From Oceanicaulis sp. BBD 1991-10 (GTDB taxonomy: Bacteria; Pseudomonadota; Alphaproteobacteria; Caulobacterales; Maricaulaceae): a stretch of 64,000 nt of DNA. Every line of letters begins with the position of its first letter. The first letter of the stretch is position 1. The notes beneath the pieces were generated by a model. That model was not told the origin of the DNA. It saw only the letters and a list, made by a program, of their open reading frames with translations, and did no database searches. The stretch is from NCBI GenBank assembly GCA_001657295.1, contig LYSW01000005.1:1-64000 (forward strand). Reading direction: 5' to 3'. The position numbers and the translations under genes were made by a program. Positions 1-64,000 of this stretch are shown here, one piece after another.

Positions 1-48
1 CTCTCCGTCGGCTCAGACGACACCGCCCCCGAAAGCAGGCGGGACAAT

Positions 49-969
49 ATGCAGGACCAAGAAACGCCCATGACCCATCACCCGCCTCCTGGTTTCACCT
101 GGCCCAACGGCGCCAAGCTGGCCTTCTCCCTTGTGGTCAATGTGGAGGAGGGCGCGGAGAAGAATATCCGCGACGGCGACAAAGGGCCCGAACCCGTCGA
201 TGAACTCAAGGCGACCCCGGCCAAAGCGCCCATCCGCGTGCATGGCAATGAGACGAATTACCAGTATGGGATTAATCGCGGGGCGCCGCGCATCCTCAAG
301 CTTCTGGACCGCTACGACATGCCGGCGACCTGGACCGCATGCTCGCTGGCCTTAGAGCGTGCGCCCTGGATCGCCAAGGCTTTGATGGCGCGCGGCGACG
401 AGCCTTGCTGCCATGGCTATCGCTGGAAATTCACGGCCTTCATGGATGAAGGCCGTGAGCGCGAATTCATCCGCATGGGCGCCGACAGCATCGAGAAGAC
501 CTGCGGGCGCCGGCCGGCGGGCTGGCTGTCGCGCTACCTGCATTCCGACCTCACGCGCGGTCTTCTGATCGAAGAAGGCTTCTCCTACCACATGGACGAT
601 TATTCCGACGATTTTCCCTATTGGGATGTCGTCGATCTGCCGGGGGGCGGACGCAAACCGATCATCATTCTGCCCTACGCCATCGACTCCAACGATATGA
701 AGTTCTGGCTCGATCCCGGTTTCACCGCGGAGAATTGGGTGACCTACGCCAAAGACACGTTCGACTGGCTGCTGGCGGAGGCGGAAGAAGACGGCGCCCG
801 CATGATGAGCCTGGGGCTGCATCTGCGCATTATCGGCCGTCCCGGGCGCATCGGCGCCCTGCAGCAAGTGCTTGAATATGTTAAATCAAAGCCCGGCGTG
901 TGGTGCGCCACGCGCGAGCAGATCGCCGAGGCGTTTGCTGCGGCCGCGCCGGCGCCGCAAATCGACTGA
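49..969 (+). CDS. polysaccharide deacetylase family protein (PuuE/allantoinase-like)
   Basis: ORF with NodB-like features (NVEEGAEKN, DRYDMPATWTACSLALERAPW, CHGYRW, SLGLHLRIIGRPGRI); alternative ATG at 70. Confidence 0.85.
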   Translation: MQDQETPMTHHPPPGFTWPNGAKLAFSLVVNVEEGAEKNIRDGDKGPEPVDELKATPAKAPIRVHGNETNYQYGINRGAPRILKLLDRYDMPATWTACSLALERAPWIAKALMARGDEPCCHGYRWKFTAFMDEGREREFIRMGADSIEKTCGRRPAGWLSRYLHSDLTRGLLIEEGFSYHMDDYSDDFPYWDVVDLPGGGRKPIIILPYAIDSNDMKFWLDPGFTAENWVTYAKDTFDWLLAEAEEDGARMMSLGLHLRIIGRPGRIGALQQVLEYVKSKPGVWCATREQIAEAFAAAAPAPQID

Positions 970-1024
970 TCGAGAAAAAATGCTGCGCAGCATCGACGCG
1001 CAGCAAAAGGGGAGGATGAGCCCG

Positions 1025-1606
1025 ATGAAACGCCTGATCTTAATCGCTGCGATGGCTGTCAGCCCGCTTCTGGCCGGCTGCCTGGTGGTTCACGAAACCA
1101 CCCGCGCGCCGTCCGCCGCGCCTGCCGCGCCCTTTGCCGAGCGCGGGCCGATCGATTTGCGCCGAACCACCTTGCTGGTGCGCGATATGGACGATTCGCT
1201 CGCCTTTTACGAAGGCGCGCTGGGGCTGGAGAAATATTATGATCAGATGATCACCAGCCGGGACGGCGGCTCCCAGTCCCATCTCGTGTTATTGCGCGCC
1301 AACGATCCTAATATCGGCGTGCTCGGCCTGTGGGAGCTGTCCGACGCCGACTATGCGCCGCCGCCGGACTTCACCAGCGCGCTGGTCCCGGGCGAAATCG
1401 TCCTCCTGTTCAACACCACCGAGTTGGACGCCGTGTTCGCCGCCGCCGCCGCGAGCCCTGGCGTGACCGTGCTGTCGGAGCCGACCTATCGGGAGTATCC
1501 GGGCGACGGCGTCACCTATGAGGTGATGGTCTCCATGCTGCGCGATCCGGACGGCCATATCGTGGAGCTGAATAATCGCCTCAGCCCGCCGATCGAGTGG
1601 GACTAG
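1025..1606 (+). CDS. VOC (glyoxalase-fold) family lipoprotein
   Basis: Signal peptide with lipobox (LLAGC), VOC motifs (RRTTLLVRDMDDSLAFYEGALGL, DPDGHIVELNN); ATG at 1025 after AGGAGG-like RBS. Confidence 0.75.
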   Translation: MKRLILIAAMAVSPLLAGCLVVHETTRAPSAAPAAPFAERGPIDLRRTTLLVRDMDDSLAFYEGALGLEKYYDQMITSRDGGSQSHLVLLRANDPNIGVLGLWELSDADYAPPPDFTSALVPGEIVLLFNTTELDAVFAAAAASPGVTVLSEPTYREYPGDGVTYEVMVSMLRDPDGHIVELNNRLSPPIEWD

Positions 1607-1680
1607 CGCACAGCGGCGCGCACCGGCCGCGGTGACCGCCGCCGCCCGCGACACCGCGTCGCCGCCTCCTGTTCGGCATG

Positions 1681-1710
1681 CGGTTTTAAATGGTATACCA
1701 TTTAAAACCG
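1681..1710. promoter_or_regulatory. perfect 30-bp palindrome CGGTTTTAAATGGTATACCATTTAAAACCG, candidate operator
   Basis: Read directly; each half is the exact reverse complement of the other; lies 42 bp upstream of the membrane protein start at 1753. Confidence 0.75.
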
Positions 1711-1752
1711 GGAAGGGCCTCCGCTCAGGGTGAGAGGCTAGGGGAGGCGCGC

Positions 1753-2445
1753 ATGGTCGAGTTCTGGTTCACGCATGAATTAGCCATTCTAAGATGGCTG
1801 CACATCCTGGCCATGGTCTACTGGCTGGGCGGGGAATGGGGCGTGTTTCAGACCAGCTATAAGGTCGTGAACCCCAAGCTCTCCTTTGAAGAGCGCATGC
1901 GCCATATGGACACCGCCTACCGCATCGACATCCTGGCGCGCACCGGCATCATCACGCTTTTGCCGCTGGGCCTTCACATGGGCTATCTGTGGGGCGTGCA
2001 GCCGCTCGGCGGCGGCTGGCTGATCGCCATGTGGCTCATCTGGGTTGCGTGGATGGCGGTCACCTGGGGCGCCTTCATGACCCGCGGCCAGCCGATCTGG
2101 CATATCCTGTCCGGCATTGAAGACTGGTCGCGCTATATCCTGATCCCCACCCTGATCATCACCGGTCTGACCTCGCTGTTCGGCATGGGGCCGTTTGAAG
2201 CGGGCGCAGGCAGCAGCTGGTACGCCGCCAAGGTTCTGACCTATGGCGTCGCGCTGATCATCGGGGTGATTTTGCGGCTCGTGATGCATGAATGGCAAAG
2301 CAAGTTCCGCATCCTCGCCGAAGGGCCGAACGCGCCGGTCGAAGCCGCGTTGAAACGGTCGATCAATATCGGCCGGGGCGTGGCCTATTTATACTGGGTG
2401 CTGATTTCGATGACCTGCTTCTTCGCCAGCGTGAAGCCGTTCTAG
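1753..2445 (+). CDS. multi-pass membrane protein, possibly PuuD N-terminal/CopD-like
   Basis: Several hydrophobic segments; RBS GGGGAGG before ATG at 1753 (the longer ORF start lies inside the palindrome). Confidence 0.65.
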   Translation: MVEFWFTHELAILRWLHILAMVYWLGGEWGVFQTSYKVVNPKLSFEERMRHMDTAYRIDILARTGIITLLPLGLHMGYLWGVQPLGGGWLIAMWLIWVAWMAVTWGAFMTRGQPIWHILSGIEDWSRYILIPTLIITGLTSLFGMGPFEAGAGSSWYAAKVLTYGVALIIGVILRLVMHEWQSKFRILAEGPNAPVEAALKRSINIGRGVAYLYWVLISMTCFFASVKPF

Positions 2446-2572
2446 GCGAGCCCGCCTGTGGCGCTTTCGAAGGGCCCGCTTACGCGCGCCGCTCGCGACG
2501 AGGTCGCAATGACGCCGCGCCGGCCGTCCCGATCCCGGGCGGGCTGAGGGCCGTCATGCCTGACGCGATCGG

Positions 2573-3496
2573 CTAGCGCACCGGCTCCACGGTCACGGTG
2601 ATCAGGTCGGCATAGGATCCCGCCCGCGCCGCACCGACATCGCCGATGACCACGTCGAACACCAGCTCCTCCGCGGCGCCGGAGGCCAATGGATCGCGCA
2701 GGGCGAGCACGGGCGATGTTAAATCCAGGCCGTCCCCGTCCAGGCGGGCGGAATAAGCGATGCGGTCGCTCGGCGCGCCGGACCCGCCCCGGCGCACCAG
2801 CTGGCCCAGATTCTCGCTCTCCAGGCTGATCCGATAGGCCGCATTGGAGCGCACGCGCACCACGATGGCGCGGGACTCGCCGGTCTCCAGCTCGCCGAAA
2901 TCGACCACGTCATAACTGCGGCCGGCCGAGAAGCTGAGGCCCGGCTGGCGGGCGAGATTGACCTCGGCGCGGCTGGCGACGGCGGCCCGCAGGCTCAGGC
3001 CGCGTTCATCGGTCAGTCGCCCGCCGCCGCGGCGGTCGAACAGACGGGCGGTGATCCGCTCGGAATACACGCCGGCCGGAACCGTCTGGCCCGCCGGCAT
3101 GGAGAGCCGGACCAAAATCTCGCGTTCGGTCTCGTCCCGCTCGAACCGGAAATTCACCCGGTCGCGATTGCGGGCGCCGTCCCCGATCAGCGCCCCGGCC
3201 TCATCCAGCAGCTCATAGCGCAGCCGACCGCCCTGCGGGCCGGACATGAAGCGCTCGCCGCCGCCGGCGAGGTCCGATGTGAAGCTCAGGAAGGCCCGGC
3301 AGCGCTGGCGGCCCGTGCCCCGGCTGACGCGTACCGAAAAGACCTCGTCGACGCTGTCATCGCCGAAGCTGGCATAGTCCGCCGTGCGCGGTTCGATCAG
3401 CTGGTCGAACCGCAGGCCCTCGCAGCGGTCTTGGGCCAGCGCCGCTCCTGCGGCGCCAAGAAACAGCGCGATAGCGGCGATGAGACGGGCGGTCAT
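2573..3496 (-). CDS. spore coat protein U (SCPU) domain protein, probable tip adhesin/subunit of archaic chaperone-usher pilus
   Basis: Signal peptide, SCPU-like repeats (YDVVDFGELETGESRAIVVRVRSNAAYRISLESEN); last gene of pilus operon. Confidence 0.75.
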   Translation of the reverse strand: MTARLIAAIALFLGAAGAALAQDRCEGLRFDQLIEPRTADYASFGDDSVDEVFSVRVSRGTGRQRCRAFLSFTSDLAGGGERFMSGPQGGRLRYELLDEAGALIGDGARNRDRVNFRFERDETEREILVRLSMPAGQTVPAGVYSERITARLFDRRGGGRLTDERGLSLRAAVASRAEVNLARQPGLSFSAGRSYDVVDFGELETGESRAIVVRVRSNAAYRISLESENLGQLVRRGGSGAPSDRIAYSARLDGDGLDLTSPVLALRDPLASGAAEELVFDVVIGDVGAARAGSYADLITVTVEPVR

Positions 3497-6123
3497 GAGC
3501 GTACCTCGGCATAGGGTTGAAGCGTCAGCGTTCCGGCCTGCACCAGACCGGCGGCGTCTTCCGGCACGGTGAATTCGGCCGCATAGGGCTGGTCCAAGCG
3601 TATCACGACCCGCCAGCGGCCGGCGCGCAGGCCCGCCGCCACGAAGCGGCCGCTGCGATTTGTGAAGATCTGAACCGGGCCGGTCCGCTCATCTGGGACG
3701 ACCGGCGCGACCAGGGCGCCCGCCAGCGCCACCGGCTCGCCGGTGGGCAGGCGGATGGCGCCCATGGCGGTCGTCGCGGCGTCGGACCCGACAGTGAAGG
3801 CGTAGCCGGAAAAGACCGGCGGGAAGACCTCGAACTCGCCGCGGCCCAGATCATAGCCGGGCGGCAAATCATCGATGTCATACTCAATCAGACGCGTGCG
3901 ATAGCTGGACAGGTCGGGCAAGAGCGCCGGGCCCAGGGCGCCGGCGCGTGCGCGCGCCTCGCCGCCGGGGCCCTCCAGCCTCAGGGCGCGGTCGCCCAGA
4001 TTGGAGTGGCGGCCGATGATTGCGAAGCTTTCGCCCACCGGCCGGCCCACCGCCCAGCGCCCGTTCGCAGCGGCGATCGCGAAGGCGAAGCTGGCGCGCG
4101 AGCGTTGTTCGGTCAGATCGGAGTCCGGGCCGGAATAATTCAACTCATGACGGACCTCCGCCTCAAAGCGGTTGCCGACATAACCCGCTTCGCCGGTGAC
4201 TGCGGAGGCGCCGGGGCGGGTCTCATAGGCGGCGGTCCATCCCAGCGAGCCGGGACGCGGACGGGCGGGCTGAATGAGCTCGGCGACGGTGGCGCGCGTC
4301 AGGCTGTCATAGCGGGTGCGGACGAAACGGCCGCGTCCCAGACGCGCCGACAATGAGAAAAAGGCGCCCAGACGGGTGTCGTCCTCGTCAAACGCGCGGT
4401 CCGCGGTCAGGCTGATCAGCGCTGTGACCGGCCCCAGCGGGCGCGAGAGCGTGGCGTTGACCCCCCAGCTGTCCGGGCGCCCGGCGCGGCCGAATTCATA
4501 GCGTCCGCCGGCGGAGGCGTAGATCCGGCCCGGAAGCGGCGCGGACAGGCGGGCGGAGGCCGATCCGGCGATTTCATTGACCGCCAGGGGTTCGCCCAGG
4601 CGGGCGAAGCCTTGGCCGATATAATCGCCGGCGATGTCGAAGCGCAGCTCCTCCAGGCCGATGAGCTGCTCCAGCCGGATTTCATAGGCCGCCTCCAGCG
4701 CGCCGTCCCAACTGCCTGTTTCCGATCGCGAGGCCGCGCCATGGGCTTCCAGCGCGCCGCCCAGGCCTGCGAAGACGAAGCCGCCGCCAAGCTGGTGGAC
4801 GTCGCCGTCGCTCTGGCCGTCCAGCGCTGCAGTGACCCGGTCGGTCAAACCGAAGCGATGCTGGAAGCTGGCGTTCAGGCGCTCGAAGTCATACTCGGTT
4901 CGCCCGCCGACCCGCTGAAAGGGAAAGCCGACAGCGTAGCCGAATTCCGACAGGCCGGGCGCCAGGAGAGCCTTGTCGGAAAAGGCGGTGAAGCTGAGCC
5001 GTTCAATGCGGCCGGAATCATCTTCAATCCGAATCTCGATATCGTTGGCGCCGTCGAAAAAGGCGAAGTCGCGCACATCATAACGCCCGGCCCGAAGACG
5101 CAAGGTGCGCAGCAAGGCGCCGTTGAGGAAAACCTGCACCAGGCTGGTGCGCTCCAGAATGAATACATAGCGCCCGCCCGGCTGAACCAGCCGCGCGGGG
5201 GCGAGATCGTCATATTCGCGGGACACCGACAGGCCCAGAAGCGGCACGCCGCCCTGGAAAGGCGCGGGCAGAAAGCGGACATCGCCCAATTCCGCCCGGA
5301 ACAAGGTCTCGCGATTGTCGGCGATCAGGTAGACATCGCCGCGCCGCCATTCATTGACGACGGCGTCCTCCAGCCAGAAGCCTGATCCGACCAGGGCGGG
5401 ACCGCGCGGCCCGAACGGGCGCGCGGCGCCGTTCAGGTCGAGCCGTGACGGCGCCCGGCCGGTCAAGCCGAACTCGCTTTCATGCACATAGGCGCTGGAG
5501 AGCCTGACATTGAGGAAGGCGGAGCGACCCGCCGGCGGGTCCGGCTGGCGCGACTCCAAATCGTTACGGCGCAAAGAAATGCTGAGCGCACGCAGCTGAT
5601 CGGCTGGAAGCGTCACCGACACCGCCGCCGACCGGTTGTCGAACCGGATCGGCAGGCCCGTCAGCGCCGCAAGATCGGCGATCGGCACATAATCCTGGCG
5701 CGGCGGCAGGGCGTCTTCGGGCTCCAGCCCGGCTTCGCCCAGAATCGACCCGACCACGGACGAATCCTCAGCGCGCGGGCCGATCCGGGAAAGAGCCCGT
5801 CCAATCCGGCCGCTTTCACCCCGGCGGCGGGCGATTTCGTCGTCCAGACCCTGCAGGGCCTCCTCCGACACCGCGTCCGACAGGGCGCGCCGAAGCGTCG
5901 TCAGGGAAATCTCAAGGGCGCCGGGCTGGGACATGTCCACCGGCGCGACGCCGGCGTCTAATCCATTGACGAGGATCGGCAATTCGATGAGCAGGCGCGG
6001 CGGTTCCGACGCCTCCTGGGCCCTCGCCGGCGCGCAGCAAAGCGCTCCGGCCATGGCCAGGATCGCCAGCAGGAATGGCTGGAAAAAGGTGGGACCCGTC
6101 CCGAGGTCGCGCCGGCGCTCCAT
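3493..6123 (-). CDS. fimbrial outer membrane usher protein
   Basis: Usher-type sequence (VFLNGALLRTLRLRAGRYDVRDFAFFDGANDIEIRIEDDSGR; C-terminal GRFVAAGLRAGRWRV); position between chaperone and SCPU gene; start chosen at MERRRDLG. Confidence 0.85.
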   Translation of the reverse strand: MERRRDLGTGPTFFQPFLLAILAMAGALCCAPARAQEASEPPRLLIELPILVNGLDAGVAPVDMSQPGALEISLTTLRRALSDAVSEEALQGLDDEIARRRGESGRIGRALSRIGPRAEDSSVVGSILGEAGLEPEDALPPRQDYVPIADLAALTGLPIRFDNRSAAVSVTLPADQLRALSISLRRNDLESRQPDPPAGRSAFLNVRLSSAYVHESEFGLTGRAPSRLDLNGAARPFGPRGPALVGSGFWLEDAVVNEWRRGDVYLIADNRETLFRAELGDVRFLPAPFQGGVPLLGLSVSREYDDLAPARLVQPGGRYVFILERTSLVQVFLNGALLRTLRLRAGRYDVRDFAFFDGANDIEIRIEDDSGRIERLSFTAFSDKALLAPGLSEFGYAVGFPFQRVGGRTEYDFERLNASFQHRFGLTDRVTAALDGQSDGDVHQLGGGFVFAGLGGALEAHGAASRSETGSWDGALEAAYEIRLEQLIGLEELRFDIAGDYIGQGFARLGEPLAVNEIAGSASARLSAPLPGRIYASAGGRYEFGRAGRPDSWGVNATLSRPLGPVTALISLTADRAFDEDDTRLGAFFSLSARLGRGRFVRTRYDSLTRATVAELIQPARPRPGSLGWTAAYETRPGASAVTGEAGYVGNRFEAEVRHELNYSGPDSDLTEQRSRASFAFAIAAANGRWAVGRPVGESFAIIGRHSNLGDRALRLEGPGGEARARAGALGPALLPDLSSYRTRLIEYDIDDLPPGYDLGRGEFEVFPPVFSGYAFTVGSDAATTAMGAIRLPTGEPVALAGALVAPVVPDERTGPVQIFTNRSGRFVAAGLRAGRWRVVIRLDQPYAAEFTVPEDAAGLVQAGTLTLQPYAEVRS

Positions 6124-6256
6124 CGCCCCCCTCTGACGATAAGTGTGCCGCGCTGACACTATCAGGACGAGCCCCGGACCGACAGACGCAAAGCGCGTGC
6201 AAGTTCGCTGCGGCTTTTGCATCTGCCGGTCCAACCGGGTCCAGCCCCGGTCAGTT

Positions 6257-6979
6257 TCAGCTCTGAGACGGCAGGCTGGCGGTCAGCCCGCCGGCCGGAA
6301 ATCCTTCGGGCAGGGCGATGCGCACTTCGCGCACGGCGCCCGCCGCGATCAGCGTATTGCCCATGGCTTCGGCCAATGCATCGCCGGTGTATTCAAACGA
6401 GCGATCGCCATGGGCGATCACCAGCCCGCGATCACCCAGATAGCTATGCCGGTCGCCGGTGTTCTCGACCCGCACCACTGCGACGCCGCCGTCTTGGCGG
6501 GCGGAAGCGATATTCAGGTCCGCGCTCGCGCCCTGAGGGGCCACGTGAACGGCTGCGCCGAAATTGAACAGGAACTGCACGCCAGAGCCGTCTTCCTGGT
6601 CGGGCGTGAAATCAACCGGCAGCTGTTCGATCATCACGATGAAGTCGCGGCTTCGCTCAACCGCGCCGCCGACCCATTCCACGCGCACGACCTGGGTTTC
6701 GCCCGGCGGCACGATGGCTTGCGGCGGAAAGATCAGGAGCGGCGAGGCGGCCGGCGAGGTTTCCCGTTCGCCCGTTTCCGAGATCGACCAGTCCAGCGCG
6801 AAGGCTTCAAAGGTCAGCGGGCGGTCCGTGGTGTTCTCCACCCGGATTTGCCCGGCGCGGTCGCGGCCCTGATCGGTGAGCTCGATCAGCAGCGGCGTCA
6901 CCCTGTAAGCGTCGGCCGCGGCGGCCAGGAGACCGACGCCGGCGGCGGCGATGGCGGTGAATTTCAATGGTTGGAACAT
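6257..6979 (-). CDS. fimbrial periplasmic chaperone (PapD-like)
   Basis: PapD-like N-domain (YRVTPLLIELTDQGRDRAGQIRVENTTDRPLTFEAFALDW, FPPQAIVPPGETQVVRVEW). Confidence 0.85.
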   Translation of the reverse strand: MFQPLKFTAIAAAGVGLLAAAADAYRVTPLLIELTDQGRDRAGQIRVENTTDRPLTFEAFALDWSISETGERETSPAASPLLIFPPQAIVPPGETQVVRVEWVGGAVERSRDFIVMIEQLPVDFTPDQEDGSGVQFLFNFGAAVHVAPQGASADLNIASARQDGGVAVVRVENTGDRHSYLGDRGLVIAHGDRSFEYTGDALAEAMGNTLIAAGAVREVRIALPEGFPAGGLTASLPSQS

Positions 6980-7040
6980 GGTGTTTGAGCCCCCACAGCC
7001 CTGCTTGAAGCGCGTTTTCCCCGGTGAGTGTAGCGCGTTT

Positions 7041-7080
7041 GGGCCGGAACGCCTTGGGGAGGAGGCTGGCGTTCCGGCCC
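7041..7080 (-). other. strong intra-operon hairpin between major pilin and chaperone genes
   Basis: GGGCCGGAACGCC-N14-GGCGTTCCGGCCC, 13-bp perfect stem, no T-tract. Confidence 0.6.
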
Positions 7081-7096
7081 ATCTCGCGGCCGTCGC

Positions 7097-7576
7097 TTAC
7101 GGGAGGATCGAGACGGTCACGGTATCGCGGTAGTCGTCGGCCGGCGGGTTGTACGGGTTCAAGTTGGTCGAGATCGCAAAAGAGCGCGACTGGGTCCCGT
7201 TGACCGGCCAGTTATTCACCAGCATCGGAAGCGCCTGGGCGCCGCCGCCGGCTCCGTTGACCTGACCCAGATACGGGATCTCATATCCGGTGTTGTCGCC
7301 TTTCAAATTCGAGCCGTTGGCCGAGGCGAATTCGATCGTGCGCGTGCCGCCCTGGCCGTTGCACACCAGGCTCACCGAGGCGGTGGTCAGCGAAGCGACC
7401 GGCTGGGACAGATCAATGCCTGTGCAGCGGTCCGGCGCGCCGCAATAATGCTCGACCGAGCAGGTCAGCGGCACGGTGCCGTTCAATTCAAATGAGGTGG
7501 ATTGCTGAGCCTGCGCGGCGCCGGCGAAGCCGGTCAGAGCGATGGCCGAAGCGGCGATCTGGATCAAGGTTTTCAT
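7097..7576 (-). CDS. SCPU-domain major pilin subunit
   Basis: Signal peptide (MKTLIQIAASAIALTGFAGAAQA), Cys-containing SCPU-like domain, C-terminal YRDTVTVSILP. Confidence 0.8.
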   Translation of the reverse strand: MKTLIQIAASAIALTGFAGAAQAQQSTSFELNGTVPLTCSVEHYCGAPDRCTGIDLSQPVASLTTASVSLVCNGQGGTRTIEFASANGSNLKGDNTGYEIPYLGQVNGAGGGAQALPMLVNNWPVNGTQSRSFAISTNLNPYNPPADDYRDTVTVSILP

Positions 7577-7811
7577 GGTGTCAGCCCCTGTTGGTTTAGC
7601 CCTGCGGCCCCGGCCTCCCGGATCCGCCATGGTTGACACCTTGCAAATCGTCTGGGGCGCGATTTGCACTCGATTAAGGTTTTATCGCCGCAAAAAAGGC
7701 CGTTCCGCCCCAATGCGCGCTGAATGGGGCGCAAAGCTGACCGCGCCGTTCAGATCGCGTTCAGGCTCGCGGCGAAGATGGGGCGAGACGCCGTTTCGAG
7801 GCCGGCGTCGC

Positions 7812-8360
7812 TCAGGACCGGTAGGGCGTCATCTCGATCAGCTCGAGCGTATAGGCGGTGTCGCCCAGCTCATTGTCATGGCGCTGGGTGCGCATGACGC
7901 CCTCCACAAAGACCGGGTCCCACAGGCCCTGGACCTGGATCGGTTCCTGCGTCGTGACGAAGACCAGCTGATTGGGCGGGGGCGGGGGCACGTGGATGCA
8001 GGCGCCGACATACGGCACCAGCAGGAAGCGGCTAATCTCGCGTGATCCGGTGAAATCAAACGGCAGCACATAGCCGCCGATGCGCACACGTCTGCCGTCC
8101 AGCTCCTCAACAACCTCGAAGGTCTGGATCTGCGGCATGCGATCGGCGCCGAAATGGTCAAAGCCCTGCTGCATCGCCTGCAGCTGCATCAGCTGGTTGA
8201 TGCGCTCGGCTTCGCCCTCCGGCAGAAGGTCCGCCCAGGCCAGATCGAGATAGGCGGGCGTCGCCTGGGCCTCGTCTGAAGCTGCGGCGCCGGACAGGGC
8301 GAGGCCCGGCGCAATCGAGGCGGCGGCGAGCGCGAAAGCGGTGATGAGAATACGGATCAT
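7812..8360 (-). CDS. DUF3299 domain-containing exported protein
   Basis: Signal peptide; IGGYVLPFDFTG..FLLVPYVGACIHVPPPPPNQLVFV signature. Confidence 0.8.
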   Translation of the reverse strand: MIRILITAFALAAASIAPGLALSGAAASDEAQATPAYLDLAWADLLPEGEAERINQLMQLQAMQQGFDHFGADRMPQIQTFEVVEELDGRRVRIGGYVLPFDFTGSREISRFLLVPYVGACIHVPPPPPNQLVFVTTQEPIQVQGLWDPVFVEGVMRTQRHDNELGDTAYTLELIEMTPYRS

Positions 8361-8423
8361 GGCCGGAAAATGCGCATTCCAGCCGGAAGGATCAAGATAT
8401 CAGGCGGTAAAGCCCCAGCATCT

Positions 8424-9152
8424 TCACTGAGTCCGCAGCACCGGACGCTCACGCGTCAGCTCGTCCGTGGCGGCGTCGACGCCGTCGAAAAACTGCGCAT
8501 TCAGGCGTTCCAGCTGAGCGAAGGCGCCAAACAGTCCGGCGGCGTCGACCTGGTTGACCGCACCCGGTTGGGCGCAGGCGAAGGTCCAGCTCACCACGAC
8601 ATCGGAATGATTGTGTTCGGAATGGTCGTGATCATCGCCGTGGTGATCACCGTGCGCGTCATGGTCATGGTCATGGCCGTGATCGTGTTCATGCCCGTGA
8701 TCGTCATGCCCGTGATCGTCATGCCCGTGATCGTCATGATCGTGATCGTCATGATCGTGATCGTGACTGTGGCCGTGATCGTCTTCATGCGCATGCCCGT
8801 GATCGTCGTGGTCATGGCCGGCGCCGGGCCCGCCCTCAATCGTCGTCTCGACCAGATTGCAGCCCGCAGCGGACGGGAAAGCGATCAAGCCGCCTGCACG
8901 AAGCTGGGCCGTGGCCGCGTCGACGGCCGCCTGCTCCTCGGCGGTCCGGGCCGCGCGCTCGAACCCGTAGAAATTATACGCTGCGCCGGAGAGCTCGGCG
9001 AGCAGCGCGCCGCTATCTCGATCCACGGCGACCGCCAGATCGGCCGCGCCATGGACATGGGCGCCCAGCTGGCGCGGTTCGTCCTGAGCCGCCGCGGCGG
9101 CGGCGAGGAGACAGGAAGCGGAGACAAGCAGAGCGTTGCGAAGCATCTTCAA
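8424..9152 (-). CDS. ZrgA-like (DUF2796) periplasmic zinc-binding protein with His-rich tract
   Basis: QLGAHVHGAADLAVAVD, C-terminal FGAFAQLERLNAQFF; about 60-aa H/D-rich tract. Confidence 0.8.
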   Translation of the reverse strand: MKMLRNALLVSASCLLAAAAAAQDEPRQLGAHVHGAADLAVAVDRDSGALLAELSGAAYNFYGFERAARTAEEQAAVDAATAQLRAGGLIAFPSAAGCNLVETTIEGGPGAGHDHDDHGHAHEDDHGHSHDHDHDDHDHDDHGHDDHGHDDHGHEHDHGHDHDHDAHGDHHGDDHDHSEHNHSDVVVSWTFACAQPGAVNQVDAAGLFGAFAQLERLNAQFFDGVDAATDELTRERPVLRTQ

Positions 9153-9155
9153 TCC

Positions 9156-10175
9156 TCAGCGATCGTGGGGATGGGGGTGTGGGTGGTCGTGGTCATGATC
9201 ATGGCCGTGATCCGGCTCGTCGTTAATATCGCGCTCGTCGGCGGCCTCGTCATGGGCGGCCTCGTCATGGGCGGCGTCGTCATCGGCGGCGTCCCGGCTC
9301 GGGGCGGGCCGCCCGTCATGGTGACCGCCGTGGCTGTGGTCACCGCCATCATCATGGGAATGGGGGCCGAAATGGGGCGGGTGCGAATGCTCGCCGGCGC
9401 CGTCGTGAGAATGGGCGTGCGGGGCGTGTCCGTGGCTGTGGTGGCCGCCATGGGCGACGGCCATCAAGGCCGCCACGCCGGCGCCGGCGAAGACCGCGGC
9501 GCCGCCGCGCAGAGCGCCCGATTCCACGCCTTCGTGGATGAGATGGGCCGCGCCCACATGGAGCAGGAGACCCGCCACCGCGGCGAACAGAAGACCCAGC
9601 GTCGCCGGATCCAGCGTGGCGGCGAACGGCGCTGAAGCGGCCGCCGCTCCAAAAGTCGTCGCGCCCGAGGCGAGAAAGGCGAACAGGGCGGCCTGACCGT
9701 CGCGAAGGCCCGCGCGCTGCAGCAGCAGGAAGCAGATCAGCGCTTCGGGAAACTCATGGATGATCAGGCCCGTCGCTGCGATCACGCCGGTGGACGCGTC
9801 CACAGCGAAGGTCACCGAATAGACCAGCCCGTCGAGCGCGGAGTGCATGGCGATGGCCAGCACAGGCGCGATCGCCGTGACCTGGCCCTTGGGCGCCGTC
9901 GCGTCATGGCCATGGCTGTGCGCCGCGGCGCCGATCACATTGTGCAGGAGGAAACCGAAGGCGAAGCCCGCCAGCACCCACCAGGGCGCTTGCGGCGACA
10001 TATGCAAGGCTTCGGGAATGAGGTGCGTGACCGCGACCGTGATCACCAGACCCCCGGCGAAGGCGGCGGCCAGCGATCCGTTGCGCCGGGTGAAACCGGC
10101 CGCCCGCTGAACAAGAAAGATTGCGGCCAGGGCCACGCCCGCCGCAATCAATCCAAACACAATGGCCGACACCAT
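9156..10175 (-). CDS. ZIP family metal transporter with His-rich regions
   Basis: ZIP helices (HSALDGLVYSVTFAV, GLIIHEFPEALICF), His-rich C-terminus; upstream TTG (10202) is an alternative start. Confidence 0.85.
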   Translation of the reverse strand: MVSAIVFGLIAAGVALAAIFLVQRAAGFTRRNGSLAAAFAGGLVITVAVTHLIPEALHMSPQAPWWVLAGFAFGFLLHNVIGAAAHSHGHDATAPKGQVTAIAPVLAIAMHSALDGLVYSVTFAVDASTGVIAATGLIIHEFPEALICFLLLQRAGLRDGQAALFAFLASGATTFGAAAASAPFAATLDPATLGLLFAAVAGLLLHVGAAHLIHEGVESGALRGGAAVFAGAGVAALMAVAHGGHHSHGHAPHAHSHDGAGEHSHPPHFGPHSHDDGGDHSHGGHHDGRPAPSRDAADDDAAHDEAAHDEAADERDINDEPDHGHDHDHDHPHPHPHDR

Positions 10176-10201
10176 GGGGTCCAAGGCCGCGCCCCTCGAC
10201 A

Positions 10202-10220
10202 AGCGTTATAATATAGCGCT
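10202..10220. promoter_or_regulatory. candidate Zur box AGCGTTATAATATAGCGCT
   Basis: 19-bp odd palindrome with one mismatched pair; resembles GTTATAATATAAC Zur sites; immediately upstream of the ZIP gene. Confidence 0.6.
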
Positions 10221-10262
10221 CGTCTTAGGCCAGCGGCGCCGTCGGGGCAAGCGCAACGGGCG

Positions 10263-10742
10263 TCAGTGTTCCGCCTCGCCGAGCTGGCTTTGCATATAGC
10301 GCTGTTCGCCGAGCTTCTCGATCAGGGACAGCTGGGTCTCGAGATAGTCGATATGTTCTTCCTCGCTCTTGAGGATTTCGTCAAAGAGCTGGCGGGAGAC
10401 ATAATCGCCGATCTGTTCGCAATAAGCGATGGCGTCCTTATAGACGGGGTGCGCGCGCCGCTCCGCCTCCAGGTCGCATTCCAGACACTCCTTCAAGGTC
10501 TCGCCGATCAATACCTTGCCGAGATCCTGCACATTGGGCAGGCCCTCCAGGAAAAGAATGCGGTCGATCAGGGCGTCCGCATGCTTCATCTCGTCGATCG
10601 ATTCCTCGTATTCGATCTTGGCGATGCGATGAAAGCCCCAATCCCTGAACATGCGCGCATGCAGGAAGTATTGATTGACCGTCGTCAGCTCCAGCTTCAG
10701 CGCCGCGTTCAAATGCTCGATGACTTTGGGATCACCCTTCAT
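10263..10742 (-). CDS. bfr: bacterioferritin
   Basis: [59 protein letters not shown], classic Bfr. Confidence 0.97.
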
Positions 10743-11039
10743 GGCCGGCCCTTTCGATTCCCGTCCGAATTGATCCGTAATCTAACTCAAGCCGGGCGCA
10801 CGCCAAGCCATCACGTTGAATTATATTTGTTTTTGAAAGTGACTTGCGATAGCGATTTTTCTTGTCCGCCGGCACGTCCGTGCCGTCGGTCCTCGCTCTC
10901 GGCGAGGCAAGCTCGCCTTCGCGGCGTGACCATTGTCTTGCTCAGCGCTCCAAGCGCTTAGCGACGGTCTCGAGCGGTCAAAGCTGGTTGAGGGGGCCGA
11001 CGTCGCGCCCGACTGAGCGGAGGCGAGGGAGGCCAGCTA

Positions 11040-11219
11040 TCAAGCCGTCACCCGGTCTTCCGCTTCATTGGGCAGGAAGCGGGCGGTCTCTTCAAAGCAG
11101 CGGCCGCATTTCGGCTTGGCGCCGCAGGCCTTGAAGACGCCGGGCACGTCGCGCGCGCCGGCCGCGGCGGCGGCTTTCACGTCGCGGCATTTCAGGGCGT
11201 TGCAGAGGCAGACATACAT
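11040..11219 (-). CDS. bfd: bacterioferritin-associated ferredoxin (59 aa)
   Basis: Manual translation: MYVCLCNALKCRDVKAAAAAGARDVPGVFKACGAKPKCGRCFEETARFLPNEAEDRVTA; CxC...CGxC [2Fe-2S] ligands; absent from the supplied ORF track because of length. Confidence 0.9.
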   Translation of the reverse strand: MYVCLCNALKCRDVKAAAAAGARDVPGVFKACGAKPKCGRCFEETARFLPNEAEDRVTA

Positions 11220-11254
11220 GGGCGTTTACGGGGCGTCGTCGATCAAAACGTTGA

Positions 11255-11269
11255 TGCAAATGATTTGCA
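11255..11269. promoter_or_regulatory. candidate Fur box TGCAAATGATTTGCA
   Basis: Perfect 7-1-7 palindrome 36 bp upstream of bfd; matches alphaproteobacterial Fur-type TGCAAATNATTTGCA. Confidence 0.7.
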
Positions 11270-11288
11270 GGAACCATATGGATCCAGA

Positions 11289-11303
11289 TGCAAATGATTG
11301 TCA
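11289..11303. promoter_or_regulatory. second, degenerate Fur-like box TGCAAATGATTGTCA
   Basis: Same left half as the site at 11255, degenerate right half. Confidence 0.5.
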
Positions 11304-11507
11304 ACGGCACAAGGCGCCGCACCTGACCATCGTCGCAGGCGCCGGCGCGAGCCTTCGCTGTGATCGCCATTCGACCAAACGCGCCTTGCGCGATCCGTGA
11401 CCTATATGGTGCAATGCAACAAAGTCCGGACAAAGAACTCCGCCGCAACGGACCGGCGCTGTGCGCGATGAGCTGCAAAGGCCGGGCGCAGGGGAGATGT
11501 GACGCGC

Positions 11508-12922
11508 ATGCTGAAATTCACGCATGTCAGCCAGCGTTATCCGGACAAGCGGGCTCCGGAGGCGCGACGGCGAGATTTTGACGAGATTTACGCGCCGTTC
11601 GACCCCGAACGCGGCGCGGCTCAGGCCGAGCGTTGCTCGCAATGCGGCGTGCCGTTCTGTCAAAGCGGCTGTCCGCTCGCCAATGATATTCCCGACTGGC
11701 TGATGCTGGCGGCGGAAGGGCGCATGCGCGAAGCCTGGGAGCGTTCGGCGGCCACGTCGACCCTGCCGGAGATTTGCGGCCGCATCTGCCCCCAGGACCG
11801 CTTGTGCGAAGGCGCTTGCGTGATCGAACAATCCGGTCATGGCGCTGTGACCATAGGATCGGTGGAGACCCACATCACCGAAACCGCCTGGGAGAACGGC
11901 TGGATCGAACCGGTCCGGCCGGCCGCCGAAACCGGCCTGTCCGTCGGGATTATCGGCGCGGGCCCGGCGGGCCTGGCCTGCGCGGAGCGCCTGCGCGAGC
12001 AGGGGCACGCCGTGACGATTTATGATCGCTATGACCGGGCCGGCGGCCTTTTGGTCTATGGCATTCCCAATTTCAAGCTCGACAAATCCGTCGTCACACG
12101 CCGCGTCGAGCGGCTGATCGAGAGCGGCATCGCCTTCAAGCTGGGCTTTGAAGTGGGCAAGGACGCCTCGCTGGAGGAGCTGCGCGCCCGGCACGACGCC
12201 GTCTATATCGCCGCGGGCGCTTATGCGGCGCGGGCTTTGACCTGTCCGGGCGGCGGCGGCCGGGGCCTGGTCCCGGCGCTGGACTATCTCACCGCCTCCA
12301 ACCGGCGCGGTTTTGGAGAAGAGATCGCGGACAATGGCCGCCTGGACGCGTCGGGAAAGCGCGTTGTGGTGATCGGCGGCGGAGACACCGCCATGGATTG
12401 CGTGCGCACCGCGATCCGCCAGGGCGCGGACAGCGTCGCCTGCCTCTATCGCCGCGACCGGGAGAATATGCCGGGCTCCGCCCGCGAAGTCGTTCACGCC
12501 GAAGAGGAAGGCGTGCGCTTTGACTGGCTGTCCGCGCCCGCCGCCATCCTGGGCGATGCGGAAACCGCCACCGGCGTGAAAGTCCAGATCATGGCGCTGG
12601 GCGCGCCGGACGCCTCCGGCCGCCGTCAGCCGGTCGCCGTGCCGGGCGAAGAACGCGACGTGCCCGCCGACATGGTGGTGGCGGCCCTGGGCTTTGAACC
12701 GGAAGCTTTTCCTGAAGCCTGGTCAGCCGCCGATCTGACTCTCAATCCGCGCGGCGCGATCCGGGTCAGCCAGGGCTGCCGGACCTCATTGCCCGGCGTT
12801 TACGCCGGCGGCGACGCGGTGCGCGGCGCCTCGCTGGTGGTCTGGGCGGTCAAGGACGGCCAGGACGCCGCGAAGGTCATCCACGACGATCTGACGGCGA
12901 ATATCCCGGCGGAGGCGGCGGA

Positions 12923-12926
<4 letters not shown>
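11508..12926 (+). CDS. gltD: glutamate synthase small (beta) subunit
   Basis: CSQCGVPFCQSGCPLANDIPDWL, GAGPAGLACAERLREQGH, GGGDTAMDCVRTA; GTG at 11499 is an alternative start. Confidence 0.95.
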
Positions 12927-17422
<4,496 letters not shown>

Positions 17423-17468
17423 CGGCGCATTACTCAGACAGCTCATCCAAGCGGGCGGCCGCCCTGAA

Positions 17469-17494
17469 GAGACGCGGGCTAAGGCCCGCGTCTC
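17469..17494. terminator. hairpin between convergent gltB and clpB
   Basis: GAGACGCGGGC-TAAG-GCCCGCGTCTC, 11-bp perfect stem; no clear T-tract. Confidence 0.5.
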
Positions 17495-17518
17495 GACGGG
17501 CGGGTCAAGCTTGTCGGC

Positions 17519-20143
<2,625 letters not shown>

Positions 20144-20226
20144 CGCTCTAGTGTCTCCTGATCGCAGCGAGACGGGCGGGTTGTTGGAGCCTTATGAAAG
20201 CACTCCGGCCGCCCTGGTCAGCATCG

Positions 20227-20255
20227 ATGTGGGTGTTGCTATTGGGGCACACAAG
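20227..20255 (-). promoter_or_regulatory. possible sigma-32 heat-shock promoter of clpB
   Basis: Minus strand: CTTGTGT-N14-ACCCACAT, resembling CTTGAAA-N13-17-CCCCATnT. Confidence 0.3.
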
Positions 20256-20385
20256 GGGTGTGGGGGATTCCTCTCCTGAAACCCCGGCCAAGGCGTAGCC
20301 GAAGAGCCGGGGCCGTTTTCCGGGGTGCTGCATTGATCTGTACAAGGTCCCGGATCTTCGCTGCGCTCGTGCGGGATTTCAGCGC

Positions 20386-21570
20386 CTACCCAAAAAACCC
20401 TTTCAACGCCCGCGCGGCCTGGCGGATGCGTTGCTCATTCTCCACCAGCGCCAGGCGGACATGCCCGTCGCCGCGCTCGCCGAAGCCGAGGCCCGGGGCG
20501 ACCGCGACGCCGGTTTTCTCCAGCAGCTGTTTGGAGAATTCGACCGAGCCCAGCTCGGCGAAGCGCGCCGGAATCGGCGCCCAGGCGAACATGGTCGCGG
20601 GCGGGCTGGGAATGTCGAAACCGGCGCGGGCGAAGCTTTCCACCAGAACGTCGCGCCGGCTGCGATAGGTTTGGCGGGCGGCGTCCACGCTGTCCTGCGG
20701 ACCATCCAGAGCGGCCACCGCCGCGATCTGAACCGGCGTGAAGGCGCCATAGTCGAGATAGGACTTCACCCGCTTGAGCGCATCGATCAGCCGGGCGGAG
20801 CCGGCGGCGAAGCCGATCCGCCAGCCGGGCATGGAGTAGGTTTTGGACATGGAGGTGAATTCCACCGCCAGTTCGCGCGCGCCGGCGACTTCCAGAATGG
20901 AGGGCGGCGGTTCGCCGTCGAAATAAATCTCCGAGTAGGCGAGGTCTGAAATCAGAACCAGGTCGTGCGCCTTCGCCAGCTTCACGGCTTCCGCATAGAA
21001 ATCGAGATCGACGACCTGGGCGGTCGGGTTGGACGGGAAGTTGAGCACCAGCGCGCTGGGGCTCGGGATGGAGCGGCGGCAGGCATGGTCGGCCTCGCGC
21101 AAGAACGCCTCCGGGCTCTCGAATGAGACCGAACGCACCGCCGCGCCGGCGATGATGAAGCCGAACATATGGATCGGGTAGGACGGGTCCGGCGCCAGGA
21201 TGACATCGCCCGGCGCGGTGATCGCCTGGGCCAGATTGGCCAGGCCTTCTTTCGAGCCCAGCGTCACGCAGACTTCGCGGTCCGGGTCGAGCCCGACCTT
21301 GAAGCGGCGCTCATAATAGCGTGACAGCGCCTTGCGCAGGCTCGGCACCCCGGCGCTGGCGGAGTAACGGTGCGCGCGCGGATCGGCGGCGACCTCGGCC
21401 AGCTTGGCGATGATGTGCGGCGCGGGCGGCAGGTCCGGATTGCCCATGCCGAAATCAATGACGTCCCGGCCCTGCCGGCGATAGGCGGCTTTAAGCCGGT
21501 TCACCTCGGCGAAGACATAAGGCGGCAGGCGGCGTTCGCGGTAGAAAATTTCGTCCCGGGCGGCGGTCAT
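20386..21570 (-). CDS. pyridoxal-phosphate aminotransferase, AlaC/LL-DAP aminotransferase-like
   Basis: IDFGMGNPDLP, NFPSNPTAQVVD, SMSKTYSMPGWRIGFAAG. Confidence 0.9.
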   Translation of the reverse strand: MTAARDEIFYRERRLPPYVFAEVNRLKAAYRRQGRDVIDFGMGNPDLPPAPHIIAKLAEVAADPRAHRYSASAGVPSLRKALSRYYERRFKVGLDPDREVCVTLGSKEGLANLAQAITAPGDVILAPDPSYPIHMFGFIIAGAAVRSVSFESPEAFLREADHACRRSIPSPSALVLNFPSNPTAQVVDLDFYAEAVKLAKAHDLVLISDLAYSEIYFDGEPPPSILEVAGARELAVEFTSMSKTYSMPGWRIGFAAGSARLIDALKRVKSYLDYGAFTPVQIAAVAALDGPQDSVDAARQTYRSRRDVLVESFARAGFDIPSPPATMFAWAPIPARFAELGSVEFSKQLLEKTGVAVAPGLGFGERGDGHVRLALVENEQRIRQAARALKGFFG

Positions 21571-21669
21571 GGCGGTCAGTCCCTAATCCCTGCCCCGGTA
21601 GAGACTATTGTCCCGTGCGGCGTCAATGCGGCGGCATTGAAGAATTTTCACGATCACGGAGGCGGCCGT

Positions 21670-22776
21670 CTACTCCGGGGCGGCGAGCACCGGCGTCAGG
21701 ACCAGGTCCAGCGAGATCTGTTCGCCGTCACGAAGCAGGCGCAGCGACACCTCGCCGCCGTCCAGCGCGAAATCGCAGCCGCGTTCGGCCGCGGGGATAT
21801 CGCCAAAATGGGTGATGATGTCGCCCGGCCGCGCGCCGGCGGCGTGCAGCGGCGTCTGGTCGAAAACACGCACCAGCTCGAACCCGGCCGTGGTCGGACG
21901 CATCACGGCGCCGAACTCATAATGGTCGCTGGCCGGGATCGGGCCATCGGTGACGCGCCGCAATTTCAGGCGGCGTTGTCTCTGATCCAGGGTCACGACG
22001 AAATGCTGCAAGGCCTGCGCCCCCAGCAGAGGCGATCGCGGCGCCTCCTCCAGGACCGGCGACACGAAGCTCAGACCCGCCAGCCGCGCCTGGCCGTCCA
22101 GCCGCGCCAGGCGCCGCGGCTCCAAACGGTCAATGCGCACGGCGCCCGTCAATGGCCGTGCGGGAGCGACCAGGTCGAACCGGTCGATATCGTTGACGGC
22201 GAAGCCCAGGGCGCCGGCGCCGGAATCGACCAGAAGCCGCTGCTCGCGGCCTGCAAAGTCGACATTGATCCAGGGTCGGCGATCGGGCCCGCGAGAGGAA
22301 AACACCGTTTCCCCGTCGGGCCGGGGCAAGGCGCCGCGGCGCAGGCGCATCTGGCTTGCTGGGTAGTCCAGCACCATCAGGAAGTCATCGAGCACATGGA
22401 CCGACATGAGGCCGTCAATCTGCCGGCCCAGCGTGATGGAGAGATGGTCCAGCTCCCGCACTCGGGTCGGCAATCGGTTGATCCGCACCGGACCGGCCGA
22501 CGCGTCCACAAGATTGACGCGGCGCCCGGGCTCGAAGCGCCGCCCGGAGACCCGCTGAAGCGAATCCGGATCGACATAAGTGTTTGAGGCGCCGGTATCA
22601 TGCAGGAACCACAGGGTCCGAGCGTCTTCATCTCCGTCCCGCGCCTGCAATGCGACCGGGATCAGCCAATACCCGCGGCAAATCTGCGTCGGGACGATGT
22701 ATTCGGCTTCCGCGTGCGCCGCGCTCTGCGTCTGCGGCGACAGGGCGAGCCCAAGTGCGGCGAGGGCGGACAGCAT
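21670..22776 (-). CDS. retropepsin-like aspartyl protease with C-terminal PDZ-like domain
   Basis: Two catalytic-type motifs (HDTGASNTYVD, VDSGAGALGF), PDZ-like VFDQTPLHAAGARPGDIITHFGD. Confidence 0.75.
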   Translation of the reverse strand: MLSALAALGLALSPQTQSAAHAEAEYIVPTQICRGYWLIPVALQARDGDEDARTLWFLHDTGASNTYVDPDSLQRVSGRRFEPGRRVNLVDASAGPVRINRLPTRVRELDHLSITLGRQIDGLMSVHVLDDFLMVLDYPASQMRLRRGALPRPDGETVFSSRGPDRRPWINVDFAGREQRLLVDSGAGALGFAVNDIDRFDLVAPARPLTGAVRIDRLEPRRLARLDGQARLAGLSFVSPVLEEAPRSPLLGAQALQHFVVTLDQRQRRLKLRRVTDGPIPASDHYEFGAVMRPTTAGFELVRVFDQTPLHAAGARPGDIITHFGDIPAAERGCDFALDGGEVSLRLLRDGEQISLDLVLTPVLAAPE

Positions 22777-22926
22777 CCTTGCGCCTTCTAGAAGGGGAAT
22801 AGGAAATCCAGGCTAGATCGCGCCCGGCGCCCTGCCTAGTCCCAGGCGACGCCGCGGCGGCCTTCACGCGCGGCCAGCCCGTGTCCCGCCACGTCACAGC
22901 GAAGGCGGAACCGTCCCGGTCGCCGG

Positions 22927-23676
22927 CTAAAACGCCGCCCCCGGCGCCACAGCCTCCTTCAACGCCCGCTGACGCTCGCGGTGATCCGGAAGGATCGAGC
23001 CCAAAAGGGCGTAAAAGCGGGGCGAATGATCCATCACCACTAGATGGCAAGCTTCATGGGCGCAGACATAGTCGATCAAAGCCTCGTCAAAGCCGATCAG
23101 ACGCGCATTCATGCGAATCGACCCGTCCTCCGAACAGCTGCCCCAGCGCCGCCTTTGCTCGCGCACCAGCACCTTAGGCCGCGTCACTTCAAGCGCGTCG
23201 GCATAGGCCGCCAGCTTGGGCGCCATCAGCGCCAGCGCCTCCGCCTTGCGCCAGCGATGAAGGGCGCGGCGCACCGCGCCCGCCGCCATCGTGTGCTCCA
23301 AGCCGGCGTCCAGACGCACCTCGATCCGGTCCGGTTTGCGGTCGATCAGCGTGCGCGCCCGGTCATGGCGCACGATCCGCAGCGGCAGGGCGGCGCCGAG
23401 CCAGCCGATCTCTTCGCCGTCGACACCCTGAAGCGCCGGGCGGGCGCGCGCGGTCATTTTTTCCAGCCGGTCCAGCACCCAGGCCTGCTTGTCGCGGACT
23501 GCGCGCTCGGCGTGATGAAGACCCAGGCCGGCTGGCAAGGTCACGGTCAGCCCGTCCTCGGCGATCTTCAACCCGATCGTCCTGCGCCGGCGCGACCGCG
23601 CCACCTTAAAGGCGACCGGGGTGTCGGATAGCGTGATGCGGCGTTCAATCATAAGACTGAGCATAGCGCGCTTCAC
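22927..23676 (-). CDS. YgjP/DUF45-type M48 metallopeptidase
   Basis: RRRWGSCSEDGSIRMNARLIGFDEALIDYVCAHEACHLVVMDHSPRFY (HExxH-like HEACH). Confidence 0.9.
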   Translation of the reverse strand: MKRAMLSLMIERRITLSDTPVAFKVARSRRRRTIGLKIAEDGLTVTLPAGLGLHHAERAVRDKQAWVLDRLEKMTARARPALQGVDGEEIGWLGAALPLRIVRHDRARTLIDRKPDRIEVRLDAGLEHTMAAGAVRRALHRWRKAEALALMAPKLAAYADALEVTRPKVLVREQRRRWGSCSEDGSIRMNARLIGFDEALIDYVCAHEACHLVVMDHSPRFYALLGSILPDHRERQRALKEAVAPGAAF

Positions 23677-23740
23677 GCCGTCTCCTAGGTCCGACCGCCC
23701 GGCGTCACGATCGAGACGGCCGGCGTCCGCCCGGCGCCGG

Positions 23741-24580
23741 TCACTCGGCCGGATCGCTCAACGCCATGCGCTCGCGGGTCCAGTCGATCTCCAGATACAG
23801 ACCGTCCAGCGCCGCCGCGCCCATATTGGCGAAGGGCAGAGGGAAGGTGACGATCCGGGTCAACGGGATCGCCACGTCCCCAATGATGGCCGGCGTGTCG
23901 ATGGGCGCGGCCTGAACCTCCATGACGCGGTCGATGGTCCGCGCCTGCCCCACGACGCGGAGCGGGCCCGTCAGGGGCAGCTCCGCCGCCCGATCGGCCG
24001 GAAAGGACAGGGTGGACGGATTGCCCGTATCGATATGCACAGGAAGGGTCACCTCGCCCACCGTGATCGGAATCTCAATCAGCGGCGATGTTTCTGAGAA
24101 GTCCTGCCATGCCGCTTCCTCGCCATGGTGCAGCGCGCCGCCGATCTCCACCGAATGCCTTGAGAAATCATAGGCGACCCGGCCATAGGCCGCGAAGATG
24201 TCCGGCCCGATCACTCCAACGCTGCCCATTTGCTGCGGATCGCCAAAGTCGATGATGATGGCCTGGACGTCCCGCGCCTCAGCGCCGCCGAGGGTGATGA
24301 CGCCGAGCGATGTGGTGTCGACTTCGACGGGTTCGCCGCCGGCCGGACTGTTGACGCTTCGGCGCCCGGCGAGGCTCAGGCCAAGCTCCTCCACCAGGCT
24401 GGTGCGCATCATCGCGCCCGTGGCCCCGGTGTCGAAGATGAAGGGGTAGGGCCCCTCGCCATTGATGGTGATATCGACCACCGGGCGTCCGCTCGACAGA
24501 TCGAACGGCGCTTCGTGGACAGGGTCGACCGGGTTGGAGAGCGCGGCCGCCGCCGCTGCGGCTAACATGGAAATCATCAC
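23741..24580 (-). CDS. retropepsin-like aspartyl protease family protein
   Basis: FIFDTGATGAMM and HIDTGNPSTLSFP motifs. Confidence 0.75.
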   Translation of the reverse strand: MMISMLAAAAAAALSNPVDPVHEAPFDLSSGRPVVDITINGEGPYPFIFDTGATGAMMRTSLVEELGLSLAGRRSVNSPAGGEPVEVDTTSLGVITLGGAEARDVQAIIIDFGDPQQMGSVGVIGPDIFAAYGRVAYDFSRHSVEIGGALHHGEEAAWQDFSETSPLIEIPITVGEVTLPVHIDTGNPSTLSFPADRAAELPLTGPLRVVGQARTIDRVMEVQAAPIDTPAIIGDVAIPLTRIVTFPLPFANMGAAALDGLYLEIDWTRERMALSDPAE

Positions 24581-24589
24581 ATCACCTTT

Positions 24590-24608
24590 ATATTACGAAT
24601 CGTAATAT
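24590..24608. promoter_or_regulatory. 19-bp odd palindrome ATATTACGAATCGTAATAT, candidate PadR operator
   Basis: Perfect 9-1-9 inverted repeat between the divergent aspartyl protease and PadR genes. Confidence 0.7.
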
Positions 24609-24648
24609 CATCATTGACGGCGACGGCTCCCGGTGAGAAGTGAAATCT

Positions 24649-25146
24649 ATGTCATCGAAGACCGACCTCACCGAATTGGAAGGCGCCACGCTGGCGCTTA
24701 TCGGGCGTGAAACCTCGCTCACCGCCTATGAGATCAAGGAATGGTATCGGCGCTCGCCCTCCTCCTACTGGTCGGGCAGCGCAGGGGCCGTATACCCGCT
24801 CATGAAGCGTTTGGAGGCGGCCGATCTGGTCCGCTCAAGCGAAGAATCGACCAGTCGGCGTCCCAGGCGGGTGTTCCGCCTGACCTCGGACGGCGAGGCC
24901 GCTTTGCAGGTTTGGCTGCTGGATTCCGATCGCGCGAGCGACGCCGGACACGATCCGCTGCGCACGCGTTTGGCGTTCATGGCTCAAATGCCGCCGGACC
25001 GGGCGAAAGCGTTCTTAAATGAGGTGCTGACCCATTACACCGCGATGGCGGCGCCCTCCGAAGCGCCGGGGACGGTCGATCTGCTGGAATCCTGGCTGGA
25101 TGCACGCCGCGCATGGATCAGGACCTGGCTGGACCGGATCGGCTGA
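24649..25146 (+). CDS. PadR family transcriptional regulator
   Basis: Winged-helix pattern (LALIGRETSLTAYEIKEWYRRSPSSYWSGSAGAVYPLMKRLEAADLVRSSEESTSRRPRRVFRLTSDGEAAL). Confidence 0.85.
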   Translation: MSSKTDLTELEGATLALIGRETSLTAYEIKEWYRRSPSSYWSGSAGAVYPLMKRLEAADLVRSSEESTSRRPRRVFRLTSDGEAALQVWLLDSDRASDAGHDPLRTRLAFMAQMPPDRAKAFLNEVLTHYTAMAAPSEAPGTVDLLESWLDARRAWIRTWLDRIG

Positions 25147-25157
25147 GGACGCTGTGA

Positions 25158-25196
25158 GGACCGCGCCGCTTCGATCGACTTGAAGCGGCGCGGTCC
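25158..25196. terminator. 15-bp perfect hairpin between convergent padR and glyoxalase-related genes
   Basis: GGACCGCGCCGCTTC-GATCGACTT-GAAGCGGCGCGGTCC; no T-tract. Confidence 0.5.
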
Positions 25197-25200
25197 GGTC

Positions 25201-25641
25201 TCACGGGTTGGCAAGCACCAAATGCGGCGCCCCGTCGGACGTCTTTTCAGCACTGACGCCGGTCTTGTCGATCACGCCGGTGATGCGCCGGCGAAGGCCG
25301 GAGAAGTGCTTCGAGCGCACCACATCGATCGGCGTGTCCAGCTGGATCGAGACGCGCCGCCGGTCACCGCCGGCGAGCTCGCTGAGCTGAACCAGCCGGC
25401 CCGTGAAGGCGTGGCCGAGATAGCGCCCGGAAACGGTCGAACCCACGCCGGCGGGCCAGGCGCCGGGCGGCGCCGCGGCTGCGGCCAAAGTATTCCAGTC
25501 CCGGAAGCCGTTCTGCTTGGCGATCAGCTCAAGCGCTTCGGAATGGGTGACGAAATCGCCTTCGGCCGCGAGGGCGGCGCGCAGGCGTTTGGCTTGCGCC
25601 TTCAGCGCATCGCGCGTGGGCGGATAAGCAGAGGTGGACAT
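25201..25641 (-). CDS. glyoxalase superfamily-related protein
   Basis: MSTSAYPPTRDALKAQAKRLRAAL..THSEALELIAKQNGFRDWNTLAA, typical of small glyoxalase-related proteins. Confidence 0.7.
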   Translation of the reverse strand: MSTSAYPPTRDALKAQAKRLRAALAAEGDFVTHSEALELIAKQNGFRDWNTLAAAAAPPGAWPAGVGSTVSGRYLGHAFTGRLVQLSELAGGDRRRVSIQLDTPIDVVRSKHFSGLRRRITGVIDKTGVSAEKTSDGAPHLVLANP

Positions 25642-25970
25642 CTGTGTCGCCTTCTTTCGTTCAAGGCGGTGTCGTCGACGGGGCTCGCATTGCCATCGCA
25701 CCGCAGAACCAAGTCAGCGTATGGGATGTCAGGATCGGGACGTCTTCACCAAGGCTTGCGCCAGCGAGCGGCCGGCGACGTCCAGCCGGGCGCGGGGTTT
25801 AGACCTCAATGTCGCGAAGGTCAATCGGGCCGCCTCGCGCTTGCCGGGCGGCGGCCGGACCGCGAAGATCGCGCTGCAGGTCGGCCAGCAGGCGCAGCGC
25901 TGAGCCCCGCCGCGGCCCTCGACAACACCCTCCAACCGCGCCCATGATTCACCCAAGCGGAGGGGCATTG

Positions 25971-26882
25971 ATGGACGCAGCGGCGCTGGACGCCATTCGG
26001 ATCGAGCTGGCGCCGGGGGCGGCCGTCATCATGCCGGCCTTGCTGGCCATTGTGATGATGTCGGTCGCGCTCAATCTGCGCCTGTCCGATTTCAAGATCA
26101 TCAGGCGCGAGCCCTGGCGCTTCGCCGGCGCCGCGGCGCTGCAATTGCTCGGCCTGCCGCTGCTGACCCTCGGCCTGGTGCACCTGCTGGATCCGGTCCC
26201 GTCCATTGCGCTGGGAATGATCGTGGTGGCCTGCTGTCCGGGCGGGAATGTCTCGAACTTCTTCACGCATCTGGCCAAGGGCGACACCGCCCTGTCGGTG
26301 GCGCTCACCGCGACCTCCAGCCTGTTCGCGGCGCTTCTGACTCCGGTCTCCATCCTGTTCTGGACCGGCCTTTATGCGCCGGCCGACGACTTGGTCAGCG
26401 CCATCGATGTCGATCCCGTCCCCTTTGTTGTTCAGACCACCTTGATGCTCGCGATCCCGCTGCTGATCGGCATGGGGATCGCGCACCGCTTTCCCAAGAC
26501 GGCGGCGCGCATCCGTCCCGGCTTTCTTATGGTCTCCATCGCCGTGCTGGCTTTTCTGGTGATCGGCGGACTGGCGTCTAACTGGGAGATCTTCACCGGG
26601 ACGGCGCTGCTCGTCCTCGCCATCGCCATATTGCACAACGCCGCCGCCTTCGCCCTTGGCAATCTGGGCGCGCGGCTGATGGGCGCGGCGGACAAGCAGC
26701 GCCGCTCGGTCACCGTCGAGGTGGGCATTCAAAACACCGGTCTCGCCCTGGTGATCCTGCTGTCCCAGTTTGACGGCCTGGGCGGGGCGGCGGCGATCAC
26801 CGGCCTGTGGAGCGTCTGGCATCTCTTCGCCGGCGCCGGGTTGGCGGCGGTCTATCGCTGGCGTGGGCGGGCGGCGGTCTAA
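25971..26882 (+). CDS. bile acid:sodium symporter family protein
   Basis: BASS-type membrane protein (CCPGGNVSNFFTHLAKGDTALSVALTATSS, VEVGIQNTGLALVI). Confidence 0.9.
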   Translation: MDAAALDAIRIELAPGAAVIMPALLAIVMMSVALNLRLSDFKIIRREPWRFAGAAALQLLGLPLLTLGLVHLLDPVPSIALGMIVVACCPGGNVSNFFTHLAKGDTALSVALTATSSLFAALLTPVSILFWTGLYAPADDLVSAIDVDPVPFVVQTTLMLAIPLLIGMGIAHRFPKTAARIRPGFLMVSIAVLAFLVIGGLASNWEIFTGTALLVLAIAILHNAAAFALGNLGARLMGAADKQRRSVTVEVGIQNTGLALVILLSQFDGLGGAAAITGLWSVWHLFAGAGLAAVYRWRGRAAV

Positions 26883-27295
26883 TCAGGGTCCGGCCGGTCC
26901 GGCTTCTTGTCGCTGGCCGCGCTGAGCAATTCGATCGCGGCGGCGGCGAGCGCCACGAACAGCCATTGAAGCGTCCAGCGTTCGGCGTCGTCACCAAACC
27001 ACGCCCCCGCGCGCGCCGCCGCGAAGCCCAGCTGGCTGGCGAGCATGATGCTTGCGACGATGAACACCGCCCGGGTGCGTTTCAGCGACGCGCCTGAGCG
27101 TTCGCCGCTCTTATACTGTCCATGTCGCCGCGCGAGGAAGGCCCCGGCGCCGAAGACGAAACCGCTCGCCAAGACCGATTTCCAGGCCTGGCTGAAATCC
27201 AGAACGGCGAGCCAGAGCCCGGTCGCGGCAACCGAGCTGATCGACAGGATGACGATCGGCGTCAGAAATCGAGTTGGCGTTCGCGGGTTTTCCAT
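26879..27295 (-). CDS. hypothetical membrane protein
   Basis: ORF with several hydrophobic segments; convergent overlap with the symporter stop. Confidence 0.5.
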   Translation of the reverse strand: MENPRTPTRFLTPIVILSISSVAATGLWLAVLDFSQAWKSVLASGFVFGAGAFLARRHGQYKSGERSGASLKRTRAVFIVASIMLASQLGFAAARAGAWFGDDAERWTLQWLFVALAAAAIELLSAASDKKPDRPDPD

Positions 27296-27594
27296 CCAAT
27301 GCCTTTCGGGATTTATCGGCGCGCCCGCTATTCAAAAGCAGTCGCCCGGCAAATCAACGCACCGATGATCCGGCTGAGCCCAAAAACTCCGGTTGTCCCC
27401 GATTGGCGCCCGGGGGCGGACCAACCGCACCTGCGTGTCATCTCCTGGACAGGCCGGAGGCGGTCAGAGGCATGATCCATGGACCGGTACGCCTGTCCCG
27501 GCCGTCCAGGGGATCGCGGTGATCCAGGCGCTGAATGAAAGTGAGATCGGCCTCCTCGACGCACGCGCCCCTTGAGCGCGGCGGCCCCATGCGG

Positions 27595-27607
27595 TGAACT
27601 GCGTTCA
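27595..27607. promoter_or_regulatory. TGAAC-N3-GTTCA site 1 (TGAACTGCGTTCA)
   Basis: Exact inverted repeat 22 bp upstream of ATG 27630. Confidence 0.7.
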
Positions 27608-27629
27608 ATACATCAAGGGGAGGAGCGCC

Positions 27630-29414
27630 ATGGCGGAGTATGATCTCAAGATCACCGGCGGCGTCATTCATTCCGGCGAGGGCGGCGCGCCCGTCACCGG
27701 CGATGTCGGGATCAAGGCGGGCCGCATCATCGCTGTCGGCGAGGCGCCGGGCGGCGCCGCGGAGACGATCGACGCCGCAGGCTGCATCGTCACGCCCGGC
27801 TTTCTGGACGCGCACACCCATTATGACGGTCAGGCGACCTGGGACGACCGGCTCGAACCCTCCATCAAACATGGCGTCACCACTGCGGTGATGGGCAATT
27901 GCGGGGTCGGCTTCGCGCCGGTCCGGGCCAGCGATCACGAGCGCCTGATCAAGCTGATGGAGGGGGTGGAGGACATTCCCGGCACCGCGCTGGCGGAGGG
28001 GCTGACCTGGGAGTGGGAAAGCTTTCCCGACTATCTGGACGCGCTCGAGCGCACGCCGCGCACCATGGATATCGCCGCCATGGTCGGCCACGATCCGCTG
28101 CGGGTTTTCGTCATGGATGAGCGCGCCAGCTTCGATGCTCAGGCCAGCGACGAAGAAATCGCCAGGATGCGCGAGCTGGTGACGGAGGCGCTCGACGCCG
28201 GCGCCATCGGCTTCGCCACCGGCCGTTCCGATCTGCACCGCACCGCGGACGGGGAATGGACGCCCGCCTCCGAGGCGACCGCGAAAGAACTCGCCGGCAT
28301 CGCCGAAGCCTTCAAGGGCCGCCGCCACGGCGTCATCCAGGCCGTGTCCGATTTCGATCTGGAGCGCGACCAGGACAGATTCCCCGCCGAATGGGCGGTG
28401 ATCGAAGCCTATGTGAAGGCGGCGGGCGGGCGGCCCTTCTCCATCTCGGTCATGCAGCGCGATTTCGCGCCGGATCAGTGGCGGAAAATCCTCGCCGGTC
28501 TGGAAAAGCTCGACGGCGAAGGCTTCACCGTGCGCGCCCAGGTCGCCCCGCGCGCCATCGGGGTCTTCCTGGGCCTGCAATGCACCTTCCAGCCCTTCAT
28601 GGGCTATCCGGCCTATAAAGAGATCGCGCATCTGCCGCTCGACGAGCGCGTCGCGCTGATGAAGCAGCCAGGCTTCAAGGCCAAGATGCTGGCCCAGAAG
28701 TCCGACAAGCTCGCCGGGCCGGGAAGCTCCATCCCGCCGATCGCGGACTTGCTGATCGAGAATATGGAATTCGCCGCCGAAAAGCTCTTCACCCTGTCGG
28801 AAAATCCCGACTATGAGCAGCCGCCGGAAAGCGCCATCGCCGCCAAGGCGCGTGCGCGCGGGGTGTCGGTCTGGGAGCAGCTATACGACACGGTGATCGC
28901 CCGCGACGGGCGCGAGCTGATCTATCTGCCGATCTATAACTACACCGAGCTGAGCTATGAAAACGTCAAGGCGATGATGGATCATCCCCTGGCCATGATG
29001 GGCTTGTCGGACGGCGGCGCCCATGTCGGCACGGTCTGCGATGCGAGCTTTCCGACCTATCTGATGAGCTATTGGACCCGCGACCGCACCCGCGGCGACA
29101 AAATCCCGGTCGAACGGGCGGTGAAGATGCTGACCGCCGATATCGCCGATTATCTGGGCCTGTCCGATCGCGGCCGGATCAAGCCGGGCCTTAAGGCCGA
29201 TCTCAATGTGATCGACATGACAAAGCTGCGCCTGCACGCCCCGCGCCTGGTCCAGGACCTGCCCGCCGGCGGCCAGCGCCTTTTACAGGACGCGGACGGC
29301 TATCGCGCCACCATCGTCGCCGGCGAAGTGGTCGTGCGCGACGATGCGCTGACCGACGCGCGGCCGGGGCGCTTGGTGCGCGCCGGGCGCGAAGCGGCGA
29401 TGGCGGCGGAGTAG
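27630..29414 (+). CDS. amidohydrolase family, N-acyl-D-amino-acid deacylase-like
   Basis: GFLDAHTHYDGQATWD, MGNCGVGFAPVR, GLSDGGAHVGTVCDAS; RBS GGGGAGG before ATG 27630. Confidence 0.9.
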   Translation: MAEYDLKITGGVIHSGEGGAPVTGDVGIKAGRIIAVGEAPGGAAETIDAAGCIVTPGFLDAHTHYDGQATWDDRLEPSIKHGVTTAVMGNCGVGFAPVRASDHERLIKLMEGVEDIPGTALAEGLTWEWESFPDYLDALERTPRTMDIAAMVGHDPLRVFVMDERASFDAQASDEEIARMRELVTEALDAGAIGFATGRSDLHRTADGEWTPASEATAKELAGIAEAFKGRRHGVIQAVSDFDLERDQDRFPAEWAVIEAYVKAAGGRPFSISVMQRDFAPDQWRKILAGLEKLDGEGFTVRAQVAPRAIGVFLGLQCTFQPFMGYPAYKEIAHLPLDERVALMKQPGFKAKMLAQKSDKLAGPGSSIPPIADLLIENMEFAAEKLFTLSENPDYEQPPESAIAAKARARGVSVWEQLYDTVIARDGRELIYLPIYNYTELSYENVKAMMDHPLAMMGLSDGGAHVGTVCDASFPTYLMSYWTRDRTRGDKIPVERAVKMLTADIADYLGLSDRGRIKPGLKADLNVIDMTKLRLHAPRLVQDLPAGGQRLLQDADGYRATIVAGEVVVRDDALTDARPGRLVRAGREAAMAAE

Positions 29415-29513
29415 GGGCGGCGACTGCTGTTGCGACGCTGCGCCGCTCTCCGGCATTGGCGGAGAAAGCCCGCATCAATGGTACACTCTTCGTCTCATAC
29501 GAGGAGCTTCCCC

Positions 29514-30296
29514 ATGCCGACCAAACGCCACGGCGCGCCGAACTGGGTGGATTGCGCCACCACCGATCTGGCCGCCGCCGAAGCCTTCTACGCCAAGATG
29601 TTCGGCTGGACCTCGGAGCGGATTTCCGGCTCCGGCGGCTCGGTCTACGCCCTGCAATATCTGGACGGCGAACGGGTCGCCGGCCTGTTTGAACTCCCCG
29701 AGCCCGTGCGCGCCATGGGCGTGCCGCCCCACTGGGAGACCAGTATTGAGGTCGCCGATCTGCCTCTTGCGCTCGACAAGGTCCGCGCCGCCGGCGGGGC
29801 GGTGCTGGACGGTCCGGCGACCGAGCCGGGCGTGGGCGACATGGCCACGGTTCAAGACGTCGTCGGCGCCGTGCTGCGCTTCTGGACGTCCGAGCCCGCC
29901 CATGGCGGCGAGGTGTTCAACATCCCCGGCGCGCTGAGCTGGAACGAGCTGGCGACCGGCGATCCTGAGGCGGCGGCGAAATTCTATGCCGAGGTGCTCG
30001 GCGTCGAGATTGAAGCGATGGAGGGCCCGGTTCCCTATCGGGTGATGAAGATCGGCGGTGAACCGGTGGCCGGGATTTTGACCAAGACGCCGGAGATGGG
30101 CGATTTCCCCGATGCCTGGGACGTGTATTTCGCCGTCGAGGATGTCGATGCGGCGATCGCCAGGGCCGAAGCCGCGGGCGCGACGGTCCTGAAGCCGGCC
30201 TTTGACGTCGCCGGCGGCGGTGCGCGCATGGCCGTGCTTCAAGATCCCCAAGGCGCCGTGTTCGAAGTGATCAAGATGGCCGAGGGCGCGGTCTAG
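29514..30296 (+). CDS. VOC family protein with two glyoxalase domains
   Basis: Two repeats (NWVDCATTDLAAAEAFYAKMFGW; SWNELATGDPEAAAKFYAEVLGV). Confidence 0.85.
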   Translation: MPTKRHGAPNWVDCATTDLAAAEAFYAKMFGWTSERISGSGGSVYALQYLDGERVAGLFELPEPVRAMGVPPHWETSIEVADLPLALDKVRAAGGAVLDGPATEPGVGDMATVQDVVGAVLRFWTSEPAHGGEVFNIPGALSWNELATGDPEAAAKFYAEVLGVEIEAMEGPVPYRVMKIGGEPVAGILTKTPEMGDFPDAWDVYFAVEDVDAAIARAEAAGATVLKPAFDVAGGGARMAVLQDPQGAVFEVIKMAEGAV

Positions 30297-31051
30297 CGCA
30301 CATAGCTCGCCCCGTTGACGTCGAATGTCGCACCGGTCGCGCTTTCGCAGGCGCCGGAGAGCAGGAACGCGCAGAGCCGGCCGAGCTCTTCGGGCTTGGC
30401 CATGTTCCCATAAGGAACTTCCGCAAGCGCCCTGGCGCGGTCTTGGGGGTGCTGGGGCGCCATCTCGGTGTCGATCCAGCCCGGCGCGATGGCGTAGGCG
30501 AGCAGGCCGCGTCCGGAATAGGCGCGCGCCAGCGTTTTGATCAGCGCGATCAGACCGGCCTTGCTGGCGGCGTAGGCGGGGTGGTCGGCGTCGTCGCCGC
30601 GATGGCCCGCGCGCGAAGAGATCGCCACCAGGGCGCGGGTCTCGCGGCCATCAATCCAGTCGCGGGCGGCCAGGCGCGCCAGGTCCGCGCAGCTTTGCAG
30701 ATTGATCTGCAGCGTGCGCGACCAGTTCCGGGTCCAGACATCGGCCGCGTCATCGACGCCGGCGGCTTCGAAAACGCCGTGATTAAGCACCAGGCCGTGG
30801 ATGGCGCCGCCTGCGATCGCGCTCGCCCGGCTCCAGGCGTCCGCCGCCGCGCCCGGCATTGCGAAATCCGCGCCGACGAGGCCCAAGGCTTGGTCGCCCA
30901 GCTGTTTTGCGACGGCGTCGGCGGCCTCGCGATTTTTGGCGTAGCCCAGGATCACCCGCCCGCCCGCCTGGGCGATCTCGCGCGCGACGCCGGCGCCGGC
31001 GCCGCGCGAGGCCCCGGTGACGAAGAGGGTTTTGTCGGTGAGGGGAAGCAT
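30293..31051 (-). CDS. SDR family oxidoreductase
   Basis: FVTGASRGAGAGVAREIA (TGxxxGxG), YAASKAG catalytic motif. Confidence 0.9.
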   Translation of the reverse strand: MLPLTDKTLFVTGASRGAGAGVAREIAQAGGRVILGYAKNREAADAVAKQLGDQALGLVGADFAMPGAAADAWSRASAIAGGAIHGLVLNHGVFEAAGVDDAADVWTRNWSRTLQINLQSCADLARLAARDWIDGRETRALVAISSRAGHRGDDADHPAYAASKAGLIALIKTLARAYSGRGLLAYAIAPGWIDTEMAPQHPQDRARALAEVPYGNMAKPEELGRLCAFLLSGACESATGATFDVNGASYVR

Positions 31052-31257
31052 GGGACGTCCTTGAGGTGTTCGTTTCATCCTGACGAAAGTCAGGCCCCGG
31101 TCAAAGCGCAGCCATAGCTGGGTCCTGAATCAAATTCACGATGACGCATCGATGTGCGCCGCGTCGCTCTCCGTGCGAAGGTCGGGGGGCGGCGCCATTG
31201 AGCGACAAGCCCGTCATCGCCTGGGTCCGGCCTCCACCGGGAGACGACCGATGGAGG

Positions 31258-33591
31258 CTATTGCGGCCTGAGCGTCAGCACCCGCGCCCCGTCCGGCGGC
31301 GCGTCCACGTCCCAGTCGTCGCGGATTTCGAAAAACTCCCCGGCCGCCCAGCGCTCCGCCAGATCGCCGTGGTGGGGCGACAGGGGATGGCCCGACTGCC
31401 CCGGCGCATGCATGAACAGCGAGTTGTTGAGATCGGAGAGATCGTAGATCGCGCGCATGGAGGCGGCGTGGAACACGTCATAGGTGCCGGACCGATAGCT
31501 GAAATGGGCGACATTCACCGTCGAGCCGTCGCCGGGAATGCCGACGCGGTTTTCAAACATGCCGCCGATCAGCGGCAGCGCGCCCAGCGGGTGGTCGAAA
31601 TCGGCCTCGTGCACCGCGCCCCAGCGCCAGGTGTCGATATTGCGGCCGAAGGCGTCCGCGGTCTCCGCCAGGGCGGCGTCCAGCGCCAGACCGGCGGTGA
31701 TGGCGCAGGTCTCCATGTCCGGCGTGCGAACATCGTCGCACCAGGCCGCGGCGTCGCCGATCAGGACGTTTTCGACGAAGGCGCGGCGCGGCGCGTTGAA
31801 GACGCGGGCCGCCTCCGGGCCAAGCTCGTCTTCCCACAGCGCGCTGGACAGCACGCGCAGCCAGGCCGACACGATCAGCGCTTCCGGCCCGTCCGCATCC
31901 ATTGAGCCGTCCCAGCTCTCCAGGCGCGCCAGCGCTTCCGCGCCCAGCTGGCTTTCCGGTTCAGCCGCCATCAGGGCGGGGCGAAGGCGGGCGAAATGCT
32001 CGCTGACCACATCCATTTGAAGCTCGGCGAAGCTGGCGAGATCATGCTGTACGCGGGCGTTGAGCCGCGCTTCGATGCGCGGCGCGCGATAAACCCCGTA
32101 ACTGCCGGGCAGGGGATAGGGATAGGCCTCGCCCGCCACCAGATTATTGCCCGATGCGATCAACCCGCCGGCGGGGTTCACCACGCGCGGCAATTCCTCA
32201 AACGGGACAAAGCCGGTCCATTCGCCGGTGTCCGCGTCGCGGATCGGCAACAGGCCGGCGGTGGAATAACCGATCGTGCCGTCCACATGGGCGTAATGCA
32301 TGTTCTGCATAGGGACCGTGTAGCCGCGCGAGGCCTCCACAAAAGCGTCCCAGCTGTCCGCCAGCATCAGGCCGTAGGCCGCATCCGCGCCGCGATTGCC
32401 CGGCTGGTTCAGGGTCGAGCGCTGGATCACCACCAGGTCCGGGTGAAAGGCGGTGAGGTCGAACCAGTCCGCGGACAGGATCGGACCCTGATCGGTTTCG
32501 CGCACGGTGATCTCCACCGGGGTGCGCGATCCGGCGACGGTGATCTGCTCGACCCGCTCACGGATAACGACGCTGGCCGGATCGCGTTCGACCAGGTCGA
32601 TGACGTCAAAGCCGGTATTGGTGAAGCCCCAGGCGCTGTAGGCATTGCGGCCCAGAATGACGAAGGGCGTGCCCGGCGCGGTCACGCCGATCACCGGCCC
32701 GCTCTCCAGATTGAGCCGCACATAATACCAGATGGAGGGGGTCGACAGGCCCAGATGCGGATCGTTCGCCAACAAAGGCGCGCCGGTCTCGGACCGGTCC
32801 GCGGAAACCACCCAGGCGTTTGAGCCGGGCAGATTGTCCGGCTGCGCCAATGCGTCAGACCGGGGCGCGCCGCCCGGCGGCGCCAATTCCTGGGACTGGA
32901 TGTCGGCGAAGGCGGCGCGGACATCTTCGTCTTTCAGCGTCGTCGGCCCCCAGTCGGGATAGCCGGCCAGGAATTGCTCCAATTGAGCCTCGTCGAGCAG
33001 ATCGCGCAGCCGCGCGCGCTCCACATCCGATCCCCGGCCGGCGGCCAGATCATCGGCGAAGCTGATCATGACGGCGGCGCTGTCGGTCACCGTCCATGGC
33101 GCCGGCGCTTGACGCAGGATGGCGTATTCCGGCGCCACCGCGCCTTCAGCAAGACGGGCGTTGACCCCGGCGACATAGGCGTCGACCGCGGCGCGGGTCT
33201 CGTCCGACATCGTGGCCTGAAGCGTCTCGGACAGCCGCGCATAGCCCAGCGTCCGGGTCCGGGCGTCGGCGCGCACATAGTCCGGGCCGAACATCTCCGA
33301 TAATCGGCCGCGCACATAGCGGCGCACGAGATCCATCTGGAAAAAGCGCTCCGAGGCGTGGGTGTAGCCCAGAGCGTAGAAAACCGCGTCGTCGCTCTCG
33401 CCGAAAATATGGGCGACGCCATTTTCATCGCGGACGATTTGAGCCGCGCCCGGCGCGCCCGCCAGGACCACCTCGCCGGTCTCCTGGGGTTTGGAGGCGT
33501 GGAAACGCTCCACCAGCCAGGCGCCGGCGGCGAGAAGCCCCAACAGGATGATCGCCAGGACCGCGATCCCGGCGCGCATGAAGAATGACAT
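31258..33591 (-). CDS. penicillin acylase family protein
   Basis: RDENGVAHIFGESDDAVFYALGYTHASERFFQMDLVRR; GSNAWVVSADRSETGAPLLANDPHL. Confidence 0.93.
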   Translation of the reverse strand: MSFFMRAGIAVLAIILLGLLAAGAWLVERFHASKPQETGEVVLAGAPGAAQIVRDENGVAHIFGESDDAVFYALGYTHASERFFQMDLVRRYVRGRLSEMFGPDYVRADARTRTLGYARLSETLQATMSDETRAAVDAYVAGVNARLAEGAVAPEYAILRQAPAPWTVTDSAAVMISFADDLAAGRGSDVERARLRDLLDEAQLEQFLAGYPDWGPTTLKDEDVRAAFADIQSQELAPPGGAPRSDALAQPDNLPGSNAWVVSADRSETGAPLLANDPHLGLSTPSIWYYVRLNLESGPVIGVTAPGTPFVILGRNAYSAWGFTNTGFDVIDLVERDPASVVIRERVEQITVAGSRTPVEITVRETDQGPILSADWFDLTAFHPDLVVIQRSTLNQPGNRGADAAYGLMLADSWDAFVEASRGYTVPMQNMHYAHVDGTIGYSTAGLLPIRDADTGEWTGFVPFEELPRVVNPAGGLIASGNNLVAGEAYPYPLPGSYGVYRAPRIEARLNARVQHDLASFAELQMDVVSEHFARLRPALMAAEPESQLGAEALARLESWDGSMDADGPEALIVSAWLRVLSSALWEDELGPEAARVFNAPRRAFVENVLIGDAAAWCDDVRTPDMETCAITAGLALDAALAETADAFGRNIDTWRWGAVHEADFDHPLGALPLIGGMFENRVGIPGDGSTVNVAHFSYRSGTYDVFHAASMRAIYDLSDLNNSLFMHAPGQSGHPLSPHHGDLAERWAAGEFFEIRDDWDVDAPPDGARVLTLRPQ

Positions 33592-33614
33592 GTCCGACCC
33601 CCTCTGGTCCGGCC

Positions 33615-35048
33615 TTAGCCGGCCTGCAATTTCTTGAAGAATTCGAAGATTTTCCCGTAGGGCGGCCGGACCAGGCGGCTCGGATGCCAGACCGGCGCCT
33701 CGAACACCGCGCGCTCATGGGTGAAGGTCAAAAAGCCGTACTCGCCATGATAGGCGCCCTGGCCGGAGGGGCCGACGCCGCCAAAGGGCAGGTCCTCGAC
33801 CGACAGGTGCAGCATGGGAATATTCACCGCGGCGCCGCCGGACAGGGTCCGAGCCAGCAAGCGGCGTGCGGTCATTTTGGACTTGGCGTAGACGTAAAGG
33901 GCCAGCGGCCGGTCGCGCTCATTGATGAAATTCGCCGCCTCGCTCATCCCGTCATGGGGCAGCACCGGCAAAATGGGGCCGAAAATCTCTTCGGTCATCA
34001 TTTTCGAGTCGAGCGGCGGGTCGATGACCACGGTCGGCGGAAAAATGCGGGTGTTGCCGGCCTTGGCGGGATCGAAATCGGCCTGCAGCACGGCGGCCCC
34101 GGCGCTGCGCACCTCCTCCACCATTTCGCTGAGGCGCTGATGATGACGTTCGGAGACGATGGCGGTGTAGTCCGCATTGCCGGCGACGTCCGGCCACATG
34201 CGGTCCGCCTCCTTCATCACCGCGTCGCCGAACGCGGCCTGAGAGCCGCGCGGGACCAGGGCGTAGTCCGGCGCCACGCAGGTCTGTCCAGCGTTGAAAT
34301 ACTTGCCCCAGGCGATCGTCTTGGCGGCCTCGGCGATGTCGAAATCAGGCGCCACGACGGCCGGCGACTTGCCGCCCAGCTCCAGCGTCACCGGGGTCAG
34401 ATTCTCCGCAGCCGCCTTGGCGACGATCCGGCCCACATGGGTCGAGCCGGTATAGAAAAGATGGTCGAACGGCAGGGCGGAAAACGCCGCGGACACATCA
34501 GGACCGCCTTCCACGACCGCCACATGATCCTCGCTGTAGAGCTCGGCCAGGACGTCACGCAGCAGCTCGGCGGTGCGCGGCGTGAATTCGCTGGGCTTGA
34601 TCATAACCCGGCACCCCGCGCCAAGCGCGGCCACCAATGGGGCGAGCGCCAGCTGCATGGAATAATTCCATGGCGAGATGATGCCGACCACGCCCTTGGG
34701 CTCGCGGCGGACATAGGCCCGTCCCGGCGCCAGCGTCATCGGCACCGGCTTGCGCTTGGCCGCCGCCCAGCGTTCCAGGTGCTGGCGGGTATGCTTGGCC
34801 GTGGCGATGGTGAAGCCGGCTTCTGCAATGGCGGTTTCGGCGGCGCTGCGCCGGGAGAAATCCGCATCGATCGCCTTGGCGAAGTCTTCGCCGCGGACTT
34901 TCACCATCTCCTCGATCTTTTTCAGATCGGCCTTGCGCTGATCCAGCGGCCGATGGCGCTCGTTTTCAAACGCCGCCTTTTGAGCGGCGAAGAGCGTCTC
35001 CAGGCGCTGTCGGCTTGCATTGGGGCCGGGGGCGAGTTCAGCGGTCAT
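33615..35048 (-). CDS. aldehyde dehydrogenase, coniferyl aldehyde dehydrogenase-type
   Basis: GVVGIISPWNYSMQLALAPLVAALGAG, VTLELGGKSPAVV, FNAGQTCVAPDY. Confidence 0.9.
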   Translation of the reverse strand: MTAELAPGPNASRQRLETLFAAQKAAFENERHRPLDQRKADLKKIEEMVKVRGEDFAKAIDADFSRRSAAETAIAEAGFTIATAKHTRQHLERWAAAKRKPVPMTLAPGRAYVRREPKGVVGIISPWNYSMQLALAPLVAALGAGCRVMIKPSEFTPRTAELLRDVLAELYSEDHVAVVEGGPDVSAAFSALPFDHLFYTGSTHVGRIVAKAAAENLTPVTLELGGKSPAVVAPDFDIAEAAKTIAWGKYFNAGQTCVAPDYALVPRGSQAAFGDAVMKEADRMWPDVAGNADYTAIVSERHHQRLSEMVEEVRSAGAAVLQADFDPAKAGNTRIFPPTVVIDPPLDSKMMTEEIFGPILPVLPHDGMSEAANFINERDRPLALYVYAKSKMTARRLLARTLSGGAAVNIPMLHLSVEDLPFGGVGPSGQGAYHGEYGFLTFTHERAVFEAPVWHPSRLVRPPYGKIFEFFKKLQAG

Positions 35049-35075
35049 GTTCGGCTCCTTTGAAAGGCGGGTCCG

Positions 35076-36674
35076 CTAGGCGTCGGCGAGGATCATAGCC
35101 GCCGCGCGTGTCGCAATCATCATGGTCGGCGCATTGGTGTTGCCGCCGACGACGGCCGGCATCACGGAAGCGTCGACCACGCGCAGGCGCTCGACCCCGC
35201 GCACCTTGCAGCGCGGATCGACCACGGCCATCTCGCCGCTCCCCATCGCGCAGGTGGAGGTGGGGTGATAGAGCGTCTCCGCCCGCGCCCGCATGTCCGC
35301 TTCCAGCGCGGCGCGGTCGCCGGCCGCATCGGAGGGCAGGTCGAGCTCCTTGAATTCGCCGTCAAAGGCGTCCGACAATAGAATGTCCCGGGCGATCTCC
35401 AGGCAGTCGGTCATCACCTCCACGTCTTCCTCGTGGTCAAGATAATTGGGATCGATGACGATGTGATCATTGGGGTCCGCGCTCGCCAGCGTCAGCCGGC
35501 CGCGGCTCTTGGGGTAGAGATGGCAGGCATGCAGGCTCATGCCGTGGCCGGTCAGCGTCTCCCGGCCGTGGGGGCTCGCCTGAGCCGGAATGAAGACCAG
35601 CTGGATGTCGGGCAGATCCCCGGCGCGGCTGGATTTCACGAAGCCGCAGCCTTGCACCGGATTGACGGTGAAATTGCCGGTCCCGGTCATCGCCCATTGC
35701 AGGACGTCGCGCACGGTGGCTGGAAATTTCTGCAGCGAATAGCCGATCGAGGTCGGCGTTTTGGTTTTCGCCCGCGCCATGATGTCGAGATGGTCCTGCA
35801 GGTTTTCGCCCACCCCGGGCAGATCAAGCTCCACGGAGATGCCGTGTTCTCGCAGATGACCGGCCGGACCGATCCCGGACAGCATCAGCGTGTGGGGCGA
35901 GTTCAGCGCGCCGCCGGAGATGATGACCTCCTTGGCGGCGATGACCTCCTTGCGTTCGCCGTCCATCTCGATCTCAACGCCCTGGGCTTCGCCGTTTTCG
36001 ATCAGGACGCGCCGGACCATGGCGCCGGTGACGACGGTCAGATTCGGCCGCTGCATGGCGGGCTTTAAGAAGGCGTCCGCCGCCGAGCAGCGCTTGCCGC
36101 CCTTCTGGGTGACCTGATAAACGCCGAAGCCTTCCTGCGCCGCGCCGTTATGGTCCGGATTCTCCGGAATCTGGCGCCGGCGGCAGGCCTCGTAATAGCG
36201 CTCGGTCAGCGGATTGAGCGGTTCGATGGATTTCACATTCAAGGGACCGCCCTTGCCGTGCCAGGGCGGGCCGTGATTTTCATTATTCTCAACCTCGATG
36301 AAGGCCTTCAACGCCTCGCCGCCGGACCAGCCCTCGCAGCCGAACTCATCCCGCCAGCTGTCGTAATTCTCCAGCACGCCGCGCATGTAATGCATGGCGT
36401 TGATCGAGGAGGAGCCGCCCAGCGTCTTGCCGCGCGGCCAGTAGAGTTTGCGGTTGTTCAGCTGTTTTTGCGGTTCCGTCCAATAATCCCAGTTGATCGA
36501 GGAATCCGTGATCGTGAACTGGAGCAGCATCGGCGTCTTGATATTGGTCTTATTGTCCGACCCGCCCGCCTCCAGCACGCAGACGCTGGTGCGGCCATCG
36601 GCTGAGAGCCGGTCGGCGAGCACGCAGCCGGCCGAGCCGGCGCCGATGATCACATAGTCGAAGACCTGGCTCAT
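35076..36674 (-). CDS. GMC family oxidoreductase (choline dehydrogenase-like)
   Basis: [58 protein letters not shown]-terminal HPTSTCAMG. Confidence 0.95.
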
Positions 36675-37984
36675 CCGCCGCCACCGCTTTCGCCGCCGCC
36701 TGCGGTCTCAGCTTCCGCCTCCTCGTCCGCGACGTCCTCCGCGATCACGCGAGCCGCCGCCTCACCCCGCCTGTCCGCGAGCGGGCTGACATGTTCGGAG
36801 ACGGCGCGGAAGAAGGCGTAGGCTTCGGGCAGCTTGTCGGACCAGACCGGGTCGCCGGCGTTTTGCGCGATCACCACGCCGCGGCGGCGGTCGACCCAGA
36901 TATACTGGCCGAACACGCCCGCGGCGTAGAACTCGCCGTCATAGTCCTGCGGGATCCAGAAATGCAGGCCGTAGCCGCGGCCCTCATAGCGGGTCGCGCC
37001 CGGCTCCTGCCAGGGCGCGCGGGGCGTGGTGGCGTCTTCGCTCCAGCCTTCGGGCAGCAAGCGCTCGCCGTTCCAGACGCCGTCCGTGCGGTAGAACTCG
37101 CCGAAGCGGGCATAGTCTTCGCTTCTAGCCTGCAGGCAGCAATACCCCACGGCGACGCCGTCTTCGCCCACCGTGTTCTGCAGCCAGGTGGCGTTCGCGC
37201 TCATGCCCAGCGGCGTCCAGAGCTGGTCGGAGACCACGTCGACCAGACGACCGCCATAGACGGCGCGGGCCACGGCGGCGAGCACGTGGGAGTTGGGGCT
37301 GGTGTAGTGCAGGTCCTGGCCGGGCGCGCGGTTGCGTTCATATTCGCCGACCATGGCGTCGATATTGCGGCCCAGGATAAAGGCGTTGAAGAAGAGCGGA
37401 CGGATATCGCTGGGATTGCCGGGCGAATAGACTTCCGTGAAGTCGACCCCGGCCGACATCATCAAGAGGTGGCGCAAACTGGTTTCGCCGTAGGCCGTGC
37501 CTTCAAATTGCGGCGCATAGCGCTGGGCGGGATCATCCAGGCTGGCGATCAGGCCGTCCTCGAGCGCCTTGGCGATCAGCGTGGCCACCACGGATTTGGC
37601 GACCGACCAGCTGGTGAACAGCGTGTCCTCGTCCGCACCCTGGTAAAAAGCCTGATCGACCACGGCGCCGTCGCGCATCACGGTCAGACCGATGATCTGC
37701 GCGCGCGCCGCATAGTCGGCGAGCAGGACGGTCTCGCCGTTGAATTCGAAGCTGTCGGGAAAGGCGCCTTCGGCCCGCGGTAGCGCGGTCGGCGCACCCG
37801 CCGCGACCACGCTCGCGGGCAGGATTTCGTCCATCATCTGGAAGGTCGCCGGATATTCTTCCGGCACGTCCAGCGCGCGGACCTTGGCCGGCGAATATTC
37901 CGACCAGGGCCGGTAATACCAGCCGGCGCCGGCGATCGCAGCCGCCAGAATAATGGCCGCGAGCGCGAAAATGATGCGCGTCAT
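36671..37984 (-). CDS. serine hydrolase (beta-lactamase/esterase fold)
   Basis: SWSVAKSV (SxxK), YTSPNSH; 4-bp overlap with GMC start. Confidence 0.85.
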
Positions 37985-38050
37985 CACAATGTCCTCCCCG
38001 CAAGCCGCCAGCTGTCCTATTCGCAGCCGATCGACTCCATGGAAGGGGAG

Positions 38051-38063
38051 TGAACACCGTTCA
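38051..38063. promoter_or_regulatory. TGAAC-N3-GTTCA site 2 (TGAACACCGTTCA)
   Basis: Exact inverted repeat 66 bp upstream of the serine hydrolase/GMC/ALDH/acylase gene run. Confidence 0.7.
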
Positions 38064-38091
38064 GCGGGTGTTGGCCAGACGGCGTGTGCGG

Positions 38092-39249
38092 CTATTGGGC
38101 CGGGGTGATCCTGAGCAGCGTCCCGCCGTCGCCGTCGGTCAGCACCCAAAGCGCGCCGTCCGGGCCGCTCGCCGCCTGACGGATCCGGGCGCGGTCGGCC
38201 AGGAAGAGGCGGTTTTCGCCGATCACCGCGCCGTCGGCGTCGAGATCGATATGGTGCAAGGCCTGGCCGGCCAGCGCCGCCACGAAGAGATCGCCGGTCC
38301 AGTCGGCGAACAGATCGCCGTCATAAACTGCAAGGCCGGCAGGCGCGATGGAGGGGGTCCAGCCCAGCACCGGCGCAGCGAAGCCTTGCTCGGCATGGTC
38401 TGTGAAGGGGCTGATGCGCGCGCCGTTATAGTCGCGGCCCTCGGTGACGATCGGCCAGCCATAATTGGCGCCGGCTTCAATCCGGTTCAGCTCGTCTCCG
38501 CCCGCCGGCCCATGCTCGTGGGACCAAATCACGCCGCGCCGGGCGTCGAAGGCGATCCCCTGAACATTGCGATGGCCGTAGGAATAGACAAAGGCGGCCA
38601 ATCCGCCTTCGTTGAAAAACGGATTGTCCGGCGCCGGAGCGCCGTCGGGCGTGAAGCGCAAAATCGTCCCCAGATGGTTGTCGCGCAGCTGGGCTTGTTC
38701 GCGATAGGCGAAGGCGTCGCCTGTCGTCAGCAGCAGCGTGCCGTCCGGCAGGAAGGCGAGGCGGCCGCCATAATGGGCGTCGGTGTCGCGTTCCGGGCTG
38801 GCGGCGAATATGGTTTCGCCGTCCACCAGCGCCTCGCCGTCAAACCGGGCGCGGAACACCGCCGTCGTGTTCGCGGCCGCATCGCCCGCCGAATAGGTCA
38901 GATAGACGATCCGGGTGGCGGCGAAATCCGGCGCCGCTTCAACTTCCATCAGTCCGCCCTGGCCGGCGAAGAAGGAGGCGGGCGCGCCCTCGACCGGCGC
39001 GTTGGCCAAAACCCCGTCGCGGATCAGCCGCAGAGCGCCGTCGCGCTCGGTCACCAGAATATCGCCGCCCGGCAGGAAGGTCAGATCCCAGGGAAAGGAC
39101 AATCCCTCGGCGACGGTTTCGACCTGATAGAGCTCCGGGGATATCTCCGGCGCCGCAGAGCGGTCCTGCGGACCGTCGCACGCTGCGAGCGTTCCGGCGA
39201 TGATCGCACCGGCCGCCGCGCGGGCGCCAAGGGATGCATGCTGGGTCAT
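38092..39249 (-). CDS. PQQ-dependent sugar dehydrogenase (soluble aldose dehydrogenase-like)
   Basis: LSFPWDLTFLPGGDILVTERDGALRLI, YGHRNVQGIAFD, HEHGPAGGDELNRIEAGANYGWP. Confidence 0.92.
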   Translation of the reverse strand: MTQHASLGARAAAGAIIAGTLAACDGPQDRSAAPEISPELYQVETVAEGLSFPWDLTFLPGGDILVTERDGALRLIRDGVLANAPVEGAPASFFAGQGGLMEVEAAPDFAATRIVYLTYSAGDAAANTTAVFRARFDGEALVDGETIFAASPERDTDAHYGGRLAFLPDGTLLLTTGDAFAYREQAQLRDNHLGTILRFTPDGAPAPDNPFFNEGGLAAFVYSYGHRNVQGIAFDARRGVIWSHEHGPAGGDELNRIEAGANYGWPIVTEGRDYNGARISPFTDHAEQGFAAPVLGWTPSIAPAGLAVYDGDLFADWTGDLFVAALAGQALHHIDLDADGAVIGENRLFLADRARIRQAASGPDGALWVLTDGDGGTLLRITPAQ

Positions 39250-39357
39250 GACCGTCTCCTGATCCATAAAACGGCGCGCCTCCGGGTTTGCCGGCGGCCC
39301 TCAAGCGGGCATTCTACCGATCAGGCCGCGAAACGCACCTTGAAGGGGAGCTGTGAG

Positions 39358-39801
39358 ATGGGATTTTTGCGCGTGGTGATCGGCTTCATCGCCGCTGTGC
39401 TGGCGCTTGCTGTGCTGGGCGTGATCGCCCAGTCGGGCTTCGTGCTCGCCGCCTTGGGCGATATCGGCGCGGACATCGGGATCGGCGCCGCTCTGGGCAT
39501 GATCGTGGACGACCTGCTGGGATTCGGGCCGGTCTATGGCGGACTGATCGCCGTCGGCTTGTTGATCGCTCTGCCGTCGGCGGCGCTGGTTCACCGCTTC
39601 AGCAGATTGAATCGGACCCTGGTTTTCGCCATCGCCGGCGCGACCTGCATGCTGGTCATGTTGCTGGCGATCGAAAACTTCCTGTTCGGTGTCCAGCTGG
39701 TCGCCGGCGCGCGCACGGCGGCGGGCTTCGTCGCCCAGATGCTCGCCGGCGCGGCGGCCGGCTGGATCTTCACGCGCCTCACCCCGGCCCCCGCGCGCTG
39801 A
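39358..39801 (+). CDS. hypothetical membrane protein
   Basis: 147-aa hydrophobic ORF, followed by a terminator. Confidence 0.6.
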   Translation: MGFLRVVIGFIAAVLALAVLGVIAQSGFVLAALGDIGADIGIGAALGMIVDDLLGFGPVYGGLIAVGLLIALPSAALVHRFSRLNRTLVFAIAGATCMLVMLLAIENFLFGVQLVAGARTAAGFVAQMLAGAAAGWIFTRLTPAPAR

Positions 39802-39810
39802 GGGGCCCGA

Positions 39811-39845
39811 AAAAACCCGCCGCCGAACGGTCGGCGACGGGTTTT
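39811..39845. terminator. bidirectional Rho-independent terminator
   Basis: AAAACCCGCCGCCGA-ACGG-TCGGCGACGGGTTTT, one mismatch, A/T flanks on both sides, between convergent genes. Confidence 0.8.
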
Positions 39846-39870
39846 GTCGTGGTGCTGTAAGGCTTGAGAT

Positions 39871-40863
39871 TCAGTCGACGCGCCGGCGTTGGGGCGCGCC
39901 GGGATGCAGCGTGTTGGACGCCACCGGCGTGCTCTCCGAATCGCGGCCGCCGCCATGGGGCGCATCGCCCTGATCGACATGACGGCGCGAGCGGATATGG
40001 CTGCGCGGCATCTGGTGGTCGTCGGCCGACGACTGATGGTGATGCGACCGCGGCGGCGCCGGATGCGGATGACGCGGAATCTCAATGTCCTGGCATTCCA
40101 CAAGCCGCCACTCGAAGCGCTCGCCGTGGATCAGCTCATAGCGCGCGATCTGCTCGGTGCGCTGCGGCGACATGGAGCGTGAGACCTGGCCGTCTTCAAC
40201 CAGCACATGCACCGTATAGCTCGCCTGCTCGGCCGGGATCGGGATTTCTTCCACGGTGGCCGGGCGCACCAGCACTTCGCGGCTGATCGTGGCGTATTCC
40301 GGATCAACCGGGATCTCTCGGATCTGCGCCGGGTGGGTCACCACGGTGCGGTGAATGGTTTCGTACACCGCCGGGTCCTCGATCAGGCACCAGATCTCTC
40401 CGGTCTCCGGATCATGGCGGACCTGGCGCGCGCCCTCGTGATAGCCGCGCACCCATTTCAGCTGCGCTTCGCGCACCAGAATGCGTTCGGACACGGTTTG
40501 GGTGCGGGCCGGTTCAACTTCGTATCGGACATAGGAGGGACGAATCTGAACCTGCTCGGTCACGGTCTCATAGACCGGCTCGGTGACGCGGTAGCGCATT
40601 CCCGCTTCGCGCGACACATAGCTCAGGCTCCGGCGCTCCAGGCGCGGGTCGGTGACGTCGAAGATTTCATACCCGTCCGCGACGACGATGGTCTGCATGA
40701 CGGTTTCGTATTCAGCATCGATACGCACGAGCTGATAGCAATCGCCGATCTGCGCATCGGGCAGGTCGACCCGCATGCCCATCGGGTGCGGTGACGCGGC
40801 GGTTGCGGCCGGCGCCATCAGCGACGCGGCGACGGTCCCAAGAAGTGCTTTCCGAAGAGCCAT
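39871..40863 (-). CDS. exported hypothetical protein with repeated 'YETVxxxVxVxPA' modules and His/Pro-rich C-terminus
   Basis: Signal peptide; modules at AEYETVMQTIVVADGYE, PVYETVTEQVQIRPSYV, ARTQTVSERILVREAQL, AVYETIHRTVVTHPAQI, PEYATISREVLVRPATV. Confidence 0.7.
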   Translation of the reverse strand: MALRKALLGTVAASLMAPAATAASPHPMGMRVDLPDAQIGDCYQLVRIDAEYETVMQTIVVADGYEIFDVTDPRLERRSLSYVSREAGMRYRVTEPVYETVTEQVQIRPSYVRYEVEPARTQTVSERILVREAQLKWVRGYHEGARQVRHDPETGEIWCLIEDPAVYETIHRTVVTHPAQIREIPVDPEYATISREVLVRPATVEEIPIPAEQASYTVHVLVEDGQVSRSMSPQRTEQIARYELIHGERFEWRLVECQDIEIPRHPHPAPPRSHHHQSSADDHQMPRSHIRSRRHVDQGDAPHGGGRDSESTPVASNTLHPGAPQRRRVD

Positions 40864-41170
40864 TATCCCCCCCTTCAATATATCCTGCGCTAAAGCGCGG
40901 ACAGTCCACGTTTAAGCGTCGAACCCGCCCCTCAGCTGAGTTCAGCTTACGACGTTAACGGGTTTTGAGAATTTGTTAATCCTATTCTTCCCAGCGGCCG
41001 GGAAATGCGCGGTCCTATCGATGGTTGTGGCCATTCCGCCACAATTTGTAAGGAGACCGCGGTCTTCGCATGACAAATGCGCAGAATGCGGCATAAGCTG
41101 TGCATCAAGCAGGCAGCCGGCGCCGACAAGCCGTCGCCGCGTCCATATTTCTCAGGGGGAGGAAGCCCGA

Positions 41171-43921
41171 ATGAATCGTTCGATCAAAGCAGTTGCGCTT
41201 GGCGCAACGGCCCTTGCCGCCGGTGTGGTCAGCGCCGGCGCTTTTGCACAGTCGCCGGACGTCATCACCGTGACCGCGCAAAAGCGCGAGCAGACTCTGC
41301 AGGAGACGCCGGTCTCCGTCGCCGTCGTCACCGACACCGCCATCGAACAATCCCAGATCCGCGACGCGGCCGACCTGACCACCCTGGTGCCGTCCTTGCG
41401 GGTTGCTGAATTCGCCGCTTCCTCCAACACCCAGTTCACGCTGCGCGGCGTGGGCACCAGCTCGTTCAACCCGGGCCTTGAGCCTTCGGTCGGCGTCTTC
41501 GTCGACGGCGTGTACCGCCCGCGCGCAGGTGCGGCGATCAACGATTTGCTGTCCATCGAGCGCGTCGAAGTCATCCGCGGTCCGCAATCGACTCTGTTCG
41601 GCCGCAACACCCCCGCCGGCGTGGTGAGCTTCATCACCAAGGAGCCGGAATTCGTCTTCGGCGCGGACGCGGAGCTGACCATCGGCAATTACGGTCAGCT
41701 GGTCACCAAGGGCACGGTCACCGGACCGCTCAACGATTCCGAGACCCTGGCGTTCCGCCTGGACGCCACCAGTCACTCCAACACCGGCTATATCGACAAC
41801 GAGTCGCCGCGCGCTCAGGTGACCGAAATCAATAACCGGGATCGTCAGAATTACCGCGCCCAGCTGCTCTGGCTGCCGGACGACAACACCGAGGTTCGCA
41901 TCATCGCGGACTATGGCCAGATCGACGAGAATTGCTGCGCCGCGCCGTTCGGATTCTACGACCCGATCGACCAGGGCGCGCTGGTCGCGCTGGGCGGCAC
42001 GGCGCTGCCGGCGGATCCGTTCGACGGCCGCATGGCGGTGGACGGTTTCGTGAACACGGAGCTGGACACGTCGGGCATCTCGGCCCAGATCGACCGCGAT
42101 TTCGGGAATTTCACCTTCACCTCGATCACCGCCTATCGCGGCTATGACGAGGCGCAGAATATCGACGCGGACTTCTCCGATCTCGATCTGGTCAACCCGC
42201 GCAATATCGACAATGAATACACCAGCTTCACCCAGGAGTTCCGCTTCACCTCCACGGGCGGGAATTTCGTCGACTGGATGGGCGGGCTGTTCTTCTACGA
42301 CAATGACCTGACATTCAATCAGGACCTGGGTTACGGCGTGGACGCCAAGGCCTTCTTCGATCTCGCCTCCCAGGCCGCGGTCGCGGATATCGTCGCCAGC
42401 ATCAACGCCGCCTCGCCGGGCACTTTGCCGCCCAACGCCGGCGGGATCACCGTCCTGGACTTCTTCGTCGGCGCGAACAACGCCACCGGCGTCGTCGGCG
42501 TGCCGACCCTGCCGGCCGCCGGCTATATCGCGCCGGGAACGACGGTTCTGGAAAACTACCAGTATGACACCCAGTCCTGGTCGGCCTTCGGGCAGCTCGA
42601 CTTCAACCTGACCGATCGCTTCACGCTGACGGTGGGCGCGCGCTATACCGAAGAAGACAAGGAAATGGTCACGGACGTGACCGTGAACGATCCGATCTCG
42701 GCGTTCACCTTCACGGATCTGGCGACGAATCTGCGCTTCATCAATCCGGCGCTGTGCCCGGCCTTCCCGAACGGCAATAGCTGTCCCTTCCTTCTGCCGA
42801 CCCTACTCGCGGGCGCGGCGGCGACGGACGCGGCGTTCGCCGCCCAGCTGGAGGGCGCGCTGGCCGCATCGGGCATTCCCGGCGCCACCCTGGCCAACCC
42901 GCTGGTCGTCTACGACCCTGCGGTCGCGGCCTTCCTGGCGAACACGCCGTTCAACCTCCTGAACGACTTCTCCGCCTTCCAGAATTTCTCGCCGGTCAAT
43001 TCCAGCCAGTATCCGACCGAGCGGTCCGACGACAATCTGTCCTACAACATCATCCTGAGCTATGACGTCTCGGACACCTTGAACATCTACGCCAGCTATT
43101 CGACCGGCTTTAAGCCCGGCGGCTTCTCGCTCACCTATGAAGCGGTGGAGACCGGCGTTTTCGAATTTGAAGACGAGACGGCGAGCTCCTGGGAGATCGG
43201 CGCCAAGGGCTCGTTGCTCGACGGTTCGATGGTTTACGCCGTCACCTATTTCAACCAGGAGATCGAAGACTTCCAGTCTGAGAACTTCGTCGGCAACGGC
43301 TTCGCGCTCGACAACGCCGGTTCGATCGAAGTCAGCGGCATCGAGTTCGACGTCCAGTGGGCGGCGACCGAGCGGCTCTTCCTGACGCTGGGCGGCACCT
43401 GGCTGATCGACAACAAGTATGGCGAATACGAGTTCGCGCCTTGCCCCGACTCCTCGCCGCTGCTGGGCCCGGTCTATAATCCGGCTGACCCGCTGTTCGC
43501 GGCCTGCGCCAGCCCCCGCGTCAATAATCGCGGCGTGGCGGGCACGTTCAACGATCTGTCCGGCGTGGACCGTGGTTCGTCTGATCTGGTGGCGGCGTTC
43601 ACGGCCACCTACACGCACCCGGTCGGCGACAGCATGGAGCTGAGCTGGCGCGGTGAGGCGAACTACACCTCCGAGTTCGCGCTGGTGACCGGCCTCGATC
43701 CGCGTCCGGTGGCCAATCAGGACGACTTCACGCTCTACAACGCGTCAGTCACGCTGGGCGCTGAAGACCAGGCCTGGGCGCTGCAGTTGTGGGGCCGCAA
43801 CATCACCGATCAGGAATACGTCAAAGGCGGGTTCCCATCGGTGGGGTATCTGGGCGCCAGCTTCAACAATTATCCGGGCGACCCCCAGACCTATGGCCTG
43901 ACCCTGCGCCTGCGCTACTAA
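41171..43921 (+). CDS. TonB-dependent receptor
   Basis: Signal peptide, TonB box/plug (DVITVTAQKREQTLQETPVSVAVV, GVFVDGVYRPRAGAAINDLLSIERVEVIRGPQSTLFGRNTPAGVV), C-terminal LRLRY. Confidence 0.95.
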   Translation: MNRSIKAVALGATALAAGVVSAGAFAQSPDVITVTAQKREQTLQETPVSVAVVTDTAIEQSQIRDAADLTTLVPSLRVAEFAASSNTQFTLRGVGTSSFNPGLEPSVGVFVDGVYRPRAGAAINDLLSIERVEVIRGPQSTLFGRNTPAGVVSFITKEPEFVFGADAELTIGNYGQLVTKGTVTGPLNDSETLAFRLDATSHSNTGYIDNESPRAQVTEINNRDRQNYRAQLLWLPDDNTEVRIIADYGQIDENCCAAPFGFYDPIDQGALVALGGTALPADPFDGRMAVDGFVNTELDTSGISAQIDRDFGNFTFTSITAYRGYDEAQNIDADFSDLDLVNPRNIDNEYTSFTQEFRFTSTGGNFVDWMGGLFFYDNDLTFNQDLGYGVDAKAFFDLASQAAVADIVASINAASPGTLPPNAGGITVLDFFVGANNATGVVGVPTLPAAGYIAPGTTVLENYQYDTQSWSAFGQLDFNLTDRFTLTVGARYTEEDKEMVTDVTVNDPISAFTFTDLATNLRFINPALCPAFPNGNSCPFLLPTLLAGAAATDAAFAAQLEGALAASGIPGATLANPLVVYDPAVAAFLANTPFNLLNDFSAFQNFSPVNSSQYPTERSDDNLSYNIILSYDVSDTLNIYASYSTGFKPGGFSLTYEAVETGVFEFEDETASSWEIGAKGSLLDGSMVYAVTYFNQEIEDFQSENFVGNGFALDNAGSIEVSGIEFDVQWAATERLFLTLGGTWLIDNKYGEYEFAPCPDSSPLLGPVYNPADPLFAACASPRVNNRGVAGTFNDLSGVDRGSSDLVAAFTATYTHPVGDSMELSWRGEANYTSEFALVTGLDPRPVANQDDFTLYNASVTLGAEDQAWALQLWGRNITDQEYVKGGFPSVGYLGASFNNYPGDPQTYGLTLRLRY

Positions 43922-43950
43922 GCCGGCAGGGTGACGCCAAACAAGACGAG

Positions 43951-43984
43951 CGGCGCCGGAGCAATCCGGCGCCGTTTCTCTTTA
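43951..43984 (+). terminator. Rho-independent terminator downstream of TonB-dependent receptor
   Basis: CGGCGCCGGA-GCAA-TCCGGCGCCG then TTTCTCTTTA. Confidence 0.8.
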
Positions 43985-44023
43985 CCCCCGCCCTGCGGCG
44001 CCGGCGCGCTTGAATCTCGTCCG

Positions 44024-44036
44024 TGAACGGCGTTCA
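44024..44036. promoter_or_regulatory. TGAAC-N3-GTTCA site 3 (TGAACGGCGTTCA)
   Basis: Exact inverted repeat 8 bp upstream of ATG 44045. Confidence 0.7.
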
Positions 44037-44044
44037 TTGCGGCC

Positions 44045-44500
44045 ATGAGCGATCTGGTCACCATTATCGTCGTTCTGGGCGCGTCGGCTCTGTCGATCGG
44101 CCTGCTGGTCGCTTTGAACACGTTTCTGGGCGGCTGGACGCCGTCGCGTCTGGGCAGCCTTGAGCGCGCCGCCGAGCGCATCAAGCTGGACGTCATGGAC
44201 TTCGACCCGAGCCCGAACGGCGCTCTGGACGCGGATAGATCCGCGGCGCTGGTCCTGGACCGCAGCGCCCATCGCCTCGGCCTCGCCGTGTGCCTGGGCG
44301 ATCGCATCGCGGTGCGGGGGTTGCGGCCCGGCGAGCTCGCCGGCGTCGGCGCGTCGGGGGCCGAGCTGGTGCTCAGACTTGACGATTACACCCTGCCCAA
44401 GGTGACCTTGCGTCTCGCCAGCGCCGAACAGGCGTCCCATTGGGAGGCCGTGCTGGCGGACTTCACTCCCGCTTCCAGACCCGGCGCCGCCCATGCCTGA
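44045..44500 (+). CDS. hypothetical protein with N-terminal membrane anchor
   Basis: ORF; N-terminal TM; overlaps the sterol desaturase start by 8 bp. Confidence 0.6.
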   Translation: MSDLVTIIVVLGASALSIGLLVALNTFLGGWTPSRLGSLERAAERIKLDVMDFDPSPNGALDADRSAALVLDRSAHRLGLAVCLGDRIAVRGLRPGELAGVGASGAELVLRLDDYTLPKVTLRLASAEQASHWEAVLADFTPASRPGAAHA

Positions 44501-45416
44501 GCTTCCCAACCCGATTTATTTCGCCATCCCGGGCTTTGTCGCGCTGGTGATCGCTGAAATGGTCTACGCCCGGGCCACCGGCCGCGCGCAATACGAGCCC
44601 CGCGACACGGCCGCCAGCCTGATCATGGGGCTCGGCAACACCGTTTCCGGCGTACTCCTGGGCGGGATCGCGGTGTTCTGGTTCACTCTGATCGAGCCTT
44701 ACGCCCTCTTGGACATCGGCTGGGCCTGGTGGGCCTTCGTGCTCGCCTTCGTGCTGGATGATTTCGTGTATTATTGGAGCCACCGCTTCGCCCATACGGT
44801 GCGCTGGTGGTGGGCCGATCATGTGGTGCACCACTCCAGCCAGCACTACAATCTCTCCACGGCGCTGCGTCAGCCCTGGCTGAACCCGCTGACCTTCAAA
44901 TTCATATTCTTCGGATCCTGGCTGGTCCTGCTAGGCTTTCCCCCTGCGATGATCGCCTTCGTCGGGGCGCTCAACCTGATCTACCAGTTCTGGATCCACA
45001 CCGAAGCGATCGGCAAAATGTGGGGTCCGTTCGAGGCGGTGTTCAACACGCCCAGCCACCACCGCGTCCACCACGCCACCAATCCGCGCTATCTCGACCG
45101 CAATTATGCCGGCGTCTTCATCATCTGGGACCGGATGTTCGGCACGTTCGAGCCCGAGCGCGAGGACGAGCCCTGCCGATACGGGATCGTGCGCAATCTG
45201 GGCACCTATAATCCGATCAAGATCTGCCTGCATGAATGGCTGGGCATCCTTAAGGACGTGCGGCGTTCAAAATCGATCCGCGAGGCGCTGGGCTATTGGC
45301 TCGGCCCGCCGGGCTGGTCGCCGGACGGCAGCCGCGACAGCTCGAAAATCCTCAAAGCCCGCTGGCAGGCCCGGCAGGACGCGGAGCACGACCCGGCCAA
45401 GGCGGCGGCCGAATAG
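44493..45416 (+). CDS. sterol desaturase/fatty acid hydroxylase family protein
   Basis: His motifs HRFAH, HHSSQHYN, HRVHH in a membrane protein. Confidence 0.93.
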   Translation: MPELPNPIYFAIPGFVALVIAEMVYARATGRAQYEPRDTAASLIMGLGNTVSGVLLGGIAVFWFTLIEPYALLDIGWAWWAFVLAFVLDDFVYYWSHRFAHTVRWWWADHVVHHSSQHYNLSTALRQPWLNPLTFKFIFFGSWLVLLGFPPAMIAFVGALNLIYQFWIHTEAIGKMWGPFEAVFNTPSHHRVHHATNPRYLDRNYAGVFIIWDRMFGTFEPEREDEPCRYGIVRNLGTYNPIKICLHEWLGILKDVRRSKSIREALGYWLGPPGWSPDGSRDSSKILKARWQARQDAEHDPAKAAAE

Positions 45417-45601
45417 GCCGGGCTTTAAGTGTCATGGCGCGGTTCTTCCGGGCCGCCCCTTGCCGGCCGGCCAGCGACAGTCGCCGCTTGGATCCCCCGG
45501 GCAAGCGGGGGATGACGGTGAGGCGCTGCGACGCCCCCCATGTCCGCCGTCCCAATACCCCTGCTTGCCAAGCGGGAATAATTTCCACACACTCGCAAAA
45601 G

Positions 45602-45614
45602 TGAACGCTGTTCA
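45602..45614. promoter_or_regulatory. TGAAC-N3-GTTCA site 4 (TGAACGCTGTTCA)
   Basis: Exact inverted repeat 47 bp upstream of ATG 45662. Confidence 0.7.
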
Positions 45615-45661
45615 CGCCGGCCCAAGACCGGCGGGACGGAAGGTATTGCGGGAGGAACGCC

Positions 45662-46783
45662 ATGACCGCGCTGCGCGATCTTTATCCGATGCCGGACATC
45701 GACAAGCACTGGCATGTGCCCAACGAATTCGAGGCCGTCTTCGACTGGCGCTTCGACGAGGGCCGCACCACGCTCATGCACCTGTACCAGAAGGGCAAGG
45801 ACATGCAGTGGGATGCGCTCAACCGCATCGACTGGGAGCTTGATCTCGATCCGGAAAACCCGATGGAGATGCCGGATGAGGCGGTGCCGATTTTCGGCTC
45901 GGACATCTGGAATAAGATGACTCCTAAAGAGAAGGCGGAGATGCGCCGTCACGGCCAGGCGTGGAATATCTCCCAATTCCTTCAGGGCGAGCAGGCCGCG
46001 CTTCTTGCAGCGTCTAAAATCGTGCAGTCGGTTCCCGATCTCGATGCGAAATTCTACGCCGCGACCCAGGTGATGGACGAAGCGCGCCATGTGGAGGCGT
46101 ATAAGAAGCTGCTGGGCAAGTTCGGCGTCGCCTATCCGATGACCGATCCGCTCCAGGAGCTGGTCAATGACGCCCTGTCCGACAGCCGCTGGGATGTGAC
46201 CTATCTGGCGATGCAGGTGGTCATCGAAGGTCTGGCGCTGGCCGCGTTCGGCACGATCCGAGATCTGGCTCAGAACCCTCTGGCGAAGATGGTCAACGCC
46301 TATGTCATGGAGGATGAGGCGCGTCATGTGGCCTTCGGCCGGCTGTCGCTGCGTGATTATTATCCCGAGCTGACCCAGAAGGAGCGTGACGAGCGCGAGG
46401 ATTTCCTGGTCGAGGCCTGTTATCTGATGCGCGATCGCATGACCCAGTCCAAAGCGGTCTACGAGGTGCTCGGCCTGCCGATCGCCGAGTGCGAGGCCTA
46501 TACCGAGCAGTCCGAGATCGTGAAGCTCTACCGCACCATGCTGTTCCAGCGCATCGTGCCGATCGTGAAGGATATCGGCCTGTGGGGCCCGAAAATCCAG
46601 AAATGCTACGAGGATATGGGCGTGCTGCATTACGCCGAGCTCGACCCTCAGGCGCTTCAGGACGAAGACGAGCGCATCGCAAAGGAGATCGAAGCCGCCG
46701 CTCAAGGCGTCGATCCCACCAAAGCGCGCCGCGACTATATCCACGCGGTCGCCGCCGAAGGCGCCGCCGGGCACGCCGAGTAG
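45662..46783 (+). CDS. ferritin-like (diiron) domain protein
   Basis: Carboxylate/His motifs FLQGEQAALLAA, MDEARHVEAY, MEDEARHVAFG. Confidence 0.85.
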   Translation: MTALRDLYPMPDIDKHWHVPNEFEAVFDWRFDEGRTTLMHLYQKGKDMQWDALNRIDWELDLDPENPMEMPDEAVPIFGSDIWNKMTPKEKAEMRRHGQAWNISQFLQGEQAALLAASKIVQSVPDLDAKFYAATQVMDEARHVEAYKKLLGKFGVAYPMTDPLQELVNDALSDSRWDVTYLAMQVVIEGLALAAFGTIRDLAQNPLAKMVNAYVMEDEARHVAFGRLSLRDYYPELTQKERDEREDFLVEACYLMRDRMTQSKAVYEVLGLPIAECEAYTEQSEIVKLYRTMLFQRIVPIVKDIGLWGPKIQKCYEDMGVLHYAELDPQALQDEDERIAKEIEAAAQGVDPTKARRDYIHAVAAEGAAGHAE

Positions 46784-46835
46784 GTTTTCCCCTCTCGCAC
46801 CTCACCCCTCAACTGCGCAGGTGCGAGCGTGACTG

Positions 46836-46871
46836 AACCCTGCAGGCCCTCACGGCCTTGCAGGGTTTTTC
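46836..46871 (+). terminator. Rho-independent terminator
   Basis: AACCCTGCAGGCC-CTCAC-GGCCTTGCAGGGTTTTT, stem with a single bulge and T-tract. Confidence 0.8.
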
Positions 46872-46947
46872 TTGCGCAATCGTCATTTCCATAATCGCGC
46901 GTGAGCCTTAAAAGAGCCGCCCGACTGCTTGAAGAAAGCCGACCGCC

Positions 46948-47955
46948 ATGCGCCATTTCCTGTCCACCGAAGACTGGTCTCGCGATGATCTGCAAGCCAT
47001 GATCGAACGCGCGCGCGCCTTTCGCGACAGCCCGCAGGGCGAGGCGTTGAAGGGCAAGTCGGTCGCCTTGATGTTTTTCAATCCCTCCCTGCGCACCCGG
47101 TCCAGCTTCGACATCGGCGTGCACCAGCTCGGCGGGCACGCCGTGATGCTGGATGCTCAAGGGCAGACCTGGCCGCTGGAGTTTGAAGAGGGCGCCGTGA
47201 TGGACGCCGGGCCGGAGGAACACGTCAAAGAGGCCGCACGGGTCCTGTCGCGCTATGTCGATCTGATCGCCATTCGGTGCTTTCCCAAATTCCAGGACTG
47301 GACGGCCGAGCGCGAAGATCCGCTGATCACGGCCTATGCGAAATACGCCACAGTGCCGGTCATCAATATGGAGACCATCGTCCACCCCTGCCAGGAACTG
47401 GCGATGATGATGGCGCTTCAGGACCGGATCGGGGATGTGAGGGGCAAGGATTTCCTGCTCACCTGGGTGCCTCACCCCAAGCCGCTCAATACGGCCGTGG
47501 CCAACTCCGCCCTGCTGATCGCCTCGAAATTCGGCATGAATGTGAGGCTCCTCATTCCGGATGACGTCTATCGCCTGGACGAGCGCTATATGGGCGCGGC
47601 CAAGCGCTTCTGCGCCGCCGCAGGCACGTCGCTGACCGTCACCACCGATCCGCAGGAAGGCTATGCCGGCGCGGACGCGGTCTACGGCAAAAGCTGGGGC
47701 GCCTTGCCCTTCTATGGCGGCTGGGAGGCCGAGGCGCCTTATCGCGCCAAGGGCGCCGGCTTCATGATCGATGAAGCGAAGATGGCGCTCACCAAGGACG
47801 GCGTAGTGAGCCACTGCCTGCCCATGCGCCGCAATGTGAAGATCGCCGACGCCGTGGTCGACGGACCGGACTTTTTGGGCATTGAAGAGGCGGAGAACCG
47901 CCTGCACGTGCAAAAAGCGATCATGGAGCGCCTGATCACCGAGGCCGGATCATGA
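46948..47955 (+). CDS. argF': N-acetylornithine carbamoyltransferase (AOTCase)
   Basis: FFNPSLRTRSSFDIGVHQLGGHAVML, WPLEFEEGAVMD, INMETIVHPCQELA, KSWGALPF, VVSHCLPMRRNVK; pattern of Xanthomonas AOTCase rather than OTCase. Confidence 0.88.
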   Translation: MRHFLSTEDWSRDDLQAMIERARAFRDSPQGEALKGKSVALMFFNPSLRTRSSFDIGVHQLGGHAVMLDAQGQTWPLEFEEGAVMDAGPEEHVKEAARVLSRYVDLIAIRCFPKFQDWTAEREDPLITAYAKYATVPVINMETIVHPCQELAMMMALQDRIGDVRGKDFLLTWVPHPKPLNTAVANSALLIASKFGMNVRLLIPDDVYRLDERYMGAAKRFCAAAGTSLTVTTDPQEGYAGADAVYGKSWGALPFYGGWEAEAPYRAKGAGFMIDEAKMALTKDGVVSHCLPMRRNVKIADAVVDGPDFLGIEEAENRLHVQKAIMERLITEAGS

Positions 47956-49295
47956 CCGGCGCGCCGTCCGAGACCAGGCTCGCGCGCCCGCCGGTGCGCG
48001 CGGCGATCGTTGAATTGCTCTCGCACATGCGCGACGGCAAGGAGATTCGCGAATACCTCAACCGTTTCTCCGAGCTTGATCAGGAGCGCTTCGCGGTCAT
48101 CAAGGTGGGCGGGGCGATCATCGAAGACCAGCTTGAGGACCTTGCGCGGGCGCTGGCGTTTCTTCAGTCGGTCGGGCTCGCGCCCATCGTCGTTCATGGC
48201 GGCGGGCCTCAGCTCAACGCGGCGCTGGAAGCGGCGGGCTTTCCCGAAGAGCGGATCGACGGCCTGCGCATCACCTCGCCGGACGCCATGGGCGCGGTGC
48301 GCGACACCTTGACGGCGGTGAATGTGAAGCTGGTCCAGGCGATCCGGGATCAGGGCGGCCGAGCCGCCTCGATTCCCTCCGGCGTGTTCGAAGCCGAGTT
48401 GGTCGACGAAGCCCGGCTGGGCCGGGTCGGCGAACCCAGCGCGGTGCGCCTGGACCTGGTCGCCGCCGCCGCGAAGGCCGGTCAGGCGCCGATCCTGGGC
48501 TGTTTGGGCGACACCGCGGACGGCCGCCTGGTCAATGTCAACGCCGACAGCGCCGTGCGCGCCCTGGTCGGCCAGCTCCAGCCCTACAAGATCGTGTTTC
48601 TGACCGGGACCGGCGCCTTGCTCGACGAGGCCGGCGGGCCGATCTCGACGGTCAATCTCGCCACCGATTTTGACGAGCTGATGGCGCAGGACTGGGTCGC
48701 CGGCGGCATGCGGCTGAAACTGCAGGAGATCAAGCGCCTGCTCGACGGCTTGCCGCTGTCCAGCTCCGTCTCCATCACGCGGCCCGACCAGCTCGCCAAA
48801 GAGCTGTTCACCCATGCCGGCGCCGGCACGCTGGTGCGCAAGGGCGAGCGGATCGACGAAGTCACCGACCTGACGGCGCTGGATCAGGATCGAGCCCTGG
48901 CGCTGATCGCGGAAAGCTTCGGGCGGCCGGTGAAGCCGGGCTATTTCGACAGGCTCGACTTTGATCGCGCCTTCGTGACGGAGAATTATCGCGCCGCGGC
49001 GATCACCGCGCGGCTCGGCGATACCGTCTATCTCGACAAATTCGCCGTGCTCGACGCCGCGCGGGGCGAGGGGCTGGGCGGGGCGGTCTGGAAGCGGCTC
49101 GTCGCCTATGCGCCGCGGCTTTACTGGCGCTCGCGCCGGGACAATCCGATCAATGAGTTCTACTTCGCCGTCTGCGACAGCGCGATCAAGCGCGGGGAGT
49201 GGACCGTCTTCCAGCGCGGCGAATCCGACCTGTCCCGCCTGCCGGCGCTGGCCGAAGAGATCGCCGGCTTGCCCGCCAGCCTGGAGGACATCTGA
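47952..49295 (+). CDS. bifunctional N-acetylglutamate synthase/kinase (NAGS-K)
   Basis: N-terminal AAK domain (VIKVGGAIIEDQLEDLARALAFLQSVGLAPIVVHGGGPQLNAAL) fused to C-terminal GNAT-like domain (YLDKFAVLDAARGEGLGGAVWKRLV); ATGA overlap. Confidence 0.9.
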   Translation: MTGAPSETRLARPPVRAAIVELLSHMRDGKEIREYLNRFSELDQERFAVIKVGGAIIEDQLEDLARALAFLQSVGLAPIVVHGGGPQLNAALEAAGFPEERIDGLRITSPDAMGAVRDTLTAVNVKLVQAIRDQGGRAASIPSGVFEAELVDEARLGRVGEPSAVRLDLVAAAAKAGQAPILGCLGDTADGRLVNVNADSAVRALVGQLQPYKIVFLTGTGALLDEAGGPISTVNLATDFDELMAQDWVAGGMRLKLQEIKRLLDGLPLSSSVSITRPDQLAKELFTHAGAGTLVRKGERIDEVTDLTALDQDRALALIAESFGRPVKPGYFDRLDFDRAFVTENYRAAAITARLGDTVYLDKFAVLDAARGEGLGGAVWKRLVAYAPRLYWRSRRDNPINEFYFAVCDSAIKRGEWTVFQRGESDLSRLPALAEEIAGLPASLEDI

Positions 49296-50239
49296 TGAAA
49301 CGCATCGGCCTTGTCGGCGCGCGCGGACATACCGGGCGTGAGCTGATCCGGCTCCTCGCGGCGCGCGATGATATGGCGCTCGATTTCGCCGTCTCCCGCG
49401 CGATGGCGGGTCAGCCGGTCGCCGGGCTCGCGCCGGAGGCCGATGCGGCCTTGAGCTTTGAAGCGCTGACTGCGGACGAAATCGCCGCACGCGGCGCGGA
49501 TGCGATCATCCTGGCGATGCCCAACGGCGCGGCGGCCGACTATGTCGCCGCGATCGAGGCGGCGGCGCCGGACACGGTGCTCGTCGATCTGTCCGCGGAT
49601 TACCGCTTCGACGACGACTGGACCTATGGCCTGCCGGAGATTTATGGCCGGGATCGGCTCCGCGGAGCCAGCCGCGTCTCCAATCCGGGCTGCTACGCCA
49701 CGGCCGGCCAGCTCTGCGTCGCGCCGGTGCGCGCCTGGCTGTCCGGACCGGCGCATCTGTTTGGCGTCTCGGGCTATTCCGGCGCAGGCACAACGCCGAG
49801 CCGGAAGAATGATGTCGAAGCGCTCAAGGACAATCTCATGCCCTATGGCCTTCTGAGCCACATGCATGAGCGGGAGATGAGCCGGCATTTGGGCCGCGAC
49901 GTTCGCTTCAGCCCCCATGTGGCCGCCTTCTTCCGCGGCATCACGCTGACCGCGCAGCTTGAATTCGCCGCGCCGGTCGCGCCGGACGCCTTCAAAACCG
50001 CCTATGTGGACGCCTATGCCGGCGAGCCGCTGATCGAGATCACCGACGCCATCCCGGAAATCGCCGACGGCGCGTTCAAGCCCGGCGCCGTGGTGGGCGG
50101 CTTCACCCTGTCAGAGGACGGGCGACGCGGCGTCGTCGTGGCGGCGCTGGACAATCTGCTTAAAGGCGCAGCGGTCCAGGCGATGCAGAATCTGGCGCTG
50201 GCGCTGGGGCTGGAGGAGTTGAAGGGCGTTCGGAGGTAA
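49295..50239 (+). CDS. argC: N-acetyl-gamma-glutamyl-phosphate reductase
   Basis: IGLVGARGHTGRELIRLL, VSNPGCYATAGQL, SGYSGAGTTPSRKND; TGATG junction. Confidence 0.93.
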   Translation: MKRIGLVGARGHTGRELIRLLAARDDMALDFAVSRAMAGQPVAGLAPEADAALSFEALTADEIAARGADAIILAMPNGAAADYVAAIEAAAPDTVLVDLSADYRFDDDWTYGLPEIYGRDRLRGASRVSNPGCYATAGQLCVAPVRAWLSGPAHLFGVSGYSGAGTTPSRKNDVEALKDNLMPYGLLSHMHEREMSRHLGRDVRFSPHVAAFFRGITLTAQLEFAAPVAPDAFKTAYVDAYAGEPLIEITDAIPEIADGAFKPGAVVGGFTLSEDGRRGVVVAALDNLLKGAAVQAMQNLALALGLEELKGVRR

Positions 50240-50265
50240 GCCTCGCCCCCGCACCGTCCTGCGCC

Positions 50266-50491
50266 TCACCCGACCATGGGAAGATGGCGCGCGTCTGGAT
50301 TGATGCGGACCTCCCAGCCTGTCGGCGGCCTCGCGCAGCGCCGCGTGATTGTCTTCAGCGGTTTTCGCGACCTTGGCGACCGCGCCGGCGACTCCAACGA
50401 CCAGCCCGACGACGGCGCCGGCGAGGGCGCCTTTCGGCCCGGCCAGAAAGCCCTTTTTGGCGCCTTTCGCGGCGCCGGCGATCCCCGCCAT
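50266..50491 (-). pseudogene. possible frameshifted small glycine-rich protein
   Basis: MAGIAGAAKGAKKGFLAGPKGALAGAVVGLVVGVAGAVAKVAKTAEDNHAALREAADRLG in one frame, then plausible WEVRINPDARHLPMVG* in another. Confidence 0.3.
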
Positions 50492-50687
50492 CGCTGCAGC
50501 GCCCTTGTCTCAAGGCCTGCCGCGTTTCTTGTCATGCCGCCGACCCGATATATTGGAGGCTGGCGGGCCGGACCAGCGCCAATCCCGAAAGCCGGTGAGC
50601 CCTTAACACCTCCGTGATCAGCCGTGACTTGGCTCCGGCCCGTGCGGCGCCACATTAAGCCTAACGCCATATTCGAGAGCCATCGCC

Positions 50688-51332
50688 ATGCACCGCCCCT
50701 TGCTCGCCGCCGCCCTGTTCGCCATTTCCGCCGCCGCCTGCGCGCAGGAGGCCGGTCCCTATGTCGCGCCGGCTGAGGCCGACGGCGCCGATTTGCCCGC
50801 GGGTTTGTCCCATGCCGTGTTCGCGTCGGGCTGTTTCTGGTGCACGGAAGCCGATTTTGAGAAGCTGGACGGGGTGGTCGAAGTCGTGTCCGGCTTTGCG
50901 GGCGGGAGCGAACCCAATCCGGGCTATTACGACGTGGTCTACGGCCGCACCGGGCATTCGGAAGCCGCGCGCGTGATCTTCGATCCGGCGGTGGTGAGCT
51001 ATCAGCAGCTTCTCGATCACTACTGGGTCAATGTCGATCCATTCGACCGCGAAGGACAGTTCTGTGACCGTGGCGGCGCCTACGCCCCGCACATCTTCCC
51101 CGTCAACGGCGCCCAGGCCGAGCAGGCGCAGGCCTCCGCTGAGACGGTCGAGGCGCGCTTTGAGCGTGCGGTGGCGGTGGATATCGAGCCGCTGACGACC
51201 TTCTGGCCGGCCGGGGCCGAGCACCAGGACTTCGCGGAGAACCGCCCGCTTCGCTATTCTCGCTATCGTTTCGGCTGCCGCCGCGATCAGCGCCTGATCG
51301 AGATCTGGGGCGAAGACGCGCTCGGGCGCTGA
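50688..51332 (+). CDS. msrA: peptide-methionine (S)-S-oxide reductase with N-terminal export signal
   Basis: ASGCFWCTEADFEKLDGVVEVVSGFAGG; TGHSEAARVIFDP; leader MHRPLLAAALFAISAAAC. Confidence 0.93.
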   Translation: MHRPLLAAALFAISAAACAQEAGPYVAPAEADGADLPAGLSHAVFASGCFWCTEADFEKLDGVVEVVSGFAGGSEPNPGYYDVVYGRTGHSEAARVIFDPAVVSYQQLLDHYWVNVDPFDREGQFCDRGGAYAPHIFPVNGAQAEQAQASAETVEARFERAVAVDIEPLTTFWPAGAEHQDFAENRPLRYSRYRFGCRRDQRLIEIWGEDALGR

Positions 51333-51365
51333 GCCGGGCTTCGCCGATCATGCTAACCTCGCGTC

Positions 51366-52265
51366 ATGAACGCGGATGGCGCACGCATATTGCTGATCGC
51401 CGGCAACGGATTTGTCGGACGGGCGGCGGCGCTCGCCTTCGCCGGCGCGGGCGCAATGGTCAGCGTGCTGCATACCGGTTCACGGCCCGCGCCTGAGCAC
51501 CCGCGCATCTCGGACATCCTCGCGCCGCGCGTGCCCGCGCCGATCACGAGGTTTCCGGACGCCGCGATCCGTGCGGCCCAGGGCGCTGCGGCGGTCATTC
51601 ATGTCTACGCCATGGGACAGCCGGATGCGGAGGCCTTCGTCGCCGCCTTTGACGGCCGGGCCCGGCGCTTGGTCCTAATTTCGTCCTGCGACGTCTATCG
51701 CGCCTATGCGCGCTTTATCAGGACCGAGCCGGGACCGCCGGACCCCACGCCCCTGACCGAAAGCTCGGCCTTGCGCGCGCGGCGCCATCCCTACCGTTCC
51801 AGATCGGCGAACGCGCGCGAACTGGAATACTGGTATGACAAGATCGACGCAGAGACCGCGCTGACCGCGGCCGCGGCTTCTGAAACGACCATCCTTCGGC
51901 TCGCCAAGGTTTATGGGCCGGACGGCGATCGCGAGCTGTCGACGGTCTATGGATATGCCGACCATCCCGATTGGCGCTGGACGCATATCCATGTCGCCAA
52001 TCTCGCCGCTGCGATCGTTCGGGCGAGCCTGCATCCGCGCGCGGCCGGCGAGGTGTTCAATGTCGGCGAAGCGGCGACCCCGACCATGGGCGAGCGTCTG
52101 GCGGCCTTGCCGGCCCGCCCCGAGGCGCGGCTGATCGCGGGCGAGTATGACTTCCGGCAGGATATCGCGGTGAGCAGCGCGAAGCTCCGCGACCAGCTCG
52201 GCTTCGAAGATGTCGTCGACGAGACCGAGGCGATGTCGGCGCTGGCGCACTCAATCGAATCCTGA
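51366..52265 (+). CDS. NAD-dependent epimerase/dehydratase family protein
   Basis: ILLIAGNGFVGRAAALAFAGAG; ILRLAKVYGPDGD; EVFNVGEA. Confidence 0.8.
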   Translation: MNADGARILLIAGNGFVGRAAALAFAGAGAMVSVLHTGSRPAPEHPRISDILAPRVPAPITRFPDAAIRAAQGAAAVIHVYAMGQPDAEAFVAAFDGRARRLVLISSCDVYRAYARFIRTEPGPPDPTPLTESSALRARRHPYRSRSANARELEYWYDKIDAETALTAAAASETTILRLAKVYGPDGDRELSTVYGYADHPDWRWTHIHVANLAAAIVRASLHPRAAGEVFNVGEAATPTMGERLAALPARPEARLIAGEYDFRQDIAVSSAKLRDQLGFEDVVDETEAMSALAHSIES

Positions 52266-52328
52266 GGTGCGCGACGGACCCGCCCCGGCCGGACCGTAAG
52301 TCTTCCAGCCAAAGTCAGGGAGGCGGTC

Positions 52329-53372
52329 TTGGCGTTAAATCTCTTCGCGTTTTCGGGCGGCGTCGCCATGGCCTGCGCTCTCGCCGCTTCTGCGCCCGCC
52401 GCGGCGCTGGATTGCGACGCCCTGAAAGCCTTCAATTCCGAACGGGCCGGCGTCAGCCTGGTGATCCTGCGGCGCGGCGAGATCGTCTGCGAGGACTATC
52501 CCAATGGCGGCGCGCTCGACGCGGGATGGGCGCTGGCCAGCGGGACCAAGAGCTTTGTCGGCGTCATCGCCGCCGCTGCGGTCCAGGACGGCCTGCTCAG
52601 CCTGGATGAACGGGTCTCGGAGACGCTGCCGCGCTGGCGTGAGGACGCCAATCTGGCCCAGGTCACCATCGCCGAGCTGTTGAGCCTGACCTCCGGCGCC
52701 GATTTTCCCGGCCACCGCCGTCCCGGGCGTTTGCCGAGCTATGATCAGGCGGTGCAGGTCGCCACAGGCGCCGCGCCGCCGGGCGCGCGCTTTCAATACG
52801 GCTCCGGGCCCTTCCAGGTGTTCGGCGCGGTGATGATGGCCAAGCTTGAAGACGCCGGCCTGGACGCAGATCCGCTCGCCTATCTGCAGCGCCGCGTGCT
52901 GGACCCGGTCGGGATCGAACCCACGCATTGGGCGCGCCGGGCCGGCGATCTGCCGCACCTGCCCGCCGGCGCCAGCTTCACGGCGCGCGATTGGGCGATG
53001 TTCGGCCAATTCATCCTCCAGGGCGGCGTCTGGGAGGGCGAGCGCCTGCTCGACGACCGCGCGCATGCGCGCTTGTTCGAGGGCGCCGCCGCAAACCCGG
53101 CCTATGGCCTGACCTGGTGGCTGGCGGAGCCGGTGGACCCTGAAACGCGCGCCGGGATTCCGCAACTGCGCCGAGCCTCGGATATCTCCGCCTTCGCCGC
53201 CGGCTTGCCCGAGGTCTGGATGGCCGCCGGCGCCGGGCGTCAACGGCTTTATGTGATTCCTGAAGCCGAGCTGGTGATCGTCCGGCAGACCGACCGGGTG
53301 ATGGCCGCGTTGATGGGACGGGCGCCGGAATGGTCGGACGGTGAATTCCTGACGATGGCGCTCGCCGACTAG
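52329..53372 (+). CDS. serine hydrolase (beta-lactamase class C-like)
   Basis: ASGTKSFVGVI (SxxK-like TKSF), FQYGSGPFQVFGAVM. Confidence 0.8.
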   Translation: MALNLFAFSGGVAMACALAASAPAAALDCDALKAFNSERAGVSLVILRRGEIVCEDYPNGGALDAGWALASGTKSFVGVIAAAAVQDGLLSLDERVSETLPRWREDANLAQVTIAELLSLTSGADFPGHRRPGRLPSYDQAVQVATGAAPPGARFQYGSGPFQVFGAVMMAKLEDAGLDADPLAYLQRRVLDPVGIEPTHWARRAGDLPHLPAGASFTARDWAMFGQFILQGGVWEGERLLDDRAHARLFEGAAANPAYGLTWWLAEPVDPETRAGIPQLRRASDISAFAAGLPEVWMAAGAGRQRLYVIPEAELVIVRQTDRVMAALMGRAPEWSDGEFLTMALAD

Positions 53373-54928
53373 CGCGACGCGGTTTCGGCGATTTCGGCTT
53401 CAAAGGCCGGCGTGCGCTCCACCGGCCGATAACCCTCGGCGAGGAAGAGCTGGTAGCGGCGCTCGATGCCGCCGCCCAGATCGATGACGATTTCGCCGGC
53501 CGGCTCCATCACCGCGAAGTCGGCCCGCATGACCGGGACTTCGCGCGGACGTTCGGAGACGATCAGGACCGGTCCCTCGACGCCAACAGGCAGCGGCCAG
53601 GCCGCCTCGGCGAAATTGTGCGCGCTGTTCTGGCGCAGCCACATGTAAAGCTGCGCGGGGATGTCCGGTCCATAGCGCTGGGTCTGGTGGAAATCATTGC
53701 GATTGTCGAAGGCGACGATGTCGACGCCGGTCTCGCGCACCACCGTCTCGATCGCCTCCGCCGTCGCCGGCCATTCACGGATGCGTTTAAAGTCGTTGGC
53801 CCGGCCTGCCGCGTCGGTCAGTTGCGGAGAGGCGGCGAAGCTCAAGAAGGCCGCGCCCAGAAGAAAGTGCAGGCCGACCGATCCATAAAGCAGAAAGCGT
53901 CGCCAGTCCGCCCGGTGCGTGAGCAACCAGGCGGTCAACAAGGTTCCCGCGCCGTAGGCCGAGGCGGCCCAATTGGCGTGGGCCCGGCTGATAAAGGCCT
54001 GACCCGCCACGATCACCAGCGCGGGCACGACGAACCCGGCCAGCATCAGGAGCGGGCGCTCCTCCTGGCCGGGACGACTCCGCCGGATGGCGATCACCAC
54101 CGCTGCGATGAGCGTGGCGAACGTGATCGGACCAAAAACGCCGAATTGATCGCCGATGAATTGAAGCAGCTCTTCAAGATTAAACAGCGATCCCTGCCAG
54201 TTCGCGTTCGCCGCCGTATGCGAGACCGTTGCGAACTCGTTTGCTGCATTCCAAAGCAGATTGCCGCTGATGATCGCGCCGAACACGCTCAGGGCCGCGG
54301 CCCCCTGAAGGCTCAGCAGCGCCCGGCGCGCCGGCTTGTCGACCAGAATGGCGATGCCGGTTCCGATCAGGAAATAGACCGTCGCGTATTTCGACAGGAA
54401 GGCCCAACCGGCCGCTGCGCCCAGTGCGATCGCCCACCCCCAATGGGGCCGCTCGCGCAATCGAATGAGGGCATAAAGGCCCAGGCTCCATCCCGCCATC
54501 ATCACCGCGTCGGTGGCGATGATGATTGAGGAGAGCCAGACCGCCGGCATCAGCATCCAGAGCGCAGCCGCCCAGAACCCGGCGCGCGGTCCAAAAAGGC
54601 GGGCCGCGGCAAGCCCCAGAAAACTCGCGCTGACGAGATGCAAAATCGGCGCGGCCAGCCGAACCGCCCAGTCCGCATCGCCGAAGAGCGCGGTGGTGGC
54701 GGCGATCACCCAGGCGATCATCGGAGGTTTGGAGAAATAGCCCCAGTCCAGCGATTGCGACCAGAGCCAGTACTGGGTCTCGTCGGCGTAAAGGCTGTTC
54801 GGGTCGATCATAAGCACGAACAGCCTCAGCGCCGTAAAACCGGCCAGAAGCGCCAGCGCCGCGTTAAACGCCGTGCGCGGATGGTCCAGGCCGGCGGCTG
54901 TCGCGGCGATGTCGGTCCGTGCGGTCAT
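53369..54928 (-). CDS. glycosyltransferase family 39 (ArnT/PMT-like) membrane protein
   Basis: LYADETQYWLWSQSLDWGYFSKPPMIAWVIA, AALWMLMPAVWLSSIIIATDAVMMAGWSL. Confidence 0.9.
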   Translation of the reverse strand: MTARTDIAATAAGLDHPRTAFNAALALLAGFTALRLFVLMIDPNSLYADETQYWLWSQSLDWGYFSKPPMIAWVIAATTALFGDADWAVRLAAPILHLVSASFLGLAAARLFGPRAGFWAAALWMLMPAVWLSSIIIATDAVMMAGWSLGLYALIRLRERPHWGWAIALGAAAGWAFLSKYATVYFLIGTGIAILVDKPARRALLSLQGAAALSVFGAIISGNLLWNAANEFATVSHTAANANWQGSLFNLEELLQFIGDQFGVFGPITFATLIAAVVIAIRRSRPGQEERPLLMLAGFVVPALVIVAGQAFISRAHANWAASAYGAGTLLTAWLLTHRADWRRFLLYGSVGLHFLLGAAFLSFAASPQLTDAAGRANDFKRIREWPATAEAIETVVRETGVDIVAFDNRNDFHQTQRYGPDIPAQLYMWLRQNSAHNFAEAAWPLPVGVEGPVLIVSERPREVPVMRADFAVMEPAGEIVIDLGGGIERRYQLFLAEGYRPVERTPAFEAEIAETASR

Positions 54929-55316
54929 GGCGGCTTGATGCGCGCCAATCCCGATCTTGTCAAAACCGCCGCGCGGCGATTCGGAGCTTCACCGTCCGCG
55001 CGTCGACATCGTGGCGAAAATGCAACGCGACGCGATGAGCGCGCCGCGACGGCCGCCCGGGCGATTTGCCGATTGAACGCGGTCATCGCCGGCCTCGCCG
55101 CGTGCGTCCGGCTTGAGACCATTCGATTTCATTAACGAATTGTACGATCCGCGCCGGACGGCTTGATCCGAACTCGGACCAGTTCGATCGCCGGGCGTTG
55201 CAAAAGCTTCACAAATGCGTCACCGAACCGTCAGCCTCGGCCTTTAACGCCCGCGAGCGAAACGTCGTCGCAGTGTCGGCGTTGTCCACCGTTGGTCGAT
55301 TAGGGGGACCACCCAA

Positions 55317-58300
55317 ATGCTCAAGAAGTTTGCCTATGGCGCTTCGATTGCCGCGCTCGCCGCCATGGCGCCGATCGCCGCAGTCCACGCGCAGTCCACC
55401 ACCGCGTCGCTGCGCGGCACCGTTGTCGATGCGTCCGGCGCTCCGGTGTCCGGCGCGTCCGTGACCATCCTTCACGTGCCGACCGGTCAGGTCTCGGTCA
55501 CCACGACCTCCGACAACGGCTCCTTCTTTGAATCCGGTCTTCGTCCTGGCGGCCCCTACACGATCACCGTCACCGCGTCCGGCGCTCAGCCGGAGCGCGC
55601 TGAGGGCGTGCGCCTGTCCACCGGCCAGGTGAACTCCTTCAATGCGACGCTGGGCGTCGCCGGCGCCACCGACGTGATCACCGTCGTGGGCACCGCGATC
55701 CAGTCCGAACTCGGCCTTAACGGCGGCGTCGGCACCGTGTTCGACGCGGCGGACCTGGCGGCTCAGCCGTCCATCCAGCGCGACGTCATCTCCTCGCTGC
55801 TGTCCGATCCGTTCGTGACCACGACGACCTTCTCCGGCCGCGGCCGCTCCAACGGCGTGATCTCGGTCGCCGGCCAGGCGCCGCGCTTCAACGGCTTCGT
55901 GATCGACGGCCTCGCGCAGGGCAATGACTTCGGTCTCGACCAGGGCCTCTTCCCGACCCTGCGTCAGCCGATCTCCATCGACTGGATCGAAGAAGCCTCC
56001 GTGCAGGCGTCTGACTACTCGGTCCTGTCCAGCGGCTTCACCGGCGGTCTCGTCAACGTCGTGACCAAGTCCGGCACCAACGAGTTCGACGGCGGCGCGT
56101 ATTATTATTATCGCGACGACAGCTTCGTCGGCGAGAGCGCGTTCGACACGACCGTGACCAATGACGCGTTTGAAGAAGACGAGTGGGGCGTGTTCCTGGG
56201 CGGTCCGATCGTTGAAGACCGTCTGTTCTTCTTCGCCGGCTATGAAGAAGTCTCCAACACCCGCCCGCTGAATTTCGACTTCCAGGGCGCGGATCCGCAA
56301 ATCTTCGACATCATCCGCGACATCACCCAGAACACGTATAATTACGATCCGGGCGATAAGGGCGACACCTCGGTCGACGAAATCTCCGAATCCTCGCTGG
56401 TGAAGCTGGATTGGGACATCAACGACAACCACCGCCTCACCGTGTCCTGGCAGTCTTCCGAAGACAGCCTGCTGACCAACACCGGCACCTTCCGCTTCCC
56501 GACCGGCTATTATGTGCTGTCCTCCGAGCAGGACGTGTACCGCGCCGAGCTGGTGTCCGACTGGACCGACAACTTCTCCACGACCTTCCGCGTTTCGCGC
56601 AAGGACTATGTGCGCGGCCAGAACTCGCTGGGCGACACGTCCGCGACCGGCACCTCCTTTGGTGAATTCGAGATCGCGGTGGACCCGACCGATCCGTATT
56701 TCGCGGCCAACGGCCTGGACGGCAACGCCCTGCTGGGCGGCGACGACCGCACCTTCACGCTGGGCCCGGACCAGTTCCGTCACCACAACGCCTTTGAAGA
56801 CGAGCGTACGGTCTTCTTCGGCCAGGGCGACTATATCTGGGGCGATCACGTGATCACCTTCGGCGCCCAGTGGGAGCAGTACGACCTGTTCAACATCTTC
56901 GGCCAGCGCTCGCGCGGCCTGTTCGAGTTCGACTCGCTGACCGATTATGTGAACCAGGACGCCTTCGTCACCTATATCAACGCCCAGTCCAACATCTCTG
57001 ACGATGTGGCGGCTGAGTGGGGGTATGAGCAGCTCTCGCTCTTCGTTCAGGACAGCTGGCAGATCCGCCCGGACCTGAACATCAATTACGGCATCCGTTA
57101 TGACCGCATCTACCAGGACGACGTGCCGCCGGCGCCGGAGCCCGTTCCGTCGGGCACCAATGGCGCGCTGCTGTCCTTCCAGGATGTCTACGGCTTCTCC
57201 GGCTCCGACAATCTGGACGGCGTCGACCTGATCCAGCCGCGCTTCGGCTTCGACTGGAACGTCAGTGACCGCCTCGACATCTCCGGCGGCGTCGGCCTGT
57301 ATTCCGGCGGCAACCCGCAGGTCTGGGCGTCGAACAACTTCACCCCGGCGACCTATTTCTCCGGCACGTTCGACACCAATGTCACCGGCGCGGTTCCGAC
57401 CTCGATCCTGACCGACGTCTCGCAGGGCGTGACCCTGGGCGGCGCGGTGCAGAATATCGACGTCTTCGCTCCGGGCTTCGACATGCCGAACGTGCTGCGC
57501 GCCTCGCTGCGTGCGGAATACGAGCTGAACCTGGACCGCTTCGGCCTGGGCGACGGCTATTTCGTGTCGGTCTCGGTGCTGCACTCCGACCGCCGCGAAG
57601 CGCTGATCTGGCGGAACCTGGCGTTTGACCGTCCGGACCTCGACTTCGCGCGCGGCGTCGCGCCGGACGGCCGTCCGATCTATCCGGATCTGGGCGACAT
57701 CCCGGATCTGACCGATCCGGCGAACACGGACAATGACGAGAACACCAACGGGTCCGAATTCCGTCTGCCTGACGCCTTCATCATCGACACCACCGATGGC
57801 GGCTCGGCGACCTCGTTCGCGATCCAGCTCGCCAAGCGGTATGACAATGGCTTCCGCTTCAACTTCGGTTACACCAACACCGATGTCGAAGACCTGCTGG
57901 AGTACACCTCCTCGCGTGCGGTTTCGGCCTGGCGCGGCATTGTCGGCACCGACCGGAACAACCCGACGCTCGGCACCTCGTCCAACGAGATCGAACACAA
58001 GTTCACCCTGCGTCTGGCCTATGAGCGTGATTTCTTCGCCGATCTCACCTCGCAATTCTCGGTCTTCGGCCTGGTCCAGTCCGGCCAGCCTTACAGCTAC
58101 GGCTACAATGTCGGCGGCTCCAACCCGCTGTTCGGCCGTGCGCTGGGCGGCTCGCCGCGTGACGGCGCCGACCTGCTCTATGTCCCGCTCGCCGGTGGTG
58201 ATCCGCGGGTCGAGTTCGAGACCGCGCAGGACGAAGCTGACTTCAACGCGTTCATCGCGGCTGAAGGCCTCGAGCAGTTCCGCGGCGGCTTCGTGCCGCG

Positions 58301-58688
58301 CAACCACGGCCGCTCGCCGTGGACCCAGCGCTGGGACTTCCGCTTCACCCAGGACCTGCCGGGCATCCCCGGCGCGGACCGCTGGGTCGGCGACAACCGC
58401 TTCCAGTTCGTGCTGGACATCGAGAACTTCCCGAACCTGCTCAACGAAGACTGGGGCACCCAGTACAATCGCGGCGGGTCCTTCGGTCGCGTGAGCGCGG
58501 TGTCCGCGGACCTGCGTGAGCTGGCCGGCGGGGAAATCCTCGGTGACAACGAGCCGGGTGAATTCTGTAAGGCGGAAGGCGATTGCCGCTACGTCTACTC
58601 CGGCGTTGTGAACCCCGACAACATTCAGTCGCGGGACCTCAACAACTCGGTCTATCGCATCCGCGTCGGCCTGCGTTACGAGTTCTAA
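55317..58688 (+). CDS. TonB-dependent receptor with N-terminal carboxypeptidase-regulatory-like domain
   Basis: Signal peptide, TTASLRGTVVDASGAPVSGASVTI domain, plug, C-terminal YRIRVGLRYEF. Confidence 0.93.
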   Translation: MLKKFAYGASIAALAAMAPIAAVHAQSTTASLRGTVVDASGAPVSGASVTILHVPTGQVSVTTTSDNGSFFESGLRPGGPYTITVTASGAQPERAEGVRLSTGQVNSFNATLGVAGATDVITVVGTAIQSELGLNGGVGTVFDAADLAAQPSIQRDVISSLLSDPFVTTTTFSGRGRSNGVISVAGQAPRFNGFVIDGLAQGNDFGLDQGLFPTLRQPISIDWIEEASVQASDYSVLSSGFTGGLVNVVTKSGTNEFDGGAYYYYRDDSFVGESAFDTTVTNDAFEEDEWGVFLGGPIVEDRLFFFAGYEEVSNTRPLNFDFQGADPQIFDIIRDITQNTYNYDPGDKGDTSVDEISESSLVKLDWDINDNHRLTVSWQSSEDSLLTNTGTFRFPTGYYVLSSEQDVYRAELVSDWTDNFSTTFRVSRKDYVRGQNSLGDTSATGTSFGEFEIAVDPTDPYFAANGLDGNALLGGDDRTFTLGPDQFRHHNAFEDERTVFFGQGDYIWGDHVITFGAQWEQYDLFNIFGQRSRGLFEFDSLTDYVNQDAFVTYINAQSNISDDVAAEWGYEQLSLFVQDSWQIRPDLNINYGIRYDRIYQDDVPPAPEPVPSGTNGALLSFQDVYGFSGSDNLDGVDLIQPRFGFDWNVSDRLDISGGVGLYSGGNPQVWASNNFTPATYFSGTFDTNVTGAVPTSILTDVSQGVTLGGAVQNIDVFAPGFDMPNVLRASLRAEYELNLDRFGLGDGYFVSVSVLHSDRREALIWRNLAFDRPDLDFARGVAPDGRPIYPDLGDIPDLTDPANTDNDENTNGSEFRLPDAFIIDTTDGGSATSFAIQLAKRYDNGFRFNFGYTNTDVEDLLEYTSSRAVSAWRGIVGTDRNNPTLGTSSNEIEHKFTLRLAYERDFFADLTSQFSVFGLVQSGQPYSYGYNVGGSNPLFGRALGGSPRDGADLLYVPLAGGDPRVEFETAQDEADFNAFIAAEGLEQFRGGFVPRNHGRSPWTQRWDFRFTQDLPGIPGADRWVGDNRFQFVLDIENFPNLLNEDWGTQYNRGGSFGRVSAVSADLRELAGGEILGDNEPGEFCKAEGDCRYVYSGVVNPDNIQSRDLNNSVYRIRVGLRYEF

Positions 58689-58723
58689 GAACTCCTAACG
58701 TGAGCCGAACGGCTTAAGTCGAG

Positions 58724-58756
58724 GGGGCGGCGCTTTTTCAAGCGCCGCCCCTTTTT
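58724..58756 (+). terminator. Rho-independent terminator
   Basis: GGGGCGGCGCTT-TTTC-AAGCGCCGCCCC-TTTTT, 12-bp perfect stem. Confidence 0.9.
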
Positions 58757-58827
58757 CTTTGTCTCAACCGTTCGCGGGCCCAAGCGCCCATCCTCTGGTT
58801 TGTGCGACTTGCATGGGAGTCCCCGCC

Positions 58828-60423
58828 ATGTCCCGTTCTTCTTTTCTGCGTCCTTCGCGCCGCCTGGTGCTGGGCTCCGCCGCCGCAGGCGCCGCAGCAG
58901 CGCTCACCGCCGCCTGCCGCGCGCCCGCATCCAGTCCGTCGCAAATCTTCCGAAACGATCCGTTCTCCCTGGGCGTCGCCTCCGGCGATCCGGCGTCGGA
59001 CGGCTTCGTGCTCTGGACCCGGCTGGCGCCCAATCCGCTCGATCCCGATGGCGGAATGACGCCGGAGCCCGTCGATGTCGGATACGAGATCGCCGCCGAT
59101 GAAGCCTTCACGCAGATCGTACGCGCCGGGGTGGAGCGGGCATTGCCCGGCCACGGCCATGCGGTGCACGCCGAAATCCACGGACTGCAAGCCGGCCGGG
59201 AGTATTTCTACCGCTTTCACGCCGCCGGGGTGACCAGCCCGGTCGGACGCGCCTTGACCGCTCCGGCATATGGCGCGGGCCATGACGCCATGAAGATCGC
59301 CTGGGCCAGCTGTTCGCACTATGAGCAGGGCTATTTCCACGCCTATCGCGATATGGCGGAGGAGCGCGTCGATCTGATCATCCACACCGGCGATTACATC
59401 TACGAATCCAGCTGGGGCCCGCAGGTGCGCCGGCATGTGACGCCGGAACCGTATACGCTGGCGGACTATCGCCGGGTTCACGCCAATTACCGCCTGGACC
59501 CGGACCTTCAGGCCGCGGCGGCGATCGCGCCCTGGCTGGTGACCTGGGATGATCATGAAGTGGATAATGATTATGCTGGCGACGTTTCCGAAGAACCCTT
59601 TGTAAGCTTGGAGGCCTTCCGCGCCCGGCGCGTCGCCGCGTATCAGGCCTATTGGGAGAATATGCCGCTGCGCCGCCGCTCCATGCTGGAGCGCGCCTCC
59701 GGCCGCATGCGCATCTGGGGTCAGACCGTGTTCGGCGATCTGGCGGAGATCAACATGACCGACGGCCGGCAGTTCAAAACGCCGATGGCGTGTCCGAGCC
59801 AAGACGATCGCGGCGGCCAGGTCATCGACCCTGCGGCGTGCGAGGAACGCCTGGATGAGGCGCGCACCTATCTGGGCGAGCGGCAGGAGCGCTGGCTTCG
59901 CCGCAGTTTCGCGCGCTCGGGCGCCAGCTGGAGCTTCATCGTCCAGCCCACGCTGTTCTCACAATTCTACACGACGCATCCTGAAACCGGCCTGCCCACC
60001 AGCTGGACCGATGGATGGGACGGCTATCCCGCCGCGCGGCGCCGCCTGGCGGAGACCATCGCATCGCGTGAAGACGCCGATCCGATCGTCTTGGGCGGCG
60101 ACACGCACTGCTATTGGGTGACCGAGGTGAAGACGGACTACGCGGACCCCGCCAGCCCCTCGGTCGGCTCGGAATTCGTCACGACGGCGGTCACCAGCCA
60201 CCACAGCAATCATGATCTTTTCGCCGCGAACGCCGCCAATTTCGCTCACATCAAGCATTTCGACGCGCGCGAGCGCGGCTACGGCCTGATCCATCTCAGC
60301 CACGACCGGGCCGAGGTGTCGCTGCGCACGGTCGGCGAGGTCAAGCGCCGGGACGGCTATGCGCCGGCGGATCAGAAGCGGTTTGTGGTGGAGCGCGGCG
60401 CGCGGCGCCCGGTGGAGGCTTAG
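58828..60423 (+). CDS. phoD: PhoD-like alkaline phosphatase, TAT-exported
   Basis: SRRLVLGSAAAG twin-arginine leader; FSLGVASGDPASDGFVLWTRLAP; HTGDYIYE; TWDDHEVDNDYAGD; VLGGDTHCYW. Confidence 0.93.
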   Translation: MSRSSFLRPSRRLVLGSAAAGAAAALTAACRAPASSPSQIFRNDPFSLGVASGDPASDGFVLWTRLAPNPLDPDGGMTPEPVDVGYEIAADEAFTQIVRAGVERALPGHGHAVHAEIHGLQAGREYFYRFHAAGVTSPVGRALTAPAYGAGHDAMKIAWASCSHYEQGYFHAYRDMAEERVDLIIHTGDYIYESSWGPQVRRHVTPEPYTLADYRRVHANYRLDPDLQAAAAIAPWLVTWDDHEVDNDYAGDVSEEPFVSLEAFRARRVAAYQAYWENMPLRRRSMLERASGRMRIWGQTVFGDLAEINMTDGRQFKTPMACPSQDDRGGQVIDPAACEERLDEARTYLGERQERWLRRSFARSGASWSFIVQPTLFSQFYTTHPETGLPTSWTDGWDGYPAARRRLAETIASREDADPIVLGGDTHCYWVTEVKTDYADPASPSVGSEFVTTAVTSHHSNHDLFAANAANFAHIKHFDARERGYGLIHLSHDRAEVSLRTVGEVKRRDGYAPADQKRFVVERGARRPVEA

Positions 60424-60454
60424 CCGCCAGGCGAGCCGGCCGCGGGCTGAAGCG

Positions 60455-60820
60455 CTATCGCGCGCAAGCCCCCTCGCGGACCACGCTCACGCGCGCGGCT
60501 GAGGCGAGACAGGCGTTCGCATAGGTCCGCCCGTCGCAGCCGCAGACCGGCCGGTATTCGCGGGTGCAGGCCCGAGGCGTCGCCGTGCACACGCCCATCT
60601 GGTCGGCGGCGCCGCACATCTGACCGGCGTCCCAGCGGCAGAAGACGGCGCCGGTGTCTGCGCCTGCGCAGGCGATGCCGGCGATCCCGCCGCACGCCGC
60701 GCCGGGCGCGGCGGCCGGGTGAGGCGCCGGGGCGCCCGGGGCCGGCGCGTCCGAGGAGGGCGCCGGCGCGCAGGCGGCGACCACTACGACCGCAAGCGCG
60801 ATCACGAGACGGCGGAACAT
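60455..60820 (-). CDS. Kazal-type protease inhibitor domain lipoprotein
   Basis: Lipobox (VVAAC); C-terminal CTREYRPVCGCDGRTYANACLASAARVSVVREGAC matches Kazal pattern. Confidence 0.85.
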   Translation of the reverse strand: MFRRLVIALAVVVVAACAPAPSSDAPAPGAPAPHPAAAPGAACGGIAGIACAGADTGAVFCRWDAGQMCGAADQMGVCTATPRACTREYRPVCGCDGRTYANACLASAARVSVVREGACAR

Positions 60821-60902
60821 GGCTGAATCTCCCATGGTGGAAATCATCGCCGGGCCACTTTATCACGTCGCCTGTTCGCCAAGAGATGAATGAGACCCGA
60901 TC

Positions 60903-61832
60903 ATGAGTTTGCGCCTCGCCTTCATGGGCACGCCTGACTTCGCCGCCGCATCGCTCGCCGAAATCCTCGGCGCAGGCCATGAGGTGGCGCGGGTCTATAC
61001 CCAGCCGCCACGCCGGCGCGGGCGCGGTCAGGCCGAAACACAAACGCCGGTCCACCAGCTCGCCGAGCAATTCGGCCTGCCGGTGGCGACGCCGGAGCGC
61101 TTCCGGGACGAGGATGTCCTGGCCGCGTTCGAGGCCCTGGAGCTGGATGCGGCCTGCGTCGTGGCGTACGGCCAGATCCTGCCTCAGCGGGCGCTGGACG
61201 CGCCGCGGCTGGGCTGTCTCAATCTGCATGCATCGCTTCTGCCCCGCTGGCGCGGCGCGGCGCCCATCCAGCGCGCGATCATGGCGGGCGACGAGGTCAC
61301 CGGCGTGCAGATCATGCAGATGGAGGCCGGGCTCGACACGGGCCCGGTGCTGATGAGCGAAGTCCTCCCGATCGCCGAGTCCGACACCGCCGGCACGCTG
61401 CATGACCGCTTGATGATCACCGGCGCACAGCTCTGGCCGCGCACCTTGGCGGCGTTGGAGCGGGGCTCGCTGGAGGCGGCGCCTCAAGCGGAGGACGGCG
61501 TGACATACGCCCGCAAACTCACCGCGGAGGACCGCCGCATCGACTGGTCCAGGCCCGCGAGCGCGGTCGCTGATCAGATTCGCGGCCTGTCGCCGGTCCC
61601 GGGCGCCTATTTTGAATTGCCCGGCGACCGGCCGGTGCGCGTGAAGGCGCATTTCGCGGTTCCCGAGGCAGGCCAGGGCGAGCCGGGCGAGGTGCTTGAT
61701 GATCAGCTCCTGATCGCCTGCGGCCGCGGCGCCGTGCGCCTGACCCGGCTGCAACGTGAGGGCAAGGGGGTCGTCGACGGCGCGGATTTCGTGCGAGGAC
61801 ATGCGGCGCCGGCCGGGATGGTTTTGGATTAG
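60903..61832 (+). CDS. fmt: methionyl-tRNA formyltransferase
   Basis: LRLAFMGTPDFAAASLAEIL; LNLHASLLPRWRGAAPIQRAIMAGDEVTGVQIMQME. Confidence 0.97.
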   Translation: MSLRLAFMGTPDFAAASLAEILGAGHEVARVYTQPPRRRGRGQAETQTPVHQLAEQFGLPVATPERFRDEDVLAAFEALELDAACVVAYGQILPQRALDAPRLGCLNLHASLLPRWRGAAPIQRAIMAGDEVTGVQIMQMEAGLDTGPVLMSEVLPIAESDTAGTLHDRLMITGAQLWPRTLAALERGSLEAAPQAEDGVTYARKLTAEDRRIDWSRPASAVADQIRGLSPVPGAYFELPGDRPVRVKAHFAVPEAGQGEPGEVLDDQLLIACGRGAVRLTRLQREGKGVVDGADFVRGHAAPAGMVLD

Positions 61833-61839
61833 CCGCGAC

Positions 61840-62589
61840 ATGCCCCGCTACAAACTCACAGTCGAATATGACGGCGGCCCGTTCGTGGGCTGGCAGCGCC
61901 AGGAGAACGGGCCCAGCGTGCAGGCCGCGCTGGAGGCGGCGGCGCGCAAGCTTGATCCGTCGGCGGGCGAGATTTACGGCGCCGGCCGCACCGATTCCGG
62001 CGTGCACGCGCTGGGGCAGGTCGCCCATCTTGATCTCGTCAAGGATTTGCCCGCCGACACGGTGCGCGATGCGCTCAATCACCATCTCAAGCCTGAACCG
62101 ATCGCGGTGCTGGAGGCGGAAGCGGCCGCGGCGGCGTTCCACGCCCGCTTCAGCGCCACCCGGCGCGGCTATATCTACCGCATCATCGCGCGCCGGGCGC
62201 CGCTGACCCTCGACAAAGGCAAGGCCTGGCGCGTGCCGAAGGCGCTGGATGCGGACGCCATGCACGCCGCCGCCCAGCATCTGGTCGGCACGCACGATTT
62301 CACCACCTTCCGCGACGCCCAATGTCAGGCGGACAGTCCAGTTAAATCTCTCGATTTCATCGATATTTCCGCGCGCGGCCGGGGCGAGTTGGAGGTCGCG
62401 GTTGAAGCGATCAGCTTCCTCCATCGCCAGGTGCGCTCCATTGTCGGCTCGCTCGTCGAAGTCGGTCTGGGCAAATGGTCGCCCGCCGATTTCAAGGCCG
62501 CGCTCGAAGCGGCCGACCGTCGCCGGTGCGGCCCCGTCGCGCCGCCGGACGGGCTCTATCTTCATTTCGTACGCTATGGGCGCGACTGA
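61840..62589 (+). CDS. truA: tRNA pseudouridine(38-40) synthase
   Basis: MPRYKLTVEYDGGPFVGWQRQ; GAGRTDSGVHALGQVAHLD. Confidence 0.97.
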   Translation: MPRYKLTVEYDGGPFVGWQRQENGPSVQAALEAAARKLDPSAGEIYGAGRTDSGVHALGQVAHLDLVKDLPADTVRDALNHHLKPEPIAVLEAEAAAAAFHARFSATRRGYIYRIIARRAPLTLDKGKAWRVPKALDADAMHAAAQHLVGTHDFTTFRDAQCQADSPVKSLDFIDISARGRGELEVAVEAISFLHRQVRSIVGSLVEVGLGKWSPADFKAALEAADRRRCGPVAPPDGLYLHFVRYGRD

Positions 62590-62634
62590 GGCTTTGGATT
62601 TGGCTTTTTTGCGTAATCGGTTAGAGGAGCGGCT

Positions 62635-63222
62635 ATGAAATATGATTCTGTTTGTGTGTATTGCGGCTCCAATTTCGGCGGCGACGAGGCCTATGCCGAG
62701 GCCGCTCGCGACATGGGCCGCACGCTGGCCCAGCGGGGCCTGCGCCTGGTCTATGGCGGCGGTCAGGTGGGCCTGATGGGCGTGGTTGCGGACGCCTGCA
62801 TCGACGCCGGCGGGGAGGTGACGGGCGTGATCCCGGACTTTCTCCACCACAAGGAGATCGCCCATCCGCGCGTGCAGGACATGCATATCGTCACCTCCAT
62901 GCACGAGCGGAAGCTGATGATGGCCGATCATTCCGACGCCTTCATCGCCATGCCCGGCGGGCTGGGCACGCTGGAAGAGCTGTTTGAAGTCTGGACCTGG
63001 TCCCAGCTGGGCCGGCACAAAAAGCCGGTCGCCGTCCTGAATGTGAACGGCTATTGGGACAGAATGCTCGAATTTCTCGATCACATGCAGGGTGAAGGCT
63101 TTGTCGAAGGCCGCCATCGCGAGATGCTGCTGTCCGGCGCCACTCCTGCCAACGTGCTGGATTCGCTGACGGATTATGAGTTCCCCGGCATGATCGCCAG
63201 CCTGGAGCGGGCGCAGACCTGA
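62635..63222 (+). CDS. TIGR00730/LOG family Rossmann-fold protein
   Basis: VYCGSNFGGDEAYAEAARDMGRTLAQRGLRLVYGGGQVGLMGVVADA; MPGGLGTLEELFEVWTWSQLG. Confidence 0.95.
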   Translation: MKYDSVCVYCGSNFGGDEAYAEAARDMGRTLAQRGLRLVYGGGQVGLMGVVADACIDAGGEVTGVIPDFLHHKEIAHPRVQDMHIVTSMHERKLMMADHSDAFIAMPGGLGTLEELFEVWTWSQLGRHKKPVAVLNVNGYWDRMLEFLDHMQGEGFVEGRHREMLLSGATPANVLDSLTDYEFPGMIASLERAQT

Positions 63223-63489
63223 AACGCGCCCTCAGGCGTCCGCACGTCGGCGCTCTTCAACGCGGAGTGATCGGGAATTGCGGAAAAATTCCCGCCTTCG
63301 GCGCCGACCAAGATCGCATCCCCAGCGCCGGCGCGAGGTGTAAGGCCGAACCGACGCCCCGTTCCCATCAGACCTGCCTGACGCCCCCGTCGGTCCAATC
63401 CGCCCATTCGCCGGCGCCAGGCCCGGGCGATTGCGTCGCCATGCCGCTTGCCCTTCCCAAACCTCCCGCCTCCGCGCTACTCACACGCC

Positions 63490-64000
63490 ATGAGCATTCA
63501 GAACGCCAAACTCGATCAGGTGATTGATCGTTTCGACCAGGTCGAGGCGCGCCTCGGCGCGGCCGCCGACGCGGACGAGATCGTCGCGCTGTCCAAGGAG
63601 CATGCCGAGCTCAAGACCGTTGCGGACAAGGCCCGCGAGCTGAAGACGGCGCGCGCCGACTTAGAGGACGCCGAAGCGATCATCGCGGATGGATCGGACC
63701 CCGACATGGTCGCCCTGGCCCAGGAGGAGCAGAGCGATCTTAAAGGCCGCGTGCCGACGTTGGAGCGTGAGCTTCAACTCCTGCTTCTGCCCAAGGACAA
63801 GGACGATGAAGCCTCCATCATGCTGGAGATTCGCGCCGGCACGGGCGGCGATGAAGCGGCGCTGTTCGCCGGCGATCTGTTCCGCATGTATGAGCGCTTC
63901 GCCTCCAAAAAGGGGTGGACGGTCTCGGTGGTCGAAGCCAGCGAAGCGGAAGTCGGCGGCTTTAAGGAAATTGTCGCCAATGTCTCCGGCAAGGGCGTTT
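63490..64000 (+). CDS. prfA: peptide chain release factor 1 (5' part, truncated by window end)
   Basis: [65 protein letters not shown]. Confidence 0.93.

Follow-up and report, generated by a model that had tools for sequence, protein, structure and literature searches.

The 64,000-nucleotide window analysed here carries four exact copies of the palindrome TGAAC-N3-GTTCA. The first, TGAACTGCGTTCA (27595..27607), lies 22 bp before the start of an amidohydrolase gene (PF07969; 27630..29414, plus strand) whose cluster includes an SBF-family transporter (25971..26882, plus strand). The second, TGAACACCGTTCA (38051..38063), stands 66 bp before a minus-strand run that opens with a beta-lactamase-fold serine hydrolase (36671..37984) and comprises a GMC oxidoreductase (35076..36674), an aldehyde dehydrogenase (ALDH; 33615..35048) and a penicillin-acylase family hydrolase (31258..33591). 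The third, TGAACGGCGTTCA (44024..44036), is 8 bp from the start of the gene for a 151-residue hypothetical protein with a hydrophobic N terminus and no Pfam match (hyp151; 44045..44500, plus strand). Its partner is a member of the fatty acid hydroxylase/sterol desaturase superfamily (FA hydroxylase; 44493..45416, plus strand) with weak similarity to the ornithine-lipid hydroxylase OlsE. The fourth, TGAACGCTGTTCA (AAAGTGAAC..GTTCAC; 45602..45614), lies 47 bp before the gene for an AurF-like ferritin-fold diiron protein (45662..46783, plus strand). This protein matches PF11583 (E 4.3e-21) and contains the pattern E, ExxH, E, ExxH, the predicted ligands Glu110, Glu140xxHis143, Glu189 and Glu219xxHis222 being invariant in 16 sequences; its model is matched best by aldehyde-deformylating oxygenases (E 5.6e-5) and more weakly by CmlI and AurF. 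A TonB-dependent receptor (41171..43921, plus strand) lies within the conserved cluster and is not itself preceded by an operator in this genome. The positions of the four sites, their placement in intergenic DNA 8–66 bp before start codons and the identities of the downstream genes, all put forward in an earlier note on this DNA, are confirmed.

Four exact matches in the window compare with 0.05 expected, and none of 100 dinucleotide shuffles of the window contained four or more. No further copies appear in the 64 kb when one mismatch is allowed. The whole Oceanicaulis (Maricaulaceae) genome holds 11 exact copies against 2.5 expected (Poisson P ~7e-5), and a genome-wide search with the reversed control pattern gave no matches. 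All 11 copies are intergenic, an arrangement with a chance of ~3e-11 at a coding density of 0.89, so the motif is not equally common inside genes. The extended form of the operator is AAAGTGAACRNYGTTCACTTT. Its R-N-Y centre is a preference and not a rule: 27595 is the sole exact site in the genome that departs from it, and three congeners have CCG and CCA centres ahead of their amidohydrolase unit.

A repeated element or RNA hairpin is an alternative reading, in view of the palindromic form and the chance that transcript leaders include some of the copies. What the copies have in common is limited, however, to the palindrome and a few adjoining bases, while flanks and centre vary freely; the distance to the start codon ranges from 8 to >100 bp, and the palindrome tracks a single TetR gene. 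We rejected this explanation because the palindrome alone is conserved, and consider it extremely improbable. A search for a second copy of the operator at fixed spacing gave a consistent result at the pump promoter only.

That TetR gene encodes P0001 (G000:C87:24782-25498, minus strand), a TetR-family protein with PF00440 (E 1.8e-15) and TetR_C_33 (E 4.1e-7) domains. The earlier note had suggested from its size that the motif serves a TetR-type dimer, and the motif does fit such a dimer. The note saw no evident regulator in this DNA; the candidate can be identified on another contig. A perfect extended site, AAAAGTGAACRNYGTTCACTTTT, lies 28 bp beyond the end of the P0001 gene, between it and the genes of an RND efflux pump, in front of the latter. 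These encode an RND membrane-fusion protein (TIGR01730) and then a MexK/TriC-like RND permease, the nearest PDB entries to which are 6vej (a TriC-type pump) and MexK chains. The pump promoter also carries a conserved promoter-like block, directly adjoining the operator, that closes with a CTATAT box. Of 80 named homologous loci, 70 have a site (no more than one mismatch) 400 bp or less from the TetR gene, and the other 10 have no recognisable adjacent site; the reversed control occurred at 0/80. Members of the P0001 family share an almost unchanged recognition region, DYSPAALYKYF. Because the site follows the TetR gene in Maricaulaceae, autoregulation is not apparent in this family.

The number of sites also follows the regulator gene. 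Genomes with a P0001 orthologue have a mean of 7.8 sites and those without have 2.4 (P = 1e-8); outside the genus the means are 6.0 and 2.4 (P = 6e-5). R-N-Y sites number 0 in the one congener that lacks the TetR (G004) versus 7–10 in each of the other 14. G030, which has eight R-N-Y sites and no TetR, at first seemed exceptional, but these sites differ in their flanks and mostly in their centres (of the TGAACGWCGTTCA type), none of those examined is near a regulon gene, and they probably represent another motif. The diiron gene is preceded by a site in all 22 TetR-positive Maricaulaceae genomes that have the gene (19 exact, 3 with one mismatch) and in one of four genomes without P0001. These comparisons make it very probable that a TetR protein uses the motif as its operator, and there is a strong likelihood that this protein is P0001, a putative repressor of a genome-wide efflux and oxidation/hydrolysis regulon.

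It is unlikely that P0001 acts on the pump and tolC only and that another protein, such as a second TetR of the same specificity, occupies the window sites. G035 would fit such an arrangement, since no P0001 orthologue was found in this assembly (99% complete) and perfect sites nevertheless precede its diiron gene and RND pump; moreover, several TetR proteins bind similar 13-bp palindromes (BioQ, TGAAC-N3-GTTAC; RolR, TGAAC-N4-GTTCA; PMC9210681). Against this, the recognition region of P0001 has no close counterpart among the other TetR proteins of the genome (15/28 identical at best), and no exact site lies next to any of their genes. The number of motifs and the site at the diiron gene both go with the presence of P0001, and one extended consensus is common to pump and enzyme sites.

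P0001 as the common regulator is also consistent with the retention of sites at orthologous genes in related genomes, a point on which the earlier note had made its proposal depend. Alignments of the diiron and hyp151 loci show an invariant operator inside diverged flanks. The site of the serine hydrolase run is found at the orthologous place in all 14 genus genomes with the gene, with no more than one mismatch (3 exact, 11 as TGAAAGGTGTTCA), and in the Maricaulis-like genome G022. The site of the hyp151/FA hydroxylase pair is kept 8–10 bp before the start in seven of nine genus genomes examined. Across nine genus genomes, orthologous targets have the site at the diiron gene (9/9), a flavin monooxygenase (FMO; 9/9), hyp151 (7/9), TolC (7/9), a secreted 156-residue protein (6/9) and a Coq4-like protein (5/9). 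Outside the window, conservation is highest for the pump, TolC, FMO and Coq4-like protein targets, and the pump and TolC sites are retained in Henriciella-like G049, of a different family. The TolC gene of this genome lies apart from the pump genes, beside PCMT.

Conservation is poor for the MCP site (C11:44977) and likewise for the exact site at 27595, the weakest in the window, which is found at the same place only in this genome and its sister G003. There is some chance, though well short of even, that P0001 regulates from 44024, 45602 and 38051 and that 27595, with its exceptional centre, is an accidental or decayed match. Ten other congeners, however, have a site (0–1 mismatch) ~1.0–1.4 kb upstream of the amidohydrolase gene, which in two of them (G006 and G007) is located ahead of the unit's SBF gene. 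The excess of exact sites in the window also argues against an accident.

A P0001 homodimer would sit on the operator, overlapping or adjoining the core promoters of ~10 operons, and would there block RNA polymerase. Binding of a hydrophobic or amphipathic ligand would release the repressor and so switch on together the pump, the TolC channel and a set of oxidizing and hydrolysing enzymes. These would comprise the FMO, the AurF-like diiron protein, the FA hydroxylase pair and the Coq4-like protein, along with the serine hydrolase/GMC/ALDH/acylase and SBF/amidohydrolase units. Sequence comparison shows the motif, its positions and conservation, and its linkage to and co-occurrence with the TetR gene; the binding, repression, ligand and physiological role of P0001 are inferred. 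The earlier note proposed a local catabolic regulon. Several operons, the window loci included, do appear to belong together, but a purely local regulon is rejected by the seven of 11 sites that lie on other contigs. 'Catabolic' is likewise too narrow because the most conserved outside targets are the RND pump, TolC, FMO and Coq4-like protein; a regulon that couples efflux with oxidation or hydrolysis of some compound fits better.

Neither the motif string nor the regulon was found described in the literature searched, which also contained no regulon with diiron, FMO, FA hydroxylase and acylase operons. This appears to be a network for responding to chemicals, ordinary in its general type and previously undescribed. 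From four short palindromes, a candidate regulator and a list of operators and targets can be named for a seemingly undescribed regulon of a widespread marine group, tying orphan enzymes (the AurF-like diiron protein, FA hydroxylase pair, FMO and Coq4-like protein) to an RND/TolC pump. Much more tentatively, and with the odds against it, the single TetR of this Maricaulaceae regulon might sense a natural amphipathic compound, perhaps an algal acyl-amide or terpenoid, and switch on RND/TolC export together with a dedicated import and breakdown cluster. Such a cluster would consist of the TonB receptor, SBF carrier, amidohydrolase, acylase, serine hydrolase, GMC/ALDH, FA hydroxylase and AurF-like diiron oxygenase. 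If true, this would give the orphan oxygenase and Coq4-like families a physiological role.

MexL-MexJK(-OpmH) of Pseudomonas aeruginosa resembles the P0001 locus in that a TetR regulator is encoded alongside an RND pump, whose permease at the P0001 locus is TriC-/MexK-like. The MexJK pump is also served by a separately encoded TolC-type channel. MexL represses mexJK and has been called a local repressor (PMC9323910). P0001 shares with it a gene adjacent to a MexJK/TriC-like RND operon, but the neighbouring pump would not be essentially the sole target: the same operator also precedes tolC and several oxidative and hydrolytic operons, and this is conserved between species. Global control of many targets by a TetR whose gene neighbours a pump has been put forward elsewhere (PMC6790063), and P0001 is predicted to be another case. 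TipR-AcrAB-NodT of Caulobacter crescentus, from the same order of bacteria, is likewise a TetR repressor of an RND pump, inducible by diverse compounds, which acts through a divergent tipR/acrA operator and has several chromosomal targets (four by ChIP: acrAB-nodT/tipR, djlA, ccrM and qor-rho; PMC10754441). By description, only the RND pump corresponds between the two target sets; neither djlA nor ccrM is annotated beside any of the 11 genomic sites. BioQ of Corynebacterium glutamicum, a host of a different phylum, controls biotin genes, and no biotin synthesis or uptake gene is annotated next to the 11 sites; RolR of the same species governs resorcinol catabolism. The 13-bp operator of BioQ, a TetR-family protein, is nearly that of the consensus here and differs in the order of the last two right-arm bases; RolR, also of the TetR family, recognizes the same half-sites, TGAAC and GTTCA, with an N4 spacer and a second repeat, TTCAT-N2-ATGAA, as a pair of dimers (PMC9210681).

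TGAAC-N3-GTTCA occurs exactly four times in the window (0.05 expected), at 27595, 38051, 44024 and 45602, as the earlier note had it, with no one-mismatch copy anywhere in the window. All four sites lie between genes, as also claimed, 22, 66, 8 and 47 bp before starts called by a codon-model gene finder. In the whole genome (3.22 Mb; the window belongs to contig C83) the exact motif is found 11 times and its reversed version, used as a control, not once. All 11 are intergenic in a genome that is 89% coding, so the motif is not equally common inside genes. The best sites reach further, to AAAAGTGAACNNNGTTCACTTTT. The centre three bases are R-N-Y in 10 of the 11 sites, all except 27595 (TGC). 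Operators of TetR-type dimers are built in this way, in keeping with the earlier size argument, and the motif resembles the Corynebacterium operators of BioQ (TGAAC-N3-GTTAC) and RolR (TGAAC-N4-GTTCA) quoted in PMC9210681.

No regulator is evident in the window, as first remarked; a candidate was found outside it. P0001, a TetR-family protein, is encoded on contig C87 beside an RND pump, and a perfect extended site lies 28 bp past the end of its gene, preceding the genes for that pump's membrane-fusion protein and permease. The nearest PDB entries to the permease are a TriC-type pump (6vej) and MexK. By the closest named homologues of P0001, the genome belongs to Oceanicaulis in the family Maricaulaceae. 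The genome has 26 TetR_N matches, and none of the remaining TetR loci carries a P0001-like recognition region or an exact site. Orthologues of P0001 occur in 30 of 61 relatives, with which come 7.8 exact sites on average versus 2.4 without (P = 1e-8); outside the genus the means are 6.0 and 2.4 (P = 6e-5). Across the 61 relatives the reversed control is not enriched where an orthologue is present. Fourteen genomes of the genus, the window's own included, carry 7–10 R-N-Y sites each, and the only one without the TetR gene, G004, carries none. G004 is small (1.7 Mb) and has no diiron, serine hydrolase or amidohydrolase gene either. The TetR alignment yielded 80 named loci (from Maricaulaceae, Hyphomonas, Henriciella, Robiginitomaculum and others). 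In 70 of them a site, exact or one mismatch off, is found no more than 400 bp from the TetR gene, against 0/80 for the reversed pattern; at 10 it is absent. The site lies between TetR and pump in Maricaulaceae, and upstream of TetR itself in Hyphomonas and Henriciella.

About sixty sites in eight congeners were examined together with the adjoining genes and grouped with the sites of the window's genome. A site stands just upstream of the genes for an AurF-like diiron protein and a flavin monooxygenase in 9/9 genomes, a 151-residue hypothetical protein (hyp151; FA-hydroxylase gene behind) and TolC in seven each, a secreted 156-residue protein in six, a Coq4-like protein in five, a beta-helix protein in four and a thioesterase/LolA divergent pair in three. 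The pump site is often one mismatch off. In three congeners (L168, L150, L181) the operator lies between the Coq4-like gene and a divergent Dps/ferritin-like gene. A site before a chemoreceptor gene (G000:C11:44977; L014:3078), with a second 9/10 match 14 bp off, was not found in the eight congeners.

The diiron protein (45662..46783, + strand) matches PF11583, with all six diiron ligands invariant; its AlphaFold model (pLDDT 76) best matches aldehyde-deformylating oxygenases, and CmlI and AurF more weakly. A separate search found the site at this gene in 22/22 Maricaulaceae genomes with both P0001 and the gene (19 exact, 3 with one mismatch), versus 1/4 with the gene and no P0001 (one-sided Fisher about 0.0015). 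Upstream alignments of the diiron and hyp151 genes show the operator as an invariant block within diverged sequence, and the 38051 site, upstream of the serine hydrolase (36671..37984, − strand), holds the same place in 14/14 genus genomes with the gene (3 exact, 11 as TGAAAGGTGTTCA). At these three targets, then, the motif is conserved upstream of orthologues.

A relative, G035, keeps the sites at its diiron gene and RND pump, and no P0001 orthologue is detectable in its assembly, which leaves room for another regulator acting on them there. At its pump locus (L377:2555) the operator is perfect and a membrane transporter-like gene sits where the TetR gene would be. G030 (L384, L393–L395), which lacks P0001, has eight palindromes, of which most belong to the TGAACGWCGTTCA type; none of those read lies near P0001 targets, and they are probably the motif of another regulator. 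Overall, TGAAC-N3-GTTCA is very probably a real operator, that of a TetR regulon joining efflux and enzymes, whose content is new relative to the open-licence literature and whose kind is ordinary.

The 27595 site, before the amidohydrolase (27630..29414, + strand), is common only to this genome and its sister G003. In ten other congeners a site with 0–1 mismatches lies farther from the amidohydrolase, about 1.0–1.4 kb upstream; G006 and G007 have it directly before an SBF-family transporter gene, itself ahead of the amidohydrolase, and we infer the same for the other eight. G022, a relative whose TetR locus matches Maricaulis alexandrii, has the window's gene order (SBF, amidohydrolase, ALDH, GMC, serine hydrolase, TonB receptor, hyp151, FA hydroxylase, diiron), with sites preceding the serine hydrolase, hyp151, diiron and a beta-helix gene. 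So the local regulon first proposed is better seen as a conserved gene neighbourhood that forms one arm of a genome-wide regulon. Efflux is its most widely shared part: the sites at TetR-pump and at PCMT-TolC persist in the Henriciella-like G049, from another family. Conservation of the enzyme arm is highest in Maricaulaceae.

At the pump promoter a conserved promoter-like block ending CTATAT adjoins the operator. Maricaulaceae and Hyphomonadaceae both have a further, degenerate half-operator exactly 18 bp downstream of the first, measured between centres, at the promoter of the pump or of TetR (L192–L271, outside the window). The mean match at this spacing is 6.0 and 6.6 of 10 in the two families, and at the next best spacing 3.9 and 3.1. 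Two dimers may possibly bind there; the second half-operator is not consistent at the other targets. The hyp151 operator (44024–44036; gene 44045..44500, + strand) ends 8–10 bp before the ATG in 7/7 genomes having it, and about 10 bp ahead of the operator stands a conserved CTTG. It therefore probably overlies the promoter of a transcript without a leader; no clear ribosome site was seen in these seven. Operator positions at the pump and hyp151 promoters fit repression by occlusion, in which the TetR protein would repress and a ligand would release it. Judging by the enzymes and transporters, the ligand may be hydrophobic or amphipathic: an ester, an amide or an aromatic compound. Just past the diiron operator, at 45615–45640, lies an imperfect inverted repeat (CCTGC..AGACAGG type) retained in most congeners, and the diiron gene is followed at 46948–50239 by arginine-biosynthesis-looking genes (OTCase-like, N-acetylglutamate synthase/kinase-like, semialdehyde dehydrogenase).
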